Source: an uncultured Selenomonadales bacterium
Lineage (GTDB): Bacteria > Bacillota > Negativicutes > Selenomonadales > Selenomonadaceae
NCBI GenBank assembly: GCA_900314765.1
Contig: OMWN01000063.1
Location: forward strand, 1 to 64,000
DNA: 64,000 nt
Direction of reading: 5' to 3'
Shown here in pieces: positions 1-64,000 of the stretch. Each line of letters opens with the position of its first letter. Positions within the stretch are counted from its first letter, which is position 1. The position numbers and the translations under genes are program-made. A model generated the notes under the pieces. It saw nothing but the letters and a program-made list of their open reading frames with translations, had not been told where the DNA came from and made no database searches.

Positions 1-5
1 AAATA

Positions 6-52
6 GAGGAAACTGCTCAAAACCACGCAGTTTCCTCTGAATACGATTTTTA
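6..52. terminator. Hairpin at window edge, probable terminator
   Basis: An inverted repeat with 12-bp arms (AGAGGAAACTGC and its complement, 6-39) is followed by a T-rich run. It would end a plus-strand transcript entering from outside the window. The rest of the first 320 bases holds no gene I can support, only a decayed repeat half. Confidence 0.5.
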
Positions 53-225
53 TTATTTCATTTGTCCACTTGACGGGATGCACACCACTCTGATGACTCA
101 TCAGATTCGCGTCAGCGTTTTCTTTATGTCACTTATAGTGGTGTCTGCATATTCAGTTTGTTCAATGGATTCGTGTACTGATATTTCACTTGAAAAATTT
201 CACGCAAGCAACAAGTGTCTACTTA

Positions 226-268
226 TCCGCCTCACATTCGCTCGGCACCGCCCCAAGATTGGGAGGCA
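226..268 (+). repeat. Degenerate half copy of the CCCTCTCCG repeat
   Basis: The segment contains the recognisable core TCGCTCGGCACC followed by an imperfect GGGAGGC stem. It matches the left half of the dispersed element seen elsewhere but lacks the CCCTCTCC end. Confidence 0.45.
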
Positions 269-321
269 TAAAAATATTTTCATCATTTTTTAAGCTCAAT
301 GCTATTGCGCTTTGCCTGCCG

Positions 322-594
322 TTAAACCTCGGCGCCGCTGTTGTACGCCTTCATCCATTTGTACGTGATGAAGCAACTCGCGATGGTGACAATCGGCAGA
401 AGCTCCTGCGCAACTTGGCTCAGAATGAGGCCGACGGCCCAAAGGACGGCACAGAGAATGCCGCCCTTCTTCACCCCTGCGGCGTAGAGTCCTCCCGCAT
501 AGAGAAAAACCGCGATGGCCATGCTCTTCTTTGGACGTTCAACGATTTTATTTGGTATTTTATTTGGTATTTCGTTTGGGATTTCGTTTGGCAT
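322..594 (-). CDS. Small membrane protein with PNEI-type N-terminal repeat
   Basis: This 90-residue protein is of unrecognised family. A perfect ribosome site (GGGAGG, 8 nt before ATG) supports it. The first 17 residues repeat a PNEI/PNKI tetrapeptide four times, and the DNA shows the same 12-nt reiteration. Two hydrophobic segments follow (about residues 26-40 and 44-68), so it is probably a double-spanning inner-membrane protein. It starts 16 nt after the polysaccharide deacetylase stop on the same strand, so the two are probably co-transcribed and may both act on the envelope. No function can be assigned. Confidence 0.7.
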   Translation of the reverse strand: MPNEIPNEIPNKIPNKIVERPKKSMAIAVFLYAGGLYAAGVKKGGILCAVLWAVGLILSQVAQELLPIVTIASCFITYKWMKAYNSGAEV

Positions 595-610
595 GATGAT
601 TTCCTCCCTT

Positions 611-1546
611 TCACCACGGCTGCGGCGTCATCGGCGTGACGACGCCGAACGCATAGCCTTTGTCCTTGAGAATCTCGATAATCTTTGGCAGTGCCTTGAC
701 TGTCTCCTCGTGTCCTTCGGACGAGTGCATGAGGATGATGGCCGTGCGGAGCGCCGCCTCTTGGTCTGTTCCATAGGAAATGTTGTCGATGAAATCCTGC
801 GCAACGGGGTGATTTGGCGCGGCGTCAGCGGAGCTTACGTTCCAGTCGTGCTCGACGTAGCCATTCGCGCGAATGGCGGACTCGTACGCATCCGTGAAGT
901 TGCCGACCACGCCGCCCGGCGCGCGAATGATGAGCGGCCGCACGCCAATGATTGAGTGAATGACCTCATCCGTGCGCTCCATTTCGGCGAGGAATCCGCT
1001 CACATCGGGGTACAGCTTCTCATAGCGATGGTCGTAGCTGTGGTTGCCGATGGCGTGGCCTTCGTCGTAAATGCGCCGCAGAACGTCGGGATGCGCCTCG
1101 GCCTGCGCGCCCGTGACGTAGAATGTCGCATGGACGCCTGCGTCTTTCAAAATGTCGAGCACCGCTGGCGTGTTTTTGTCGTCTGGACCATCGTCGAATG
1201 TCAGATACACCGTCTTGCCCGCGCGATATGGCGCGATGTCGGGGAGCGTCGTCGTAAGCCCCGCCGCGCGCCGCTCGGAGAGCGTGCACTTGTCATAGAC
1301 AGGGACGCTCGGCGATGATGGCGCGACATTCGAGAAATCGTCTGCGGCAAAGACGCGCGCAGGTAATTGCGTCTGCGTCTGTGATTGAGGCTTCGCCTGC
1401 GTCTTATTTGCCGCTGGCGCACTCTCCTGCCTCGTCTCCTGTGAAATCGATGGCGCGACTTCTTTTTCACTTGGCGATGTGCCAATCATCACGCCCGCGA
1501 TGAGCACAGCGGCGCCGATTGCCACACCTATAAAAATTTTCTTCAT
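611..1546 (-). CDS. Membrane-anchored polysaccharide deacetylase (NodB domain)
   Basis: A 311-residue carbohydrate esterase 4 enzyme that would remove N-acetyl groups from peptidoglycan or another amino-sugar polymer outside the membrane. Residues 5-22 form a signal anchor. A Ser/Thr/Gln-rich linker runs to about residue 70, and the NodB domain fills roughly 105-300. All usual motifs are visible: TFDDGPD (catalytic base and metal Asp), NHSYDH (metal His pair), RAPGG, DWNVSSAD and ILMHSS. The ribosome site is weak, but no better start is seen. It lies between a small helical protein and a small membrane protein on the same strand. The substrate is not deducible; PgdA-like peptidoglycan deacetylase is most likely. 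Confidence 0.9.
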   Translation of the reverse strand: MKKIFIGVAIGAAVLIAGVMIGTSPSEKEVAPSISQETRQESAPAANKTQAKPQSQTQTQLPARVFAADDFSNVAPSSPSVPVYDKCTLSERRAAGLTTTLPDIAPYRAGKTVYLTFDDGPDDKNTPAVLDILKDAGVHATFYVTGAQAEAHPDVLRRIYDEGHAIGNHSYDHRYEKLYPDVSGFLAEMERTDEVIHSIIGVRPLIIRAPGGVVGNFTDAYESAIRANGYVEHDWNVSSADAAPNHPVAQDFIDNISYGTDQEAALRTAIILMHSSEGHEETVKALPKIIEILKDKGYAFGVVTPMTPQPW

Positions 1547-1596
1547 CTCGTTCGCCGTTGCTTAATCTTTAATCTTCAATCTTCACTCTTCATCCT

Positions 1597-1833
1597 TCAA
1601 TCTTCGATGCCGCGCCCTTTCAGCACATTCGCAGCGGCGGCGCGTTTCTGGATGATGTCGAGCGAAAGGCCAGACTGGTCGCGAATCTTGATGAGCTCCT
1701 GCGTGCTGAGATTCGCGTATTCCTCCTGCAGCTTTTCCATGCCCTCGTCATACGCATCTACCTTCGCGCCGAAACGCTCAACATCCTCGTTCAGTTTGTC
1801 TAATTTCTTGTCAACGAAATCCAAGAATCCCAT
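1597..1833 (-). CDS. Small helical protein of unknown function
   Basis: A 78-residue, charged, cysteine-free protein. It starts MGFLDFVDKKLDKLNEDVER and is probably alpha-helical throughout, with a coiled-coil-like heptad pattern over residues 8-45. AAGGAG 8 nt before the ATG supports the start. It lies 50 nt upstream of the deacetylase on the same strand and may share its mRNA. I do not recognise the family and see no signal peptide. Confidence 0.65.
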   Translation of the reverse strand: MGFLDFVDKKLDKLNEDVERFGAKVDAYDEGMEKLQEEYANLSTQELIKIRDQSGLSLDIIQKRAAAANVLKGRGIED

Positions 1834-1900
1834 GACGGTCTCTCCTTATTGATATAGCTAGGAATAAAATCTGCAAAGCCGCTATTCAAAACCACTTCAA

Positions 1901-2252
1901 GACCCTCTCCGCCTCGCATTCGCTCGCGTAAACATGCCACTGGCATGTTTACCCCCCATTGGAGAGGCTGGCGTTACAGACACTGTGATTATTTACATTA
2001 GCTAAATCGATTCGCTAGCGGACCCTCTCCGCCTCGCATTCGCTCGGCACCTCCCCCAGAGTGGGAGGCTACCTTCACAGAGTCTGAAATTATTTACACT
2101 AGCCAAATAATCGACTAATGAAAACGTAAAGCTTTCATTTCTCATTCGATCTAAATTGAAGGGCTATCGTTCACTTTCAATTCTATCTTGAAGCACTGCT
2201 TTCGCTATGCCTCCCACTCTGGGGGAGGTGCCCCGCAGGGGCGGAGAGGGTC
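1901..2252 (+). repeat. Composite MITE-like CCCTCTCCG element
   Basis: Two left ends (GACCCTCTCCGCCTCGCATT at 1901 and 2021) precede one right end (GGCGGAGAGGGTC ending at 2252). The first left end carries the AAACATGCCA/TGGCATGTTT stem and the second the GGCACCTCCCCC stem. It looks like one copy inserted in or recombined with another. It fills most of the gene-free stretch 1834-2273. Confidence 0.75.
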
Positions 2253-2273
2253 TTAAAGAACTCATGATTTTTA

Positions 2274-2867
2274 TCAAAACTTCACTTGCGGGACTTCGTG
2301 GGCTTTTTCGTCGGCTTTGAAGTAGTCGCGGTCGTGGTAGCCGAGGATGCCTGCGAAGAACGACGACGGTATCGTGTGAATCTTCGTGTTGAACTGCTGC
2401 ACGGCTTCGTTGTAGTCGCGTCGCGCGACGGCGATGCGGTTCTCCGTGCCCGCGAGCTCGTCCTGCAGCTGACGGAAATTCGCGTCAGACTTTATCTCGG
2501 GGTATGCCTCAGATATGGCGAGGAGTCGTCCGAGCGCCTGAGTGAGCTCGCCGTCCGCGGCGGAGATGTCGCCCACGCTCTGCGCGCTCATCATGTGCGC
2601 GCGCGCCGTCGTCACGCTGTTGAAGACTTCGTTCTCATGCGCCGTTATGCCCTGCACCGTGGCGACAAGGTTCGGGATGAGGTCGTTGCGGCGCTGCAGT
2701 TGGTTCTCGACTTGGCTCCATTTGCTGTTGACGTTCTCATTCGACGACACGAGGCCGTTGTAGACGGAGAAGCATATCAAGAGCACGACGAGGACGACGC
2801 CGCCCGCGATGAGGCCGCCCGTCACGGCAAAGCCACGCTCGGATTTCATTTCATGGAAAATGTTCAT
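2274..2867 (-). CDS. lemA: LemA family protein
   Basis: This 197-residue member of the LemA family has one N-terminal membrane helix (about residues 14-36) followed by a long helical domain. The hallmark is the N-x-K-WSQVENQLQRRNDLIPN segment; HENEVF and YPEIKSDANF also fit. A longer reading frame exists, but AAGGAG 9 nt before the ATG at 2867 fixes the start. It lies downstream of the TPM-domain gene on the same strand, the usual LemA-TPM partnership. The biochemical role of LemA is unsettled; envelope function is inferred from location. Confidence 0.9.
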   Translation of the reverse strand: MNIFHEMKSERGFAVTGGLIAGGVVLVVLLICFSVYNGLVSSNENVNSKWSQVENQLQRRNDLIPNLVATVQGITAHENEVFNSVTTARAHMMSAQSVGDISAADGELTQALGRLLAISEAYPEIKSDANFRQLQDELAGTENRIAVARRDYNEAVQQFNTKIHTIPSSFFAGILGYHDRDYFKADEKAHEVPQVKF

Positions 2868-2949
2868 TTTGATGGTCTCCTTTTTAAGTAAAGATTTATG
2901 CCGCAATAATGCGCACATTCAGCCACAAGCGACAAGCATCTGCATATAA

Positions 2950-3060
2950 ACCCTCTCCGCCTCGCATTCGCTCGCGTAAACATGCCACTGGCATGTTTAC
3001 CCCCCATTGGGGAGGCTGGCTTCACAGATTCTGAAATTATTTACAAGGACCAAATAATCT
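2950..3060 (+). repeat. Solitary left half of the CCCTCTCCG element
   Basis: A left end CCCTCTCCGCCTCGCATTCG is followed by the AAACATGCCA/TGGCATGTTT stem, GGGGAGGC and the conserved internal TTCACAGATTCTGAAATTATT. No right end follows. Confidence 0.7.
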
Positions 3061-3101
3061 ACTTGCTTAGGCTTATGATGTCGTGTACCGAAAAGCAGTC
3101 G

Positions 3102-4115
3102 TCAGAATTTCCCTGACGCACCGCCTCCTCCGAATGAGCCACCGCCGCCGCTCGAGCCGCCGCCAAATCCACCGCCGCCCGAGCCGCCGATGTAGAATCC
3201 GCCGCCATGTATCGCCAAACCGAACATCCAGTATACGGCGATTACGAACACTGCCGCAACGATTGCGCAACCGAGCCCAAAGAAAACCAGATTGTAAACG
3301 CCGGTGATGATGCCTAAGAGGATTGCAGGAATTGTCAGCTTCGGCGATGTGAAAAATCCGATTACGAGGTCAAGAATGCCCATCAAGGCAGCTATGCCCA
3401 TACAGACGCAGAAGCCATTGTAGTAGTCTTCCTTTTCCTCAGCGTCCGTAAAGCTCCCGTCAATGACATCATCAAATATCCAATCGACGAATTGGTCCGT
3501 CATGCTGCCGCCGTGCTCGGGGTCACGCGCGCCCTCGACCTTCACGTCGTACTCCGCCGCCACCTCGGCCACGAGTGCGTCAAACCCGTTCATGACTCCC
3601 TCGTCCCACTTGTCATCCTTCAGATATGGCACGATGTATTTGTCCCTTATGCTGCCGCATTTGCCATCGTTGAGCCTGCCCTCGAGGCCGTAGCCCACCT
3701 CGATGCGCATTTCCCTGTCGCCCTTCGACACGAGGAAAAGGACGCCGTTGTTCTTGACTCTGTCGCCGATGCCAAACGATCTGGCGAGGTCGATGGCGTA
3801 TTCCTCTATCGGGCGGCCATCGAGCGAATTCACGGTCGCGACGACAATCTGCGCGCCCGTCTTCTTCTCGAGGTCGCGGTTCACGCTGACAATATGCTTC
3901 TTCGTCGGCTCGGAGAGAATATTGGCAGAGTCCACGACATAGAAATCCTTTGTCGGCGTCAATGTCTCGGCGCTCACACGGCCAACGGGCAGCATCGTCA
4001 TCGCGAGCGCGAAAATGAGCGTCATCGCCATGATGATGTGCCGCATGATGCTCATGGCGTCAATCGTGCGCGCGCTCGTCACGCTGCCCACGCATTTGAA
4101 TCTGAAATCGTGCAT
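3102..4115 (-). CDS. TPM-domain membrane protein with Gly-rich tail (YgcG-like)
   Basis: About 337 residues. An N-terminal cytosolic stretch and a hydrophobic segment (about 25-45) ending in SAE look like a signal or anchor. The TPM domain follows (about 50-180: DFYVVDSANILSE, KTGAQIVV, NGVLFLV, IEVGYGLEG), then two to three membrane helices and a C-terminal run of Gly/Ser (GGGGFGGGSSGGGGSFGGGG). TPM proteins are implicated in photosystem II assembly, acid-phosphatase activity and envelope maintenance, so the function here is open. GGAGG 7 nt upstream favours the ATG at 4115 over one 18 nt earlier, which lies in the ribosome site itself. LemA follows about 230 nt later. Confidence 0.85.
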   Translation of the reverse strand: MHDFRFKCVGSVTSARTIDAMSIMRHIIMAMTLIFALAMTMLPVGRVSAETLTPTKDFYVVDSANILSEPTKKHIVSVNRDLEKKTGAQIVVATVNSLDGRPIEEYAIDLARSFGIGDRVKNNGVLFLVSKGDREMRIEVGYGLEGRLNDGKCGSIRDKYIVPYLKDDKWDEGVMNGFDALVAEVAAEYDVKVEGARDPEHGGSMTDQFVDWIFDDVIDGSFTDAEEKEDYYNGFCVCMGIAALMGILDLVIGFFTSPKLTIPAILLGIITGVYNLVFFGLGCAIVAAVFVIAVYWMFGLAIHGGGFYIGGSGGGGFGGGSSGGGGSFGGGGASGKF

Positions 4116-4210
4116 TTCCTTTTCCTCCATCAATTTCTGAGATATTTGCCCATGAAAATATCTGATTGCGCCTCACCTCCTTCTTTGCTATGAAAATTTT
4201 ATACTGCGCC

Positions 4211-4488
4211 GACCCTCAGCCGCAAGCGGCATAAGCGACCACTAAGCCGCTAAAGCGGCAAGTGTCTGCTTATCCGCCTCCCATTCTGGGGGGCTGGCTC
4301 TACAGAGTTTGTGATTATTTACGTTTGCTGAATTGATTCACATGAAAGTGTGCAACCTTCATTCTAGCTAAATAATCAACTAACGAAAGTGTAAAACATC
4401 TTACTCATTAGTCAAGTTTTAGCGCAAAGGCCCTCTAACTATGCCTCCCACTCTGGGGGAGGTGGCCCCGCAGGGGCCGGAGAGGGTT
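4211..4488 (+). repeat. CCCTCTCCG-type element abutting tpsA
   Basis: A diverged left part (GACCCTC at 4211, CCGCCTCCCATTCTGG at 4275) and a clean right end (CTCCCACTCTGGGGGAGG... GGAGAGGGTTA ending at 4488) enclose internal sequence typical of the family. The right terminus runs into the tpsA stop codon. This accounts for the gene-free stretch 4134-4486. Confidence 0.65.
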
Positions 4489-7400
4489 ATTCATTTGCAG
4501 CAACTTCAAAATCGTTGTCGTCCGCCACGATGATGACGCCATTTTCTGCGTCAATCGGCGTGATGAGCGACGAGTCGAGGCCGATGAAGCTCGAAAAATC
4601 GTAGACGTGATGGTCGAATTTGAACAGTTCCATGCCTATGGAGACGTTGCGCCCGACGTAGCCCGCAGTCTTCCAGCCAATCGCGCGGCGCGCTGGGTCG
4701 CCCGCCGTGAGGATGTCGTAGAGGACGCGCGCATCCATATCGCCAAAATCTTGATTGAACGCGAGATAGGCGATGAGATTTGGCGCCGTCATGTTTTCGA
4801 TGTGTGTCACATTGCTCCTGCCGAAGTTGAATATGCCTATGCGGCTCTCCGTGCTGATGTTTCTGAGGTCCATGTCGCCGCCGCGCGTCGTGAAGCGCGC
4901 CATGCCGTTCGTGTGGAAATCACTGACGGTGAGATTGCCCGCGATGTTCTGACGAATGTAGGCGTTGCCGCCCGCGCTGCCTGATGTCACGGTGATGTTG
5001 CCCGTGCCTAGGCCGTCCACGGTCGCGTTCTCGCCTGCGATGAGGCTCGTGATGTCGATGTTCCTGAATCCATCCACATACGCGTTTTTGTTTGCGCTGA
5101 TGGCGTCAATATTGACATCGCCGTCGCCCATGACGAACGCATCGCGCCCCGCGTTTATCGTTTTCGCATTGACAGCGTTGCCAACGATTTGCGCATTGTT
5201 GTGGGCTTCGGCGGTGGTGATATTGACGTCGCCGCCTCTCACATTCGTGTCGCCGCTCGTCGTGACATTCTCAATCGTGACATTGCTGCTACCCGTGACG
5301 TTTGCGTTTGTCGCGTTTATCGTTGTCGCGTTGACGGTGTTGCCGTTTATGGTCGCGATGCTATCGGCTTTGACGTTTGTGATGTTGACGTCGCCGCCTT
5401 TCACATTCGTGTCGCCGCTCGTCGTGACTTTGTCAATCTCGACGTTGCTGCTGCCCGTGATATTTGCGTTCGCCGCGTTAATCGTTGTCGCATTGACGGT
5501 GTTGCCATTGATGGTTGCGGTGTCCGTGGCGGTGATGTCGTTCGTCGTCACGTTGTTGCCCGTGACGCTGACGTTGACAGTGTTGTCGCCGCCTACCGTC
5601 TTTATATCGACGTCGCCTTCGGACGAGACGGTCACGTTGCCGCCGTTCGTCGATATTACGGAGTCAAACTCTATGCCTTCGCCCGAGTGAATATCGATAT
5701 TGTTCTCCGCAATCATATCATTCTGCGGCGTATTGAGAGCCCCGCCCGCATCGAGATAAATTGTGCTTTTTGCGTCGACAGTTCCGACGTTGATGTCTTC
5801 GTCCGCCTTCGCGTGGAAATTTCTGGCCTTTGCGTCAGTCGTCGTGATGCTGCCACCAGACTCTAAATCAGCTACGTAGCCAGCAGACACGCCTTTGCTC
5901 AAATCAATGTTGCCATCGGCATTGATGATGAGCGTGTTCGAAGCATTCGTCGTGCCGCTCACGTTGACATCGCCATCATTCCCGCTGCCCGTCGCATGAA
6001 TATACATATTCGTTCCGCTTGCATTGCCTGTGATATCGACATTGCCATTGCCCGCATTGACAATCATCCTATTATCAGCCGTTGCATTGCCGCTTATAGT
6101 CGCATCACCATTAGTCGTGGTGATGTGCATATCTTTAGCCGTCGCGTTGCCGTTAATAGTCGCATTGCCGTTGTCTGTCGTGACGGTCATGCCGTTGTCA
6201 GCCGTTGCATCGCCGCTTATAGTCGCATCACCATTAGTCGTGGTGATGGTCATATCTTTGGCCGTCGCGTTGCCGTTAATAGTCGCGTTGCCGTTGTTTG
6301 TCGTGACGGTCATGCCGTTGTCAGCCGTTGCATCGCCGCTTATAGTTGCATCGCCGTTTGTCGTGGTGATGTTCATATCTTTAGCCGTCGCGTTGCCGCT
6401 GATGGTCGCATTGCCGCTGTCTGCATTGACGATCAGCAAATCGTTCGTCGTCGCATTGCCGTTCACGTTGACATCGCCGTTTGCCGATGTCAGCGTCAAT
6501 GCACCCTCAGCGGTCACATTATCAACGGAGATGCCCTTGTCAGCAGCTGCGGAGAACGTTTCCTTCGCGTTGGCGTCGCCGTCGATTTCTATGGCGCCGC
6601 CAGCCGTAATCAGAGCGTTCTTTGTGTCGAGCGCGCCTTCCACCGTTGCGTTGCCATCGAAAGCGTTGATGACGAGACCGCCCGTTTCAGTGGATATGCC
6701 GCCTCCCACGGTGACGTTGTTCTTAGCCTCGAATGTGGCAGTATCCGTGACTTTGACGCCTGTGCCAACAATCAAGTCATTGCCTGCTATCGCGGTCAAA
6801 CTGTTTTGTGCTTGTGTGCCGTCTTTCAGTGTTACATCGTTTTTGGCGACCACGTTGACTTTCTGCGTATTCAGCGCACCCGACACAGACGCATCATGCT
6901 GCGCGACGATATTCACAGAATTTGTCGACGTAACATCTTCTGCTGTTATGTCGTTGCCCGCTACTTTGACATCAATGGTCTTGTCACTGCCGATGCTCGT
7001 AATTTCGACGTTGCCCGTCGCATCAACTGTCACGTTGCCGCCGTTGGTTGACTTGACGCTAGTCGCCTTAACATCGTTGCCTGTCACGGTGACATTTTGG
7101 GTCGCGCCGTTGCCGTTTTCATCGGCGCCAATGTTCGTGATGTTGACCTCGCCCGTCGCATCAACCGTCACGTCGCCGCCGTCGGTCGACTTGACATTTG
7201 TTGCCGTTATGTCTCTGCCGCTGACGGTGACATTTACAGTCTTGCCGTCGCCAATATTCGTGATGTTGACATCGCCCTTCGCGTCAATTTTCACGTTGCC
7301 GCCGTTTGTGGACTTTACGTTTTCGAGCGCAATGCTGTCGCCCGAGGCGAGCGTCACACTTTCATTGGCTTCGACATTCTTGGCGTCGCCAAGCTCAAGC

Positions 7401-10400
7401 TTGCCATCTGCGGTGATGCTTATGGAGCCCGTTGCGCTGATTGTCTCGCCGCTTGTAATGGTGATGTCTTTTCCTGCATCCGCTATATAGTCCTTCGTTG
7501 CGACGCTGCTTGTCTTTATGTTGCCGTCGGCTATGAGAGAGACTCTTTGGCTGGAGCTGGACAGACCTTCATTGATTTTTCCTGTTGTGATGCCTCCGCC
7601 CGATTTGACATTGAGACTATTTTCTGCTTTTACAGTATCAATGACCGTATCTTTGCCAGATTTTATCACCATGTCGGTGGCTTCGCCGTTTTTCAGCGTG
7701 ACATTGCCTTTCTCCGCAATGATGCCGATATTTTTAGCCGTGACCGTTCCATCGACATCAGCGTCGCCTGTTGTGGCGGTGATGTCAATGTCGCCATCGT
7801 CCGTCGCTGTCAGCTTGGCGCTGTCTTTCACCGTGACGCTGGTGCCCGTGAGCGTGACGCCGCCTTTGCCCGTGAGCTCTGCTTTATCGAGCACGTTGAG
7901 CGCGTTGATGTCATTCGTGAATACCATAGCGTTCTCGGTCGTCTCGAGCTTGCCGCCGATGGATACGGCCGCGCCGTCGACGAGATTCTTGATGTCGAAA
8001 TCGTCCGCGCTCTTGACTTTGAGCGTGCTGCTGCCGCCGTTGCCCGCGCCGAACATCATGGTGAGGTTTTGCGGCGCGTTCGTCTTGACGTTGATGGCGC
8101 CCGTTATGCCTTCGTTTTCATCAGCCGTCTGTATGAACACGGTGTCAAATTCGTTTTTCTTCGATTCGATGTCAATCGTTCCGCCAGACTCGCCGACGTC
8201 GCCCGTGCGGAATGTGACCGTCGTGCCGCTGGGCGCTATGATGGCAGAGTCAGCCGTATCGTTCTGCGTGATGGTGTCGCGTGCGCTGAACGTGAGGCCA
8301 CCATAGGTGTTCTTCGCCGTGACGGTGCCGCCCGTGAGATCGATGGCTTTCGCCTCAATGGTCACATTGTTGGCTTTGATGTCGGCATTCGTCGCCTCTT
8401 TGCCGTCCGAGGCCGTGCGCGCGAGCGCAACGGTGCCGTCCTCGTGTGAGACCGTGATGTTACTCGCATTATTGATATTGTCGAGAACGAGCGTGCCCGT
8501 GCCTTTGCCCGCGAGCGCGATGTCGCTAAACGGAGCGGACGCCGAGACAGCGGCGCCGTTCGCCGTTATGCGTATGGGGTTGTCTGCCGTACCGACGTTG
8601 GCAGCGTCATCGTTCTTCAGACGGATTGCGTTGCCCGCCGTGAGCCTCGACGTGTTCTTGCTGTTATTTTCGCCGCTGCTTTCCATGTTGATGCCAACGC
8701 GCGACGTAATGTCGATGTCGTCGCCGACGGTGATGGTGGAGAGCGTCATGCCGACGCCGTTTCCGTTGTAGAGGAAAAGGGAGTCTTTCGCATTTGCCTT
8801 GAGCGTGCCATAGATATCGGCGTTGAGGGCGTTTGCCGACGTGCCGATGCTGCCCGCGCCCGCATTCATCGTCATGTTGTTCGCGACGAGCGTCGTGCCG
8901 TCAGCCGTGCTGATGCCGCTGCCCGCGACGAGCACCATGTCGCTCGATTTATTGCCAATCGTTCCTGAACTATCAGCCGCGCTCAGCGTGAGGCTCTTGT
9001 TTTTCAGCGTGCCGATGAGCGTGTTGCCGTCCGACGACAACGCGACATTCGTGGTCGTCGTGCTGTTGCCCGCATTGTCGACGTAGAGCGGCCTGCTCGT
9101 GTCGACGGTGACGCTTTCGAGCGTGCCGTCGTCGCTATAGTTCCAAACGGCGCCGCCCATATAGACATTGCGCAATATGTCCATGTTCGCCACGATGTCC
9201 GCTTTCTTAATTGTCTTCGTCTCGCCCTTCGTGCCGATGCCGCCGCCATTCGCTATGAGCGTGACAGTCTTGCCCGTGACGTTCGCGGCGTCTGGCAGGC
9301 TGACAGTACCAGGCGTCCTGTTGATGACGCCCGCCGTCAGCGCGTTCTTGAGCTCATTTTTCGTCCAGCCGTAGACATTGTAGTCGGTTTTGAGCGTCTC
9401 GCCGTAGTTCGAGATGGCGGTCTTCTCCTCGTCGCTGTACGACACGTTATTTAATTCTTGACGTGTGAAGTAGTCCGCGATGGCGTTTTTGTACGAGTTT
9501 TTCGCTGCCGCAATGGCCGCCGTGGACGACGAATCTTTGAGCACTTCGACATACTCGCTTCGCGCCGTGTTCAGCGTTTCGTCATTTGCGTACGATGTCG
9601 CCGCCGCGACGTAGTCGGCTGCCGTGCGTGCCTGCACTTCGGCAAGATCCGACACATCTTCGCCATTTTCCGCTGCTTTCTTTCTCGCAATCTCGGCGGC
9701 CTTGCGTTCGTTCTCTGACAAAAGCGCGAGCTGCTTGAAGCGCGCTTCGAGTGCTGCAAGGCGCGTTTCAAGCGCGTTCTTAGCGGCATACGTGTTGCTG
9801 TCGTCTGTATCGGATGACGATATGATGCCCATCTCTTGCCATTTCGCTATGAGCGAGTCAGCCGGCGCTCTGTCGATTGTTGTCGCGTCCGAGACATTCG
9901 TGATGCTGCCGCTCTTCGTTTCGAGGCGCACGTCTCCCGTCGTGCTCGTTATCGTGTTCACGGGCAGGTCACCGTTCGTCTCCGTTATGAATATGTTGCC
10001 GTACGCCGACGCCGTGACGCTCGGCGCCGTAATGGTATCACTCGTATGCGCTTTCGTGTCAATCGTCAGCGCTTTTCCATCTGTTCCTATCGTGCCGATG
10101 GAGCCGTTTGGCGTTATGAGCGTGATGCTCGACGCGCTGACGGCCGCCGCATCGTCCGTCCTGCCGCTCAAGATGCTGCCAGCGGCCGTGATGCTCGCAG
10201 CCGCAGCTTTGCCATCGCTTTCCTTGCTCGTGGCAGAATTGATGACGACGTCGCCGAGCTTCGAATTGAGCAAAACGTCGCCCGAATTCGTATCGAGCGT
10301 GATGCTTGCCTGCTTGTCCGAGCTCAGCGAAGCGTGCGTGAGGCCGATGCCGGTATTCGCGCGCACGGTGAGGTCCGTCGTCGAGATCGTGCCCTTGCCC

Positions 10401-13400
10401 GCGACGCTGCCGCTCCTCGATGCGAGTGTGATGCCGTCGTCTTGCCCGTCGCTATCAAATGCCGACGTGATGTTGTGGTCGGCGATGATGTCGCCATCCG
10501 CATGGACTTTGATGCCCTTGTCATTCTCGGACGGCGTGATGGCATTCGTCTTGATGTCGAAATCACCATTGACTGCGTAGACCGTCGATGTGCCCTTCGT
10601 CGTCGCCTCGTCCCACGTATATGTATACTCCGTCTTGATCCAGCCAAAAAGCCCCTTTTCATCCTTGTGCGTCTGCACGGGAGACGTGTTGGTCTGGTCC
10701 TCTGTGATTGTGGTCGAAATCGTGAAATACGGCTCATCACTGGGATCCGTCGCTCTCGACTTTGCCAGTTGGACGAAATCCTTCAGTGACAGCGGGTCGC
10801 CTTCCACCGTTGGATCGTGAACGACCTTGGTCTCCGGTTTGTATTTCAACTCGCTGATGACTTTCTCGTCCGTTTTGATGCTGCCGAAAAGCCAGCTGTC
10901 CTGCTTCGAGGTGTAATGCGTCGTCGTATGGGAGAGCGCGCCGCCCGTCCACATATATTGGGTACGCTTATCGATATTATAATATGGGCGGAAGGTGCCA
11001 TCGGCGTTCCCTTCGATGTATTTCTGGTAATCAAAATGGTAATGGTCGGTCATGCTGGCATCCCGATGCAAATTATCGTAAATGTCGATTTTGCCCTCAC
11101 GCATGGTATTTTCCATCGTGCCGAGCGCAACCGCTTTGTCGGAGCTCTCGGTATTGATGTCGATGTTCGCCGTGCCAGCCGCGACAAGGATTCTGCCGTT
11201 GCCGGTGCTCGCGATATTGCCCTTCACGTAGACGCTGCCACCGCCCGCCGTGACATCGCTTGCCACGATGCGATTGGTTCCTGGGTTGTAGTAGAGCGCG
11301 ACGTGGTACTTGTAGCACTTCGCCGCAGGGTCATAGTACGAGCCGCCCTTTTGGATGCAATATTTGTCATTGCCACGGACTTCGTCATCGCTCAGCGCCC
11401 GCGACAGACTGGTGCTGTTCGCAATTCTATTTATCGCATTCTTCGCCGCGCTGTCAAGCGTGACGGTGTAGTCGGAGTAACCGCTCTGGATGAGGCCGTT
11501 GATATTGACGCTATGACCGCTGATGGCGACGAGGCCGCCCGCGACGATGCCATTCTTCTCATCGAAATCATTTGCATCCGGCTGCTTGAGCTCGATTTTC
11601 TTGGTATTCGCTTCATCCGCATTGTACTGCTTGCAGAGCTCGAACAGGCCATGCTCGGCATTGTTCCACAAATCATCAAAAGACGAATAGCTGATGTCCT
11701 TTAAATTCTTTTCTGTTGCTGCCCAATGAATGATTTTCTCTATGTTTTCTTGGTTCGTCGGGTCGCCGAGCCAACGCGCGATTGGACTGCCCGCGACGCT
11801 GAATTTCGCATCTGGATCAATCTGCACGACGTTGCCGTTGTCCGCCTTGATGGTGACGGTAGCGCCGACGACGTTGGAGTCAGGCTCGAGCCGTATGCTG
11901 CCGTTCGCGTTTTCGAGCGTGATGCTGCCGCCCTCGTTCTGCACTTCACCCTTGACATCGATGTCCGGTGTGTGGCCGAGGGTATCCTTGTCGCTCGCGC
12001 CGGTGTTGCTGATGGTGATGAATGGCGTGCCGTCCTTCGAGGTCTTGATGTGCTCGACGCCCGTGACATTCTTGGCGTCCGTGGAGCCAGAGTCGAGGCG
12101 CGCGCTGTTGAAATAGACAGTGCCGCCGCTCTTCGGGATGATAGCGTCATTTATGATGAGCGATGCGTTGCTGCTGTTGTTGATTTCGATTTTTGACGCG
12201 CTGTTCGCCGTGAGGCTGCCCGTGACGGTCAGCTTGTCGCTGTCGATGCTGACATTGCCGCCGGAGACGGTGAGGTCAGGTGTCTCGATGGCCGCCATGT
12301 CGATGGTCCTGTATACGACGTACTTTGTGGTGACATTGCCACTGTCGTCTGTGATTTTTTGTTTGTAGGCGTAGCCAAGCTCTGCCATCCTGTCACAGAG
12401 CGATTCAATGTTCGCGTCTATTCCCTTGCGTGCATCGGAGCCCGCTGGCTGCTCGGCCTGCGCCTTTACCATCGCCTCGTACTCTTTGTAGAATGGATTC
12501 TCTGCGGCTTTCCCAAGCTGATTGCCATTCTCATCCAGCGTGTTCTCGACGACGGTCTTTTTGAAATCGTCGGCGCTGAGCCAGTCCGCGCCCTCCGCTA
12601 CGGTGATGGTCACGCCGTCAAAATTAACCGTGTCATCTGTTTTGTCGTCCGGTGTGCCGTTGTCGTTCTTCGTAACGGTGCCTTCGATGTTTACCACGGC
12701 CGTGTTATGGATGCCGGCGGTCACGGTGCCATTGATATTTACTTCGCCCGTCGTGACGTCGCCGCCGTTTTTCGTGATGCCGTCCTCTTTCACGGTGACG
12801 TCACCATTGTGCTCGCTGTCCGTATACCAGACGTATTTTTTCGCAGAAATGTCACGGCTGTCGCTACCCTTGTCCGCAGCTATGTTCACATCTTTGACAG
12901 ACTCGACAGACGCGCCGCTGTCGACCGTCACGATATTTTTCTTGCTGAGATTGAGGTCGATGTCGGGGCTGTTCGTGAACGGTATGAATGTCCTGTTGTA
13001 TGTCTCGCTCTTTGTCGTGAGCTCCGTGCCTGCAACGCCCCCGTCCTCGTCGCGGCTCGTGTAGAGATTCGCGTTGCCGCTCGATTTGACTTTGCTGCTG
13101 CCCGTGATGGTGACGTCGTTCTCGCGCGTGAGGTGCGTATCGAGATGCGCGCCCGTCGCGCCCGCAAGCACGCCCTCGCTGTCGGCGAGCATAGTGTCGT
13201 TCACGACCGTGTCGTCGTAGGCGGCAAGCGTCACGCTGCCTGTTTTCGTGCTGCTGAGGTCACCAGTGCTCGTCCTGCCGTCCTTCTTGGAGGACGTCAC
13301 GATGCTCGAGTCCTTGACCGTCACATCATTGTCGTCGGTCAGATAATTCGTCGTGTACGCGAGCGTTTCATCGACGCCGGCAGAAGTCGCCTTGAGGTCG

Positions 13401-16400
13401 TTGTCGGTAAAATAGCTGCCCTCTGTCGAGGCGTGAATCTTTATGTCACCGCCGCCATACGACTGAAGCGCCGCGCCGTCCAAAGACACGCCGCCCGTGT
13501 ATTTTTGATTCATATGGAGGCGCGTGGCATCAGCGGAGTCGAAGAAGCCAAAGCCCGACGACATCATCTTGGCGGAGTCGGCCGTCGTATTCACGGCGCT
13601 GATGTTCTGCGTGCCGCTCGACGTGATTTTCGCACTCTTGATGTTGACATTCGCCGTGTCCGTGACGTCGGTCGTGAGCTCGCCGCCGCTGCCGTTGGCC
13701 AGGCCGCCGGAGGTCGTGTCGGTCGACGTGTTCATCGTTTCGTCGTTCTTCGCCGAAACGTTGACGTCGCCCGTGACGTCCCACGTGCCGCCGATGTTCG
13801 CCGTCGTCGTGCTCGTGTGCGTGACGTTCGTCTCCGCCGCCGCGACGCCTAGGCCCACGGTGCCGCCAAACGATGAGGACGTGGCTTCCGTTTCAATCTT
13901 TCCCGTCGCGCTGACTGAGGCCGCGCTGATGTTCGAGCCTATTGCGCCGCTTGCCGTGGCCGTCGTGTTCATATTGTTGTCGATTTTCGCCGTGTTGTTT
14001 GCGATGGCTGCCAGCAAATTGGCGCTTGCGCCGCCCGCGAACACGTCCTGCTTGACGTTGTTCTTTGCGTCAATCGTGACGCTCGATGATGTGTCCTCGT
14101 CGCCGTACTGGACATCGCCGATGTTGGCCTCGACGTCGCTGTACACGCTGTTCGTCGCATAGTTCACGATGCCGCTTTCGCCGACGGCCATGGAGAGCGA
14201 TGCGAGCTCTGATTTTTGTGTCGGCGATGCGACGGCGGAGAGGTTCACGCTGTCCGCAACGAATGTGTTGCCATCGGCGACGTTGAGCGTCGTTTTGAAT
14301 GGGTTCTTTTTGTCACCAAACTCAGCCGTCGATATGCCGACGCCGCCCGTCGCAACGACGGAGGCACTGCCAGCGTTGACGTTCGTCTCGATGTCCGGCG
14401 AGCTCGTCGCCGCGATGTCGATATTCTTCGCGTGAATCTTGTTGCCGCTTCCGAGCGTGACGGCGGTGGAGCCGACATAGTCCGCCTCGGCAAGCTGGAA
14501 CGATGCCGCCACCTCTATTGCGGCGTTGACAGCGTACATGTGGAGCTTCGTCTTGCTTTCATCGGTCGTTTTCGCCGTGGCATCAGCGGACGCAGTGATA
14601 TTGCTGCCGTCGAGCGTGACGCTGTTCGCGCTCGCGTCGCGCGTGAAGCCAAATGCGCCCATGGCGGAAATCGCCGCCGCCGAGCCTTGGTAGATGGCGA
14701 GTTCCGACGTGCCGCCGAGTTTAGAGTCTATGGTGACATTTTGACCCGCGAGCGTGGAGTCTTTCAAATTCACAGACGCATTGCGCGCGGTGTCGAGCAC
14801 GCCGACCTGACCAGAGATGGACGCGATGCCGACGCCCGCATAGATATTCTCATCTTTCACATTCACGGTAGCGTCGCTCTTGACAGTGACGTCATCCGAT
14901 GCGTCAAGCGTCGAGCTCGTGACGGTCACGTTCGTCGTCGCCGCATCCGCTCCGCCGTCATCATTCGTGCCGTTGTTCGTCTGAACGGATGGCGCACTTA
15001 TCCCAGTGCCCAACGTATTCTTTTCCGTGATGCGGTTTTGTTCCATCGCCTTGTTGACAGTGCCATCGTCAGAAAAGACGTCAGAAAGTTTCGCGCCGGA
15101 GTCGTTGCTCGTTTCATGGCTATTGCCGTCGCTGCCCACGGCGGTGCTCTTGATGCTGTACGTGTCTTCGACTTTGTGGCCGACCGTCAGCACGCCGACG
15201 TTCACGCCGCCTGCGATGCCGCCCGCGAGCGTGTTGCCGAGCTGGAATTTCGCTTTCTTCTCGTCATCGGCGGCGACGCTGATGGTTTTCGCCGTGATCG
15301 CGGAATTCTCAACACTCGTGTCCGTGTCGGAGCCAATCGTCGCAATCTGAACACCGACACCGATGGCGCCAGCGCCAGCCGAGCCCTGCCACGTGTCCGC
15401 CGTGACGTCCGTCGTGTTCTTCGCATGAATGTCGACGACGCCGGCACGGTTTGTCGCGTCGCCGATCGCCATATTCGCGACGTGAGCCGTCGTCTGCGCG
15501 CCGAAATTGCCGACGCTGACGTTCGTGCTCGCGCCGACAGCGCCGCCGCTGAGCGCAATCATCTTGTAGTTGTCGTGCGTCGAGCTTTCTGCGGTGACAG
15601 TCACGTCCCCTTTTCCATTTTCTTTCGTCGTGACCTTGCCGTCTTTGAGCTCTGCCGTCGTCTCGCTGTCGTCCTGCACGACGTCGATGCCGAGGCCGAC
15701 GCCGCCGGCGCCGATGCCCGCCGAGAGGCCAACGGTATAGAGATTCGTCCCATGCTGCGCAGAGACGTCGAGACCGTCGCCGACCGCCATATCATAGCCA
15801 GACAGGGCGGCCGTCGTTTTCCCTTTCAAAAGCGTGTTGTTGTTGACGACTTCGACGCCGGCAAACGCGGAGCCGCCGACAGCCGCCGTGATGTCCGCCA
15901 CCGCAAATTCTGAGTCAGCACCGATGCCAATGCTGTTCACGTTTGCTTTGGCTCCTGCTGTGCCTGTCATCGTCGCGCTCGTCTTACGATCAATCGTGAG
16001 CGTCGTCGTGCCGACGCCGATGCCCGCGCCGAAGCCAGCGACGGAGAATGTGCCCGTGTAGGCCGTATTGTTCGCATAGTCGTGCGCGACGACGTTTATG
16101 TCGCCGCCCGTCGAAATATTGCCCGCCGTGACATTGGCGTTCGTCGCGCCGCCAATCGCGTTGACGGTGACGTTGCCGTTCACGGACGCACCGATGCCGT
16201 TCGCGCCAACATTCAGCGTGTAGTCGTGAATCTCATTCGTCGACGACGCCGAGACGGCGACGCCCGTATAAGAGCTGTCCTTGCGATTCATGTACGACGC
16301 CGGCGTGCTCACGCCCTCGATGTCAGCAGGGTATTTCGTGAGGAACGCATCATCGGCGACGCGATCGCTGACCGCTTCCGCCGTGCCGCCCTTGGCCGTG

Positions 16401-19400
16401 ATGCTTGTATCGCTGCCCGTGATTTCCGCCGAAACTTCGTTCTGTATGTCGTTCACGGCGACGGAGAGGCCGACGGACGCACCCGTGCCCGAACCCGCCG
16501 CGACGCCTGCGATGTTGTCAATGGAACCGCTGCGCTCCGCGTCGACGATGACGTTGCCGTCCGACGTGATGGTCGCACCGCCGACGCTCGTGCCGTCGAG
16601 CGCCGTGTCCGTGATGCCCGCGACGGTGTGGCCGCCGAGGATATTCACGCCAACGGAGCCCGTGACGCCCGCGTACGTGCTGGCCGCGCCGCCGACGCCG
16701 ATGTTGAGAATCTTGTCCTTTGTCTCGGCCTTGACGCGGGCATTTTTCGCCGCGATGTTGCCGCCCGCAATCTTCGCCGTGTTGTCCGTATTGTCATAAT
16801 CGACGGCAACGCCCGCGCCGACAGCCGCATCAGCCGCACCCGCGATGACAAGCGCATTGTTGTAGATGCTGCCTTCGCTTGCGGATGTGACGCTGACATT
16901 CGCGCCATCCGTCGCGCCGTCGGCTTTTTTGACAGTCGTGTCCGTCATTTCAGAGTACGCTTCACGCGCGATGACGGAAATGGACGCCGCGCCCTCGACG
17001 GCAACCGTACCCGAGCCACCAATGCCCGTCGCCGCCGTGCCGATTGTCGCCTTGTCAGTCGTCGCGACCGTGATGCCTGCGTCGTCCACATTCGCGGCTG
17101 TCGTGATGTCCGCATGATTCACCGCTGCATGCGTCTGCTGCTCGGCGTCATTCTTGTAAGTCGCGTCGCCGTTCTTCTCCCACGTGCCAATCTCGTTGTA
17201 GGCGACGGCGCCGCCGACCGCCGCCGTGCCCGCGCCATTGATGGCGCCCGCGACGGCGACTTTCGTGCTTTCGTCGTTTGCGTTCACTGTGACCTTGTTC
17301 GCTTTTTCTATTGTCGTACGCTTTTTGCCCGTGCTTTCATCCGTGACGCTCGTGCTCTCGTCGATGATGGCTTCCGCGTCGTCTCTGCCTTGGTTCGCGG
17401 CGATGGAGCCATTCACGGCCGCCGTCTGACCGCCATTGACACCCGCGCCGACAGAGACAATCGTGTCGCTGTTGTCCGCCGCGAGCGTGACGGCGACACC
17501 GCTGTCCGATACAGCCTCGACATCACTGCCACGCAGATACGCGCCCGTCTTGTTGCCGAGGTGATTGAACGCGATGGCAAGACCGATCCCATTTTTGCCA
17601 TAGCCGGCCTGCCCCGCGACGTTGACATCGAGGTCATTGCTCTTCGCCGCGACGTCGAGCGTGTTCGCCGTGATGGTCGAGTCGTCGATGGACGCCGTCG
17701 TGTTGTTCGTCGTGTACTGCACGCTCGCTGAGCCCGCGCCCGACAGTGTGCCCGCCGTGACGGATGCACCCGCCGCGACGCTGACCATGAGCGCGTCAGA
17801 GGCCGCAGAATTCGCAACGTCCGTTGCCGTGATGGTGCTGCCGTTTTTTATGGCGGCTGTCTTTTCATTTCTCAGCGTGCTGATAGTCGCCGCGCCGCCG
17901 ACCGCGCCGCCGTTCGACTGCGTCGAGCCCGTGACGGAAAACGCCGCCGTGATTTGCTTCGTGCTGCCTTTGCTGTCCGTATTGATATCATAGTCGCGGT
18001 TGCGGAAGTCGTCCGCTTCGCTGCCGCCTTCCGTCGCCGCATTTTTCGTCGCATTTTCCGTATACGTCGATCCTGTCACGTTGACGCTGTTATTCTCGAT
18101 GATTTGATCAAACGTCTTTTCTAGGTCGCTCGCGTCATACGCAGCATTGTCAACAGCACCCGCCTTGAGTGTTGCGCCGTCAATCGTCGCGCCAAGATGA
18201 TTCTCGGCGTTGTTCGAGGCGAGCGTGAGGTCGAGCGCGACGCCGCTGTTGCCGCCCGTCGCCGCCGCGAGGCCAATGGATGTGCCAATCTGCGTGAGAT
18301 TCTCGGCAGCATTGTTCTGAATCGTGCCGCCATTCGTCGTAATCGTGCCGCCCTTGATTGTCGCGTCGATATTATTGTGAACGTCATTGATGGAGACCAT
18401 GGCGCCCGCCGCCGCGCTCGTCTTTCCAGAGCGCACGAAGCTGACGTTCGCGCCGCCCGCGACCTGCGTGTCGCTGTCGTACGCGACGTTCGTGACGTCG
18501 CCTTTTCCTTTTGTCGTGATTGTGCTGTTTTCAATCTTCGCATCGACTTTGTTGCTCACTTCGTTGAACGAGGCGGCGGCGGAGAGATCAAATGCCGACG
18601 CGCCCTCTTCCTCGTTCTTCTTCGAAGCCGCGAGCGCGAGACCAGCCGCGACGCTCGCGCCGTCCTTCTGCGCGATGTTCTTCACGGACGAGGCGTCCGT
18701 GATCGTCGTGTTCTTTATCTCGGACGCAACGGTCTTGTCTTCGACGTTCATGGCGATGACGCCCGCGAGTGCCGCCGACGCATGGCTGTTGCTGTATGTC
18801 GTCGTCTCGCCGTCGATTGTCACTTTTGTCTCTTGCGTTTTCGGATCCTTAAGCACCGTGGCGGGCTCCCGCTTTTTGCCGTCCTTTCTGTCGGAGATAT
18901 ACGTCTCTGCCGCCGCCGTCGCGCGGTCATACCATTTGCCCTCGGCGTTGCTCTGCTGCCAGTTGATGGCCGCCGCGCCCGTGTACGCGCCCGCGTACGA
19001 CGCATCATCGGCCTTCATGTTCACGTGGCCGTCGGTCTCCGTGCCACTGCTGCTTATATTGACGGCGCTGTCCTCTATCGTCGCCTTCGTCTCACCGCTC
19101 ACGACATTGATGGCGGCACTGCCCGCCGCCGCGAGCTGGAAATGCGTCGTGTTGCTGCCCGTATCCCCGAGATTTTCTGACTCCTTGCTCAGAATGCTCG
19201 AGCCCTGCGACGGATTATTCAGAAGCTCAAGAACCCTGTTGATGGATGTTTCATCCTCTTCCTGCATCTCGATTTCAGTTGTTTGCGCTTTTTTCTCGTG
19301 CTCCTCGATTTTCTTGGCGTCGTCCATCGTCATCTCGATTTCATGCGGATCCTTTGTGCCTTCCTGCGCGTTCTCCGTCGTCAGCGACCCCGCGATTGCG

Positions 19401-22400
19401 ACGTTGTTCAGCACGCCGTCCGTCAGCGCGTTCACATCGAGTGCGCCCACTTGGATTGTCGAGTTCTTGACCGCGATGTCATTGACAGTCCCGAAATCGA
19501 GCACACCAATGGAAGCCCCCATGGAAGCTCCACCAGAGCCCCACGCGACGGCGCCGACGACGTTCGTCAATATGTTGTTCGTGTGCGACAGGAGGTCGAT
19601 GTTGCCGTAATTCGCCGTTGTCCCCTTGCCAAAAGAAGTCAAAGTGGCCCCGTCAATGTCAATCGTGTTTGTCGATTTGCCGCCGAGCCACGAGAACAGG
19701 CCCTCAAAGCCAATGTTACCCGCTTTGCCCGCGCCGAATGAAATATCGACCGTGTTGCTCTTGTTCTCGGTATTGATGCTGATGCCGCTGATGTCTTTAG
19801 ACACTGCGGTCTCATTGCCATTTTCATCCTTGCTCGTGGTCGTGACGGTCGTGTCGTGGCCCGTGAGCGTCGCGCCCGTGCCGATGTTGACCGTCGCTTC
19901 CGTCGAGTGCTCGGCGACGCCGACGACGCCGCCGATGGCGTTCGGCGCGTCCGTGTTCGGCGAGACGTAGATGATGTCCTTCCACTTCGCCACGACGCCT
20001 TTCAGACGGTCTTGCCAGCCGTACGAGCCATAGATGACCGCCTCAATAGAGTCTGGGATGAAGCTTGGATTGATGCCGACGTTCGGCTTGCCGTTCAGCA
20101 CGGCCGTGTCCTGCTTCGCCGTGGCATCGATGTCGATGGCGCCCGCTGTGCTTATGAGTTCGGTGTTATTGCCGATTGCGACATTCGCGGTGTTCTGCAA
20201 AAGATTGACGTTCACGGAACCCGCGACGGCGATGCTGTTGCTGTCTGAGCCTGAGGCATTGCTCGCGCTGCTGTCCACGCTGTAGTGGAAATAGCTCTCG
20301 GGCAGCGTCCAGACGAGGAACTGATTCTGAAACGATTTCACGAGCGCATCGACTTCCGTTTGGAAGTGACCTTTCGGATTGTTGTAGGATGCGACAATTT
20401 GCTGGAGGCCGCCGATGAGCGAACCAATCTGCACGATGCCGCCGACGGCGCTCGTCGGGAACGTCGAGAGATTCGTCGTGTACTTCGTGATGTCTATGCC
20501 CGTCGCGCTCTTCGTGGCATTGATGTCTTGGATGATTTTGCCCACTTGCTCGAGCGTCGACGTGTAGGCCGCCTTGTCCGACGCGCTGAGCTTGTCGAAA
20601 TCCGTGTCCTTTTCGAGCGACTTGAACCCCGAATACAGTAAATTTAGGTCGTAGAGAATGCCGCCGATGCGGTCGTAGACCTGCGTGCTGTCCGCCGTGA
20701 TTGTCATCGTGCCTTTGCTGTTCAGTGTCGCATGCTCTGTCGTCGTGCCATCCGCGACCGTGACGTGCGCCTTGTTCTTTATGTCAGAGACCATGACGGC
20801 CGCGCCGACCATGGCCTTGTCGCCGTCGGGATTCGTGTTTTCCATCGCGGACATCGAGCTCATGTAGATGTCCTCGAGCGGCGCTTCCGCTTTCACCGTG
20901 AGCTCATTGCCCGCAGTGATTTTCGCCGTCTTGCCGATGGTGACGTCCGCATCGATGTCGCTGATGCCGACGCCGACACTCGCGCCGACCGTGACGAGGT
21001 CAGCGTATTTGCCGATTTGGCTCATGACGCTGCTCGTGTCTTTCTTCTCGTCTACAGCCGTCGTGGCATTGCTAATAAGGTCTTTGAAATTTTTGGTATT
21101 CAATAATGTGAAATTATCCTTATCAGCGAGCACGTTTTTTGCTTCATCGTCCGAGAGTTTGCCCGGATTCTTTTTCTCGGGCGCGGCAACGGTGTCGTTG
21201 CTGACCGTGACGCCGTTGACAGGCGTGTCGTTGACCGCCGAAATAGTCGTGTCATTCGCGCTCGTCAGCGCGCCATCGACCTCGACTTTGGCGTCGCTGC
21301 TGAAAATATTCACGCCGACCGCCGTCGAGCCGACAGCCTCGGCATTCGACGTGACGGACGCGATCACCTCGAATTTGTTTTCCGCGTTCGCGCTTGCCGT
21401 GATGCTGCCGCCCGTGCTTTCGACCGTGGCGTCTTTGCCGATTGTCACATTGCTGTGGTTGCCGCCCGTGAGCACGGCGACGGCGACGTTCAGTTTCGAC
21501 GACGTGCTCGTGCTAGAGGCGGGCGCGCCGTTCTCCGACGCCTTGGCCTTCACGTCCGTCTTCGACGTCGCCGTGACCGCCACATCGTTTTTCGCTTTCA
21601 CGTCGCCATTGACTGTGACATTCGCGTTGCTGTACGCGCCATCATACGAGATGGCCGCGCCCGCAAGATGCGTCCGCTTTTCGCTGCTCGTCTTCTGCTC
21701 TGGATGCACCTCGGGCGTCGTCGTGTCCGCCGACTTTTCCGTGCCAGCCTGCGCCGTTTTCACGCCGCCCGTCATCTCCGACTCCTTGCTCGTCGATGTA
21801 GCGTACACTTTGTTGATTGCCGTGCTGCTCGCCGACAGCAGAAGGCCAGAATTATCCGCGCCGACGCCCTTGTCGCTCTTGTTCATTGCCTCGAGCTTCG
21901 CCGTCTCCGCGACAGTCACGTTCGCCGCGGAGTCCATGTAGCTGTAAATAGGGCGAAGATTAATCGTATCGTGAAGAGTCTTGATGATATTCCACTGGCT
22001 GTTCCAACGATTCGTCCATGCGGCGCCCGTGGCGCGCCCCCACGCTTCTAATGACGTCGTGTCGTTGTCGCTCTTGTACTCGTTGCTCGACGTCGCCTCG
22101 ACATCGATGTTCTCTTTCGCCGTGATGCTGCCACCGAGATTGATGTCGGCCTTCGTGAATACGACCTGACCGAGCGGATTCGCGATGTTCGGGCTGTAGC
22201 CGCCCTCCTCGAGCTTCGACCAGCCTTCATCGGCATTCGTCGCCGTCGCATAGATATTCGCTGAGCCGCGCGACACGATGTTGCTGCCCGCCGCCGTCGT
22301 GATAGTCGCATCGCGGCGCATTGGCGTGAAATTCGCGACAACCGCATCTTTGAATTTTTCCTCGCTCGGTGCCGTCGCGGAGCTCGCCGAAATCGCCGAG

Positions 22401-23236
22401 AGCACGATGTCGCCCTTCGCATCCGTCGAAGCCGTGAGCGTGTTGCCCGTAATGCCAGCGTTTATCACCGAGCCGTCACTGTTTTTTATGTTCACGAGGT
22501 CAGCAAAATTTATAGCGTCTGATACGTCCGTAATGTTTCCGTTGACGTCCTTCACCGCCGTGCCCGTCCTGAGCGTGGCGGTGCTTTTTATGTCTACATT
22601 CGCTGTGCGCAGCTTGATGCCATCCACGGCATTAAGCGACCCCGCGACAGAGATGGTGCCCTCTGGATTTATGGCGTAATTGTTGTTCACAATCGTGTCC
22701 GACAGCTTACTGAGGTCATCTTTTCCAATCATATCGCTGTATGCGGACTTCGTCGGCGTCATGAGATTAATCGCGCCCGCATTGATGACGCCCGTGGCGC
22801 CGACCGTGATGCCGTTTGATGACAAGAAAAACAGATTGCCGCCCACGCCGCTGTTTTGGATTGCATTGACCGTGCCGTTGATGTCGATATGCCCATCAAC
22901 GAAATTGAACAGCTTTGACGCTTCCGTGTTGTTGTCCTTCGTATGGAAAAATAAGTTCGCAATGTTGCCAGCATCGAGCGTGAACACGCTGAAACGATTG
23001 AGCGCAACATCATTCTCCATCTTGTCAGCAAGCACCGTAAAGACGCCATCCGCATAGGTGACCGTATTGTTGTCGCTGTCGAATTTCACGATTTCCGATG
23101 CGGCGGACGCCGTGTTCGCGAGCGGCACCATCATCATCTGCGCGCTCATGAGTCCGAGCAATACCTTCTGCGTGAGCTGACGATAATTTGATGAACGTGA
23201 ACGAGATGAATTCGTGTGTCTAGTCGAGGTTTTCAT
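4487..23236 (-). CDS. Giant TpsA adhesin, LktA/FHA-like two-partner secretion exoprotein
   Basis: A 6249-residue secreted adhesin. AAGGAGG 8 nt before the ATG at 23236 fixes the start. Residues 1-45 are an Arg/Ser-rich, then hydrophobic signal ending ASAA. About 48-330 is the TPS domain: VALNRFSVFTLDAGNIANLF, then GGNLFFLSSNGITVGATG. This resembles the LktA-type filamentous adhesins of Fusobacterium and Negativicutes. The rest is mostly degenerate beta-helix repeats rich in Gly, Asn, Thr and Asp. Three regions stand out: a segment with twin LFGSIKT/LFGWIKT motifs (about 4110-4210), a helical, Lys/Glu/Ala-rich island (about 4445-4635), and near-identical tandem repeats (about 5600-5740 and 5900-6015). 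The C-terminus is FEVAANE. No toxin domain is recognisable. The tpsB gene is 400 nt upstream on the same strand. The frame is unbroken, so the protein is probably expressed. Confidence 0.92.
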   Translation of the reverse strand: MKTSTRHTNSSRSRSSNYRQLTQKVLLGLMSAQMMMVPLANTASAASEIVKFDSDNNTVTYADGVFTVLADKMENDVALNRFSVFTLDAGNIANLFFHTKDNNTEASKLFNFVDGHIDINGTVNAIQNSGVGGNLFFLSSNGITVGATGVINAGAINLMTPTKSAYSDMIGKDDLSKLSDTIVNNNYAINPEGTISVAGSLNAVDGIKLRTANVDIKSTATLRTGTAVKDVNGNITDVSDAINFADLVNIKNSDGSVINAGITGNTLTASTDAKGDIVLSAISASSATAPSEEKFKDAVVANFTPMRRDATITTAAGSNIVSRGSANIYATATNADEGWSKLEEGGYSPNIANPLGQVVFTKADINLGGSITAKENIDVEATSSNEYKSDNDTTSLEAWGRATGAAWTNRWNSQWNIIKTLHDTINLRPIYSYMDSAANVTVAETAKLEAMNKSDKGVGADNSGLLLSASSTAINKVYATSTSKESEMTGGVKTAQAGTEKSADTTTPEVHPEQKTSSEKRTHLAGAAISYDGAYSNANVTVNGDVKAKNDVAVTATSKTDVKAKASENGAPASSTSTSSKLNVAVAVLTGGNHSNVTIGKDATVESTGGSITASANAENKFEVIASVTSNAEAVGSTAVGVNIFSSDAKVEVDGALTSANDTTISAVNDTPVNGVTVSNDTVAAPEKKNPGKLSDDEAKNVLADKDNFTLLNTKNFKDLISNATTAVDEKKDTSSVMSQIGKYADLVTVGASVGVGISDIDADVTIGKTAKITAGNELTVKAEAPLEDIYMSSMSAMENTNPDGDKAMVGAAVMVSDIKNKAHVTVADGTTTEHATLNSKGTMTITADSTQVYDRIGGILYDLNLLYSGFKSLEKDTDFDKLSASDKAAYTSTLEQVGKIIQDINATKSATGIDITKYTTNLSTFPTSAVGGIVQIGSLIGGLQQIVASYNNPKGHFQTEVDALVKSFQNQFLVWTLPESYFHYSVDSSASNASGSDSNSIAVAGSVNVNLLQNTANVAIGNNTELISTAGAIDIDATAKQDTAVLNGKPNVGINPSFIPDSIEAVIYGSYGWQDRLKGVVAKWKDIIYVSPNTDAPNAIGGVVGVAEHSTEATVNIGTGATLTGHDTTVTTTSKDENGNETAVSKDISGISINTENKSNTVDISFGAGKAGNIGFEGLFSWLGGKSTNTIDIDGATLTSFGKGTTANYGNIDLLSHTNNILTNVVGAVAWGSGGASMGASIGVLDFGTVNDIAVKNSTIQVGALDVNALTDGVLNNVAIAGSLTTENAQEGTKDPHEIEMTMDDAKKIEEHEKKAQTTEIEMQEEDETSINRVLELLNNPSQGSSILSKESENLGDTGSNTTHFQLAAAGSAAINVVSGETKATIEDSAVNISSSGTETDGHVNMKADDASYAGAYTGAAAINWQQSNAEGKWYDRATAAAETYISDRKDGKKREPATVLKDPKTQETKVTIDGETTTYSNSHASAALAGVIAMNVEDKTVASEIKNTTITDASSVKNIAQKDGASVAAGLALAASKKNEEEGASAFDLSAAASFNEVSNKVDAKIENSTITTKGKGDVTNVAYDSDTQVAGGANVSFVRSGKTSAAAGAMVSINDVHNNIDATIKGGTITTNGGTIQNNAAENLTQIGTSIGLAAATGGNSGVALDLTLASNNAENHLGATIDGATLKAGAVDNAAYDASDLEKTFDQIIENNSVNVTGSTYTENATKNAATEGGSEADDFRNRDYDINTDSKGSTKQITAAFSVTGSTQSNGGAVGGAATISTLRNEKTAAIKNGSTITATDVANSAASDALMVSVAAGASVTAGTLSGAGSASVQYTTNNTTASIDDSTITANTLDVAAKSNDLDVNVAGQAGYGKNGIGLAIAFNHLGNKTGAYLRGSDVEAVSDSGVAVTLAADNSDTIVSVGAGVNGGQTAAVNGSIAANQGRDDAEAIIDESTSVTDESTGKKRTTIEKANKVTVNANDESTKVAVAGAINGAGTAAVGGAVAYNEIGTWEKNGDATYKNDAEQQTHAAVNHADITTAANVDDAGITVATTDKATIGTAATGIGGSGTVAVEGAASISVIAREAYSEMTDTTVKKADGATDGANVSVTSASEGSIYNNALVIAGAADAAVGAGVAVDYDNTDNTAKIAGGNIAAKNARVKAETKDKILNIGVGGAASTYAGVTGSVGVNILGGHTVAGITDTALDGTSVGGATITSDGNVIVDAERSGSIDNIAGVAAGSGTGASVGLSVAVNDIQNEVSAEITGSDTSITAKGGTAEAVSDRVADDAFLTKYPADIEGVSTPASYMNRKDSSYTGVAVSASSTNEIHDYTLNVGANGIGASVNGNVTVNAIGGATNANVTAGNISTGGDINVVAHDYANNTAYTGTFSVAGFGAGIGVGTTTLTIDRKTSATMTGTAGAKANVNSIGIGADSEFAVADITAAVGGSAFAGVEVVNNNTLLKGKTTAALSGYDMAVGDGLDVSAQHGTNLYTVGLSAGIGAGGVGLGIDVVQDDSETTAELKDGKVTTKENGKGDVTVTAESSTHDNYKMIALSGGAVGASTNVSVGNFGAQTTAHVANMAIGDATNRAGVVDIHAKNTTDVTADTWQGSAGAGAIGVGVQIATIGSDTDTSVENSAITAKTISVAADDEKKAKFQLGNTLAGGIAGGVNVGVLTVGHKVEDTYSIKSTAVGSDGNSHETSNDSGAKLSDVFSDDGTVNKAMEQNRITEKNTLGTGISAPSVQTNNGTNDDGGADAATTNVTVTSSTLDASDDVTVKSDATVNVKDENIYAGVGIASISGQVGVLDTARNASVNLKDSTLAGQNVTIDSKLGGTSELAIYQGSAAAISAMGAFGFTRDASANSVTLDGSNITASADATAKTTDESKTKLHMYAVNAAIEVAASFQLAEADYVGSTAVTLGSGNKIHAKNIDIAATSSPDIETNVNAGSASVVATGGVGISTAEFGDKKNPFKTTLNVADGNTFVADSVNLSAVASPTQKSELASLSMAVGESGIVNYATNSVYSDVEANIGDVQYGDEDTSSSVTIDAKNNVKQDVFAGGASANLLAAIANNTAKIDNNMNTTATASGAIGSNISAASVSATGKIETEATSSSFGGTVGLGVAAAETNVTHTSTTTANIGGTWDVTGDVNVSAKNDETMNTSTDTTSGGLANGSGGELTTDVTDTANVNIKSAKITSSGTQNISAVNTTADSAKMMSSGFGFFDSADATRLHMNQKYTGGVSLDGAALQSYGGGDIKIHASTEGSYFTDNDLKATSAGVDETLAYTTNYLTDDNDVTVKDSSIVTSSKKDGRTSTGDLSSTKTGSVTLAAYDDTVVNDTMLADSEGVLAGATGAHLDTHLTRENDVTITGSSKVKSSGNANLYTSRDEDGGVAGTELTTKSETYNRTFIPFTNSPDIDLNLSKKNIVTVDSGASVESVKDVNIAADKGSDSRDISAKKYVWYTDSEHNGDVTVKEDGITKNGGDVTTGEVNINGTVTAGIHNTAVVNIEGTVTKNDNGTPDDKTDDTVNFDGVTITVAEGADWLSADDFKKTVVENTLDENGNQLGKAAENPFYKEYEAMVKAQAEQPAGSDARKGIDANIESLCDRMAELGYAYKQKITDDSGNVTTKYVVYRTIDMAAIETPDLTVSGGNVSIDSDKLTVTGSLTANSASKIEINNSSNASLIINDAIIPKSGGTVYFNSARLDSGSTDAKNVTGVEHIKTSKDGTPFITISNTGASDKDTLGHTPDIDVKGEVQNEGGSITLENANGSIRLEPDSNVVGATVTIKADNGNVVQIDPDAKFSVAGSPIARWLGDPTNQENIEKIIHWAATEKNLKDISYSSFDDLWNNAEHGLFELCKQYNADEANTKKIELKQPDANDFDEKNGIVAGGLVAISGHSVNINGLIQSGYSDYTVTLDSAAKNAINRIANSTSLSRALSDDEVRGNDKYCIQKGGSYYDPAAKCYKYHVALYYNPGTNRIVASDVTAGGGSVYVKGNIASTGNGRILVAAGTANIDINTESSDKAVALGTMENTMREGKIDIYDNLHRDASMTDHYHFDYQKYIEGNADGTFRPYYNIDKRTQYMWTGGALSHTTTHYTSKQDSWLFGSIKTDEKVISELKYKPETKVVHDPTVEGDPLSLKDFVQLAKSRATDPSDEPYFTISTTITEDQTNTSPVQTHKDEKGLFGWIKTEYTYTWDEATTKGTSTVYAVNGDFDIKTNAITPSENDKGIKVHADGDIIADHNITSAFDSDGQDDGITLASRSGSVAGKGTISTTDLTVRANTGIGLTHASLSSDKQASITLDTNSGDVLLNSKLGDVVINSATSKESDGKAAAASITAAGSILSGRTDDAAAVSASSITLITPNGSIGTIGTDGKALTIDTKAHTSDTITAPSVTASAYGNIFITETNGDLPVNTITSTTGDVRLETKSGSITNVSDATTIDRAPADSLIAKWQEMGIISSSDTDDSNTYAAKNALETRLAALEARFKQLALLSENERKAAEIARKKAAENGEDVSDLAEVQARTAADYVAAATSYANDETLNTARSEYVEVLKDSSSTAAIAAAKNSYKNAIADYFTRQELNNVSYSDEEKTAISNYGETLKTDYNVYGWTKNELKNALTAGVINRTPGTVSLPDAANVTGKTVTLIANGGGIGTKGETKTIKKADIVANMDILRNVYMGGAVWNYSDDGTLESVTVDTSRPLYVDNAGNSTTTTNVALSSDGNTLIGTLKNKSLTLSAADSSGTIGNKSSDMVLVAGSGISTADGTTLVANNMTMNAGAGSIGTSANALNADIYGTLKANAKDSLFLYNGNGVGMTLSTITVGDDIDITSRVGINMESSGENNSKNTSRLTAGNAIRLKNDDAANVGTADNPIRITANGAAVSASAPFSDIALAGKGTGTLVLDNINNASNITVSHEDGTVALARTASDGKEATNADIKANNVTIEAKAIDLTGGTVTAKNTYGGLTFSARDTITQNDTADSAIIAPSGTTVTFRTGDVGESGGTIDIESKKNEFDTVFIQTADENEGITGAINVKTNAPQNLTMMFGAGNGGSSTLKVKSADDFDIKNLVDGAAVSIGGKLETTENAMVFTNDINALNVLDKAELTGKGGVTLTGTSVTVKDSAKLTATDDGDIDITATTGDADVDGTVTAKNIGIIAEKGNVTLKNGEATDMVIKSGKDTVIDTVKAENSLNVKSGGGITTGKINEGLSSSSQRVSLIADGNIKTSSVATKDYIADAGKDITITSGETISATGSISITADGKLELGDAKNVEANESVTLASGDSIALENVKSTNGGNVKIDAKGDVNITNIGDGKTVNVTVSGRDITATNVKSTDGGDVTVDATGEVNITNIGADENGNGATQNVTVTGNDVKATSVKSTNGGNVTVDATGNVEITSIGSDKTIDVKVAGNDITAEDVTSTNSVNIVAQHDASVSGALNTQKVNVVAKNDVTLKDGTQAQNSLTAIAGNDLIVGTGVKVTDTATFEAKNNVTVGGGISTETGGLVINAFDGNATVEGALDTKNALITAGGAIEIDGDANAKETFSAAADKGISVDNVTAEGALTLTSANGDVNVNGNATTNDLLIVNADSGNATISGNATAKDMNITTTNGDATISGDATADNGMTVTTNNGNATINGNATAKDMTITTTNGDATISGDATADNGMTVTTDNGNATINGNATAKDMHITTTNGDATISGNATADNRMIVNAGNGNVDITGNASGTNMYIHATGSGNDGDVNVSGTTNASNTLIINADGNIDLSKGVSAGYVADLESGGSITTTDAKARNFHAKADEDINVGTVDAKSTIYLDAGGALNTPQNDMIAENNIDIHSGEGIEFDSVISTNGGNVTVSSEGDVDIKTVGGDNTVNVSVTGNNVTTNDITATDTATINGNTVNATTINAANANITGSSNVEIDKVTTSGDTNVKGGDVNITNVKADSIATINGNTVNATTINATNANVTGSSNVTIENVTTSGDTNVRGGDVNITTAEAHNNAQIVGNAVNAKTINAGRDAFVMGDGDVNIDAISANKNAYVDGFRNIDITSLIAGENATVDGLGTGNITVTSGSAGGNAYIRQNIAGNLTVSDFHTNGMARFTTRGGDMDLRNISTESRIGIFNFGRSNVTHIENMTAPNLIAYLAFNQDFGDMDARVLYDILTAGDPARRAIGWKTAGYVGRNVSIGMELFKFDHHVYDFSSFIGLDSSLITPIDAENGVIIVADDNDFEVAANE
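5195..5545 (-). repeat. Coding tandem repeat, 162-nt unit
   Basis: Inside tpsA, a 54-residue unit (SGDTNVKGGDVNIT ... NVTGSSNVTIENVTT) occurs about twice with high identity and trails into a weaker third copy. The nucleotide repeat of TTCACATTCGTGTCGCCGCT at about 5240 and 5402 gives the 162-nt period. Confidence 0.75.
6020..6440 (-). repeat. Coding tandem repeat, 120-nt unit
   Basis: Inside tpsA, a 40-residue unit made of two related 20-residue halves (NGNATINGNATAKDMTITTT and NGDATISGDATADNGMTVTT) repeats about 3.3 times. The DNA copies are almost identical, so recent unequal exchange or strand slippage is likely and length variation between strains is expected. Confidence 0.85.
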
Positions 23237-23363
23237 GATGCTGGCCTCCTTATAAAAGCATCGCTGCCTGTAAATCGTCATTGCGAGGAAATCCATTTGT
23301 GGTTTTATGTGAGATTGTATGAAATTTTTGTCCAGTTTTTGCTGACTAATGCGACGGTCGAGT

Positions 23364-23614
23364 GACCCTCTCCGCCTCGCATTCGCTCGGCACCTCCCCC
23401 ATTGGGGAGGCTGGCGTCACAGACGCTGAGATTATTTACATTAGCCAAAGTAGTTCATGATGAAAAACATAATTACACATTTTCGCTGTAATTAACATGG
23501 TTTGCTTTGTCTGTAAAGTGAAGGAATGTCGTTCACTTTCAATTATATCGTGAAGCACCGCTTTCGCTATGCCTCCCACTCTGGGGGAGGTGCCCCGCAG
23601 GGGCGGAGAGGGTC
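23364..23614 (+). repeat. Full MITE-like CCCTCTCCG element between tpsA and tpsB
   Basis: Left end GACCCTCTCCGCC and right end GGCGGAGAGGGTC form terminal inverted repeats about 250 bp apart. The interior carries the conserved GACGCTGAGATTATTTACAT and CGTTCACTTTCAATTATATC segments. It fills most of the 23237-23633 gap, so tpsB-tpsA readthrough would have to cross it. Confidence 0.85.
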
Positions 23615-23633
23615 TTTACACAAATCTACCTTT

Positions 23634-25349
23634 TTAGAAATTTGCCACAAGCGAAAGATGCAGCCTGCAGCTGTCGACGTGCGTCCGCGCGACATCCTTT
23701 TTCAGTGGAAATCCTGCCGCCATGTCGAGCGCACAGCCGTCAAAAAGTTTCGCCCTGACGCCAAGCCCCGCGCCCATGAGCGTTTTCTCATCATACGTGG
23801 TGTCACCAAAGAGGTGCCCCCAGTCGAAAAACGTGTAGAGCGAGACGCCCTTTGATGCGGGCACGCTGTATTCCAAACTCACCACCGCGCCTTTGTCGGC
23901 GCCGATTTCATTCTCGGGGTAGCCTCTGACCGTCGTCACGCCGCCGATGAAAAACTGCTTCGACGGGCGAAGGTCATCCGTGAGGCTCCATTGCGCGCTC
24001 GTGCGCACCGTGAAAAGCTGCCCGTGCTTAGCGCCGCGCTGATATATGCCGTTGAAATTAAATATCGAGTAATTTTTTGACTCTCGGAACTGATATTCCG
24101 AGTCGGAGTCCCAGCTTCCGAACGTGTACGCATATTTGCGGTAGCACGCCCAGCCGTCGCCGTAATTCGTGCGCGCGAGGGCGGCCGTGAAGTCTTGGAA
24201 TCTGTCCCTCAGCATGGGGAGCTCTAAGATGTCCGTATCCGAGCGCGTGCGCGATATGGCAAACGACGCCTCCGTCTTGCCGCGCCCCGTCACGGAGAGC
24301 GGCTGTGTGAGCGTCAAGCCGTACGATGTCGCGTGACCTCTGACAGGAATGTCCCAATCGACGTATATGCCGTTGATGACCTCCGTGGAGTTCCTGCTGT
24401 AATCGAGCGAGAGGCGCGTGCCGCTGCGCCCGACGGGAAACGCATAGCTCATGCTGACAGAGTCGAGCCCCTGCGCGTTGATGTAGCCCAGAGAGAGCGC
24501 GTCGCGCATGCCCGTGAGACTGCGGTTCGTGTAGAAAATGCCCCTGCGCCAGCGGCCCGTCGTCTCGCTGCCCGCCCTGTCCATGTACAGCGTCCATGCG
24601 TCGCGCTTCGGCTCGTACGCCTCAATGACGTAGTCCGTCGTGCCCGTCTTCTCGCCGGCCTTCAGCGTGATGTGAAGCTTCACATCGTTCGTGCCATTGA
24701 ACCACTCGAGCTTCTCATTGAGCTCCGACATATCCTCGATTTTTCCCTCTTCGATACCGAGGCGATCCTTTATGTATCCGTCGCGCGTCGTGGTGTTGCC
24801 CTCAATCGACACATTGCCGTTCTTGCCCTCAATGAGCGCGATGTGCACGACGCCTTCGTGTATCGTCTGCGGCGGCAGATACGCGCGACACGTGAGATAA
24901 TTATGCTTCTTGTACCAATCATTCAGATTTGCAACGATTTTGTAGAGGTCATCTATGGACGTTTCCTTACCGATGAAGTCCGCGTATGACGATTTCACGA
25001 CATCCGATGGAATGAGCTCCGTGCTGTCGAGCACAACATCGTGAAGAACAAACTTCACGGCAGGCGCCGCCGTCTCGTCCTTTGGCGCAGGCGCATCAAT
25101 GCCGCCCGCCGACTCGCGGTGCTCCTCCATCTCGCGCCTGATGCGCTCATTTTCTATTTCCTCCTGCGTGCGGCGGAGCTCCTGCGCGGGGTCGATGCCC
25201 GTCCGCAGTGCCTGAACCGTGCCCGCGTCCACGGGCAAATCCGCCGCAAACGACGTCGATGGCAACGCGAGTGACGTAGCCAAAATCGCCCATGCGAGGA
25301 ACTTTTTATGCGATGATACCGACAATAACTTCAATGAATTTTTCCCCAT
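23634..25349 (-). CDS. TpsB outer-membrane transporter (ShlB/FhaC/HecB family)
   Basis: A 571-residue two-partner secretion translocator that would export the adjacent TpsA across the outer membrane. The signal peptide is about residues 1-35 (ending SFAA). A periplasmic helix rich in Arg/Glu (about 52-80) comes next, then POTRA domains (about 98-240: FVLHDVVLDSTELI, LTCRAYLPPQTIHEGVV, VSIEGN). The rest is a 16-strand-type beta-barrel starting near GRWRRGIFYTNRSLTG. The conserved loop-6 motif reads GGVTTVRGYPEN (Arg in VRGY). The chain ends in Phe, as outer-membrane beta-barrel proteins usually do. Length and order match FhaC relatives. It lies directly upstream of tpsA in the same orientation. 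Confidence 0.95.
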   Translation of the reverse strand: MGKNSLKLLSVSSHKKFLAWAILATSLALPSTSFAADLPVDAGTVQALRTGIDPAQELRRTQEEIENERIRREMEEHRESAGGIDAPAPKDETAAPAVKFVLHDVVLDSTELIPSDVVKSSYADFIGKETSIDDLYKIVANLNDWYKKHNYLTCRAYLPPQTIHEGVVHIALIEGKNGNVSIEGNTTTRDGYIKDRLGIEEGKIEDMSELNEKLEWFNGTNDVKLHITLKAGEKTGTTDYVIEAYEPKRDAWTLYMDRAGSETTGRWRRGIFYTNRSLTGMRDALSLGYINAQGLDSVSMSYAFPVGRSGTRLSLDYSRNSTEVINGIYVDWDIPVRGHATSYGLTLTQPLSVTGRGKTEASFAISRTRSDTDILELPMLRDRFQDFTAALARTNYGDGWACYRKYAYTFGSWDSDSEYQFRESKNYSIFNFNGIYQRGAKHGQLFTVRTSAQWSLTDDLRPSKQFFIGGVTTVRGYPENEIGADKGAVVSLEYSVPASKGVSLYTFFDWGHLFGDTTYDEKTLMGAGLGVRAKLFDGCALDMAAGFPLKKDVARTHVDSCRLHLSLVANF

Positions 25350-25562
25350 GCCACTCGCCTCATTCCATCTCGCCGCAGCAAATCAAATTCAATCACGCGA
25401 GAATTTCTACATATTTATTCAATATCTAGTATATATTATTTTTGAAAAAATGGTAAAAACTCGTGCTAAACGTGGATTAATCACAAATGTATAACATAGT
25501 TTTAATAAAATCAGCGCAAATGACGAAAAAACGAAACGCATTGGCAAAAAATCCACCTACAA

Positions 25563-25850
25563 GCCGATTGATGAGAAGGACTATGACCAAAAATCCACCC
25601 TTGCACAAATGAAAAGTCATGGCCAAAAATCCGCACCCGCACAAATGAAAAAGTTACGACAAAATTTACCTGCGACATCAAAAAAGCGGACTCACCATCA
25701 CAGAGCCCGCTGATGAAGCAATTCTCCCGCGAATAAATTGACGAGACAGACTATGACGAAAATCCGCTCTCGAGCAAATGAAAAAAATTACGACAAAATT
25801 TATCGGCGACATCAAAAAAGCGGACTCGCAAATCGCTGAGTCCGCTTTTT
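25563..25850 (-). repeat. Imperfect direct duplication ending in terminator hairpins
   Basis: Two related blocks (about 25563-25710 and 25737-25850) share GACTATGACNAAAATCC, GCAAATGAAAAA, TTACGACAAAATTTA and GCGACATCAAAAAAGCGGAC. Each ends in a GCGGACTC...GAG(T/C)CCGC hairpin whose T-run lies on the minus strand. They probably act as minus-strand terminators for the decayed gene just upstream. Confidence 0.6.
25815..25850 (-). terminator. Intrinsic terminator
   Basis: AAAAAAGCGGACTC / GAGTCCGCTTTTT forms a strong stem with T-runs on both strands. It lies downstream of the small pseudogene at 25982-26179 on the minus strand. Confidence 0.7.
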
Positions 25851-25851
25851 G

Positions 25852-25876
25852 AATTTGTACCCGTCGGGTACAAATT
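25852..25876. repeat. 25-nt dyad, copy 1
   Basis: Perfect palindrome with 12-bp arms (AATTTGTACCCG) around a single central T. Identical copies are at 38534, 48105 and 61581, and a sequence variant is at 31999. Confidence 0.85.
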
Positions 25877-25981
25877 TGTTCTATTTTGCCGAGAAGCCCG
25901 CTGTGAAGGCCTTCCCTACGGGTTACCAGCTGATTCTCTGTCGAGCATCCCGTCGAGAATCATCCCGCTTGCTCTTTTCTG

Positions 25982-26179
25982 TTATTTCTCTGCCTCGTCA
26001 TCGAAAAGCGGCGTGAGCCCCTCGAAATCATCCCTCTCGTCATAAAGGTCATCGCCCTTCGTGATAATATACCTGCCCGAGCTTGTCTTCGGTCTGCCCC
26101 CGTTCAGCGTGTCCTCGAGCGTGAAAAGCTCAACCTTGTGTGACCGTGCATAATCTTATAGGCTGTTCGTGTTCTGCAT
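25982..26179 (-). pseudogene. Small acidic protein gene with in-frame stop
   Basis: With GGAGG 8 nt before the ATG at 26179, the frame reads MQNTNSL, then TAA, then continues without interruption for 57 residues (DYARSHKVELFTLEDTLNGG ... LTPLFDDEAEK) to a second stop. The downstream part has clear coding character. The family is not recognised. The premature ochre stop at codon 8 suggests a recent pseudogene; recoding or reinitiation cannot be excluded. Confidence 0.55.
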
Positions 26180-26336
26180 TAAGCATTCCTCCCTTAACAA
26201 AAAATATACTGTGAAGTTATTTGACAAACTATTAATGAAATCCTACAAACCTTAAAAATAGAATATGACGATTATATGTTTTTGCCAGCCTGTGCCATTT
26301 GGTCACAAGCTCAATCCTTTCTACAATATTTTGCAG

Positions 26337-27365
26337 GTCAAAATGTCACCAATTCCCTCCGACAATGGGATTTCTTGCACTCGCAATGCTTAAATCCAGC
26401 CAAAAAAATGAGATACGCTTACGAATTTAAAATGTCACCAACTACGAGAAGACGCCGCATCAAATGGGGTCAAAACGTCACCAAATAACTTGAAGGATAT
26501 GTTATCTGCTGCTTGTAACCTCAAAATAACACTAAACAAGTAAAACTACAGCTCATATAGGAAATAAAATGTCACTGATGCAGGAAACACGCAGAGAATC
26601 TGTGGAAGAAATGTCACCAAACACTTTAAACAGTGAGTTTCTTCTATATTTATATCATAAAAATACCACTGGCTAAACATTAGCTCAATATACCAATAGG
26701 CTATAACATCACTCTATTGAACGATACCACATATTTCGGAGTCGAAATGTCACCGATACACTTGTATGACAGCGAGTATATTATTTGCGGTTCCAAAATA
26801 GTAATAAACAATGAAACTGCACCATACCATAAGGCAAAATGTCACCAGGCTCCTAAGAATGCAGCGTTTCATGGAGTCGAAATGTCACCGATACACTTCA
26901 ATGGCAACCGCTTCCCTTTTGCGTTATCAAAATACCGATAAACATATAGACGCTCAAAATGACGTGGGTCAAAATGTCACCAGCCAACAAAAGCACAGCC
27001 TTATTTGGAGTCAAAAAGTCACCGCTCATGCGCATAGAAATTTTGTTTATTTTAGTTGCTTGAAATTAAAAAAATTATTTTTCTGCTTTAGTGACGTTTT
27101 GACTCCATCATTTTCTTTGGTGACAAAAAGACTCTCTCCATACCAAATTTATAGTTATTTAGTCACATAAATCTGTGGATATCCACACTTCTTCATATAT
27201 TTTCTGTGTATAAATGTGGGGTTGAAATGTCACCTGGAGGCAAAATGTCACATCCGCTGTCAAAACGTCACAAAGAGCAAATAATTTGTCATCAAAAAGG
27301 GATAATCTGTCACAAATAAGCGACTTTTTGTCACCTGCGGGGCTAAATTGTCACCAGTGAATCCC
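26337..27365 (+). repeat. Left iteron array of the replication origin
   Basis: About 16 copies of a GGNGTCAAAATGTCACCA-like iteron, mostly in this orientation. Clear copies lie at about 26337, 26428, 26468, 26565, 26608, 26740, 26834, 26874, 26967, 27007, 27226, 27243, 27258 and 27350, with inverted ones at 27090 and 27119. The spacing is irregular and the DNA is AT-rich. The array lies upstream of the Rep gene, the typical arrangement of an iteron-controlled theta origin. It fills the gene-free stretch 26180-27570, in which short frames have no support. Confidence 0.8.
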
Positions 27366-27513
27366 TTTATTTCATTGGATTCACTGTGCTTTCACGCCCC
27401 TTATTTATATTGTATTATATTATCTTCATATTCACACAGCCATTCATCTGTACAACATCAAAAATCGTTTTTACTGTACATAAATTGGTGACATTTCGAC
27501 CCCTTTACCCCTA

Positions 27514-27542
27514 TTGAAAACGCCTTTTTTTTTTGTTATATT
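27514..27542 (+). promoter_or_regulatory. rep promoter next to an iteron
   Basis: TTGAAA, 17 nt, TATATT, ending about 40 nt before the rep start codon. An inverted iteron (GGTGACATTTCGAC at 27487-27500) lies directly upstream, which suggests autorepression by Rep; that is an inference. Confidence 0.6.
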
Positions 27543-27584
27543 TTTCTTATTACAATTCATAGTCGCAACAAGGAAGTGATTGCC

Positions 27585-28778
27585 ATGCTCCTGGAAAACG
27601 ATGATAAGCTCTCATCATCGATAATGGAAACAAATGAATTCGCATTAAGAGAATTTGATCATCCGCTGACAATGCTCCAACAAAAGCTCTACTGGATGTC
27701 ATTGGCACTTATTCACAAAGGGGAAAATCCAGAAGAACCATCAAAGCTTTATGACCTTGACATAAATGATATGGCAAAGCTGATGAATACCGATGTCAAA
27801 TCACTGCGGAAAAATATGAAAGATGCCATAGCGAAATTCGGTGATACAAGCGTTTCACTCCGCCCTACTTTCAAAACAGCGCCCAAAAAGACGGCTTACC
27901 TTTTGGGCATATATCAGATTATATTTGTGGATCAAGACAACGCCTCGAAAATACAAATAGGCTTCAACTATTATTTCAGAAAGAAAATATTGGAAATGAA
28001 ACAAGTGCATGATATAGAATATCCGCTGAAGACTATTGTTTCATTTCGTTCAAAATACGCAATTCAACTGTACATTTATTTAATAGCAGCGTCTTCCGTA
28101 CTGCGCGACGAACAAAAAATAATAAACAACCGATATGAGATAAAAATTGACAAGGACGACCTCATGCGCGTCCTTCAATACGATGGTCGAACCGCAGATT
28201 TCAACAGAAGGGCGCTTGCCCCTGCGATAAAGTCCATAAATGAATACTCCGAGATATATATAGAAAACGGAATGCCGGAATATATAACAAATGGCCCTGG
28301 AAAAAGAATAGTCGGCTACATATTCCGAATCAGGATAACTACATCGATAGGCTCTCCAATATTTTCAAAGCCACTGCTGATTCCCGGCAAAAATGCTGAC
28401 ATACCGGGATGGGACTATCTGGAGCAAAAGATGAAGGGAATCGGTTGCGCGCAGTCTTTCATTTCAAATGTCAAACTTCACGACGATCGCAAGCGCCTAT
28501 GGGGCAACTTGCTGTACACTTGGTATCTGGCAGGCAACAGTGCCCGTTATCTCAATAAAGCTTACAAGGAAGACTATTTTAAGTCCATAGGAATGGACAT
28601 AGGAAAACTGGTAAGTCTGCTTCTCGAAGAAAAACCGGGATACCGTGATGATTTCTTGACTTTTGTCGAAACAGAGTACGCAAAAAAGAAAGGTCATAAG
28701 CCTACATCAGAGGAAGTTCATGACATGCTTCAAAAATTCTATGATAAAAACGGCATTGTCGCGCCGAAAAACGAATAA
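27585..28778 (+). CDS. rep: Plasmid replication initiator, Rep_3 family
   Basis: A 397-residue initiator expected to bind the flanking iterons and start theta replication. It shows the tandem winged-helix layout of Rep_3/RepB proteins: the first domain around LTMLQQKLYWMSLALIHKG, then FNYYFRKKILEM, SKYAIQLYIYL and FNRRALAPAIKSINEYSEI. A C-terminal extension (about residues 260-397) has weaker similarity. AAGGA 10 nt upstream favours the ATG at 27585 over a GTG 9 nt earlier that overlaps the ribosome site. Codons are AT-rich compared with most genes of the window, as in the nearby ParA/ParB pair. Confidence 0.88.
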   Translation: MLLENDDKLSSSIMETNEFALREFDHPLTMLQQKLYWMSLALIHKGENPEEPSKLYDLDINDMAKLMNTDVKSLRKNMKDAIAKFGDTSVSLRPTFKTAPKKTAYLLGIYQIIFVDQDNASKIQIGFNYYFRKKILEMKQVHDIEYPLKTIVSFRSKYAIQLYIYLIAASSVLRDEQKIINNRYEIKIDKDDLMRVLQYDGRTADFNRRALAPAIKSINEYSEIYIENGMPEYITNGPGKRIVGYIFRIRITTSIGSPIFSKPLLIPGKNADIPGWDYLEQKMKGIGCAQSFISNVKLHDDRKRLWGNLLYTWYLAGNSARYLNKAYKEDYFKSIGMDIGKLVSLLLEEKPGYRDDFLTFVETEYAKKKGHKPTSEEVHDMLQKFYDKNGIVAPKNE

Positions 28779-28786
28779 TCTTGTTT

Positions 28787-29145
28787 GGTGACAAAAAGAC
28801 TCCAAAATTTTCTAAATCTGCTTCACATGTTGGGGCAGATTTTTTGTTTATGGTTCTTGGTGACATTTTTCCCACAAAACAAGAAGCAATTTTCGCGATA
28901 AGGAAAATTTTAAGTCAACAGCCCACAAATAGTGATATGTTTTCGTACATTTTATTTGGTGACAGTTTTTCTCCATTTTAGATCGCAAAAATAGTGTTCC
29001 TAGATTATCGATTGTTTTATTCCAAAGAAAAATGTCACCAAACCAGCGCTGCAAGCCATATTGAACCCACATCGGACCTAATTATTTGGTGACATTTTTG
29101 CGCATGGTTTATACTGGAATACTTTTGGTGACATTTTATCTCCAT
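28787..29145 (-). repeat. Right iteron array, inverted orientation
   Basis: At least five TTTGGTGACATTTTTNNCTCC-like iterons lie at about 28787, 28855, 28954, 29080 and 29124. They point opposite to the left array, and one copy in the left-array orientation is at 29030. They start right after the rep stop codon, so rep is bracketed by oppositely oriented arrays. Confidence 0.75.
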
Positions 29146-29153
29146 GACTTTCA

Positions 29154-29282
29154 TTGCCATGACTGGAATAGCATGATAGAATTATAAAACCATATTTATG
29201 AGTTGCGTTGGTATAAAATTGCTTTTATATGGAAGAAAAAAGGAGATGGCCTCAAGATTTTCTCGAAGCCATCTCTTTTTTT
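29154..29282 (+). ncRNA. Candidate small RNA in the origin region
   Basis: A promoter (TTGCCA at 29154, 17 nt, TAGAAT at 29177) is followed about 60 nt later by a strong terminator (GAGATGGC at 29243 pairing with GCCATCTC at 29268, then seven T). The predicted transcript is about 90 nt and has no convincing reading frame. It is not antisense to the rep leader, so copy-number control is only a guess. Confidence 0.4.
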
Positions 29283-29317
29283 GTGCTTAGGTAGAACTAT
29301 TTTGTCACCATAGTGAC

Positions 29318-29568
29318 TCAGAGGTCCGCAGTCGTAATCTGCCAAAGTATCCGCTGTTTCTTAAGTCGATCAAGAGATTCTCCTGCTCGATCAAGTTGCT
29401 TTTGAGTTGATTCTAGTCGCTTATTGACACGATTATTGTATTCGTTTGCTCCTGTGTCGCTGTGGTTTCTGAGCATGAGTTAGATGATGACAGTAACAGC
29501 AGCGACAAAAACAATGGTGACAAAATAGTTCCCGACGCGAAACTTGTCAAAGATTTTTCATTCCACAT
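29318..29568 (-). pseudogene. Decayed small membrane/coiled-coil protein gene
   Basis: GGAGG 6 nt before the ATG at 29568 starts MWNEK. After a one-base deletion in an A-run, the coding-like frame continues IFDKFRVGNYFVTIVFVAAV, reaches a TAA, then runs on through a helical tail (NKRLESTQKQLDRAGESLDR) to the stop at 29318. The 251-nt length fits exactly one lost base. It would have been a single-span protein with a C-terminal coiled coil. An iteron-like GGTGAC motif lies inside it. Confidence 0.5.
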
Positions 29569-29790
29569 CTTCATCCTCCGCTTCCTTTCTAGTATAAGTT
29601 GTTCCATTGAGATGTCGGCACTGTCTTTTTCCTTCATATAAGTGAGCTTGGTAGTCTTATTTAATTTTTCTTTATCAATGACGCTAGGAGTCTCCTTTCT
29701 TAAGCAATAGAGAATACCATTAAGATAATCGGCAATGATGATTGGTGATATAGAGCAAATAGAAATTCTGTTGCCTCTAAACTGCGGCAA
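29569..29790 (-). pseudogene. Possible fragment of a helix-turn-helix/excisionase-like gene
   Basis: This stretch reads GKLPQFRGNRISICSISPII followed by ADYLNGILYCLRKE and a charged tail. That recalls the wing of excisionase-type HTH_17 domains, without a good start or an N-terminal helix-turn-helix. The reading frame runs on into the pseudogene downstream. Weak evidence; it may be noise. Confidence 0.25.
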
Positions 29791-29887
29791 CTTTCCTTTT
29801 CTTAAGTCTCTAGTTCGTGAGTACTTTTAACTGTTATTTGTTTGTTGTAAGAATTTGACATCATGCAGTATGCACTTTCTGTTTCAT

Positions 29888-29939
29888 GTTATATATTTTA
29901 TATAACAAATCTTGTTTTTAGCTTTTGTTATGATATAAT
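29888..29939 (+). promoter_or_regulatory. parA1 promoter and upstream palindrome
   Basis: A palindrome with arms GTTATATA/TATATAAC (29888-29906) precedes TTGTTT, 16 nt and TATAAT (29912-29939), about 47 nt before the parA start. The palindrome is a plausible operator or centromere-like site for the Par proteins; that role is inferred. Confidence 0.45.
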
Positions 29940-29985
29940 CTTTGCAATAGGCGATACGAGATTTTGCAACAAAAGGATGTGGAGA

Positions 29986-30894
29986 ATGATGAATAAAAAA
30001 ACGCGAGTCATAGCGGTGTATAATCAAAAAGGCGGCAGCGGCAAATCCACTACTGCGATATCCTTGGCCGATGTGTACGCGCGCAAGAAAAATCTCAAAG
30101 TGCTCATTGTGGACTCAGATCCACAGGCTACAGCATCAACAAGGTTCGGATGGGATCCTGAGCTGAATTATACAGAGAAATCATATCCTAGTTATATTCT
30201 GAATGAACTTGAGGCCAGAGAGCGGATTGACCCATACGCGAAACATATACCGCCGCATGAGTATTATGTTGGCGCTAGAAGATATTCCATTAGGAAGGAC
30301 AGCAAAGATGGCGATTACGGTGGCAATCTGAAGCTGCTTGTCAGCAATGCAAGGCTTGAACGAGCATACATGGATTTGAATTCAAGCAGCGAGGGCAAAG
30401 ACCTTTTGGCTGACATGTTCAGCGAGATATGCGAGACTGGGGAATTTGATGTTGTTGTTATTGACATGGCTCCGGGGCTTGGTTTCTCGCAGCGCGAAAT
30501 ATTGATGGGCACTGATTATATAGTCACGCCTTGCACGTGCGACATGGATTCAATCGACGGCGCGCTCAGAGTTGGTGAGGCATGGGATCGCATTGAGCGC
30601 CATAAGCCCTCCCCTATTGTTTTCCTTGGTATTTTCTTCAATATGGTGAAAAAGAATACAAAAGCTACGCGAAGCACATTCGAGCAGATTGATCAGTTCT
30701 GGGCGACAAATCCAAGGCTTGATACAATTATTCCCATGAATCAAGATGTCAACAACGCGACCAACAAGCGAATACCTGTTACCATCGGTTTTCCTAATTC
30801 GTCGGCATCAAAGGCTTTTGACAAACTGGCCAACGAGATTTTAAAAAGAATAGAGACCATTGAAAGCACAGCAACTGATATGGAGGCCAATTAA
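29986..30894 (+). CDS. parA: ParA-type partition ATPase (copy 1)
   Basis: A 302-residue chromosome/plasmid-partitioning ATPase that would form dynamic filaments or gradients on the nucleoid to segregate the replicon. The deviant Walker A motif is QKGGSGKST (about residues 14-22), with Walker A' SDPQAT and Walker [10 protein letters not shown]. There is no N-terminal helix-turn-helix, as in smaller ParA proteins. The long frame upstream lacks a ribosome site; GGAG precedes two adjacent ATGs at 29986/29989. parB follows with no gap. Codon use is AT-rich like rep, consistent with a shared replicon module. Confidence 0.92.
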
Positions 30895-31965
30895 ATGGGG
30901 TTCATTAACACGAAGAAAGGTCGAGTGGACGTTGGAGAAATGGATCTTGACGTCAGGCGCAAGGAAGATGAGGAGAAGAAACGTCGTCTCATGGCAATGA
31001 TGGATGAGAAAAGAAGCAACGGTGAAAAGATAAAAAAAGAGGACGAGCTTGAAGATTTCTCCGAGATAGATTCTGCTGTTGGCAAGCGTGTCGAGATGGA
31101 CGTGCCACTTTCAAGACTCGTGAGGATCGATGACATATACCCAGAGTGGGACGTCTTCCCTGCGGCGCCCGATGACAAGATTATAGACCTCGCGCAGTCT
31201 ATTGATGCTTATGGACTGCTGCATAGGATTACGCTTTGGGAGCTTGGTGACGGAAGATATTTGATACTCGGTGGTCATACTCGAACAGCTGCCTTCGAAT
31301 TTCTTCATGATTGGTACAATGAGAAATTCAATGAAGAAAAATATGATATTATTCCCTCGCTCGTGTACAAAAAAGAACAGATAGATGAGACTGACGCTCA
31401 CAGGATTTTCCTGCTGAGCAACACTAACCAACGAGAAAACAGTCCGTTTGTCCTTGGACGAGCATATAATGACCTAATGAAGCTTGAGAATAAAAAGGCG
31501 TTTTATGGTTCGGGCATTTATGCAAAAGAAAGTGTGGCAAAGCAGACGGGCGTCAAGCCCTCGAACCTTTACAGATACATTTCCCTTTACAAGACTGGCT
31601 ATAAGCCCCTTGTTGATGCCGTGAGCAGGAAAGAAATTTCCTTCAATGTGGCATATACGCTGAGTCGCATGCCAAAGAATTTGCAAATGTTTGTGTATAA
31701 TTCTGGCAAATATGTAAAAATGTCAATGAACAAAGCAAAGGTGCTTTCCACTGCCATGACAGAGGCTGACGTTAAGCGCGAATTGGACGATTACGAAAAT
31801 GGACCAAAATCGTTCGAATACAAGGTCATATCAAGAACTGCAAGGCCGAAGAATTATGAAATAATTCCCGTGTTTGTCAGACCAGAGAAAAAAGACGAAC
31901 TCGTGCAGCTGATAGCTGAGTTAGTGAAAAAAAGTGAGCCGAAGGAAAACATCATTGTCGGATAG
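30895..31965 (+). CDS. parB: ParB-type partition protein (copy 1)
   Basis: A 356-residue centromere-binding partner of the ParA immediately upstream; its ATG directly follows the parA stop and a GGAGG lies in the parA tail. Residues 1-60 are charged and helical. The ParB/Srx nucleotide-binding core spans about 65-165, with GGHTRTAAF in place of the usual GEHRYRA motif. A helix-turn-helix lies around SVAKQTGVKPSNLYRY, with a C-terminal domain after about 300. It resembles the second ParB at 62.7 kb along its length. Confidence 0.9.
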   Translation: MGFINTKKGRVDVGEMDLDVRRKEDEEKKRRLMAMMDEKRSNGEKIKKEDELEDFSEIDSAVGKRVEMDVPLSRLVRIDDIYPEWDVFPAAPDDKIIDLAQSIDAYGLLHRITLWELGDGRYLILGGHTRTAAFEFLHDWYNEKFNEEKYDIIPSLVYKKEQIDETDAHRIFLLSNTNQRENSPFVLGRAYNDLMKLENKKAFYGSGIYAKESVAKQTGVKPSNLYRYISLYKTGYKPLVDAVSRKEISFNVAYTLSRMPKNLQMFVYNSGKYVKMSMNKAKVLSTAMTEADVKRELDDYENGPKSFEYKVISRTARPKNYEIIPVFVRPEKKDELVQLIAELVKKSEPKENIIVG

Positions 31966-31998
31966 AGACTCGATGAGGAGAAATAAAATGTAGAGAAC

Positions 31999-32025
31999 GA
32001 ATTTGTCCGAACTTCGGACAAATTC
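31999..32025. repeat. Variant of the 25-nt dyad
   Basis: GAATTTGTCCGAA and its complement around one central base. It keeps the outer AATTTGT arms of the main family but has a different core. It lies 33 nt after the parB stop. Confidence 0.6.
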
Positions 32026-32184
32026 AAAATGATATATGACTCGGAATGTACGTCTTGGAATGGGATAAAGGTTGTCTCAACTGCAGAAATATGTAGTCCT
32101 AGCTTTATACTCGTTTTCATGGCGATGGATTATTTCCTCGCTGTTTGGTTGCCAGCTGAATGATATAAAATTACTTGGTGTAAT

Positions 32185-32226
32185 AAAATACCCCTGCAAA
32201 TCTTTGCGACTTGCAGGGGCGTTTTT
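32185..32226. terminator. Bidirectional terminator
   Basis: CCCCTGCAA / TTGCAGGGG stem flanked by an A-run on the left and T-run on the right. It ends the minus-strand dehydrogenase transcript and could end the par operon. Confidence 0.8.
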
Positions 32227-32244
32227 GATTCGTATCAATATGCG

Positions 32245-33207
32245 TTATTTTTTGATGATGCCGTTTGCGATGAGGACTTCCTGCACGCTGGCGGCGCTCT
32301 TTTTGAGGAGTTCGACTTCTTTTTCTGATATGTGGAGCGGAATGCGACGCTCGACACCGTTTCTGCCGATGACGCTCGGCAGCGACAGCGCGACATCCGT
32401 GAGGCCGTATTCGCCGTGAAGCGGCATGGAGACAGGCGTCACGAGGTGCTCATCGTTCAGCACGGCGCGCGCGAGGCGGCAGGCGCCGACGGAGATGCCT
32501 GTATTCGTCCAGCCCTTCGACTCGAGCACGTCGTATGCCGTCTGTACGACTTCGTTTGCGATGGCGTCCTTGTCGAGCGGGCCCTCATGCTCATAAAACT
32601 CGTCGAGTTGGTCGATGGGCACGCCGCCGATTGTGAACACGCTCCACGCAGGGAACGCCGAATTGCCGTGTTCGCCGAGCATGTAGCCATTCACGTTCGC
32701 GGGATTGACATGATAATGCTTGCCGATGATGTACTTGAAGCGCATCGTTTCAAGCGTCGTGCCCGTGCCGAAAAGATGCCCCACAGGGTAGCCGAACTCC
32801 GTCGCCGATACGAACGTCGTGATGTCGAGCGGGTTCGTGATCATGATGAATATCGCGTCTGTCGTGTACTTCACGACCTCCGTCATGATCTCGCGAAGCA
32901 CCTTTGTATTCTCACGCGCGAGTGTCAGACGCTCATGGCTCACGCCTGCGAGAATGCTCGGCCCAGCCGCGCAGATGATGACGTCCGTGTCCTTGAGGTC
33001 TTCCCATGTGCCCGAGTGGACATACATGCCCGGGTAGAGGTCCGTCGAGAGCGCGTGCATCATGTCTAGCGCCTCGCCGTGCGCTACCTCATGGCGAATA
33101 TCTATGCAGACGATTTCAGACGCGAGCTGCATCGCGACAGCCTGCGTCAGTACAGCCGAGCCGACATGGCCGAGACCGAGGATGGCGAGTTTTTGATTAC
33201 GTTTCAT
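32245..33207 (-). CDS. L-2-hydroxyacid dehydrogenase of the LDH/MDH family
   Basis: A 320-residue NAD-dependent dehydrogenase interconverting a 2-hydroxyacid and its 2-oxoacid. The Rossmann motif is GLGHVGSAV (residues 11-19), the cofactor acidic residue is in CIDIRHE, ITNPLDI is conserved, and the catalytic His is H180 in GEHGNS. The substrate loop reads AGPSILAGVSHERL, longer than the usual AGxxQKPGETR and without the Gln that marks lactate. Overall it looks as much like L-2-hydroxyisocaproate dehydrogenase as LDH. It is monocistronic, with a clear promoter. Lactate or a branched-chain hydroxyacid are both possible. Confidence 0.85.
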   Translation of the reverse strand: MKRNQKLAILGLGHVGSAVLTQAVAMQLASEIVCIDIRHEVAHGEALDMMHALSTDLYPGMYVHSGTWEDLKDTDVIICAAGPSILAGVSHERLTLARENTKVLREIMTEVVKYTTDAIFIMITNPLDITTFVSATEFGYPVGHLFGTGTTLETMRFKYIIGKHYHVNPANVNGYMLGEHGNSAFPAWSVFTIGGVPIDQLDEFYEHEGPLDKDAIANEVVQTAYDVLESKGWTNTGISVGACRLARAVLNDEHLVTPVSMPLHGEYGLTDVALSLPSVIGRNGVERRIPLHISEKEVELLKKSAASVQEVLIANGIIKK

Positions 33208-33265
33208 GGTAAAACCCCTCTTTTTTTTGAAATGGATTAAAATTTAGTTTACGCTATTACACATA

Positions 33266-33294
33266 ATCTTAGTCTTTTGCTTACATAATGTCAA
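33266..33294 (-). promoter_or_regulatory. Promoter of the dehydrogenase gene
   Basis: On the minus strand TTGACA (33289-33294), 17 nt, TAAGAT (33266-33271), about 60 nt before the start codon. The rest of the gap up to 33520 shows nothing else recognisable. Confidence 0.7.
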
Positions 33295-33521
33295 TAAGTT
33301 TCCATAAAAGATGAATAGAAGTACGGAAATCAATTTTCTTGGCAACATGATAGTGGTGAGAGGAAAAATTCACGTAGGAGTAGACATTATAATGAATCAA
33401 AATTATAATATGAAGTAATCATCATGTGAATTAGTAAGAGAATTAAATGTGAACAGTGAGTCAACACTGAACATGAACAGCCGCAAGATGATTTTAGGAT
33501 TTAACAAAGGGGTGGGGCAGC

Positions 33522-33920
33522 ATGGTGAAGACGATAAGCGTGAGGACGAGCAGGCACACGCAGATGGTTGATATTACGGATGATGTGGAGCGCGCTGTGA
33601 GGGAGAGCGGCGTGCGCGAGGGCACGTGTCTTATTTTTGTACCGCACACGACGGCGGCGGTCACCATCAATGAGAATGCCGACCCTGATGTGCAGGTGGA
33701 TTTCATGAAGGAAATCGACAAGATTGTACCGTGGGAGGATGGGTACAGGCACATGGAGGGGAACTCTGCGGCGCATCTCAAAGCGTCGATGATGGGATTT
33801 TCGGAGACGGTCATCGTGCATGAGGGGCAACTCCTGCTTGGCACATGGCAGGGGATTTATTTCCTCGAATATGATGGGCCGCGGATGAGGAGCGTGCATG
33901 TGAAGGTCATGGAGGGATGA
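33522..33920 (+). CDS. YjbQ family protein (UPF0047)
   Basis: A 132-residue member of the YjbQ/UPF0047 family. HTTAAVTINENADPDV, MEGNSAAHLKASMMG and LLLGTWQGIYFLEYDGPR are the family signatures, and the conserved His and Glu residues are present. Some relatives show weak thiamine-phosphate synthase activity, but the physiological role is unknown. GGGGTGGGG precedes the ATG. It stands alone, followed by a strong terminator. Confidence 0.93.
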   Translation: MVKTISVRTSRHTQMVDITDDVERAVRESGVREGTCLIFVPHTTAAVTINENADPDVQVDFMKEIDKIVPWEDGYRHMEGNSAAHLKASMMGFSETVIVHEGQLLLGTWQGIYFLEYDGPRMRSVHVKVMEG

Positions 33921-33981
33921 TTTTTAAAGGGAAATCGTAAACAGTGAAAAATCGTGCGTAACAGATTTTAAAATAGGCAAA

Positions 33982-34031
33982 ATGAAAGAGCGCCGCTTTG
34001 CATCGGGGATTGGTGCAAAGGGCGCTCTTTC
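33982..34031. terminator. Bidirectional terminator between convergent genes
   Basis: A stem with arms GAAAGAGCGCC/GGCGCTCTTTC and an inner GCTTTGCA/TGCAAAG extension lies between yjbQ and the convergent DUF3793 gene. Confidence 0.8.
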
Positions 34032-34051
34032 AGCTTTATAAGGAGTCGCTA

Positions 34052-34645
34052 TCAAAAGAAGGGGTTATCAAGGATTTCAGGGAGCTGCTTGCCGGCGGCG
34101 AGGCAGCTCACAAAGTGGTCGGTGCATTTTCGGTAGAAGCCAAATAATTTCTTGGCCGCCGCCTCGTTGCTGTACACCTTCCAGAAGCCGCAGTCGAGGT
34201 AGTCGTGGCCGTGGTGCCTGATGAAGCCCACGACGTCTGACGGTGGATAGCCGAGGAAAAGGCCAATCTCGTGCGGGAATGTGTCGCCGCTGCCGATGCG
34301 CTCCGCGAGGTGCTCTATCTGAAACGAGAGAAGCACGGTCGCCTCGTCAAGCGAGCGTGCGACGGGGTAGCCGTAGCGGCGAAGGACTGACTTCGCCATC
34401 GGGCGCATGAGGAGACGCGCGAGAATGTCGGCGCGATAGAAGAGGATGAGCGCGCGGGATGAAGCGCTGCCGATGCGCCTCACGCTGACGCCGCATCGTG
34501 CGAGGCACGGCGCGTAGCGAATGATGAGGCGCCCGAGCTCGCCGCTCTCGTCCACGGGGAGCGATATGAGGCTCGCGGCTTTCAGCCCACGAAACGTCGG
34601 CGCGCAATGCTCAGCGAGCACTGCCTCGAACTCCGATGCGCCCAT
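34052..34645 (-). CDS. DUF3793 family protein
   Basis: A 197-residue member of DUF3793, a family common in Clostridia and Negativicutes and of unknown function. The diagnostic stretch is FPHEIGLFLGYPPSDVVGFI followed by FWKVY and a late FYRKCTD. An AGAGGTG ribosome site selects the ATG at 34645. A Fur-box-like sequence lies about 45 nt upstream. Relatives are often seen near iron genes, so iron or haem linkage is plausible; this is inference. Confidence 0.85.
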   Translation of the reverse strand: MGASEFEAVLAEHCAPTFRGLKAASLISLPVDESGELGRLIIRYAPCLARCGVSVRRIGSASSRALILFYRADILARLLMRPMAKSVLRRYGYPVARSLDEATVLLSFQIEHLAERIGSGDTFPHEIGLFLGYPPSDVVGFIRHHGHDYLDCGFWKVYSNEAAAKKLFGFYRKCTDHFVSCLAAGKQLPEILDNPFF

Positions 34646-34689
34646 CAAAATCACCTCTTAACTATCAACAAGGTCATTATAGCAGAAAA

Positions 34690-34702
34690 GATAATCATTA
34701 TC
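34690..34702. promoter_or_regulatory. Fur-box-like operator
   Basis: GATAATCATTATC matches the last 13 positions of the classical 19-bp Fur consensus and is near-palindromic. It lies 45 nt upstream of the DUF3793 gene in an AT-rich promoter region. Confidence 0.6.
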
Positions 34703-34808
34703 AATAGAGAAAACGAAAAAATTAAGATTTTTTTGAGAAATTTTTGGTGAAATTTGATGGCGCGCAATAATTGCACTTCACTTGCGACCATAACTCCCCC
34801 TCGCCGCA

Positions 34809-34847
34809 TACAAAAAGCCGCCACGCTAATCCGCGTGGCGGCTTTTT
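34809..34847. terminator. Bidirectional terminator after flgE
   Basis: GCCGCCACGC / GCGTGGCGGC stem with A- and T-runs on either side, just past the flgE stop. Confidence 0.85.
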
Positions 34848-34906
34848 TCCGCTATATTATCTCATCTTGTCATATTCTTATCCTATCCGTTATCCTATAT
34901 CACTCA

Positions 34907-36184
34907 TTATCTCTTGAGGTTGATGAGTGTCTCGAGCATTTCGTCGGAGACGGTGATGATCTTGGAGTTCGACTGGAATCCACGCTGGGTGACGATCATG
35001 TCGGTGAATTCGTTTGCGATGTCGACGTTGGACATCTCGAGCGCGGACGGGGTGATGGTCGCGCCGAGGGCGGTTGCCGTGTTCGGCTCGCCCGACTTGC
35101 CGGCGTTGTTCGAGTCCTGATAGAGGCTGTCGCCCGTCTTCTCGAGGCCGCTCGGGTTCGTGAAGCGCTGGAGCGCTACCTGCGCCTCGGCCTGCTTCAT
35201 GCCGTTCGTGTAGTTGCCCGTGATGACGCCCGTCTTGTCGATGGATATGCTCGAGAGTGTGCCCGCCGCATTGCCGTCGTCAGCGGTGCCCGCGATGGTA
35301 TTCTCTTGGTCGTACTGGGTTAGTTTACTGAAGTCAACCGTGACTTCAAAAGGTGTCTTTTCGCCATTTGTTACTGTAAGTTTTGCCGTATTTCCGCCGC
35401 TTTTATAAACACCATTTTCGTCAAACACTAAATCAGGAGTTGTTGTAAACGCAACCGTATCTGATACAGAATTGCCAGCTGAGTCCTTATAAGAGGAAGA
35501 TGTTGCTGATGGTGTCCATGTATTGGCACTTTTTTTTGTAAATGTTATAACAACATCATGAGCGAAACCCTCTGTGCCATATACAGTAAGAGTGGTAGCA
35601 ATTTTTGTACCAATAGGAGATTTCGCATTAAGGTTGTTTGAGTATGTAGCACTTGTAGTTTTGGTCGGCGCCATGCTTTTGCCTGACGGTATCGTGATAT
35701 TCGTGACGGCACTCGTCGGGTCTGGATCTTTCCATTTGTTATTGGCCTTGTCAAATTCTCCCATCCAGCCCTGCACGAACATGCCGCTGCCCGGCTGCAC
35801 GTAGTTGCCGTCGGCGTCGAACTCGAATGCGCCGTTCCTTGTATAGAACGTGCCGTTCGTGCTCTTCATGATGAAGAGGGCGTTCGTCGAGGAGAGGCAG
35901 AGGTCGGTGTTCTTGCCCGTCGACTGGACAGAGCCATTCGTGAAGAGGAGGTCAATCGACGACACAGACGAGCCGAGGCCAATCTGCTTTGGGTTCGTGC
36001 CGCCGAGCGTCGCGCCGTCAGGAGCCGACGCGCCCGTGAGCGTCTGCGAGAGCATGTCCGCGAATACGACGCGGCTCGATTTGAAGCCCGTGGTGTTGAT
36101 GTTTGAGATGTTATTGCCAATGACATCCATGCGTGTCTGATGGTTTTTCAGTCCAGAGACGCCGGAGTAGAGTGAACGCATCAT
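34907..36184 (-). CDS. flgE: Flagellar hook protein FlgE
   Basis: A 425-residue hook subunit, polymerised outside the cell by the flagellar export apparatus. The N-terminal rod motif (LYSGVSGL, IGNNISNINTTGFKSSR) and C-terminal motif (SNVDIANEFTDMIVTQRGFQ, ISDEMLETL-like end) pack as the D0 coiled coil. A FlaE-type middle domain lies between. The central third (35300-35660) is markedly more AT-rich than both ends, suggesting recombination of the surface-exposed domain. No other flagellar gene is in the window, which is unusual because flgE normally lies in a fla/che operon. GAAAGGAAG precedes the start. Confidence 0.93.
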   Translation of the reverse strand: MMRSLYSGVSGLKNHQTRMDVIGNNISNINTTGFKSSRVVFADMLSQTLTGASAPDGATLGGTNPKQIGLGSSVSSIDLLFTNGSVQSTGKNTDLCLSSTNALFIMKSTNGTFYTRNGAFEFDADGNYVQPGSGMFVQGWMGEFDKANNKWKDPDPTSAVTNITIPSGKSMAPTKTTSATYSNNLNAKSPIGTKIATTLTVYGTEGFAHDVVITFTKKSANTWTPSATSSSYKDSAGNSVSDTVAFTTTPDLVFDENGVYKSGGNTAKLTVTNGEKTPFEVTVDFSKLTQYDQENTIAGTADDGNAAGTLSSISIDKTGVITGNYTNGMKQAEAQVALQRFTNPSGLEKTGDSLYQDSNNAGKSGEPNTATALGATITPSALEMSNVDIANEFTDMIVTQRGFQSNSKIITVSDEMLETLINLKR

Positions 36185-36281
36185 AATGAATCAATCTTCC
36201 TTTCGATAGTGGCCGCGGGCGGTGCGTCTGTCGTTCGGCGCCGCAGAGCCCCCGTGTGGTCCGGCTCGTTCCGCTTATTGT

Positions 36282-36356
36282 TTATATTCCCCCGACGATT
36301 CCATGTCCCTTGCCGTTTCCCGCATATCCCTGCGCGGCGTCATCATTCAAAGCCAT
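36282..36356 (-). CDS. Possible 24-residue peptide upstream of flgE
   Basis: AGGGGG 8 nt before an ATG begins MALNDDAAQGYAGNGKGHGI and stops four residues later, about 100 nt upstream of flgE. It could be a leader peptide, the trimmed end of a lost upstream gene, or chance. The remaining stretch 36400-36760 is AT-rich, with a TATAAT at 36656 serving the plus-strand gene. Confidence 0.25.
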   Translation of the reverse strand: MALNDDAAQGYAGNGKGHGIVGGI

Positions 36357-36762
36357 CGGGGTGTCCCCCTTTCTTTTTTGATTTCGTGAAAATGGTGTGA
36401 ACTCACATAATGAGATTATATCACATTTCTCCTATGATTTATATCGTAAAAAATCAAAATTTCTTAAGCACTTTTTTGGAAAATGTGAAAAAATTTTTGC
36501 TAAAGTGGATTCCTGCAAATTGAAAATTTTGTTGAAGTGAAATTTTACACATCGAAAAATTTTCGCCGCAAAATTTTATATGCGCTGAAGAAACTTTCTA
36601 TCATTCTTTACAAAGATTTTACATTGAGAAAATAGTGTAAATCTTCTTTATCTGATATAATTGTTCTCGAAGGGGATTTTCATTCGTGGCTCGCGATTTT
36701 CACGTGCGCGCGCGAATGTAAAGAAAACGTAAAATTGAATGAACTGATTGCGAGATGAAATG

Positions 36763-38529
36763 ATGAACATTTTCAGCGTCTTAAATCTGGTCGGGGGACT
36801 CGCGCTCTTTCTTTTCGGCATGAGCGTGATGGGCAGCGCGCTCGAGCGGCGGGCGGGCAGCGGGCTGAGGAAGACGCTCGCGCGGCTCACGGACAAAAAG
36901 TATGTCGGGCTCCTCACGGGTCTCGGCATCACGGCGGTCATACAGAGCTCGTCCGCGACGACGGTCATGGTCGTGGGCTTCGTGAATTCGGGGCTGATGA
37001 CGCTTCGGCAGGCCATCAATGTCATAATGGGCGCGAACATTGGCACGACGGTGACAGCGTGGATACTGTCGCTGTCGGGCATCAGCAGCGACAATATCTG
37101 GGTAACGCTCCTCAAGCCGTCGTCATTCACGCCGATACTCGCGGCCATCGGCGTCGTGCTGTATCTTTTCGTGAAGGACGACAAGAAGAAGGACATGGGG
37201 CTCATCATGCTCGGATTTGCGACGCTGATGTTCGGCATGGAGGAAATGGCGGGCTCGGTCTCGGGGCTCAAGGACGACGCGGCGTTCGGCGAGCTTTTCC
37301 TGATGTTCTCCAATCCCGTGCTCGGCGTCATCGCGGGCGCGGTGCTCACGGCCATCATCCAGTCAAGCTCGGCGTCTGTCGGCATCCTGCAGGTGCTCGC
37401 GTCGACGGGGCAAATCACGTACGGCTCGGCCATTCCCATCATCATGGGTCAGAACATTGGCACGTGCGTGACGGCCATCATTTCATCGATTGGCACGAAT
37501 AAAAACGCGCGCCGCGCCGCTCTCGTGCATCTCTCGTTCAATGTCATCGGCTCGATTTTCTTCATCATCGTGTTCTGCGTCGCAAAATATGCGTTCGCTC
37601 CCGCAATCCTCGGCGACATGGCGACGATGTTCGGCATCGCCGTCGTGCATTCCGTTTTCAATATTTGCTGCACGGTGCTGCTCTATCCGATGGCGGGGCT
37701 TTTGGAGAAATTCGTCATGCGCCTCATCCCCGACGCGCGGCAGGAGGAGAAGGTCGTCGAGCTCGACCCGCGCCTTTTCTCTGTGCCGCCTGTTGCGCTC
37801 GGGCAGAGCCGCAATGTCATGATAAAGATGGTGGAGTGCACGAAGGCCGCGGTCGAGGAGAGCGTCGGCATGCTGCAGAAATTCGACTACGAGACGTTCA
37901 CGGACGTCTGCGGCAAGGAGCGTGAGACGGACCACTACGAGGACATCATCGGCACGTATCTCGTCAATCTCAGCAAGCAGAAGCTCGCCGAGCGCGAGAG
38001 CGAGGAGGCGGCGGGGTATCTGAAGCTGCTCGCGGACTTCGAGCGAATGGCCGACCACGGCGTCGCCATCGCGAAATGCGCCGACGAGATCGAGGCGAAA
38101 AAGCTCGAGTTTTCGCCCGAGGCGCAAAATGAGATACGCGTGCTGACGGCGGCGCTCGTCGAGGTCGTGTCGCTCTGCGTGAGCTCGTTTGAGGCGCGCG
38201 ACATCGAGGCGGCGCGGCGGATAGAGCCGCTCGACCGCGTCATCGGAAACTTAAGCGACTCCATTCGCCTGCGCCATGTCAAAAGGCTCCAGCGCGGCAC
38301 GTGCTCCATCGATGCGGGATTTGTCCTGTCGGATATACTGACGAACGTGAAGCGCGTCGCTGACCATTGCTCCAATGTCGCGGGCACACTCATGGACATA
38401 TCCGAGCACAACATCAGCATCCACAAATCACTTCGCGAATACAGGCGCGAGAGCGGCACATTCAAAAGGCTTCTCGAGGAATATTCAAGCAAATACAGCC
38501 TCACGAAAAACAAAAGCGAAAACGAATAG
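36763..38529 (+). CDS. Na+/phosphate cotransporter with PhoU-like domain
   Basis: A 588-residue NptA/YjbB-type transporter. The N-terminal half (about residues 1-310) holds the two inverted membrane repeats with the family signatures TAVIQSSSATTV and TAIIQSSSASVG, each followed by a MGxNIGT motif. The C-terminal part (about 350-560) is helical and resembles PhoU, which senses or gates phosphate flux. A role in sodium-coupled phosphate movement fits the family. The upstream TTG is less likely than the tandem ATGs at 36760/36763. It is followed by a dyad repeat and terminator. Confidence 0.9.
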   Translation: MNIFSVLNLVGGLALFLFGMSVMGSALERRAGSGLRKTLARLTDKKYVGLLTGLGITAVIQSSSATTVMVVGFVNSGLMTLRQAINVIMGANIGTTVTAWILSLSGISSDNIWVTLLKPSSFTPILAAIGVVLYLFVKDDKKKDMGLIMLGFATLMFGMEEMAGSVSGLKDDAAFGELFLMFSNPVLGVIAGAVLTAIIQSSSASVGILQVLASTGQITYGSAIPIIMGQNIGTCVTAIISSIGTNKNARRAALVHLSFNVIGSIFFIIVFCVAKYAFAPAILGDMATMFGIAVVHSVFNICCTVLLYPMAGLLEKFVMRLIPDARQEEKVVELDPRLFSVPPVALGQSRNVMIKMVECTKAAVEESVGMLQKFDYETFTDVCGKERETDHYEDIIGTYLVNLSKQKLAERESEEAAGYLKLLADFERMADHGVAIAKCADEIEAKKLEFSPEAQNEIRVLTAALVEVVSLCVSSFEARDIEAARRIEPLDRVIGNLSDSIRLRHVKRLQRGTCSIDAGFVLSDILTNVKRVADHCSNVAGTLMDISEHNISIHKSLREYRRESGTFKRLLEEYSSKYSLTKNKSENE

Positions 38530-38533
38530 AACA

Positions 38534-38558
38534 AATTTGTACCCGTCGGGTACAAATT
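38534..38558. repeat. 25-nt dyad, copy 2
   Basis: Identical to the copy at 25852. It starts 5 nt after the transporter stop codon. Confidence 0.85.
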
Positions 38559-38559
38559 C

Positions 38560-38600
38560 AAAAACGGGCTCAGGAAAAGGACGAGTCCGTTTTTTTGTGG
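38560..38600 (+). terminator. Terminator after the phosphate cotransporter
   Basis: AAACGGGCTC / GAGTCCGTTTTTTT stem-loop with seven T directly after the dyad. Confidence 0.65.
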
Positions 38601-38688
38601 GGGTAAGGGGGTTTGCTGTGATTTTTCATAATAGAGATTATAATGGTAGCAAATGGGGAAGAGAGACGATAAAAAGGAGCGTGAAAAT

Positions 38689-39624
38689 ATGGCGAAGGAA
38701 CGCATGAAAAAGGACATCATCATCATCGGCGCGGGGATGGCGGGTCTCACGGCCGCGCTTTATGCGGGGCGCATGAATCTTTCTGTGCTCGTGCTGGAGA
38801 ATGGTCTCGTCGGCGGGCAGATTGCGAACGCCACGGGCATTGAGAATTACCCGGGGCTAGCGCGTGTCGCGGGCGGCGACCTTATCGCGACGGTGCAGCA
38901 GCAGGCGGAGAGCTTCGGCGCGGTTGTTGACGAATTCGACGAAATTGAGCGCGTTGATTTGACGCAGTCGCCGAAGATTGTCGAGACGGGCGAGCACATC
39001 TACGAGACGGATGTCGTCATCATCGCCACGGGCATGCAGCGGCGCAAGCTCCCGCTCCCCGAGGCCGCGAAGTACGAGAACAGGGGCGTCCACTACTGCG
39101 AGCTCTGCGACGGCCACAGCTATGATGGCAAAATCATCGCGGTCATGGGCGGCGGCAATGCGGCTGTCGATGCGGCGAATTTCCTCACGAAGTACGCGAA
39201 AAAGCTCTATCTCATCCATCGCTCGGAGCTCCGCGCCGACGTCGTGTCGCAGAAAAAGCTCTACGCCAATCCGAAGGTCAAGGTGCTGCTCGAGACCGAG
39301 GTGAAGGCGCTCGCGGGCGATGGCCGCATCGAGAGCGTGCATCTCCTCGACAAATCGAGCGGCAAGGAGTACGACCTCGCCGTCGACGGCATATTCGTCA
39401 ATATCGGCGTCGTGCCGAACACAAAGCTCTTCGCGGGGCAAGTGAATATGAACGAGGCGGGGCGCATCATCGCGGGTGAAGACTGCCGCACGAACGTACC
39501 AGGCGTATTCGCGGCGGGCGACGTGCGCACGAAGGAAATACGCCAGCTCACGACGGCGGCGGCAGACGGCACGACAGCAGCGCTCTTGGCAGAGAAGTAT
39601 ATTAATTTGCTGAGGGAACAATAA
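38689..39624 (+). CDS. Thioredoxin reductase-like flavoprotein
   Basis: A 311-residue pyridine nucleotide-disulfide oxidoreductase. The FAD motif is GAGMAGLTAA (residues 14-23), the NAD(P) motif GGGNAAVDAA, and the C-terminal FAD motif GVFAAGDVR. The redox pair is C137-x-x-C140 in HYCELCDGH; most TrxB have CATCDG, so the dipeptide between the cysteines is unusual. AAGGAG 9 nt upstream fixes the ATG at 38689. A glutaredoxin-like gene follows about 215 nt later, separated by an inverted repeat half, so the pair may form a thiol-reducing chain. Confidence 0.88.
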   Translation: MAKERMKKDIIIIGAGMAGLTAALYAGRMNLSVLVLENGLVGGQIANATGIENYPGLARVAGGDLIATVQQQAESFGAVVDEFDEIERVDLTQSPKIVETGEHIYETDVVIIATGMQRRKLPLPEAAKYENRGVHYCELCDGHSYDGKIIAVMGGGNAAVDAANFLTKYAKKLYLIHRSELRADVVSQKKLYANPKVKVLLETEVKALAGDGRIESVHLLDKSSGKEYDLAVDGIFVNIGVVPNTKLFAGQVNMNEAGRIIAGEDCRTNVPGVFAAGDVRTKEIRQLTTAAADGTTAALLAEKYINLLREQ

Positions 39625-39675
39625 GAAACAGTGTTATTTTATAAATTTTATGGTATTTTTCTAATGCATCGCTTT

Positions 39676-39757
39676 GGCTAGTGTGAATAATCACAGAATC
39701 TTTGACGCTAGCCTCCCCAATGGGGGAGGTGCCGAGCGAATGCGAGGCGGAGAGGGT
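39676..39757 (-). repeat. Solitary left half of the CCCTCTCCG element, inverted
   Basis: Reads in reverse as CCCTCTCCGCCTCGCATTCG, GGCACC, CCCCCATTGGGG stem, then the conserved internal segment. It lies between the reductase and glutaredoxin genes. Confidence 0.75.
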
Positions 39758-39838
39758 TATCCGATATATGCAATAGTCAACAAAAGTCAAATACGAATTT
39801 TACAAACTTATAATTGATTAAAAACGGAGGAAAAGAAA

Positions 39839-40066
39839 ATGGTAAAAGTTTATTCAATTCATCAGTGCCCGTGGTGCACGAAAGCGAAGAAATATCTCGA
39901 GTCGAAGGGCGTCGCCTACGAAGAGCACAACATCGAGGAGAACGAGGCTGACCGCATTGCCTGCGAAAAGCTCTCAGGCGACACGATGGTCCCCGTCATC
40001 ACCGTGAACGACAAAGATTTCGTCCTCGGATTTGACAAAGAAAAAATCGATGCGCTGATTGCATAA
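39839..40066 (+). CDS. Glutaredoxin/NrdH-like redoxin
   Basis: A 75-residue thioredoxin-fold protein with redox motif CPWC at residues 10-13 and the cis-Pro region TMVPVITVND. It is short like NrdH and other single-domain glutaredoxins. It is likely reduced by the neighbouring reductase; the substrate is unknown. CGGAGG precedes the start. A terminator hairpin lies just downstream. Confidence 0.88.
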   Translation: MVKVYSIHQCPWCTKAKKYLESKGVAYEEHNIEENEADRIACEKLSGDTMVPVITVNDKDFVLGFDKEKIDALIA

Positions 40067-40085
40067 AGCGTCGAAATGAGCGAAA

Positions 40086-40126
40086 TGAAAACGACCCAAG
40101 CGGCAAAACCGTGAGGGTCTTTTTTT
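40086..40126 (+). terminator. Terminator after the glutaredoxin gene
   Basis: GACCC...GCGG / CCGT...GGGTC imperfect stem followed by seven T. Confidence 0.6.
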
Positions 40127-40227
40127 ATGTGCGGTGTGATGTTAAGGAAACGAAAAATATATTGTCAGTTTTCAAAAATCATCGTAAAATATAGGGAGAA
40201 ACGTACAATATAAGGGAGGTGAGGCCG

Positions 40228-41097
40228 ATGGATATGGCAGAGCGTCAGAAGATGATTGAAGCAATTCAGCAGTTCAGGCTCATTGATGATGTGTATTTCA
40301 GCGCTTTTTTCGATGGCGACAAGGCTAGCATGGAGCTCGTTCTCCGCATTATCCTAGGCAAGCCAAGCCTGCACGTCGTGGAGATGCGCGCGCAAAACGA
40401 AGTGCCGAACATGTACGGCAGGGCAGTGCGGTTCGACGTGTTTGCGACGGATGACAAAAATAACGAATACAACATCGAGGTGCAGAGGAGCGACGAGGGT
40501 GCAAATCCACGCCGCGCGCGGTACAACTCCTCAATGATGGATACGATGAATGTCAGCAAGGGGACGGAGTGGAAGGATATTCCGCCCGTGATAGTGATAT
40601 TCATCACGGAGCACGATGTCCTCGGCGGCGGGCTCCCGCTATACCATGTGGAGCGCGTGATTCGCGAAATGGGCGACAAAAGTTTCGGCGATGCGTCGGA
40701 GATCGTATACGTCAACGCTGAAATACAAGATGATACGCCGCTCGGGAAGCTGATGCATGACTTCTTTTGCAAAGATGCAAATGATATGAACTACAGGATT
40801 TTGGCAGACAGGACGAAATTTTTCAAAACGGATGAACATGGGGTGAGCAGAATGTGCAAAATAATGGAAGACATAAAAAATGAAGGCGTCGCAGAAGGCA
40901 TGGAAAAGGGCATGAAAGCAGGCAGAAAAGAAGGAAGAAAAGAAGGAGTGGTAGTTGGCAGAGAAGAAGCCCGAGGAGACATGGTTACAGTTATGCTGAA
41001 GGACTGCGCGCCTATCGGCAAGATAGAGCAGTATACGGGCTGGACGAATGAGAAGATACGCGATTTTGCAAGTCGCAATAATCTCACCGTGTATTGA
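40228..41097 (+). CDS. Rpn-type PD-(D/E)XK nuclease
   Basis: A 289-residue protein of the Rpn/PDDEXK_2 family (often annotated as transposase-related), whose members promote RecA-independent recombination. The nuclease signature is visible: D70 in VRFDVFA and E84-V-Q86 in NIEVQR. A helical linker of repeated Lys/Gly/Glu segments (GMEKGMKAGRKEGRKEG) joins it to a C-terminal domain with MLKDCAPIGKIEQYTGW. GGGAGG 8 nt before the ATG at 40228 decides the start. Its C-terminus is duplicated immediately downstream. Confidence 0.85.
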   Translation: MDMAERQKMIEAIQQFRLIDDVYFSAFFDGDKASMELVLRIILGKPSLHVVEMRAQNEVPNMYGRAVRFDVFATDDKNNEYNIEVQRSDEGANPRRARYNSSMMDTMNVSKGTEWKDIPPVIVIFITEHDVLGGGLPLYHVERVIREMGDKSFGDASEIVYVNAEIQDDTPLGKLMHDFFCKDANDMNYRILADRTKFFKTDEHGVSRMCKIMEDIKNEGVAEGMEKGMKAGRKEGRKEGVVVGREEARGDMVTVMLKDCAPIGKIEQYTGWTNEKIRDFASRNNLTVY

Positions 41098-41123
41098 CGA
41101 GATTTTTACACGAGGTGAGCGGG

Positions 41124-41333
41124 ATGTGCGACATAATGGAAAAAATAAAGAATGAGTACAGAGAAGCGGGCATAGCATTGGGCATAAAAGCGGGCATGGA
41201 GGAAGCAAGAGGCAATGTTGCTATGGCCATGCTGAAGGACTGCGCGCCCATCGGCAAGATAGAGCAGTATACGGGCTGGACGAACGAGAAAATACGCGAT
41301 TTCGCTATTCGCAATAATCTCACTGTGCATTGA
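41124..41333 (+). pseudogene. Duplicated C-terminal fragment of the Rpn gene
   Basis: 69 codons starting at an ATG with a GAGGTGAG ribosome site. They encode the linker and tail of the preceding gene (MLKDCAPIGKIEQYTGWTNE, nearly identical) without the nuclease core. The DNA match over the last 105 bases is close to complete. It could still be translated as a stand-alone tail protein. Confidence 0.7.
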
Positions 41334-41470
41334 AAAATATCCCGAGAGGACGAAAGAGCCTTTCGGGGTATTTTTATGCGAATTTGGTGCAAAATCTTGC
41401 AGGATATTTTTGCGCGACGGCGAATTATATTTGTGAGTTCATGTTGTTATTCTTGTTGGTGGTGGTGTGT

Positions 41471-41992
41471 ATGAGGCGAAAGGACCGCGAGGTGAAGGAT
41501 TTCGTTGAAATCGTGGGGATACTCGCGCGGTGCGAGATGGTGACGGTGTCGATGGTCGACGATGGCGTGCCGTACGCTGTGCCGGTGTCGTTCGGCTACC
41601 GTGTGGAAGCGGGGCGCGTCTATATTTATTTTCACGCGGCGCGCGCGGGACGCATGATGGCGTGCCTGAAAAAGGACGCGCGTGTATTTGTCGAGGCGCA
41701 TGTGTTCAAAAAGGTGGAGCCGACGGCGTACGGCATCACGGCGCGGTATGAGTCGGTGATGGGCGCGGGTGTCGTGCGTTCGCTCGAGGGCGACGAGAAA
41801 GTCGCGGGGCTACGGCGGCTGTGCGTGAAGTACGGCTATCCAAATTACCCGATTGGGCGGTGCAAGGGGCTCGAGAATGCTTATGTGTATGAGATTGCGA
41901 TTGATGAAATGACGGGGAAGTCGAGTTTAAATGAAGAAAATGCTATGGATTGCGACGATGACGCTCATCGCGCTTGGCGCGGCGAAGGGTGA
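41471..41992 (+). CDS. Pyridoxamine 5'-phosphate oxidase-like FMN protein (NimA type)
   Basis: A 173-residue split-barrel flavin-binding protein. MRRKDREV and FVEIVGILARCEMVTVSMVD at the start, VPVSFGYR, VYIYFHAARAGRMMACLKKD and the later ESVMGAGV match the Pyridox_ox_2/nitroreductase-resistance group. Such proteins use FMN, and some reduce nitro-compounds; the native substrate is usually unknown. The ribosome site is poor. Its 3' end overlaps the next, much smaller gene in another frame by 62 nt. Confidence 0.82.
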   Translation: MRRKDREVKDFVEIVGILARCEMVTVSMVDDGVPYAVPVSFGYRVEAGRVYIYFHAARAGRMMACLKKDARVFVEAHVFKKVEPTAYGITARYESVMGAGVVRSLEGDEKVAGLRRLCVKYGYPNYPIGRCKGLENAYVYEIAIDEMTGKSSLNEENAMDCDDDAHRAWRGEG

Positions 41993-42053
41993 CATGGTGC
42001 GTGTGATGGGCAAGGCGTCGCGCATCTGCCTCGAGTGCATAGGGATAGGCTGA
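41931..42053 (+). CDS. CD1871A-type CXXC mini-protein
   Basis: A 40-residue protein with an N-terminal hydrophobic segment (MLWIATMTLIALGAA) and the closing motif ICLECIGIG. That C-terminus is characteristic of the small CD1871A-type CXXC family found beside 4Fe-4S and TlpA proteins. The stop overlaps the next start (TGATG), so translation is coupled. It overlaps the end of the flavoprotein gene. The function is unknown; the CXXC suggests thiol redox or metal handling at the membrane. Confidence 0.75.
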   Translation: MKKMLWIATMTLIALGAAKGDMVRVMGKASRICLECIGIG

Positions 42054-42922
42054 TGGGCGCGCATATAAGCACGCGCATGCGCCACGTCGTGCAGGCGCTC
42101 GTGACAATCGCATATAATCCGCACGTGGCGAATTTCGTGACGGGGCACATCTATCGCGGTCAGACGAAGTCGCTGTGCGTGCCGGGGCTGAACTGCTACT
42201 CGTGCCCCGCGGCGATGGGTGCGTGTCCAGTCGGCTCGCTTCAGAGTTTCCTCGCGGGCGCGGTGCCGCGCTTTCCCGCATACGTCGTCGGGCTCATCGC
42301 GCTTTTTGGGTTCGTGCTCGGGCGCGTGGTCTGCGGGTGGGGCTGCCCGTTTGGTCTCTTGCAGGAAATTTTATATAAGCTCCCGACGCCGAAGGTGAGA
42401 AAATCACGCGTGACTTTTTTCTTAAGCCGCATGAAGTACGTGTGGGCGGCGCTGTTCGTTGTGGTGTTACCGCTCGTGTTTTGGGCAATGTTCGGTGCGG
42501 GCGAGCCGACGTTTTGCAAATATATTTGTCCCGCGGGCACGCTCGAGGGCGCTGTGCCGATTTTCCTCGCAAATGAGAAAATGCGCTCGGCGGCGGGGCT
42601 CATCACGGCGTGGAAATTCGCGGTGATGCTTGCGTTCCTCGCGCTGATGGTGTTCTTGTTCAGGCCGTTTTGCCGCTTCGTCTGTCCGCTCGGCGCGGCG
42701 TATGGGATGTTCAATCGTCATGCAATTTTCGGAATCAAGGTGGATAATACGAAGTGCATCAGCTGCGGCGAATGCGCGCGGCTCTGCAAGATGGACACGC
42801 GCGTGGCGGGCGACGCCGAGTGCGTGTCGTGCGGCGATTGCGTTGGGGCGTGCCCCACGGGTGCGATATATTTTGGCGGCGTGAGGAAGCGCGGTGAGGC
42901 GGCGGCTATGTCTAATCGATAA
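42053..42922 (+). CDS. Polytopic 4Fe-4S membrane protein (NapH/CcoG-like)
   Basis: A 289-residue membrane ferredoxin. Five or so membrane helices carry Cys motifs GWGCPFGLLQE and FVCPLGAAYG; earlier cysteines are in LNCYSCPAAMGACP. The C-terminal cytosolic part has two cluster motifs, CISCGECARLC and CVSCGDCVGACP. The family passes electrons between quinol or ferredoxin and periplasmic partners. Coupling to the preceding CXXC mini-protein (TGATG) and the following exported TlpA suggests an electron route across the membrane to a secreted disulfide reductase. Confidence 0.9.
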   Translation: MGAHISTRMRHVVQALVTIAYNPHVANFVTGHIYRGQTKSLCVPGLNCYSCPAAMGACPVGSLQSFLAGAVPRFPAYVVGLIALFGFVLGRVVCGWGCPFGLLQEILYKLPTPKVRKSRVTFFLSRMKYVWAALFVVVLPLVFWAMFGAGEPTFCKYICPAGTLEGAVPIFLANEKMRSAAGLITAWKFAVMLAFLALMVFLFRPFCRFVCPLGAAYGMFNRHAIFGIKVDNTKCISCGECARLCKMDTRVAGDAECVSCGDCVGACPTGAIYFGGVRKRGEAAAMSNR

Positions 42923-42986
42923 TGGTGAGAATCATAGTTTTATGTACGGGAATTATTTTCAATATTTTATCAAGGAGGCATGTAAA

Positions 42987-43514
42987 ATGAAAAGGTTGAT
43001 TGCTTCGATGATGGTGGCGGGCGCGGTTTTCATAGCGCCGATGGCGGCAGATGTTGCGCTGCCAGCGCTGGGCGTGTCGATGCCGATGGCGACGGTGGCG
43101 GAGGCGAAGAGTGCACCGGATGTGGCGGTGCACAGTCTCACGACGGGCGAGGAGACGTCGATTGCGGCGCTCCACGACGGGCGGCCGCTGTTCCTCAATT
43201 TCTGGGCGTCGTGGTGCCCGCCGTGCGTCGGCGAGATGCCGCACATTCAGTCGATGTATGAGCGCTACGGCGGCCAGATGAATTTCGCGGCGGTGACGAT
43301 CGACGATGTGGAGTCGGACGCGACGGACTACCTCTCGAGCGCGGGGCTGACTCTACCGACGTACGCGGGCGATGTGAATGACATCGCGATGGCGTATGGC
43401 ATAGAGGCGATACCGCTGTCGCTCATTGTCTCGCCTGACGGCGAAATCATCGCGGAGCACCTCGGCGGCATGAGCGCGGGCGAGATGGAGCGCTTCATCA
43501 AAAGCGCGCTTTAA
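42987..43514 (+). CDS. Exported TlpA-family thiol-disulfide oxidoreductase
   Basis: A 175-residue thioredoxin-fold protein with a signal peptide (about 1-40, ending AEA) and the active site WCPPC (C77, C80). The TlpA-like features FLNFWASWC and the cis-Pro in AIPLSLIV are present. It would act in the periplasm, reducing disulfides or sulfoxide-repair enzymes. AAGGAGG 7 nt upstream sets the start inside a longer frame. It lies 64 nt after the 4Fe-4S gene, probably in one operon. Confidence 0.9.
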   Translation: MKRLIASMMVAGAVFIAPMAADVALPALGVSMPMATVAEAKSAPDVAVHSLTTGEETSIAALHDGRPLFLNFWASWCPPCVGEMPHIQSMYERYGGQMNFAAVTIDDVESDATDYLSSAGLTLPTYAGDVNDIAMAYGIEAIPLSLIVSPDGEIIAEHLGGMSAGEMERFIKSAL

Positions 43515-43556
43515 CGTTGGCAATGTACCCGCAAATATTGAAAGGAAGCGTTTATC

Positions 43557-43886
43557 ATGGTAATAGATTTTCCAAATATGGAAGAGGCGGCGATGCCGCA
43601 TTTCAAGGGCGGCGAGGGCACGATGCACGCGAAGGCGCACGCCGATGAGATAAACCGCATCATGCGCATCAGAATGGTGCCGGGCTCGTCGGTCGGCGAG
43701 CACACGCACGACACGAGCAGCGAAATCATTTTCGCGCTGTCGGGCGAGGCGGTCGCAATCTGCGACGGCAAAGAGGAAGTCGTGAAGGCGGGCATGTGCC
43801 ACTATTGCCCGAAGGGGCACACGCACTCGATGAAAAATATCGGGACGGAAGATTTCATCGGCTACGCGGTCGTGCCGCAACAGTAA
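43557..43886 (+). CDS. Small cupin-domain protein
   Basis: A 109-residue single-domain cupin: GSSVGEHTHDTSSEIIFALS supplies the first metal-binding motif (two His and a Glu) and CHYCPKGHTHSMKNIG the second. A mononuclear metal site is likely. Members range from sugar isomerases to regulators, and no specific role can be named. AAAGGAAG precedes the start; it lies 42 nt after tlpA. Confidence 0.85.
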   Translation: MVIDFPNMEEAAMPHFKGGEGTMHAKAHADEINRIMRIRMVPGSSVGEHTHDTSSEIIFALSGEAVAICDGKEEVVKAGMCHYCPKGHTHSMKNIGTEDFIGYAVVPQQ

Positions 43887-43920
43887 AATATGAGTCGCAC
43901 AATGCAAGGACATAAGCAAA

Positions 43921-44182
43921 ACCCTCTCCGCCTCGCATTCGCTCGGCACCTCCCCCATTGGGGAGGCTGGCGTTACAGAGTCTGTGATTATTCACATTAG
44001 CTGAATCGATTTATACTGATAAAAACATGAATCTTTTCCTCTAGCTGATTAATTAACCTAGCTAAATAATCGACATGCGAAAGTGTAAAATATTTCAATC
44101 AATCGCTAAATTCTAGCATGCAAAGACTCTCATCCTATGCCTCCCACTCTGGGGGAGGTGCCCCGCAGGGGCGGAGAGGGTC
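43921..44182 (+). repeat. Full MITE-like CCCTCTCCG element
   Basis: Left CCCTCTCCGCC and right GGCGGAGAGGGTC termini about 260 bp apart, with the conserved GTTACAGAGTCTGTGATTATT and CCTCCCACTCTGGGGGAGG internal parts. Confidence 0.85.
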
Positions 44183-44249
44183 TATCTGTTTAAACGTTAA
44201 ATGGCAACACTCCAATCTTTCATTCATTTGCCAAATCTCATATGGAATC

Positions 44250-44292
44250 AAAAAGGCGTCATTCACGTTTTGCGCGTGGGTGACGCCTTTTT
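44250..44292. terminator. Bidirectional terminator
   Basis: AAAAAGGCGTCA / TGACGCCTTTTT perfect 12-bp arms around a short loop. The sequence from here to 44440 is AT-rich with repeats of GATGAAATTT and holds no gene. Confidence 0.8.
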
Positions 44293-44440
44293 GGTATAGG
44301 TATTTTTCGGCAATGGTGATGTGGAAATTGCCGTGGAAAGCGATGAATTGTTATTTGATGAAATTTGATGAGATTTGGTGCAATTTAATGAAATTTGTTG
44401 AATTGAAATAAAAACGCATCAGCGAATGAACTGAGGAAAA

Positions 44441-45784
44441 TCAGTCGAGGTTTGAGATTTTCGAGAGGAATGATGTGTCGTAGCCGCCTTTTTTGAAGAG
44501 TGGGTTCTCGATGAGGCCACGCTGGAAATCGGCGGTGGTCGTGACGCCCTCGACGATGAGCTCACGAAGAGCGCGCTTCATGCGGATGATGGCCTCGTCG
44601 CGCGTCGCGCCCCAGGCGATGACTTTCGCGAGCAGCGAGTCGTAGTACGGCGGGATGACCATGCCGCTGTACATGGCGCTGTCGACTCTGACGCCGAGGC
44701 CGTTCGGGAAGTGACAGAACTTCACTCTGCCGGGCGTCGGGCGAAAGCCTTCATTCGGGTCTTCGGCATTGATGCGGCACTCTATGGCGGCGCCGTGGAC
44801 GGTGATGTCGTGCTGCCATATCGGGAGCGGCTCGCCTGCAGCGGCGATGAGCTGGAGCGCGACGATGTCGACGCCCGTGACGCGCTCGGTGATGGGGTGC
44901 TCGACCTGTATGCGCGTGTTCATTTCGAGGAAATAGAACGCATTGTGGTCGACGAGAAATTCGACGGTGCCGACGCCCGAGTAGCCGACGGTCTCCGCCG
45001 CGCGAATGGCGGCTTTTTTCATGCGCAGGCGCAGCATGTCGCTGATGCCCTGCGCGGGCGCCTCTTCGAGGAGCTTCTGGTGGCGGCGCTGTATGGAGCA
45101 ATCGCGGTCGCCGAGCGTGAGGACGCTGCCGAAATTGTCGGCGGCAATCTGCACCTCGATGTGGCGTGGGCCAATGATGAGGCGCTCCATGTAGACGTCA
45201 CCGCAGCCGAACGCCGCCGCGGCCTCCTGCCGTGCCTCGGGGAATACCTTCCTGAGCTCGTCCTCGTCCTTCGCCTCTTTCATGCCCTTGCCGCCGCCGC
45301 CCGCCGACGCCTTGACGAGCACGGGGTAGCCGATGCGTTTGGCCGTCTCGACGGCTTCGTCCACGCTCGTGACGAGACCGTCGCTGCCGGGTACGACGGG
45401 CACGCCCGCGATGGACATCGTGCGCTTCGCGTTGTCCTTGTCGCCCATTTTTCGTATGGCCTCGGGCGATGGGCCGATGAACGTGATGCCGTTTTCGGCG
45501 CAGAGCTCGGCGAAGTCGGCATTTTCCGCGAGGAATCCGTAGCCCGGGTGGATGGCCTCGGCGCCGGTCTTTTTCGCGGCGGTGATGAGCGCCGCCATGT
45601 TGAGATAGCTGTCGTGCGCGGGGGCGGGGCCTATGGCGACGGCCTCGTCGGCGAGCCGCACATGAAGCGCGTCACGGTCGGCGGCCGAGTAGACGGCGAC
45701 GGTCTTGACGCCCATTTCGAGGCACGTGCGGATGATGCGTATCGCGATCTCGCCTCGATTGGCGATGAGAATTTTGTGAAACAT
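44441..45784 (-). CDS. accC: Biotin carboxylase
   Basis: A 447-residue biotin carboxylase that uses ATP and bicarbonate to carboxylate biotin on its carrier protein. N-terminal ILIANRGEIAIRIIRTC, ATP-grasp loop KASAGGGGKGM, and EMNTRIQVEHPITERVTG are all intact. Full length for AccC. It ends the pxp operon, 12 nt after accB. No carboxyltransferase genes accA/accD are here; instead the KipI/KipA-type pair precedes it, so it may serve a urea-carboxylase-like reaction rather than acetyl-CoA carboxylase. GAGGTGAT precedes the start. Confidence 0.93.
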   Translation of the reverse strand: MFHKILIANRGEIAIRIIRTCLEMGVKTVAVYSAADRDALHVRLADEAVAIGPAPAHDSYLNMAALITAAKKTGAEAIHPGYGFLAENADFAELCAENGITFIGPSPEAIRKMGDKDNAKRTMSIAGVPVVPGSDGLVTSVDEAVETAKRIGYPVLVKASAGGGGKGMKEAKDEDELRKVFPEARQEAAAAFGCGDVYMERLIIGPRHIEVQIAADNFGSVLTLGDRDCSIQRRHQKLLEEAPAQGISDMLRLRMKKAAIRAAETVGYSGVGTVEFLVDHNAFYFLEMNTRIQVEHPITERVTGVDIVALQLIAAAGEPLPIWQHDITVHGAAIECRINAEDPNEGFRPTPGRVKFCHFPNGLGVRVDSAMYSGMVIPPYYDSLLAKVIAWGATRDEAIIRMKRALRELIVEGVTTTADFQRGLIENPLFKKGGYDTSFLSKISNLD

Positions 45785-45796
45785 GGTATCACCTCG

Positions 45797-46270
45797 TCAG
45801 GCGCAACGAATGTGAAGGAGCGGCTGGCCATACTCGACCATTTCGCTGTCGTCGGCGACGATGTCGATGATTTCGCCCGCGACAGGCGATTTGACTTCAT
45901 TAAATAGCTTCATGACCTCGACGATGCCGAGCACTTGTCCCGCCTCGACGTGCGCGCCGACGGTGGTGTACGGCTCGGCGCCGGGCTCGGGCGCGCGGTA
46001 GAATGTGCCGAGCACGGGGGACGAGACCTCCGTGATGGAGTCGTCCGTCGCTTCGGCTGTAGGCACGCTTGCAGTAGGCGGGGGCGTTGCGGCGGGCGCT
46101 TTCGGTGTTGCCGTGACTTTTGGCGCGGCATCGGCGGCAATGATGGACGCGGCGCCTGCTTTTTTTAGCACGAGGTCAACGCCGTCGGCCGTCATCTTGA
46201 ATTCGACGAGCCCCGACGCGTCCACTTTGTCTATGATTGAGAGTATGTCTTTCATTGTGAGCTTGTCCAT
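45797..46270 (-). CDS. accB: Biotin carboxyl carrier protein
   Basis: A 157-residue BCCP. The N-terminal helical domain is followed by a Pro/Ala/Thr-rich flexible linker (about residues 48-75) and a biotinyl domain with K121 in EVMKLFNEV. Most AccB have AMKM around the lysine, so VMKL is a small deviation. It lies 27 nt after pxpC and 12 nt before accC, clearly in the operon. GGGGTGATAAA precedes the ATG. Confidence 0.92.
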   Translation of the reverse strand: MDKLTMKDILSIIDKVDASGLVEFKMTADGVDLVLKKAGAASIIAADAAPKVTATPKAPAATPPPTASVPTAEATDDSITEVSSPVLGTFYRAPEPGAEPYTTVGAHVEAGQVLGIVEVMKLFNEVKSPVAGEIIDIVADDSEMVEYGQPLLHIRCA

Positions 46271-46297
46271 TTTATCACCCCATAAAATTTTGTAAAT

Positions 46298-47299
46298 CTA
46301 TCCGAGCACGAGTTTTGCGGCGGTGGCCGCCTTCGCGATGAGCGTGCGTTGCTCTATGTAGAGGCGCTCAGCCTCGGCGAGCGAGATTTCGCTGAATGAG
46401 ACGGTGTCACCTGCGCGCGTCTGGCCAAATCGCGGCAGATCGACCATCGCAATCTGCGCGATTTTCGGATAGCCGCCCGTCGTCTGGCGGTCGGCCATGA
46501 GCACGATGGGCTTGCCGTCGGCGACCTGCACGGTGCCGAATGCGACGGGCTCGGAGATGAGCTCGCGCGGCTCTTTGAGCTCGAGCGTCTTGCCCATGAG
46601 GCGGTAGCCCATGCGGTCGGCCTGCACGGTCACGCGGTAGCGTTCCTTTGATGAGAAAAAGCTCTCGAGCGTCTCTTTCGTGAACCAATCGGCCTGAAGT
46701 CCGCGCGTCACGCGAATGGGGCGCGTCGTGTCTGTCGTGACGCGCGGCGTGAACCAATCGACGGAAATCATCGTATCGGAGATTTTGTGGCCGATTTCGT
46801 AGAGTTTTTTCGTGATTTTCTCGTCTGAGGAAATCGTGAGCTCGTCTCCATCTTTGAGCGCGCGGCCATCATAGCCGCCAATGCCCGCGCGCATGTACGT
46901 GCTGCGGCTCGCCATGCGCTTTGGCACGTCTATGTTGCCCGCGAATGCGATATATGTGCGCGCGCCGTGGCGAGGGCCGCCGCATACGAGCGTCGCGTCC
47001 TGCGTCACGAGCACGGGGCGGTGCATGGGGACGGGGATGCCGCCGATGGTCGCCATCATATCGGCGCCCGCGAGCACGAATACGATGCCGCGCTTTAGCT
47101 CCAGCATCGCGCCTTTGAGTGTCATCTCGAGCGCGGCCTCATGCGTGTCGTTACCAACGGCGAGATTTGCGACGGCGAGTGAAAATGTGTCTATGGCACC
47201 GCTCTGAATGATGCCGTATTTCTGGTAGCCGACGCGCCCCATGTCCTGTACCGTTGTCATGAGCCCGCCGTCGAGCACCTTGATTTTCATGGACGTCAT
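46298..47299 (-). CDS. pxpC: 5-oxoprolinase subunit C (KipA, carboxyltransferase-like)
   Basis: A 333-residue AHS2-domain protein, homologous to the second half of the urea-carboxylase carboxyltransferase domain. TTVQDMGRVGYQKYGI, SGAIDTF, VFVLAGADM, QADRMGYRLMG and LMADRQTTGGYPKI are conserved. With PxpA and PxpB it opens 5-oxoproline to glutamate using ATP. Its ATG overlaps the pxpB stop by 4 nt, implying coupled synthesis of the B-C pair. Confidence 0.92.
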   Translation of the reverse strand: MTSMKIKVLDGGLMTTVQDMGRVGYQKYGIIQSGAIDTFSLAVANLAVGNDTHEAALEMTLKGAMLELKRGIVFVLAGADMMATIGGIPVPMHRPVLVTQDATLVCGGPRHGARTYIAFAGNIDVPKRMASRSTYMRAGIGGYDGRALKDGDELTISSDEKITKKLYEIGHKISDTMISVDWFTPRVTTDTTRPIRVTRGLQADWFTKETLESFFSSKERYRVTVQADRMGYRLMGKTLELKEPRELISEPVAFGTVQVADGKPIVLMADRQTTGGYPKIAQIAMVDLPRFGQTRAGDTVSFSEISLAEAERLYIEQRTLIAKAATAAKLVLG

Positions 47300-48057
47300 G
47301 AAGCGTCGCCTCCTTTTTTTGCGTCCTCAGCGCGCTTTATTTCGTCGTATTCGTCCGCCGTGATGGCGTAGAACTCGAGCTTGTCGCCCGCATGGAGGAG
47401 CGTCGGGTCGTCATCGTCGTCGGGGCGGAACAGCGAGAGCGGCGTTCGGCCGATGAGCTGCCAGCCGCCCGGCGTCGCGATGGGATATATGCCCGTCTGC
47501 TCGCCCGCGATGCCGACGGAGCCCTCGGGGATGATGAGGCGCGGCGATTTCTTGCGCGGCGTCGCGATGGATTTCGGCAGGCCGCCGACGTATGGAAAGC
47601 CCGGCGCGAAGCCTATCATGTATATGAGGTAGTCGCCGCTCGTGTGCGTCTCGATGACGTCCTGCTCTGTCATTTTATGATAACGAGCGACATCAGCGAG
47701 GTCAGGGCCATACTCGCCGCCGTAGCATACGGGCACACGCACGACGCGCGCGTCCGCGCTTTTGCCGCCCTTGTCGTCTATGCTGCGGACGATGGCCTCG
47801 GCCTTGAGCTTCGCGACTTGGTAGGAGTAGGGGACGCCTTCCTCGGGATTGAGGAGTGTCTCTTTCGCGAGCACGACAGGGTCGTAGAAAATCGTCACAC
47901 TCGTGTATGCGGCGATGTACTCGGTCATGCCCGCGAAAGGCTGACGCTCGAGCGCGTAGCTGAACGACCGCACGGCATCATGCACGGCGGGGGCGATGGT
48001 ACTCCCGAATGAGACGAGGATGGCCGCTTCGCCGAGCGGACTAAAATTGATTGACAT
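47296..48057 (-). CDS. pxpB: 5-oxoprolinase subunit B (KipI)
   Basis: A 253-residue AHS1-domain protein. YMIGFAPGFPYVGGLP and GSVGIAGEQTGIYPIATPGG are the family signatures. In Bacillus subtilis the homologue KipI also inhibits sporulation kinase A, but here the enzyme role with PxpA and PxpC is the natural reading. A GAGGAAGTG ribosome site precedes the ATG. It follows the DUF1445 gene across a strong palindrome. Confidence 0.92.
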   Translation of the reverse strand: MSINFSPLGEAAILVSFGSTIAPAVHDAVRSFSYALERQPFAGMTEYIAAYTSVTIFYDPVVLAKETLLNPEEGVPYSYQVAKLKAEAIVRSIDDKGGKSADARVVRVPVCYGGEYGPDLADVARYHKMTEQDVIETHTSGDYLIYMIGFAPGFPYVGGLPKSIATPRKKSPRLIIPEGSVGIAGEQTGIYPIATPGGWQLIGRTPLSLFRPDDDDDPTLLHAGDKLEFYAITADEYDEIKRAEDAKKGGDAS

Positions 48058-48096
48058 GGTGTATTCACTTCCTCAATGAATGCAAATGATACAACT

Positions 48097-48137
48097 TTAG
48101 AACGAATTTGTACCCGTCGGGTACAAATTCGTTCTAA
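48097..48137. terminator. Extended dyad (copy 3) before pxpB
   Basis: The 25-nt dyad at 48105-48129 is extended here to 20-21-bp arms (TTTAGAACGAATTTG outside the shared core). It lies between DUF1445 and pxpB and could be a partial terminator or processing site that sets the ratio of upstream to downstream products. Confidence 0.6.
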
Positions 48138-48153
48138 AACTTGACGGTTTTCA

Positions 48154-48951
48154 TCAGAGAACGCCGAGACGCGCTTCTTTGAGGTCGGTGATGAACATGT
48201 GGCCCGGCGCGTGCGTGATCATGAGGTCAGGCTTCACGGCCATCGCGACGGCCTGCGGTGTGACACCGCACGCCCAGAACACGGGGATTTCGCCGTCCTT
48301 TATCGTGACGGGGTCGCCGAAATCGGGGTGATGGATGTCCTTTATGCCGATGTGCTCTGGGTTGCCAATCTGCACTGGCGAGCCGTGCACGGCAGGGAAG
48401 CGTGATGTGACTTCGACAGCGCGCACGACGTCTTTTTCGGGGATTGGCCGCATCGAGACGACCATCGGCCCGTGAAATCTCCCTGCGGGCACGCACTGGA
48501 TATTCGTCTTGAACATCGGCACATTGCAATGCTCCTCAATCTGTCTGACGGGGATGCCGTTCTTCATGAGCGGGAACTCGAATGTGAAGCTGCAGCCGAG
48601 CACGAATGCGACGAGGTCGTCCTCCCAGACGTCCATGAGGTCCGTGACCTCGGAGTCGAGCTCGCCGTGGCGGTAAATGCGGTACTTCGGCACGTCGGTG
48701 CGAAGGTCAGCACTCGGCGCCGCGATAGTCGGGACAGGGCTGCCAGGCTCCGTCACGTCGAGCACGGGGCAGGGCTTCGGATTTCTCTGGCAGAAAAGCA
48801 GGAAATCGAAAGCGAGCTCCTTGTGCATGATAGCGAGATTTGCCTGCGCGTAGCCCTCGGAGATGCCCGACGTCGGCTTTACCCACTCATTTTTTCTGAA
48901 CATCGCCCGCGCCTCAGACGGCGAGAGCTTTGACATATCCATATCAGCCAT
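48154..48951 (-). CDS. DUF1445 putative hydro-lyase (YcsI)
   Basis: A 265-residue protein of the YcsI/DUF1445 family, annotated as putative hydro-lyases by relatives. NEWVKPTSGISEGYAQANLA, FLLFCQRNPKPCPVLDV, FVLGCSFTFE, and the close WACGVTPQAVAM with ITHAPGHMFITDL are conserved. Its place inside the pyroglutamate operon matches the ycsF-ycsG-ycsI-kipI-kipA order of B. subtilis. The reaction is not established. AAGGAG 10 nt before the ATG at 48951 overrides a longer frame. Confidence 0.9.
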   Translation of the reverse strand: MADMDMSKLSPSEARAMFRKNEWVKPTSGISEGYAQANLAIMHKELAFDFLLFCQRNPKPCPVLDVTEPGSPVPTIAAPSADLRTDVPKYRIYRHGELDSEVTDLMDVWEDDLVAFVLGCSFTFEFPLMKNGIPVRQIEEHCNVPMFKTNIQCVPAGRFHGPMVVSMRPIPEKDVVRAVEVTSRFPAVHGSPVQIGNPEHIGIKDIHHPDFGDPVTIKDGEIPVFWACGVTPQAVAMAVKPDLMITHAPGHMFITDLKEARLGVL

Positions 48952-49002
48952 TTTTGTCAGCTCCTTATGATTTGTTGAAAATTTTATGTGACAATACTGC
49001 GA

Positions 49003-49225
49003 GACCCTCTCCGGCCCCTGCGGGGCCACCTCCCCCAAAGTGGGAGGCAAAGTTTGAAAGCTTTTGAAGCCTAAAACTAAACGGAAGAATAAGAGACCCC
49101 ATGTTTCCATTAGTCGATTATTTAGCTAGTGTAAATAATCTTAAACTCTGTGAAGCCAGCCTCCCCAATGGGGGGCAAACATGCCAGTGGCATGTTTGCG
49201 CGAGCGAATGCGAGGCGGAGAGGGT
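49003..49225 (-). repeat. CCCTCTCCG element, inverted copy
   Basis: GACCCTCTCCGGCCCCTGCG at one end and GCGAATGCGAGGCGGAGAGG at the other enclose the usual interior, with the AAACATGCCA/TGGCATGTTT stem. It lies inside the pxp operon between the transporter and DUF1445 genes. Confidence 0.8.
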
Positions 49226-49266
49226 AGGCTATGCTTCATTTAAGCTATAATCAAAAAATTCTATTC

Positions 49267-49347
49267 AAAAAAATAATTGGGCGGATAACAACAGCGGGCT
49301 CGTCTTTGGAGGGGACTCTGCCTGCCCTGTGTCTGTTATTCCGCCCA
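49267..49347 (-). terminator. Large structured hairpin after the NRAMP-like gene
   Basis: On the minus strand a 13-bp stem (TGGGCGGAATAACA / TGTTATCCGCCCA) encloses about 43 nt that can form a second GGGC/GCCC helix. A T-run follows. It lies 95 nt after the transporter stop. It probably ends or attenuates the first part of the operon; its large folded loop is more elaborate than a plain terminator. Confidence 0.55.
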
Positions 49348-49441
49348 CGTCACAAAAAGTAAAGGGAGTAAAGAGTATTATGTCATTGCTATGTCATGCT
49401 ATTGGGAAATGTCAATCGATATTTCCCTAGCGAATAGCCAA

Positions 49442-50704
49442 TCAAGCGAAGAGCTTCGGCAGGTTGTTGATCATTGTGTAGCCGCCCATGTAGAGCATCA
49501 TTGCGAATATGATCCAGCCGAATATGGTCATCCACATCGGGTGGCTGTAGTCGCCGACGATGCGCTTTTTGCTTGCCGCGAGGAGCAGCACGCCGAGCGT
49601 CACCGGAAGGATGAGGCCGTTGAGCGCGCCGACGAGGATGAGCACTTTGACAGGCTTGCCGATGAATATAAATACGAGCGTCGAGAAGACGATGAAGGCG
49701 ATGATCGCGAGGCGATAGTTCGCGTCAATCTTCTTGTTGAATGTGCGAATGAAGGAGACGGATGTGTACGCCGCGCCGATGACGGACGTGACAGCCGCTG
49801 CCCACATGACGATGCCGAAAATCTTGTAGCCAATCTCGCCGACGGAGAGACGGAACACTGACGCAGGCGGATTGGCGGGGTCGAGCGCGAGGCCCTGAGC
49901 GACGACGCCGAGTGTCGCGAGGAAGAGGATGATGCGCATGATGCCGGTGATGGTGACGCCCGTGACGGAGCTTCTCGTGATCTCCGGCAGGTGCTCTTTG
50001 CCCGTGATGCCTGCGTCTACGAGGCGATGGCCGCCCGCGAATGTGATGTAGCCGCCGACGGTGCCGCCGACGAGCGTGACGATGGACATCATGTCGATGC
50101 TGTCAGGGACGATGCTCTTTGAGATGGCCTCGCCCATAGGCGGCGCGGATGTGATGGCGACGTAGAGGGTGAGGAGCACGATGGCTGCGCCCGCGAACTG
50201 CGTGAAATGGTCCATCGCGCGGCCCGCTTCTTTCGAGAGGAATATGACGATGGCGACGCATGCGCTGATGGCCGCGCCGACGGCTGGGCTGATGCCGAAT
50301 ATGACGTTGAAGCCGAGGCCTGCGCCGCCGACGTTGCCGATGTTGAAAGCGAGGCCGCCCATGACGACGAGCGCGGAGACGAAGTAGCCGAGGCCCGGCA
50401 GGACCTCATTTGCGATGTCCTGGCCACGCTTGCCCGTGACGGCAATGATGCGCCAGATATTGAGCTGGGCGCCGATGTCGATGATGATGGACATCAGTAT
50501 GACAAATCCGAAGCTTGCGCCGAGCTTCTCGGTGAAGACGGTGGTCTGCGTGAGAAAGCCCGGACCGATGGCCGACGTCGCCATGAGGAAAGCGGCGCCA
50601 AGGAGCACGCTGATCTGCGACTTCGTCGGAGCCGCAGGCTTCGCGAGGTCGGGGAGCGGCTCGACATGAGCGCTCTTTGGACTGAGTTTTGCTGTTGCTG
50701 CCAT
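49442..50704 (-). CDS. NRAMP-family transporter lacking the metal motifs (YcsG-like)
   Basis: A 420-residue protein with about 11 membrane helices, homologous to divalent-metal transporters. The first helix reads SAIGPGFLTQT where metal carriers have DPGN, and the sixth has FAGGHRLVDAG where they have MPH. The residues that coordinate Mn2+/Fe2+ are therefore missing. Given its position between pxpA and DUF1445, import of 5-oxoproline or a related compound is a reasonable inference. AAAGGAG 8 nt upstream of the ATG at 50704 settles the start. Confidence 0.88.
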   Translation of the reverse strand: MAATAKLSPKSAHVEPLPDLAKPAAPTKSQISVLLGAAFLMATSAIGPGFLTQTTVFTEKLGASFGFVILMSIIIDIGAQLNIWRIIAVTGKRGQDIANEVLPGLGYFVSALVVMGGLAFNIGNVGGAGLGFNVIFGISPAVGAAISACVAIVIFLSKEAGRAMDHFTQFAGAAIVLLTLYVAITSAPPMGEAISKSIVPDSIDMMSIVTLVGGTVGGYITFAGGHRLVDAGITGKEHLPEITRSSVTGVTITGIMRIILFLATLGVVAQGLALDPANPPASVFRLSVGEIGYKIFGIVMWAAAVTSVIGAAYTSVSFIRTFNKKIDANYRLAIIAFIVFSTLVFIFIGKPVKVLILVGALNGLILPVTLGVLLLAASKKRIVGDYSHPMWMTIFGWIIFAMMLYMGGYTMINNLPKLFA

Positions 50705-50762
50705 GATGAACATCTCCTTTTGAAGTTCATGGTATTTGATGAAATCAGATGAAATTAATCGA

Positions 50763-51530
50763 TTATAAAAATTTTCCCGTGGGTCTGATGGCGATGCCGC
50801 AATCGCTGAGGTCATCTCGTATGCGTTTCGCGAATGCGAGCGCTTTTGGCGTGTCGCCGTGGATGCAGAGCGTGTCGGCCTTCACATGTATCGTGCGGCC
50901 GCTCGCCGTCACGACTTCGCCGCGCTCCGCCATCATGAGCGCCTGCGCCGATGCCTCATCCTCATCGGAAAGCACTGCGCCCTTTTCGCTTCGCGGCATC
51001 AGCGATCCGTCGTCCATGTACCGCCTGTCGGCGAATACCTCGGACGCCGATGCGATGTGCTCGCTCTCAGCGGCTTTTATGAGCTCGCTGCCCGCGAGGC
51101 CGTAGAGTATGAGGCTCGAGTCCACGTCGGCGACGGCCTTCGCTATCGCCTCGGCGAGCGCGCTGTCCTTCGCGGCCATGTTGTAGAGCGCGCCGTGCGG
51201 CTTCACGTGCTGGAGGTGCGCTCCCATCGCCTTGACGAACGCCGCGAGCGCGCCAACCTGATACACGACTATCGCGTACGCTTCATCGGGCGATATTTTC
51301 ATCTGCCGCCTGCCAAATCCGACGAGGTCGGGGAGCCCCGGGTGCGCGCCGATGGCCGTGCCCGCGTCAATCGCGAGCTTCACGGTGCGCCGCATCACGA
51401 CGGGGTCGCCCGCATGGAACCCGCACGCGACATTCGCGGACGAAACAATGGGGAGAATGGCCGCATCGTTGCCGATGGTGTACGCGCCGAAGCTCTCGCC
51501 GAGGTCAGAGTTGAGATCGATATTTTTCAT
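50763..51530 (-). CDS. pxpA: 5-oxoprolinase subunit A (LamB/YcsF family)
   Basis: A 255-residue member of the YcsF/LamB family, the catalytic partner of PxpBC in ATP-dependent cleavage of 5-oxoproline to glutamate. DLNSDLGESFGAY, ANVACGFHAGDP, IGAHPGLPDLVGFGRR, VKPHGALYNMAA and CIHGDTPKA are the conserved blocks, with several His/Asp residues likely at the active site. GGAAGTG 8 nt upstream selects the ATG at 51530. It is the first gene of a seven-gene minus-strand operon and follows an attenuator-like leader. Confidence 0.94.
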   Translation of the reverse strand: MKNIDLNSDLGESFGAYTIGNDAAILPIVSSANVACGFHAGDPVVMRRTVKLAIDAGTAIGAHPGLPDLVGFGRRQMKISPDEAYAIVVYQVGALAAFVKAMGAHLQHVKPHGALYNMAAKDSALAEAIAKAVADVDSSLILYGLAGSELIKAAESEHIASASEVFADRRYMDDGSLMPRSEKGAVLSDEDEASAQALMMAERGEVVTASGRTIHVKADTLCIHGDTPKALAFAKRIRDDLSDCGIAIRPTGKFL

Positions 51531-51555
51531 TCGCATCACTTCCAAATCTGAAAAT

Positions 51556-51617
51556 AAAAAAAGGTCCTATGACCGTGGATGCTCACGTCGTAACATGAAC
51601 ATTCACTGTCACAGGAC
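51556..51617 (-). promoter_or_regulatory. Attenuator-like leader hairpin of the pxp operon
   Basis: On the minus strand GTCCTGTGAC (51617-51608) pairs fully with GTCATAGGAC (51573-51564). An inner GTGAATGTTC/GAGCATCCAC helix is also present, and seven T follow. It starts about 45 nt after the predicted transcript start and ends 26 nt before pxpA. No known riboswitch class is recognised. Confidence 0.65.
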
Positions 51618-51667
51618 TCCATTGTCACTTGCAGCTCAGTGTGCTTGTTTCCTGAACTACATGCGTA

Positions 51668-51696
51668 ATCATAGCACAAATAAAATTGCTTGTAAA
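51668..51696 (-). promoter_or_regulatory. Promoter of the pxp operon
   Basis: On the minus strand TTTACA (51696-51691), 17 nt, TATGAT (51673-51668). The transcript would start near 51661. Confidence 0.75.
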
Positions 51697-51856
51697 CAGT
51701 TTTTATAATTTTTTCAGAAAAAATTTATGAAAATGTAAAGGCTGATGAGCGGCGCGCTCATCGTATATGTGCGAGAAGACTAGCAATGCGCAGAAAACAA
51801 AAGACAAAATCGCGGGAGTCGTGATATACTGATGGTGTAAGTTTGCGATGATGCAA

Positions 51857-51950
51857 GACCCTCTCCGCCCCCTGCGGGGGTAAACGTGCCACTGGCATGT
51901 TTACCCCCCATAGTGGGAGGCATAGCGAAAGCGGTGCTTCACGATGTAAT
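51857..51950 (+). repeat. Hybrid half copy of the CCCTCTCCG element
   Basis: GACCCTCTCCGCCCCCTGCG, the GTGCCACTGGCATGTTTACC stem, GTGGGAGGCATAGCGAAAGC and GGTGCTTCACGATGTAATTG. These correspond to the right part of the element in reverse, and no second terminus is visible. Confidence 0.65.
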
Positions 51951-52045
51951 TGAAGGGCGAAAGATATTCCTTCACTATTTTAAGTGAAATTGATTTGAAA
52001 CTGATTTGAAATTGATGAATCCATGTATACATTTTTCTATTGCGA

Positions 52046-52074
52046 TTGACAGCCGCGATTTATGAATCTATAAT
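52046..52074 (+). promoter_or_regulatory. Strong promoter of the sodium symporter gene
   Basis: Consensus TTGACA, 17 nt, TATAAT; transcription would begin near 52081. It is divergent from the pxp operon promoter about 350 nt away. Confidence 0.85.
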
Positions 52075-52094
52075 GAGCTCATGCAGTTGAAAGC

Positions 52095-52126
52095 AACGAG
52101 GCTTTTATTATGGCCTCGTTTTTTTT
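52095..52126 (+). terminator. Leader terminator before the symporter gene
   Basis: AACGAGGC / GCCTCGTT stem with eight T begins only about 15 nt after the predicted transcript start, 56 nt upstream of the symporter ATG. The neighbouring upstream gene is divergent, so this terminator can only act on the symporter transcript or on a roughly 45-nt RNA. Confidence 0.75.
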
Positions 52127-52181
52127 ATACTTTGATTTATATTTTGTGTTATATTTTGTATGAAAGTAAGGAAGCGTTTTT

Positions 52182-53576
52182 ATGTTAAGCATGTCTGTTT
52201 TTCAAGCGACCATCGTGCTCGCCGTCATCGTTGTCGTGATTGGCGGCGGCATTTTCGCGGCGCGCTCGGTCGAGGGTTCTGAGGGGTTCAGCCTCGGCGG
52301 GCGCTCGGCGGGCGTGCCGATGATCGCGGGGTGCATCGCGGGCACGTGCGTCGGCGGCGGCGCCACAATCGGCGCGGCGCAGCTCGCGGCATCTCTCGGT
52401 CTCTCGGCGATATGGTTCAATATCGGCATGAGCCTAGCGCTCATCGTCATGGGCGTGTTCTACGCGCGGCCACTTAGGCAGACGAGCCTCGAGACGGTGC
52501 CGCAGTTCCTGCGCCTCAATTATGGTATAGGCTCTGAGCGATTTTCAACGGTCGTGTCGTCGCTCGGCATCCTTTTCAGCGCCGTCGCGAGCAGCCTGCC
52601 GGGCATCGCGCTCATCTCGGCGCTCACGGGGCTCACTCACGTCGAGTCCGCGCTTGCGCTCCTCGTGCTTGTCGCGGCGTACGCGTTTTTCGGCGGCATG
52701 AAAAGCGCGGGCATGGGCGGTATCCTCAAAATGCTGTTGATACTTTTGAGTCTTGCAATCGTCGGCATATACGCGTGGGAAGAGACGCAAAACCCCGTCG
52801 TGATGGCGGCGATACCCGTCGATTGGTGGAACATTTTCTCGTGCGGCAGCCACCATATCATAATGAGCGTGCTGTCGCTGCTCGTTGGCGTCATCTGCAC
52901 GCAGACGTACATACAGGCCGTCTTCTCCGCGTCCAATCCGCATACGGCGGCCATCGGCGCGTTCTCGGCGGCCATCGTGACGCTTCCTGTTGGCATACCG
53001 TGCGCGCTCGTCGGCATGTACATGCACGTGGCACATCCCGAAGTGCCCGCGCTCATCGCGCTGCCGACGTACCTTTTGAATGAGGCGCCGACCATCGCGG
53101 GCGCCGTCGCGCTGGGCGGCCTCGTGCTCAGCATCGTGAGTTCCATCGCGGGTCTCTCGCTCGGTGTCGGCACCATGCTCGCGCGCGATCTCGTCATACC
53201 GCGCTTCGGCATCACGGACAGCCACGTCGAGATGGTCGTCATGCGCGGCCTCATCATCGGCGTCATCGTCGTCGCGCTCGGGATTGCCATCACGCACGAG
53301 CACAGCCAAGTGCTGTTCTGGAATTACCTCTCGATGGCACTGCGCGGCGGCGGCGTGTTTCTGCCGTTCACGATTGCCATATTCAAGACGAGGGCCGTGC
53401 CGCCGCGCATCACGCTCATTTCAATGATCGTCTCGACGGCGGTCGCCATCGCCGCGGCAGTCCTCGAGAGCCCCGTCCAGCCGCTGCTCCTCGGCCTCAT
53501 CGTCAGCGGCATCATCCTCGCATTTGGATTTTTCAAAAATGGCGGAGACGACGAAGGAGAACACGTTGTTGGGTGA
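52182..53576 (+). CDS. Sodium:solute symporter family transporter
   Basis: A 464-residue SSS-family permease with about 13 membrane helices. GGRSAGVPMIAGCIAGTCVGG is the typical first-helix sodium-site region; LETVPQFLRLNYG and the later SSIAGLSLGVGTMLARD are also family-like. It would import an organic solute with Na+. The substrate is not clear from sequence; location next to pyroglutamate and carbamoylase genes suggests an amino acid, a cyclic amide or a ureide. AAGGAAG precedes the ATG. Confidence 0.88.
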   Translation: MLSMSVFQATIVLAVIVVVIGGGIFAARSVEGSEGFSLGGRSAGVPMIAGCIAGTCVGGGATIGAAQLAASLGLSAIWFNIGMSLALIVMGVFYARPLRQTSLETVPQFLRLNYGIGSERFSTVVSSLGILFSAVASSLPGIALISALTGLTHVESALALLVLVAAYAFFGGMKSAGMGGILKMLLILLSLAIVGIYAWEETQNPVVMAAIPVDWWNIFSCGSHHIIMSVLSLLVGVICTQTYIQAVFSASNPHTAAIGAFSAAIVTLPVGIPCALVGMYMHVAHPEVPALIALPTYLLNEAPTIAGAVALGGLVLSIVSSIAGLSLGVGTMLARDLVIPRFGITDSHVEMVVMRGLIIGVIVVALGIAITHEHSQVLFWNYLSMALRGGGVFLPFTIAIFKTRAVPPRITLISMIVSTAVAIAAAVLESPVQPLLLGLIVSGIILAFGFFKNGGDDEGEHVVG

Positions 53577-53618
53577 AAATATCGATAAAATATCATACAG
53601 CTGGGCAATAAAGCTCAA

Positions 53619-53659
53619 TGAAGAGCACACTCCTAAATTTTGGGAGTGTGCTCTTTTTG
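53619..53659 (+). terminator. Terminator after the symporter
   Basis: AGAGCACACTCC / GGAGTGTGCTCT perfect arms followed by five T. Confidence 0.85.
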
Positions 53660-53694
53660 TTTGGATTGAAGAATGCAGTGCCTTGATAATGCGC

Positions 53695-53990
53695 GACCCT
53701 CTCCGCCTCGCATTCGCTCGGCACCTCCCCCATTGGGGAGGCTGGCGTTACAGATGCTGTGATTATTTTCTTAAGCCAAAATGATTCATTTGTAATCGCA
53801 ACCTTGCAGTATGCTTTGACATTAAAGTGAATGTTTGACGTCCAATATTTATTATATCGTTCAATAGAGGCTCTGCCTTTATGTCTGTAGATTAAAGGAC
53901 TGTTGTTCACTTTCAATTATATCGTTAAGCACTGCTTTCGCTATGCCTCCCACTCTGGGGGAGGTGGCCCCGTAGGGGTCGGAGAGGGTC
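53695..53990 (+). repeat. Full MITE-like CCCTCTCCG element
   Basis: GACCCTCTCCGCC and GGAGAGGGTC termini about 296 bp apart, the longest simple copy in the window, containing GTTACAGATGCTGTGATTATT and GTTCACTTTCAATTATATCG. Confidence 0.85.
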
Positions 53991-54058
53991 GTGTCAGACG
54001 GGGATTTGGAAGAAATGTTAATAATTTAAGTGCAAGACGATTTTCGGGAGGCGATGAT

Positions 54059-55294
54059 ATGTCAACAGACACAAAATATTTATCTGATTGGCTGAAGGGC
54101 ATGGACGCGTTCAATGCGACGCCTGGCGAGGGCATCACGCGCGAGGTGTACACGGCGGAGTTTGCTCGGGCGGAGGATTACGTCAAAAAATCTATGACGG
54201 ATTTGGGGCTCGAGGTGAGCGCGGACGCTGTCGGAAATATTTTCGGGCGATGGCGCGGCACGGAGCCCGAGCTCCCCGAGATGTGGACGGGCTCTCATAT
54301 CGACAGCGTGCCGCATGGCGGGAGCTATGACGGCGCCGCGGGCGTAGCGGCAGGGCTCGCGGCTGTGCGTCTCCTCATGGATTCGGGGTATCGCCCGCGG
54401 CGAACGATTTCCGTCAATGTTTATGCAGGCGAGGAGATGAGCCGGTTTGGCAAATGCTGCATCGGCAGCCGAGCGCTCGCAGGCGCGCTCACAGCTAAGG
54501 ACATGCGTGAGAGTGTCAGCGCGAGCGGTGAGACGATGTACGATGCGGCGCGCGCGGCGGGGCTTCACCCAGGGCGCTTTGCTGACGCGCTGCCGCTAAA
54601 GCAAAGCGTCAGCGCTCACGTGGAGCTTCACATCGAGCAGAACGATTTGCTCGAGCAGCAGGGCTTGCCCGTTGGCGTCGTGACGGGCATCTGTGCGCCG
54701 GCGAATCTACGGTGCCGCGTCACGGGCGAGCAAGCGCATGCGGGCGGCAGGAGCATGGCGCGCCGCAGGGACGCTTTCATGGCGGCCGCTGAGATGGCGC
54801 TCGTGCTCGAGAGCCTCGCGCGCGCATCGAAAAGCGCGTACATCACGGCGACGGTCGGCGATGTCAGGCTCTCGCCGGGCGCCGCGAATGTCGTGCCGGG
54901 GGCGGCCGATTTCTCGGTCGATATTCGGTCGGTAAGCGCGAGCGACAAATCAGCGCTCGTCGCGTCATGGCGCGAGAAGGCGCAGGAGATTGCGAAGAGG
55001 CGCGGCGTGGGGCTCGCGATTGAGACGCTGAACGACGACGAGCCGTATGTCTGCGACGCGCACATAAACGAGATATTGCGCGAAGCCGCGACAGGGCTTC
55101 ACATTCCATTCGCCGAGGTCGTGAGTGGACCATATCATGACAGCCTCATACTGAGCCGCCTCATGCCTGTGGGCATGATATTCATCCCCTGCGCGGGCGG
55201 CGTGAGCCACAGCCGCGAGGAAAATATCAAGATGGACGATTTGGCGAAGGGCACGGAGGTGCTTGCGGCGGCGTTGAAGAAATTGGCAGAATAG
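54059..55294 (+). CDS. M20-family N-carbamoyl-amino acid hydrolase / amidohydrolase
   Basis: A 411-residue zinc amidohydrolase of the hydantoinase/carbamoylase subgroup of M20. Metal and catalytic residues are recognisable: His in GSHIDSVPHGG, Asp in YDGAAG, the Glu pair in AGEEMSRFGKC, His in VELHIEQND and the late His in GGVSHSREEN. Members cleave N-carbamoyl-L-amino acids, beta-ureidopropionate, allantoate or ureidoglycine, so the exact substrate is open. GGGAGG before the ATG at 54059 rejects a longer frame starting in the repeat. The FAD oxidoreductase follows about 165 nt later. Confidence 0.9.
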   Translation: MSTDTKYLSDWLKGMDAFNATPGEGITREVYTAEFARAEDYVKKSMTDLGLEVSADAVGNIFGRWRGTEPELPEMWTGSHIDSVPHGGSYDGAAGVAAGLAAVRLLMDSGYRPRRTISVNVYAGEEMSRFGKCCIGSRALAGALTAKDMRESVSASGETMYDAARAAGLHPGRFADALPLKQSVSAHVELHIEQNDLLEQQGLPVGVVTGICAPANLRCRVTGEQAHAGGRSMARRRDAFMAAAEMALVLESLARASKSAYITATVGDVRLSPGAANVVPGAADFSVDIRSVSASDKSALVASWREKAQEIAKRRGVGLAIETLNDDEPYVCDAHINEILREAATGLHIPFAEVVSGPYHDSLILSRLMPVGMIFIPCAGGVSHSREENIKMDDLAKGTEVLAAALKKLAE

Positions 55295-55337
55295 CGGAAT
55301 ATTGTAACGACGTTAAAATAAACTAAAGTTTTTCACA

Positions 55338-55395
55338 ATGTGACAATGTCACCCCACCACCGCGCAAGCGCGGTCCCCCGCCCCTCTAGGGGCGG
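55338..55395. repeat. Palindromic intergenic element
   Basis: A GTGACA/TGTCAC pair, then CCGCGC/GCGCGG and CCGCCCC/GGGGCGG hairpins in tandem, between the amidohydrolase and the FAD oxidoreductase. It is GC-rich and unlike the CCCTCTCCG family, and seen once here. Confidence 0.45.
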
Positions 55396-55458
55396 ACAAA
55401 AGGCAAGGTCGCAAATGAAAGTTTTCATATATCTTTATACTAAAAAGGGGTGGTCAAA

Positions 55459-56616
55459 ATGAAAAAGAAGATTGGCATCATCGGCGGCGGCATTTCGGGC
55501 ACGGCGCTCGGCTACAATTTGAGCCTTTACGACGACGCGGATGTGACGATTTACGAAAAGGACCGCATCGGCTGCGGCACGACGTCGAAATCGGCGGGCA
55601 CGGTTTGCCTGTTCGACGACTCGCTCAACAACCGCTATTGGGACGTCAGGCTCTACGGATTTGAGACGTACATGAAAATGGAGCGCGAGGAGAAGGGCTC
55701 GGCGGGCTTCGACAAGACGGGTACGCTCGTCTGCGCGCTCTCGGAGAAAGACGAGCGCCGCATAAAGACGGGCATTGCGCTCGCGCGCGCGGCAGGCTAC
55801 ACGGGCGAGTACATCACGGACAAGGAGCGCATAAAGGCGATACTGCCGATGCTGAACACGGACGCCATCATCGGCGCGGGCTACACGAAGGACGACGGGT
55901 ATTTTGACGGCACGATGATTTCAAATAACTTCGCGGCGAAGATGACGGCGAACGGCGGCAAAATCATCACGGGCGTGCGCGTCACGGCCATAAACGCGGA
56001 GGGCGGCACGGCGAAGAGCGTCACGACGGACGCGGGCGACACGGAGGCGTACGACGTCATCGTCGATTGCACGGGGCCGTGGAGCCGCTTCACAGGCGCG
56101 ATGCTCGACCTCGATGTGCCGATTTGGCACACGAAGGCCGAGGCGTTCTTCCTCGCGCCAGCGGAAAATCTCGATTACATTTTCCCCGTGCTGAAATTCC
56201 CTGCATTCTATGCGCTGCGCGCGGGCAACAATATTTTCATCTGCAAATCGCACCTCTCGATGGACCTCGACAACCCGATGCACGCGGGCCAGTGGGACCC
56301 CGACAAGCTGCCGGAGCGCGGCGGCACGGACGACTACTTCATCGAGTTCCTTTACGAGCAGATGGAGAAAGACGTTCCGGGACTCGTCGATGCGGGGCTC
56401 TCGTCGTCGTGGCTCTCGTACCGCGCCGAGACGCGCGATTTCCTGCCCATCATCGGCGAGACGCCCATCAAAAATTACCTGCTCGCCACGGGCTACGGCG
56501 GCAACGGCGTCATTGAGGCTCCAGCCGTGAGTCGCGACCTCGCGAAATACATCATGCGCGGCGAGAGCACGCTGCTCATCGAGGAGTGGGCGTTCAGCCG
56601 CCTCTGGAAGAAATGA
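55459..56616 (+). CDS. FAD-dependent amino acid/amine oxidoreductase (DAO family)
   Basis: A 385-residue DAO-fold flavoprotein. The FAD motif is IIGGGISGTALGYNL (residues 5-19), the second-strand acid is in TIYEKD, then GTTSKSAGTV. The C-terminal FAD-contact region is GETPIKNYLLATGYGGNGVI. The family oxidises C-N bonds of D-amino acids, glycine, sarcosine or proline analogues. EtfB and EtfA follow within 30 nt, so this member is probably a dehydrogenase passing electrons to ETF, not an oxidase. AAGGGG favours the ATG at 55459 over a GTG 9 nt earlier. Confidence 0.88.
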   Translation: MKKKIGIIGGGISGTALGYNLSLYDDADVTIYEKDRIGCGTTSKSAGTVCLFDDSLNNRYWDVRLYGFETYMKMEREEKGSAGFDKTGTLVCALSEKDERRIKTGIALARAAGYTGEYITDKERIKAILPMLNTDAIIGAGYTKDDGYFDGTMISNNFAAKMTANGGKIITGVRVTAINAEGGTAKSVTTDAGDTEAYDVIVDCTGPWSRFTGAMLDLDVPIWHTKAEAFFLAPAENLDYIFPVLKFPAFYALRAGNNIFICKSHLSMDLDNPMHAGQWDPDKLPERGGTDDYFIEFLYEQMEKDVPGLVDAGLSSSWLSYRAETRDFLPIIGETPIKNYLLATGYGGNGVIEAPAVSRDLAKYIMRGESTLLIEEWAFSRLWKK

Positions 56617-56646
56617 CGCGGCCGCAGACGGAAAGAGGTGAGCGAT

Positions 56647-57477
56647 ATGGAAATAGACGATGCGAAAGGCGCGAAGCCGCTGCGCCTCGCAATATGCGTG
56701 AAGCACGTGCCGACGTGTGACGACATCGAGGTTGATGAGGCGACGGGGCGTATTCGTCGCGCTGACGCAGAGTGTGACATCAATCCGTGCGACCTCAACG
56801 CAATGGAGATGGCGAACGCGCTCAAGAAATCCGTTGCTGACGCTGGGGGCGCAACTATCATGGCGTTCTCGATGGGGCCAGACGGCGCGCTCGCGTCGCT
56901 CAAAAAGTGCCTCGCGCTCGGCGCGGACGAGGCGTATCTTTTGAGCGACAGAAAATTCGCGGGCTGCGACACGCTCGGCACGGCGCGCGTGCTTGCGCAT
57001 TTTCTCAAAGCGAAGGGGCCGTTCGACGTGATATTCATGGGCGAGATGGCGAGCGACGGCGCGACGGGGCAAGTCGGGCCGATGACGGCGGCGCTGCTCG
57101 GCGTGCCAGACGTCATATCAGTGGCGACGATTTCGTGCGGCGAGCGGGCGGGGCAGTTCATCGTGGAGCAGCACATCGCGGAGGGTGTGAGGCGTCTCTT
57201 GGTGAAATCACCGATGGTCGTGACCGTGCCGTTCGGCGTCAATCAGCCGAAGCTACCGACGCTCCGCATGCAGATGCGCGCGAATAAAATCGCCATCCCC
57301 GTGCTGACGGCGAGCGAGCTTTCGGCGGACGAGCTCGCGCGTCTCGCGCCAAAATCCATCGTGACATCGACACGCGCCATTGGCACGCACGCGCAGGCGG
57401 AGCTCATAGAGGGCGACGCCAAAGCGATTGCCGCGAAAATTCGTGAGCTCGTGGAAGGAGGCAGGCAACATGTCTGA
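56647..57477 (+). CDS. etfB: Electron transfer flavoprotein beta subunit
   Basis: A 276-residue ETF beta (FixA) protein. RLAICVKHVPTCDDIEVDEA and CDINPCDLNAMEMA mark the N-terminus; the AMP-binding segment lies around DGATGQVGPMTAALLG. It pairs with EtfA to accept electrons, here most likely from the FAD enzyme encoded just upstream. Its stop overlaps the etfA start by 8 nt. An AGAGGTGA ribosome site precedes the ATG. Confidence 0.93.
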   Translation: MEIDDAKGAKPLRLAICVKHVPTCDDIEVDEATGRIRRADAECDINPCDLNAMEMANALKKSVADAGGATIMAFSMGPDGALASLKKCLALGADEAYLLSDRKFAGCDTLGTARVLAHFLKAKGPFDVIFMGEMASDGATGQVGPMTAALLGVPDVISVATISCGERAGQFIVEQHIAEGVRRLLVKSPMVVTVPFGVNQPKLPTLRMQMRANKIAIPVLTASELSADELARLAPKSIVTSTRAIGTHAQAELIEGDAKAIAAKIRELVEGGRQHV

Positions 57478-58441
57478 GATAGTCGTTTTCGCACCGATAA
57501 CGGGGCAGGGCGTCCTCCCGTCCACGGCGGAAGTCGTGACGGCCGCGCGCGATATTTGCGGGGCAGGTGACCGCGTCATCGTCGTGGCGGCCGATGACGA
57601 TGTGGCGCGGTACAGGGATGCGCTGTCGTTCGAGGGCGTCGATGAGCTCGTGCTCATACGGACGCCCGACATCACGGGCGCGAATACCGATGCGCTGAGC
57701 CATGCGATAGCGGACGCGCTCGAGGATAGGGACGTATCGTTCGTGCTCGCGCCGGCGTCCGATGCGGCGCGCTCGGTCATGGCGCGCGTCGCTGTGCTCA
57801 TGGACGCGGGCATGACGGCGGCAGTGAAGACGCTCGAGGTCGCGGGCGATGGCGACATCGCGCAGCTCAAGACGTCGTTCGGCGACCAGGCGATGGTGTC
57901 GTGCTCGCTTACGACGCGGCCCGGCATCGTGACGCTGCTCCCCGGCAATTACGACGCGGCACTGCTCAGCGCGAGTGGTGCGCCGAGCGTCACGGAGCGC
58001 GTGGCCGATGGGCTCGTGTCGGCGGTGGAGGTGCTGGCGGACGATGGCGGCGCGGGGAATAGTGACGATGAGGTGCTCCCCATCACCGCGGCCGACTACG
58101 TCGTGTGCGTGGGGCGCGGCGCGATGACGGGCGACAATTTCGAGCTCGCGAAAAAATACGCCGCCAAAGCGGGCGCGGCGCTCGCGGGTAGCCGTCCGAT
58201 GATTGACAATGGCTGGCTGCCATTCGCGGCGCAGGTCGGCGAGTCGGGGACGGTCATTCGCCCACGCGTCGCATTGATACTCGGCGTCTCGGGCGCCATC
58301 CAGTTCACGGAGGGCATAAAGGGCGAGCCGCTGACGATTGCGGTCAACACCGACAAGGACGCGGGCATTTCGCATTTTGCGAAATATTTGGCAGTCGCAG
58401 ACATGGGCGACGTGCTCAAAGAATTGTTAAGTGACGTGTGA
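57470..58441 (+). CDS. etfA: Electron transfer flavoprotein alpha subunit
   Basis: A 323-residue ETF alpha (FixB) protein. The C-terminal FAD domain shows GRGAMTGDNFELAKKYAAK, GSRPMIDNGWLP, VALILGVSGAIQFTEGI and AVNTDKDAGISHFAKY. AAGGAGG before the ATG at 57470 fixes the overlap with etfB. No ferredoxin-type extension is present, so it does not look like a ferredoxin-fused bifurcating ETF. Electrons may go to the quinone pool or to an acyl-CoA dehydrogenase elsewhere. Confidence 0.93.
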   Translation: MSEIVVFAPITGQGVLPSTAEVVTAARDICGAGDRVIVVAADDDVARYRDALSFEGVDELVLIRTPDITGANTDALSHAIADALEDRDVSFVLAPASDAARSVMARVAVLMDAGMTAAVKTLEVAGDGDIAQLKTSFGDQAMVSCSLTTRPGIVTLLPGNYDAALLSASGAPSVTERVADGLVSAVEVLADDGGAGNSDDEVLPITAADYVVCVGRGAMTGDNFELAKKYAAKAGAALAGSRPMIDNGWLPFAAQVGESGTVIRPRVALILGVSGAIQFTEGIKGEPLTIAVNTDKDAGISHFAKYLAVADMGDVLKELLSDV

Positions 58442-58492
58442 ATATTATCAATTCGATAGAGAAAATGTATACAGGATAAATTTTAAAAAGAC

Positions 58493-58521
58493 TTGTGTTT
58501 ATCTGTTACGAATGATATAAT
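58493..58521 (+). promoter_or_regulatory. Promoter of the permease gene
   Basis: TTGTGT, 17 nt, TATAAT; transcript start near 58528, about 50 nt after the etfA stop. Confidence 0.7.
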
Positions 58522-58586
58522 GCAGTCAGTGGAACAATGATGAGTCAAAATAGTCAACGTTTCCGCAAATAATGTTGTCTGCAAAG

Positions 58587-58625
58587 GCGCAGGATGCGAG
58601 AGAAATCTCGTGCCTGCGCTTTTTT
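58587..58625 (+). terminator. Leader terminator before the permease gene
   Basis: GCGCAGG / CCTGCGC with an inner GCGAGA/TCTCGT helix and six T. It lies about 60 nt after the local promoter and 51 nt before the permease ATG. It ends etfA readthrough and can also act as an attenuator for the permease. Confidence 0.75.
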
Positions 58626-58675
58626 GCGTTTGCGCGGAGAGCCATCAGGCTTTTCCGTTGAAGGGGGTTATGAAA

Positions 58676-59947
58676 ATGCTTGTAGCGCAAATTCTCATGT
58701 GTCTGACACTTCTGCTGATGGTCATCGGCAAGACGCCGATATATCTGACGGCGCTTGTCGGCGCGGCGGTATCCGCCATCGCGGCAGGTTTCCCGCTCGC
58801 GGGCAAGGCCGACATCACCGTCGCGAAGCTCGTCAATAACGGCCTTAACCCAGTCATCGCTGATATGACAGGCGTCCTGATGCTCGTCGGCATCATGGAG
58901 GCCACGGGCTTCCTCGACGTCATCATCCGCAAAATCATGTCCGTCGGCTCGAAGCTTGGCGGCGCGCCTGGCATTACGGCGGCGGGCAGCCTCGCGGCAG
59001 GGTGCATCGGCGCATTGACGGGCTTCACGCAGCCAGTCGTCACGGGCGCCATCACGGGCCCTGCGGCTGTACGCCTCGGCATGGATCCAAACAAGACGGC
59101 GGGCCTCGCGGCTCACGCGGGTCATTTCGGCAACTTCGCGGGCTTCACGCATCCGACGCAGGTCGCGGTCGTCGCGACAGCAGCGATTGGCTTTGGCGCC
59201 ATCAACGTCGTCGGCGCCATCGTCGGCCTCTCCATCATCATGTTCAGCTGCGTTCGCCTCATGATTGAGATGAAGCGCAACGCCCCAGAGGTCTCGGAGG
59301 CCACGAAGCGCGAGGTCGCTGAGTTCATTGCGGGCAAAGGCACTGTGTCGTTCACCATAGCGGTCATTCCGTTCATCGTCTTCATAGCGGGCTTCGTGCT
59401 GGGCTTCCCAGTGTTCCTCGTCGGCGCCGTTGCCGCAATACTCACGGCGATACTCGCGAAAGTCACGATGGCAGCGAGCGAGGCCATGATGATAAAGGGC
59501 CTCGAGAAAATCGCGACGCCGCTCCTCGCGACGATCAGCTTCCTTTTCATGAGCGCCGTACTTAACAAAATCGGCCTCGTCAACGTCATCTCTGAGGTCA
59601 TGGCACCGGCCGTCTCCGTTGCGCCGATACAGACAATGCTTCTCGTCTCGGCTGTCGCGGGCTTCTTCACGCAGTCGAACGCCGCCGCCGTCGCCATCGA
59701 CGTGCCGTTCCTGCAAGTCGTGCTCGCAGCGGGCGCTGACCCGCTCACGGCGGCATGCGCGGCAGCCGGTGGCTCCGCCGTCATGCAGTACTACCTCACG
59801 GGCGGCCCAGTCGCAGCACTCTCGACCGTCATCCCAGTCATAAAAGGCTCAAACCTCAAAGACGCGAACAAATTCCAGCGCCCAGCCATGTGGTTCGGTC
59901 TCCTCGTCCTCTTCGTCATAACGCTCATCATGACATTTGTGCGGTGA
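58676..59947 (+). CDS. Ion-transporter-superfamily permease, substrate unknown
   Basis: A 423-residue protein with about 11-12 membrane helices. Two similar regions look like inverted repeats with re-entrant loops: TGFTQPVVTGAITGPAAVRL and the C-terminal FFTQSNAAAVAIDVPFLQVV. The general look is that of GntP/citrate-type secondary carriers for organic acids, but I cannot name the subfamily. AAGGGGG is 8 nt from the ATG at 58676, better than the ATG 6 nt earlier. It lies between the EtfBA and asparaginase genes, so its cargo is probably the substrate of this catabolic set. Confidence 0.75.
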   Translation: MLVAQILMCLTLLLMVIGKTPIYLTALVGAAVSAIAAGFPLAGKADITVAKLVNNGLNPVIADMTGVLMLVGIMEATGFLDVIIRKIMSVGSKLGGAPGITAAGSLAAGCIGALTGFTQPVVTGAITGPAAVRLGMDPNKTAGLAAHAGHFGNFAGFTHPTQVAVVATAAIGFGAINVVGAIVGLSIIMFSCVRLMIEMKRNAPEVSEATKREVAEFIAGKGTVSFTIAVIPFIVFIAGFVLGFPVFLVGAVAAILTAILAKVTMAASEAMMIKGLEKIATPLLATISFLFMSAVLNKIGLVNVISEVMAPAVSVAPIQTMLLVSAVAGFFTQSNAAAVAIDVPFLQVVLAAGADPLTAACAAAGGSAVMQYYLTGGPVAALSTVIPVIKGSNLKDANKFQRPAMWFGLLVLFVITLIMTFVR

Positions 59948-59976
59948 GAGGAAAATTTTTCATTTGATTTACTACG

Positions 59977-60023
59977 AAAACGGTGATTAAATAAGATTAG
60001 CCACATTTAATCATCGTTTTCTT
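59977..60023 (+). terminator. Terminator after the permease
   Basis: AAAACGGTGATTAAAT / ATTTAATCATCGTTTT, 16-bp arms with one wobble, then a short T-run. Confidence 0.7.
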
Positions 60024-60054
60024 TGTTTCTGAACATTTTATGGGGGTGTGTTTG

Positions 60055-61032
60055 TTGAAGAAAGTCGTAGTTGTCACGACGGGCGGCACGATAGCCATGA
60101 AGCTCGATCCAGCGACGGGCGGCCTCATTCCCGCCGTCAGCGGTGACGATTTGCTCGCCGCCGTGCCCGTGCTGAAAAATTTTGCGGAAGTCGAAGTCGT
60201 CGAGACATCGAACGTCCCGAGCGGCCATCTGTTGCCCGAGGACCAGTTCAAAATCGCAAAGACCGTCGAGCGCGAGGCGAGCCGCACCGATGTGGACGGC
60301 ATCGTCGTGACGCATGGTACCGACACGCTCGAAGAGACGGCGTATCTGCTCGACCTCGTCGTTGACACGGACAAGCCAATCTGCGTGACGGGTGCGATGC
60401 GCGGCGCGTCCGACATGAGCTGGGACGGGCCGGGCAATATCCTCGCCGCCGTGCAGGCCGCAGCGTCGGACGAGATGATAGGGCAGGGCGCGGCCATCGT
60501 GCTCAACAACGAGATACACGCCGCGCGCGAGGGCACGAAGACGCACAGCGTCAACACCGACACGTTCCAATCGCCGTACTGGGGCTCCATCGGCTATGTC
60601 TACGACGATCACGTCGTCGTGCGGCGCCACTCGCTTTGCCTCGAGAAATTTAAGGTCGACCATCTCGTGACGGACGTGTACGACATAAAATGCGTCTCAG
60701 GGCTCGACGACTATCTCTTTGATTGCCTTGCGAAAAAGCCAGCGGCGGGCATCGTTGTCGAGGCATTCGGCTGTGGCAACGTGCCGCTCAAGGTCATGGA
60801 CGGCATCAAAGAGTGTCGCGAGCATGGCATCCCCGTCGTGCTCACGAGCCGCACATACGGCGGCAAAGTCGTGCCAATATACGGCTACAAAGGCAGTGCG
60901 CGCACGCTCCTGCCGTACGGCGTCATCCTCGCCGACGAGCTCACAGGCCAAAAAGCGCGCATCAAGCTCATGGTCGCGCTGGCCGTGACGAACGACAATG
61001 ACGAGCTAAAGAAAATTTTCCACTCCGTATAA
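60055..61032 (+). CDS. L-asparaginase (type I/II fold)
   Basis: A 325-residue asparaginase releasing ammonia from asparagine or a related amide. First catalytic Thr in TTGGTIAM; second in VVTHGTDTLEETAYLL; VTGAMRGASDMSWDGPGN and the late VEAFGCGNVP are conserved. No signal peptide is visible, so it is probably cytoplasmic. GGGGTG best serves the TTG at 60055; an ATG at 60040 has no ribosome site before it. It may process amide products of the neighbouring catabolic genes. Confidence 0.9.
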   Translation: MKKVVVVTTGGTIAMKLDPATGGLIPAVSGDDLLAAVPVLKNFAEVEVVETSNVPSGHLLPEDQFKIAKTVEREASRTDVDGIVVTHGTDTLEETAYLLDLVVDTDKPICVTGAMRGASDMSWDGPGNILAAVQAAASDEMIGQGAAIVLNNEIHAAREGTKTHSVNTDTFQSPYWGSIGYVYDDHVVVRRHSLCLEKFKVDHLVTDVYDIKCVSGLDDYLFDCLAKKPAAGIVVEAFGCGNVPLKVMDGIKECREHGIPVVLTSRTYGGKVVPIYGYKGSARTLLPYGVILADELTGQKARIKLMVALAVTNDNDELKKIFHSV

Positions 61033-61055
61033 GGATGAGCGTATAAAAATATGTA

Positions 61056-61107
61056 AAAATACCCGCGATGCGTGGCATATAGTTGCCAGCGGTCGCGGGT
61101 ATTTTTA
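61056..61107. terminator. Bidirectional terminator after the asparaginase
   Basis: AAAAATACCCGCGA / TCGCGGGTATTTTT with an inner TGGCA/TGCCA helix. Confidence 0.85.
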
Positions 61108-61185
61108 TGTGTGTGATATTATATATGTAGAGAAATGAATGCAAGGCTTTTCTTGAATGAATCATTTCGAGCAGGAGGGCTATCC

Positions 61186-61569
61186 ATGAGTTTTAAGCTG
61201 AAATCTTTTGATCATATTGTCATCACGACGGCTGATGTAGCTGCGTGTATCAAATTTTATCGTGATGTGCTTGGGATGCGTCATGTATTCGCTGATGGGC
61301 GTCACGCATTTTATTTTGGTGATGTGAAAATCAATGTGCACACAAGGCCAGCGGAGTTTTTGCCTGCTGCTTCGTATCCATTGGCGGGCAGTCTTGATAT
61401 ATGTCTCATCACCGATGATGATATAGAGAATGTGAAGCGTGAAATAGAGGAAAAGGGATGGCCGATAGAAGTGGGACCAGTGGAGAGAAACGGGGCAAAG
61501 GGGAGGATGATGAGCGTGTACCTGCGCGACGCAGACGGCAATCTTATTGAGGTTGCGACGTATGAATAA
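61186..61569 (+). CDS. VOC/glyoxalase-fold protein
   Basis: A 127-residue vicinal-oxygen-chelate protein. SFDHIVITTADVAACIKFYR is the typical opening (metal His in FDH), RHAFYFGDVKINVH the middle strand, and YLRDADGNLIEVA the closing strand with the metal Glu. Relatives include glyoxalases, dioxygenases and fosfomycin-resistance enzymes; the role here is not determined. AGGAGGG before the ATG at 61186 selects the start. A 25-nt dyad lies 11 nt after its stop. Confidence 0.88.
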   Translation: MSFKLKSFDHIVITTADVAACIKFYRDVLGMRHVFADGRHAFYFGDVKINVHTRPAEFLPAASYPLAGSLDICLITDDDIENVKREIEEKGWPIEVGPVERNGAKGRMMSVYLRDADGNLIEVATYE

Positions 61570-61580
61570 TCATTCATGTG

Positions 61581-61605
61581 AATTTGTACCCGTCGGGTAC
61601 AAATT
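61581..61605. repeat. 25-nt dyad, copy 4
   Basis: Identical to the copies at 25852 and 38534; located directly after the VOC gene. Confidence 0.85.
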
Positions 61606-61677
61606 CAAAATCACGATTTTTGGAGCTGAAAAATGCGAGCGATTTTGGTGGATTTTCACGAGGTTTTTATAAATTTA

Positions 61678-61706
61678 TTGTCCAAAAATCATTCCTGTGA
61701 TAGAAT
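61678..61706 (+). promoter_or_regulatory. Promoter of the second par operon
   Basis: TTGTCC, 17 nt, TAGAAT, about 70 nt before the parA start, in an AT-rich stretch. Confidence 0.55.
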
Positions 61707-61773
61707 GGTAGGCAATTAAATATGATTTGTGTTTGATGACAAAAATCTATCATACGGAGGAATTTTGATAGAG

Positions 61774-62682
61774 ATGGAAACAAAGATTATCCTGTTCGTC
61801 AATCAGAAGGGCGGAAGCGCAAAATCAACGTCTGTTGCGGCGATTGGAGATGTTTTCGCGCGCAAGCTGAAAAAGAGGACGCTTCTCATTGACTCTGACC
61901 CGCAGGCGACGCTGTCACGGCGATTTGGCTACTGCATAGGCGAGATGCCGGAGGTAAGCCTCGATATGTATCTCGTGAATGAGATGGAAGCGCGCCACGG
62001 GCAGGCTGAGCACTTGCCAGCAAGCGTATTCGTAAGCGAGGCACTCAGCAACGTCTCCAAGGAGCCGCATATATATCGCAATAAAAAAGGCGAGTCGATG
62101 CTCAATATTATTTGCGCGTCCGACAAACTCGAGGATGCGTATACGAGGATGCAGATTGACTCGAACAGCGGCGACGGCATCATACGAAAACTGCTCCTAG
62201 AGCTTTGTGACGATAAGCGCTACGACTATATTCTCATAGACACGAGACCGTCCATCAATTATTCATTTGGGCAGCTGCTTCTCGGTAGCGACTATGTCAT
62301 CGTGCCATCGACGACAAGCGACGAGACGATTCGCGGCGCGAATTCCATTGGTGAGAATTATAATGTCGCGCTCGAGAAAAAGAGCGAGTATGGGCGGCGG
62401 AACACGCTCGATTTCCTCGGCATATTCACGAGCATGGTGAGGACAGGGACGAAACTCGGCCGCGAGCTGCAGGAGCATCCAGAGCATTTCTATGGAAATA
62501 ACCCGAGCTTCGAGTCGATTATTCCATTCAATCAAGATGTTAATAATTCTGAGCAGAAGATGGCGCCCGTGACGCTCGCGTATCCGCGCTCCGTCGCTGC
62601 GAAGGCGTATGAGAAGCTCGCGAAGGAAATACTGAAAAAGATAGAAAAGCTCGTGAAGGAAGCAGGTGAGAAGAATGGGTGA
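61774..62682 (+). CDS. parA: ParA-type partition ATPase (copy 2)
   Basis: A 302-residue ParA relative of the protein at 29986. The deviant Walker A reads QKGGSAKST, A' SDPQATLSRRFGY, and Walker B ILIDTRPS, where copy 1 has IDMAPG. Both end with matching (I/F)NQDVNN...PVT and KAEILKKIE-like segments, so they share ancestry. GGAGG lies 4 nt before a TTG at 61765 and 13 nt before the ATG at 61774, so the true start is uncertain. Codon use is GC-rich, unlike copy 1. Confidence 0.9.
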   Translation: METKIILFVNQKGGSAKSTSVAAIGDVFARKLKKRTLLIDSDPQATLSRRFGYCIGEMPEVSLDMYLVNEMEARHGQAEHLPASVFVSEALSNVSKEPHIYRNKKGESMLNIICASDKLEDAYTRMQIDSNSGDGIIRKLLLELCDDKRYDYILIDTRPSINYSFGQLLLGSDYVIVPSTTSDETIRGANSIGENYNVALEKKSEYGRRNTLDFLGIFTSMVRTGTKLGRELQEHPEHFYGNNPSFESIIPFNQDVNNSEQKMAPVTLAYPRSVAAKAYEKLAKEILKKIEKLVKEAGEKNG

Positions 62683-63775
62683 GGCTTTCAAGAGAATCGG
62701 CGGCGAGTCGTATACGAAGACGACGGGCAACGTGTTCAGCGACATGAAGGAGAAAGACGACAGACTGGCGAGGCTCCGCCAGCGCGCGGCGAAAGCGCCG
62801 GAGCCAGACGAAAGAAAGGAAGACACGACGCTCGACAACATCAATGCGGTCGTCGGCGCGGCGAGGGAGCAGAGCATACCGCTCGACGAGCTCACGACGA
62901 TAGATGAGTTCAGGCCAGACTGGAATGTGTTCCCCCCCGTCGACGATGAGAAAATGCAGGAAATCGCGCAGTCGATATACAACTATGGCCTGCTCCATCG
63001 TATCACGGTGTGGGCGCAGCAGGGCGGCCGCTACATCATACTCGGCGGCCACACGCGCATGAGGGCGTACCGCTATATTCTTTCGCTCGTGCCAGACGAT
63101 GAGAAAGACCGCTTCACCTCCATCCCCGCGAAGGTGTATGGCGCAGAGCAGCTTACGGAGGATGACGCGCACAGGATTTTTCTCGTGAGCAACATCGACC
63201 AGCGGCAATTCTCGACGAGGACGACGGTCAACGCATACAGCGCGATGATGAAGCTCGAGAAACGGAAGGTGTTCTACGGCAAGGGCGTTTTCGCGAAGGA
63301 CTCTGTTGCGCGCCAGGCGAATGTCAGACCGACGACGCTGTACCGCTATCTGAGGCTCAATCACCTCGTCGATGGGCTCATGAAAGCCGTCGAGGATAAA
63401 AAAATCAACATCCGCGTTGGCGTCGAGCTTTCGTTTCTTGCGCCAGAGCTGCAGGAATATGTGCTCAAGAAATGCGACATCTCAAAGCTCACGGAAAAAG
63501 TCGCGGCAGGGATGCACCGCAAAGCTAAAACGAAAGAAGATGTTGACGACATCATCGACGTATGGCGCGGCCTCGACACGCTCGTGAAGCAAAAGCTCAC
63601 CGTCATGCTGAACGTGCACGGCGACTACGACGTCATACCGCTCGTCGTGCCGCGCGACAAGAAAGACGAGCTGACCGAGAAAATCAAGTACTCTGTCTCG
63701 CACATGCGAATAGACACGGACATAAAAAAGACGATGCTCGACGGCATCGATAACACGACGGTGAAGGTAAAGTAA
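62675..63775 (+). CDS. parB: ParB-type partition protein (copy 2)
   Basis: A 366-residue ParB partner. Its ATG overlaps the parA stop by 8 nt. The N-terminal 75 residues are charged; the ParB/Srx core follows with GGHTRMRAYRY, then a helix-turn-helix around SVARQANVRPTTLYRYLRL, and a C-terminal region ending in a Lys/Asp-rich tail. The order and spacing of motifs equal those of copy 1, including the unusual GGHTR. Whether the two systems recognise different centromeres is unknown. Confidence 0.9.
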   Translation: MGEAFKRIGGESYTKTTGNVFSDMKEKDDRLARLRQRAAKAPEPDERKEDTTLDNINAVVGAAREQSIPLDELTTIDEFRPDWNVFPPVDDEKMQEIAQSIYNYGLLHRITVWAQQGGRYIILGGHTRMRAYRYILSLVPDDEKDRFTSIPAKVYGAEQLTEDDAHRIFLVSNIDQRQFSTRTTVNAYSAMMKLEKRKVFYGKGVFAKDSVARQANVRPTTLYRYLRLNHLVDGLMKAVEDKKINIRVGVELSFLAPELQEYVLKKCDISKLTEKVAAGMHRKAKTKEDVDDIIDVWRGLDTLVKQKLTVMLNVHGDYDVIPLVVPRDKKDELTEKIKYSVSHMRIDTDIKKTMLDGIDNTTVKVK

Positions 63776-63783
63776 AGGATGAA

Positions 63784-63876
63784 ATGCACTATGGAGCGCT
63801 ACGATTTCTCCAGGATATAGTGCTTGCGGAGGACGGTTTCTTAACCTATAATAAAAGCGGGGAAACACTTATTTGA
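63784..63876 (+). CDS. Possible 30-residue peptide after parB
   Basis: An ATG 9 nt after the parB stop, preceded by AAGGA, opens MHYGALRFLQDIVLAEDGFL and ten more residues. Inverted arms GCACTAT/ATAGTGC lie inside, and the promoter of the next gene overlaps its end, so it may be only regulatory DNA. Confidence 0.22.
   Translation: MHYGALRFLQDIVLAEDGFLTYNKSGETLI
63824..63852 (+). promoter_or_regulatory. Promoter of the AbrB-like gene
   Basis: TTGCGG, 17 nt, TATAAT, about 55 nt before the ATG of the partial gene at the window end. Confidence 0.65.
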
Positions 63877-63906
63877 GATATGTCTAGATATGGGGAGGTC
63901 TTTATC

Positions 63907-64000
63907 ATGATGGCGGCAACCCTTCCAGATACATTTATCGATAATGCCAAGGTAATGGCAAAGGGACAAATCACTATTCCTAAGGACGTGCGGGAAGTGC
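63907..64000 (+). CDS. AbrB/MazE-like antitoxin, partial (runs off window)
   Basis: The first 31 residues are visible: MMAATLPDTFIDNAKVMAKG then QITIPKDVREV. The last part is the swapped-hairpin DNA-binding motif of SpoVT/AbrB domains as found in MazE-type antitoxins. GGGGAGG 8 nt upstream supports the start. A toxin gene may follow outside the window, which would fit plasmid maintenance next to a par operon. Confidence 0.8.
   Translation, partial: MMAATLPDTFIDNAKVMAKGQITIPKDVREV

Follow-up and report, generated by a model that had tools for sequence, protein, structure and literature searches.

The window, a stretch of 64,000 nucleotides from an uncultured Selenomonadales bacterium, carries a 5-oxoprolinase operon whose leader we read, with considerable confidence, as an ANTAR-controlled transcription attenuator that uses one hexaloop. 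In outline this would be ordinary ANTAR attenuation of nitrogen genes; what appears to be new is the anatomy, a single hexaloop with no P1 hairpin in front of it. With somewhat less confidence, we think it likely that ANTAR antitermination throughout the class Negativicutes operates on a single hexaloop within about 10-20 nt of the 5' end, without the P1 recruitment hairpin, and that the 5-oxoprolinase operon is new in the regulon. The features of the window are collected in the table.

Features of the pxpA leader, its operon and the neighbouring candidate attenuators (positions in the window)
Feature	Position	Strand	Basis
-35 box, TTTACA	51691..51696	-	sequence
-10 box, TATGAT, TG-extended	51668..51673	-	sequence
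10-bp upstream stem, 51661-51652 with 51639-51630, 12-nt loop	51630..51661	-	folding
Degenerate P1-like element, GCAC[ACUGAG]CUGC, with a C.C mismatch in the place of the closing pair	51631..51644	-	sequence
ANTAR-type hexaloop P2, GAC[AAUGGA]GUC	51615..51626	-	sequence, structural detector, folding
Intrinsic terminator hairpin, mutually exclusive with P2	51564..51617	-	folding, terminator scan
T7 tract of the terminator	51556..51562	-	sequence
pxpA, first gene of the 5-oxoprolinase operon	50763..51530	-	protein family match
Remaining operon: Nramp transporter, D-glutamate cyclase, pxpB, pxpC, biotin carboxylase	44441..50815	-	ORFs, family matches
Consensus promoter of the divergent operon, TTGACA-17-TATAAT	52046..52074	+	sequence
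Second ANTAR-type attenuator: AAAGC[AACGAG]GCUUU 52090-52105, terminator 52095-52120 with T tail	52090..52120	+	detector
Third ANTAR-type attenuator: CUGC[AAAGGC]GCAG 58579-58592, terminator 58583-58623	58579..58623	+	detector
Possible fourth attenuator: GCUC[AAUGAA]GAGC, terminator 53621-53655	53613..53655	+	terminator scan

Anatomy of the pxpA leader

The pxpA promoter (TTTACA-17 nt-TATGAT, 51696-51668, minus strand) agrees with the consensus at 10 of 12 positions and has a TG before the -10 box; its spacing would put the transcription start near 51661. On the same strand about 40-44 nt of leader follow before the terminator, which is a single long hairpin with interruptions and the top-scoring terminator-like hairpin in a scan of the whole window. 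From the end of the T7 tract to the pxpA ATG (51530) there are 26 nt. The RNA from 51661 to 51556 folds at -47.2 kcal/mol vs -25.1 +/- 3.4 in shuffles (z = -6.5), and none of the 200 shuffles folded as well. This bears out the original prediction of a TTTACA-17-TATGAT promoter, a leader of roughly 45 nt and a hairpin with a seven-T tail ending 26 nt before pxpA. The same prediction recognised no known riboswitch class, and the covariance models of Rfam 15 indeed gave the leader no match at the gathering score; the weak matches at E<1 were microRNA hairpin models, far under threshold. It had counted seven genes in the operon, of which six were matched to protein families, the biotin carrier gene being outside that count. 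A terminator-like site at 44291-44251 lies after the operon.

Taken whole, the leader is single-copy in its own genome, and a repeat element was rejected as its identity on this ground. A nucleotide search with the leader in 60 relatives matched only at the pxpA start codon region, and conservation at the DNA level is absent outside its own genome. A short frame that runs through the hairpin would encode a possible leader peptide, MESCDSECSCYDVSIHGHRTFFYFQIWK; it was dismissed by inspection, having no ribosome site and no conservation.

P2 lies at the foot of the terminator. Its stem of at least 3 bp ends in a C-G pair below a six-base loop, of which the first base is A and the fourth G, and the 3' strand of P2 also serves as the opening portion of the terminator 5' arm. 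Because they share this strand, P2 and the terminator cannot coexist. P2 is the predicted fold of the truncated nascent RNA, before the terminator is completed.

When the sequences in front of pxpA were read across Selenomonadaceae, a short string common to the pxpA leaders was found at the terminator foot: GTGACAATGGAGTCC in this genome, GTGACAATGAAGTCC in L086, ATGGCAATGGGGCC in L088, TTGGCAATGACGCC in L090 and AGCAAAGGCGCT in L095. Each string is a mini-hairpin in which at least 3 bp, the one next to the loop being C-G, carry an A1/G4 hexaloop. The 3' strand of the hexaloop, often plus part of the loop, opens the terminator 5' arm in these leaders, and the two structures are therefore mutually exclusive. 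The 10-bp stem upstream of P2 has no counterpart in the other pxpA leaders compared. Only 12 of 30 pxpA leaders, a few of them doubtful, carry a detected P2-terminator, so control of pxpA by the ANTAR route appears to be lineage-specific and not universal. In one genus, pxpA leaders L100, L102-L104, L106, L110, L111, L113 and L114 have the hexaloop GAGC[RAUGRG]GCUC, usually with G replacing A1. It stands upstream of the terminator and separate from it, and is perhaps a P1-like or diverged form.

Some other observations concern the surroundings of the operon. A long palindrome, GGGGGTAAACGTGCC..GGCATGTTTACCCCC, lies at 51857-51925 between the divergent pxpA and symporter promoters. Another, GAATTTGTACCCGTCGGGTACAAATTC, recurs whole or as a half between genes at about 25816-25870, about 38540-38593, 48086-48148 and 61568-61618; its copies often adjoin terminators and it resembles a dispersed repeat. 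On the minus strand, 4487-23296 is one open reading frame of 6269 codons.

The ANTAR regulator and the nitrogen genes

A profile search found exactly one ANTAR domain encoded in the genome (E 5.5e-19). It belongs to a response regulator of the receiver-ANTAR type, whose gene follows that of a kinase with GAF_PdtaS, PAS and HisKA_2 domains. The regulator is of the EutV/PdtaR type, aligning over its full length with EutV (6wsh, E 6.5e-42) and with Rv1626 (1s8n). Among the RNA contacts of EutV named in PMC8934654, R142, K143, K149, E160, Y164, M172 and R175 are retained, R168Q, N173V and R177S are changed, and K147 is R. The pair shares with PdtaS/PdtaR (Rv1626) the GAF_PdtaS and HisKA_2 kinase and the receiver-ANTAR regulator; unlike in that system, the targets here are terminator-overlapping nitrogen leaders.

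A hexaloop marked by A1 and G4 is what the known ANTAR proteins AmiR, NasR and EutV bind, and canonical targets consist of two hexaloops, P1 and P2 (PMC3369931); the mutants described there point to C-G as the loop-closing pair of eutP. As described in PMC3369931, the targets E. faecalis eut (EutV), K. oxytoca nasF (NasR) and P. aeruginosa amiE (AmiR) have in common with the present sites the A1/G4 hexaloop, the short stem, the C-G closing pair, the hairpin overlapping the terminator 5' arm, the nitrogen genes and the ANTAR protein with a kinase (EutV/EutW). Unlike them, the sites here have no upstream P1, and often two complete single-hexaloop attenuators stand in series (amtB).

A plain search for the hexaloop pattern plus a T-run was noisy, with control counts nearly as high, and for that reason a structural detector was used, which accepts a hexaloop only where it foots a terminator. 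In the examined parts of the genome, a hexaloop-terminator precedes amtB-PII, glnA, glnP, dcuC, pxpA and two transporter genes. With the same element before amtB-PII, glnA, glnP and dcuC, pxpA would be a member of a nitrogen regulon, and ammonium uptake, glutamine synthesis, glutamine transport and pyroglutamate breakdown would be tied together. Nitrogen genes are the theme of known ANTAR regulons, matching the regulon seen here. Regulons predicted by covariance, for example in Desulfotomaculum acetoxidans (PMC3369931), likewise contain ammonium transporter, P-II, glutamine synthase and glutamate synthase genes; the covariance model used there demanded two hairpins, whereas the sites here have one. 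The main text of PMC3369931 names neither Selenomonas nor Veillonella, and pxpA and 5-oxoprolinase are not among the ANTAR targets named in it; the supplementary tables of ANTAR papers may hold a Negativicutes entry.

The enrichment of A1/G4 terminator feet over 250 kb of the genome is mild (7 vs 6 for the next letter pair), and the case was therefore built on the comparison of orthologous leaders, with raw counts given no weight. Within the window, the second attenuator of the table precedes a sodium:solute symporter gene (52182-53576) and the third a transporter-like gene (58670-59947). A further ANTAR site inside the operon is possible at 53613-53655 (+), where GCUC[AAUGAA]GAGC foots a strong terminator in the gap between the symporter gene and an amidohydrolase gene; its closing context (UC..GA) is unlike that of the other hexaloops. 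A glutamate-synthase-like candidate (L116), to whose protein Pfam gave no name, is doubtful as a member of the regulon because TATAAT ends 2 nt before the hexaloop stem. At a Selenomonas locus (L151:2656-2820, plus strand) two tandem single-hexaloop attenuators were seen before a 131-residue protein (MRSFPLFSELEAHRDK...).

amtB leaders, covariation and the place of P1

An ANTAR domain above the curated cut-off is encoded in 101 of the 189 genomes of the family. The element was found in 49 of 50 amtB leaders of ANTAR-bearing relatives (29/30 and 20/20), and the single leader without it is cut by a contig end. In the large genus g13, amtB is present and ANTAR-like matches occur in a few genomes, all below the cut-off; here the element was found in 0 of 20 amtB leaders, a comparison that covers one genus and perhaps one evolutionary event. 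No other combination of letters in positions 1 and 4 was seen in more than 5 of 30 amtB leaders per set. In other Negativicutes families, chosen by family label and not by ANTAR presence, 35 of 40 amtB leaders carry the element, and most of the remaining five are near-misses such as GGC[GAUGAA]GCC.

Three amtB leaders from these families, L329, L330 and L343, have the loops GAUGGG, GAUGAA and GACGAU, with G replacing A at position 1; loop position 1 may thus be a purine rather than strictly A. In the Selenomonas amtB leaders L182-L199 the apical part of the first terminator, CAGGTACCGG, is strongly conserved, and the transcripts often start with a conserved CATCA. ANTAR binding would explain neither the apex nor the start.

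The stem of the hexaloop covaries. Across 47 distinct 16-nt sites, preselected for three pairs in a way that favours the inner pairs, 61 two-sided changes were counted vs 25.5 in shuffles, and none of 500 shuffles scored as high. Paired cells made up 86% in the real sites vs 68% in shuffles, and sliding the partner by one base about halved the pairing. When every CAANGNNG site was taken regardless of its flanks, two or more further pairs were present in 82 of 92 amtB cases with ANTAR, and in none of the 5 sites from the genus that lacks it. The original prediction had named covariation between homologous leaders as a check on itself, and the hexaloop stem shows it.

No canonical P1 (A1/G4, three pairs) was found within 32 nt upstream in any of 86 family sites. 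Outside the family there were 2 weak candidates in 52 sites, with no excess over other letter pairs. Applied to Tolumonas (L295) and to a Clostridiales genome (L290), the same search does recover P1; the Clostridiales genome carries single hexaloops as well. Where the -10 box of an amtB leader can be recognised, TATAAT and the P2 stem are in most cases 14-23 nt apart, and this leaves too little transcript for a second hairpin. These findings point to a variant of the ANTAR target that has one hexaloop and no P1, apparently class-wide.

The pxpA leader likewise lacks an upstream P1 at a linker of 5-12 nt (2-25 in PMC8164766), and it is not classed as a canonical dual-hexaloop target because this feature was tested and is absent; it very probably works like one. 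The P1-like element listed in the table was missed by the search for hexaloops with at least 3 bp, and it competes with the 10-bp stem. It is probably non-functional and is taken, from its sequence, as a chance occurrence or a relic.

Proposed mechanism and alternatives

Computation gave the anatomy, the mutual exclusion, the ANTAR/kinase pair, the regulon, the covariation, the match between the element and the presence of ANTAR, and the lack of a canonical P1; binding, antitermination, a nitrogen signal and the sufficiency of one hexaloop are what we infer. RNA polymerase would start near 51661 and, with no intervention, the terminator (51617-51564) would fold and transcription would halt before pxpA. 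Presumably under nitrogen limitation, the PdtaS/EutW-like kinase would activate the sole ANTAR response regulator, which would bind GAC[AAUGGA]GUC as the hexaloop emerges. The 5' foot of the terminator would then be kept in the mini-hairpin, so that the terminator would be blocked and the operon read. The same regulator would act on amtB, glnA, glnP and other nitrogen genes and, unlike at known ANTAR targets, recognition would go through one hexaloop only. The view that a terminator in this place must be conditionally bypassed is upheld.

The nearest alternative keeps the ANTAR protein and makes the leader a canonical dual-hexaloop target, with GCAC[ACUGAG]CUGC at 51644-51631 as a working P1 despite its mismatch. 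A1 and G4 are rightly placed in it, it has GCA/UGC flanks, and a 4-nt linker leads to P2. We consider this improbable, since the C.C mismatch falls at the closing position, where changes affect EutV (PMC3369931), a stable 10-bp stem competes, and the 86 related sites show no counterpart upstream of P2, other leaders having no room for one. An objection to the one-hexaloop reading itself comes from E. faecalis, where deletion of P1 abolishes induction and the length of the linker matters (PMC3369931), and where P1 is needed for antitermination in vivo (PMC3369931, PMC8934654). The 2022 structure paper PMC8934654 describes one hexaloop as the minimal binding site and yet P1 as obligatory in vivo, with the dimer recruited at P1 first and then handed to P2; single sites are expected there only without a polymerase time limit. 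Because of this need for P1 in E. faecalis, a one-hexaloop site may bind the regulator and yet not antiterminate, unless the Negativicutes proteins differ. The changed EutV contacts (R168Q, N173V, R177S, and R for K147) and the limited spread of P2-terminators among pxpA leaders also weigh against our reading.

Two further readings do without an ANTAR protein. The order of promoter, leader and terminator, with no known Rfam family, would also fit a riboswitch that binds 5-oxoproline, glutamate, glutamine or ammonium. We regard this as extremely improbable: ahead of the hairpin the pxpA leaders conserve no stretch of aptamer size, many element-bearing leaders begin only about 10-17 nt before the element, and presence of the element tracks presence of the ANTAR gene. 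The original prediction had proposed a ligand- or protein-controlled leader, new and specific to pyroglutamate metabolism. Control by a protein is possible; a new pyroglutamate-specific ligand sensor is not borne out, since an aptamer-like region is not common to pxpA leaders, and the A1/G4 hexaloop also stands before amtB, glnA, glnP and dcuC. The other reading takes the hairpin as an unregulated partial terminator that lowers expression, or as the 3' end of a small RNA made from the pxpA promoter. The hairpin is strong and has its T7 tract, and complete termination is not required. The fixed A1, G4 and C-G closing pair, the covarying stem and the recurrence before nitrogen genes argue against it, and we hold it to be very improbable.

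ANTAR control through a single hexaloop, if true, would contradict the current rule, which asks for both hexaloops and lets single sites work only where polymerase sets no time limit. Published covariance searches with two hairpins will have missed such sites. A bacterial class that apparently lacks P1 would be a natural system in which to probe the purpose of the recruitment hairpin. For this genome, it would mean that pyroglutamate breakdown is coupled to ammonium uptake and glutamine synthesis.
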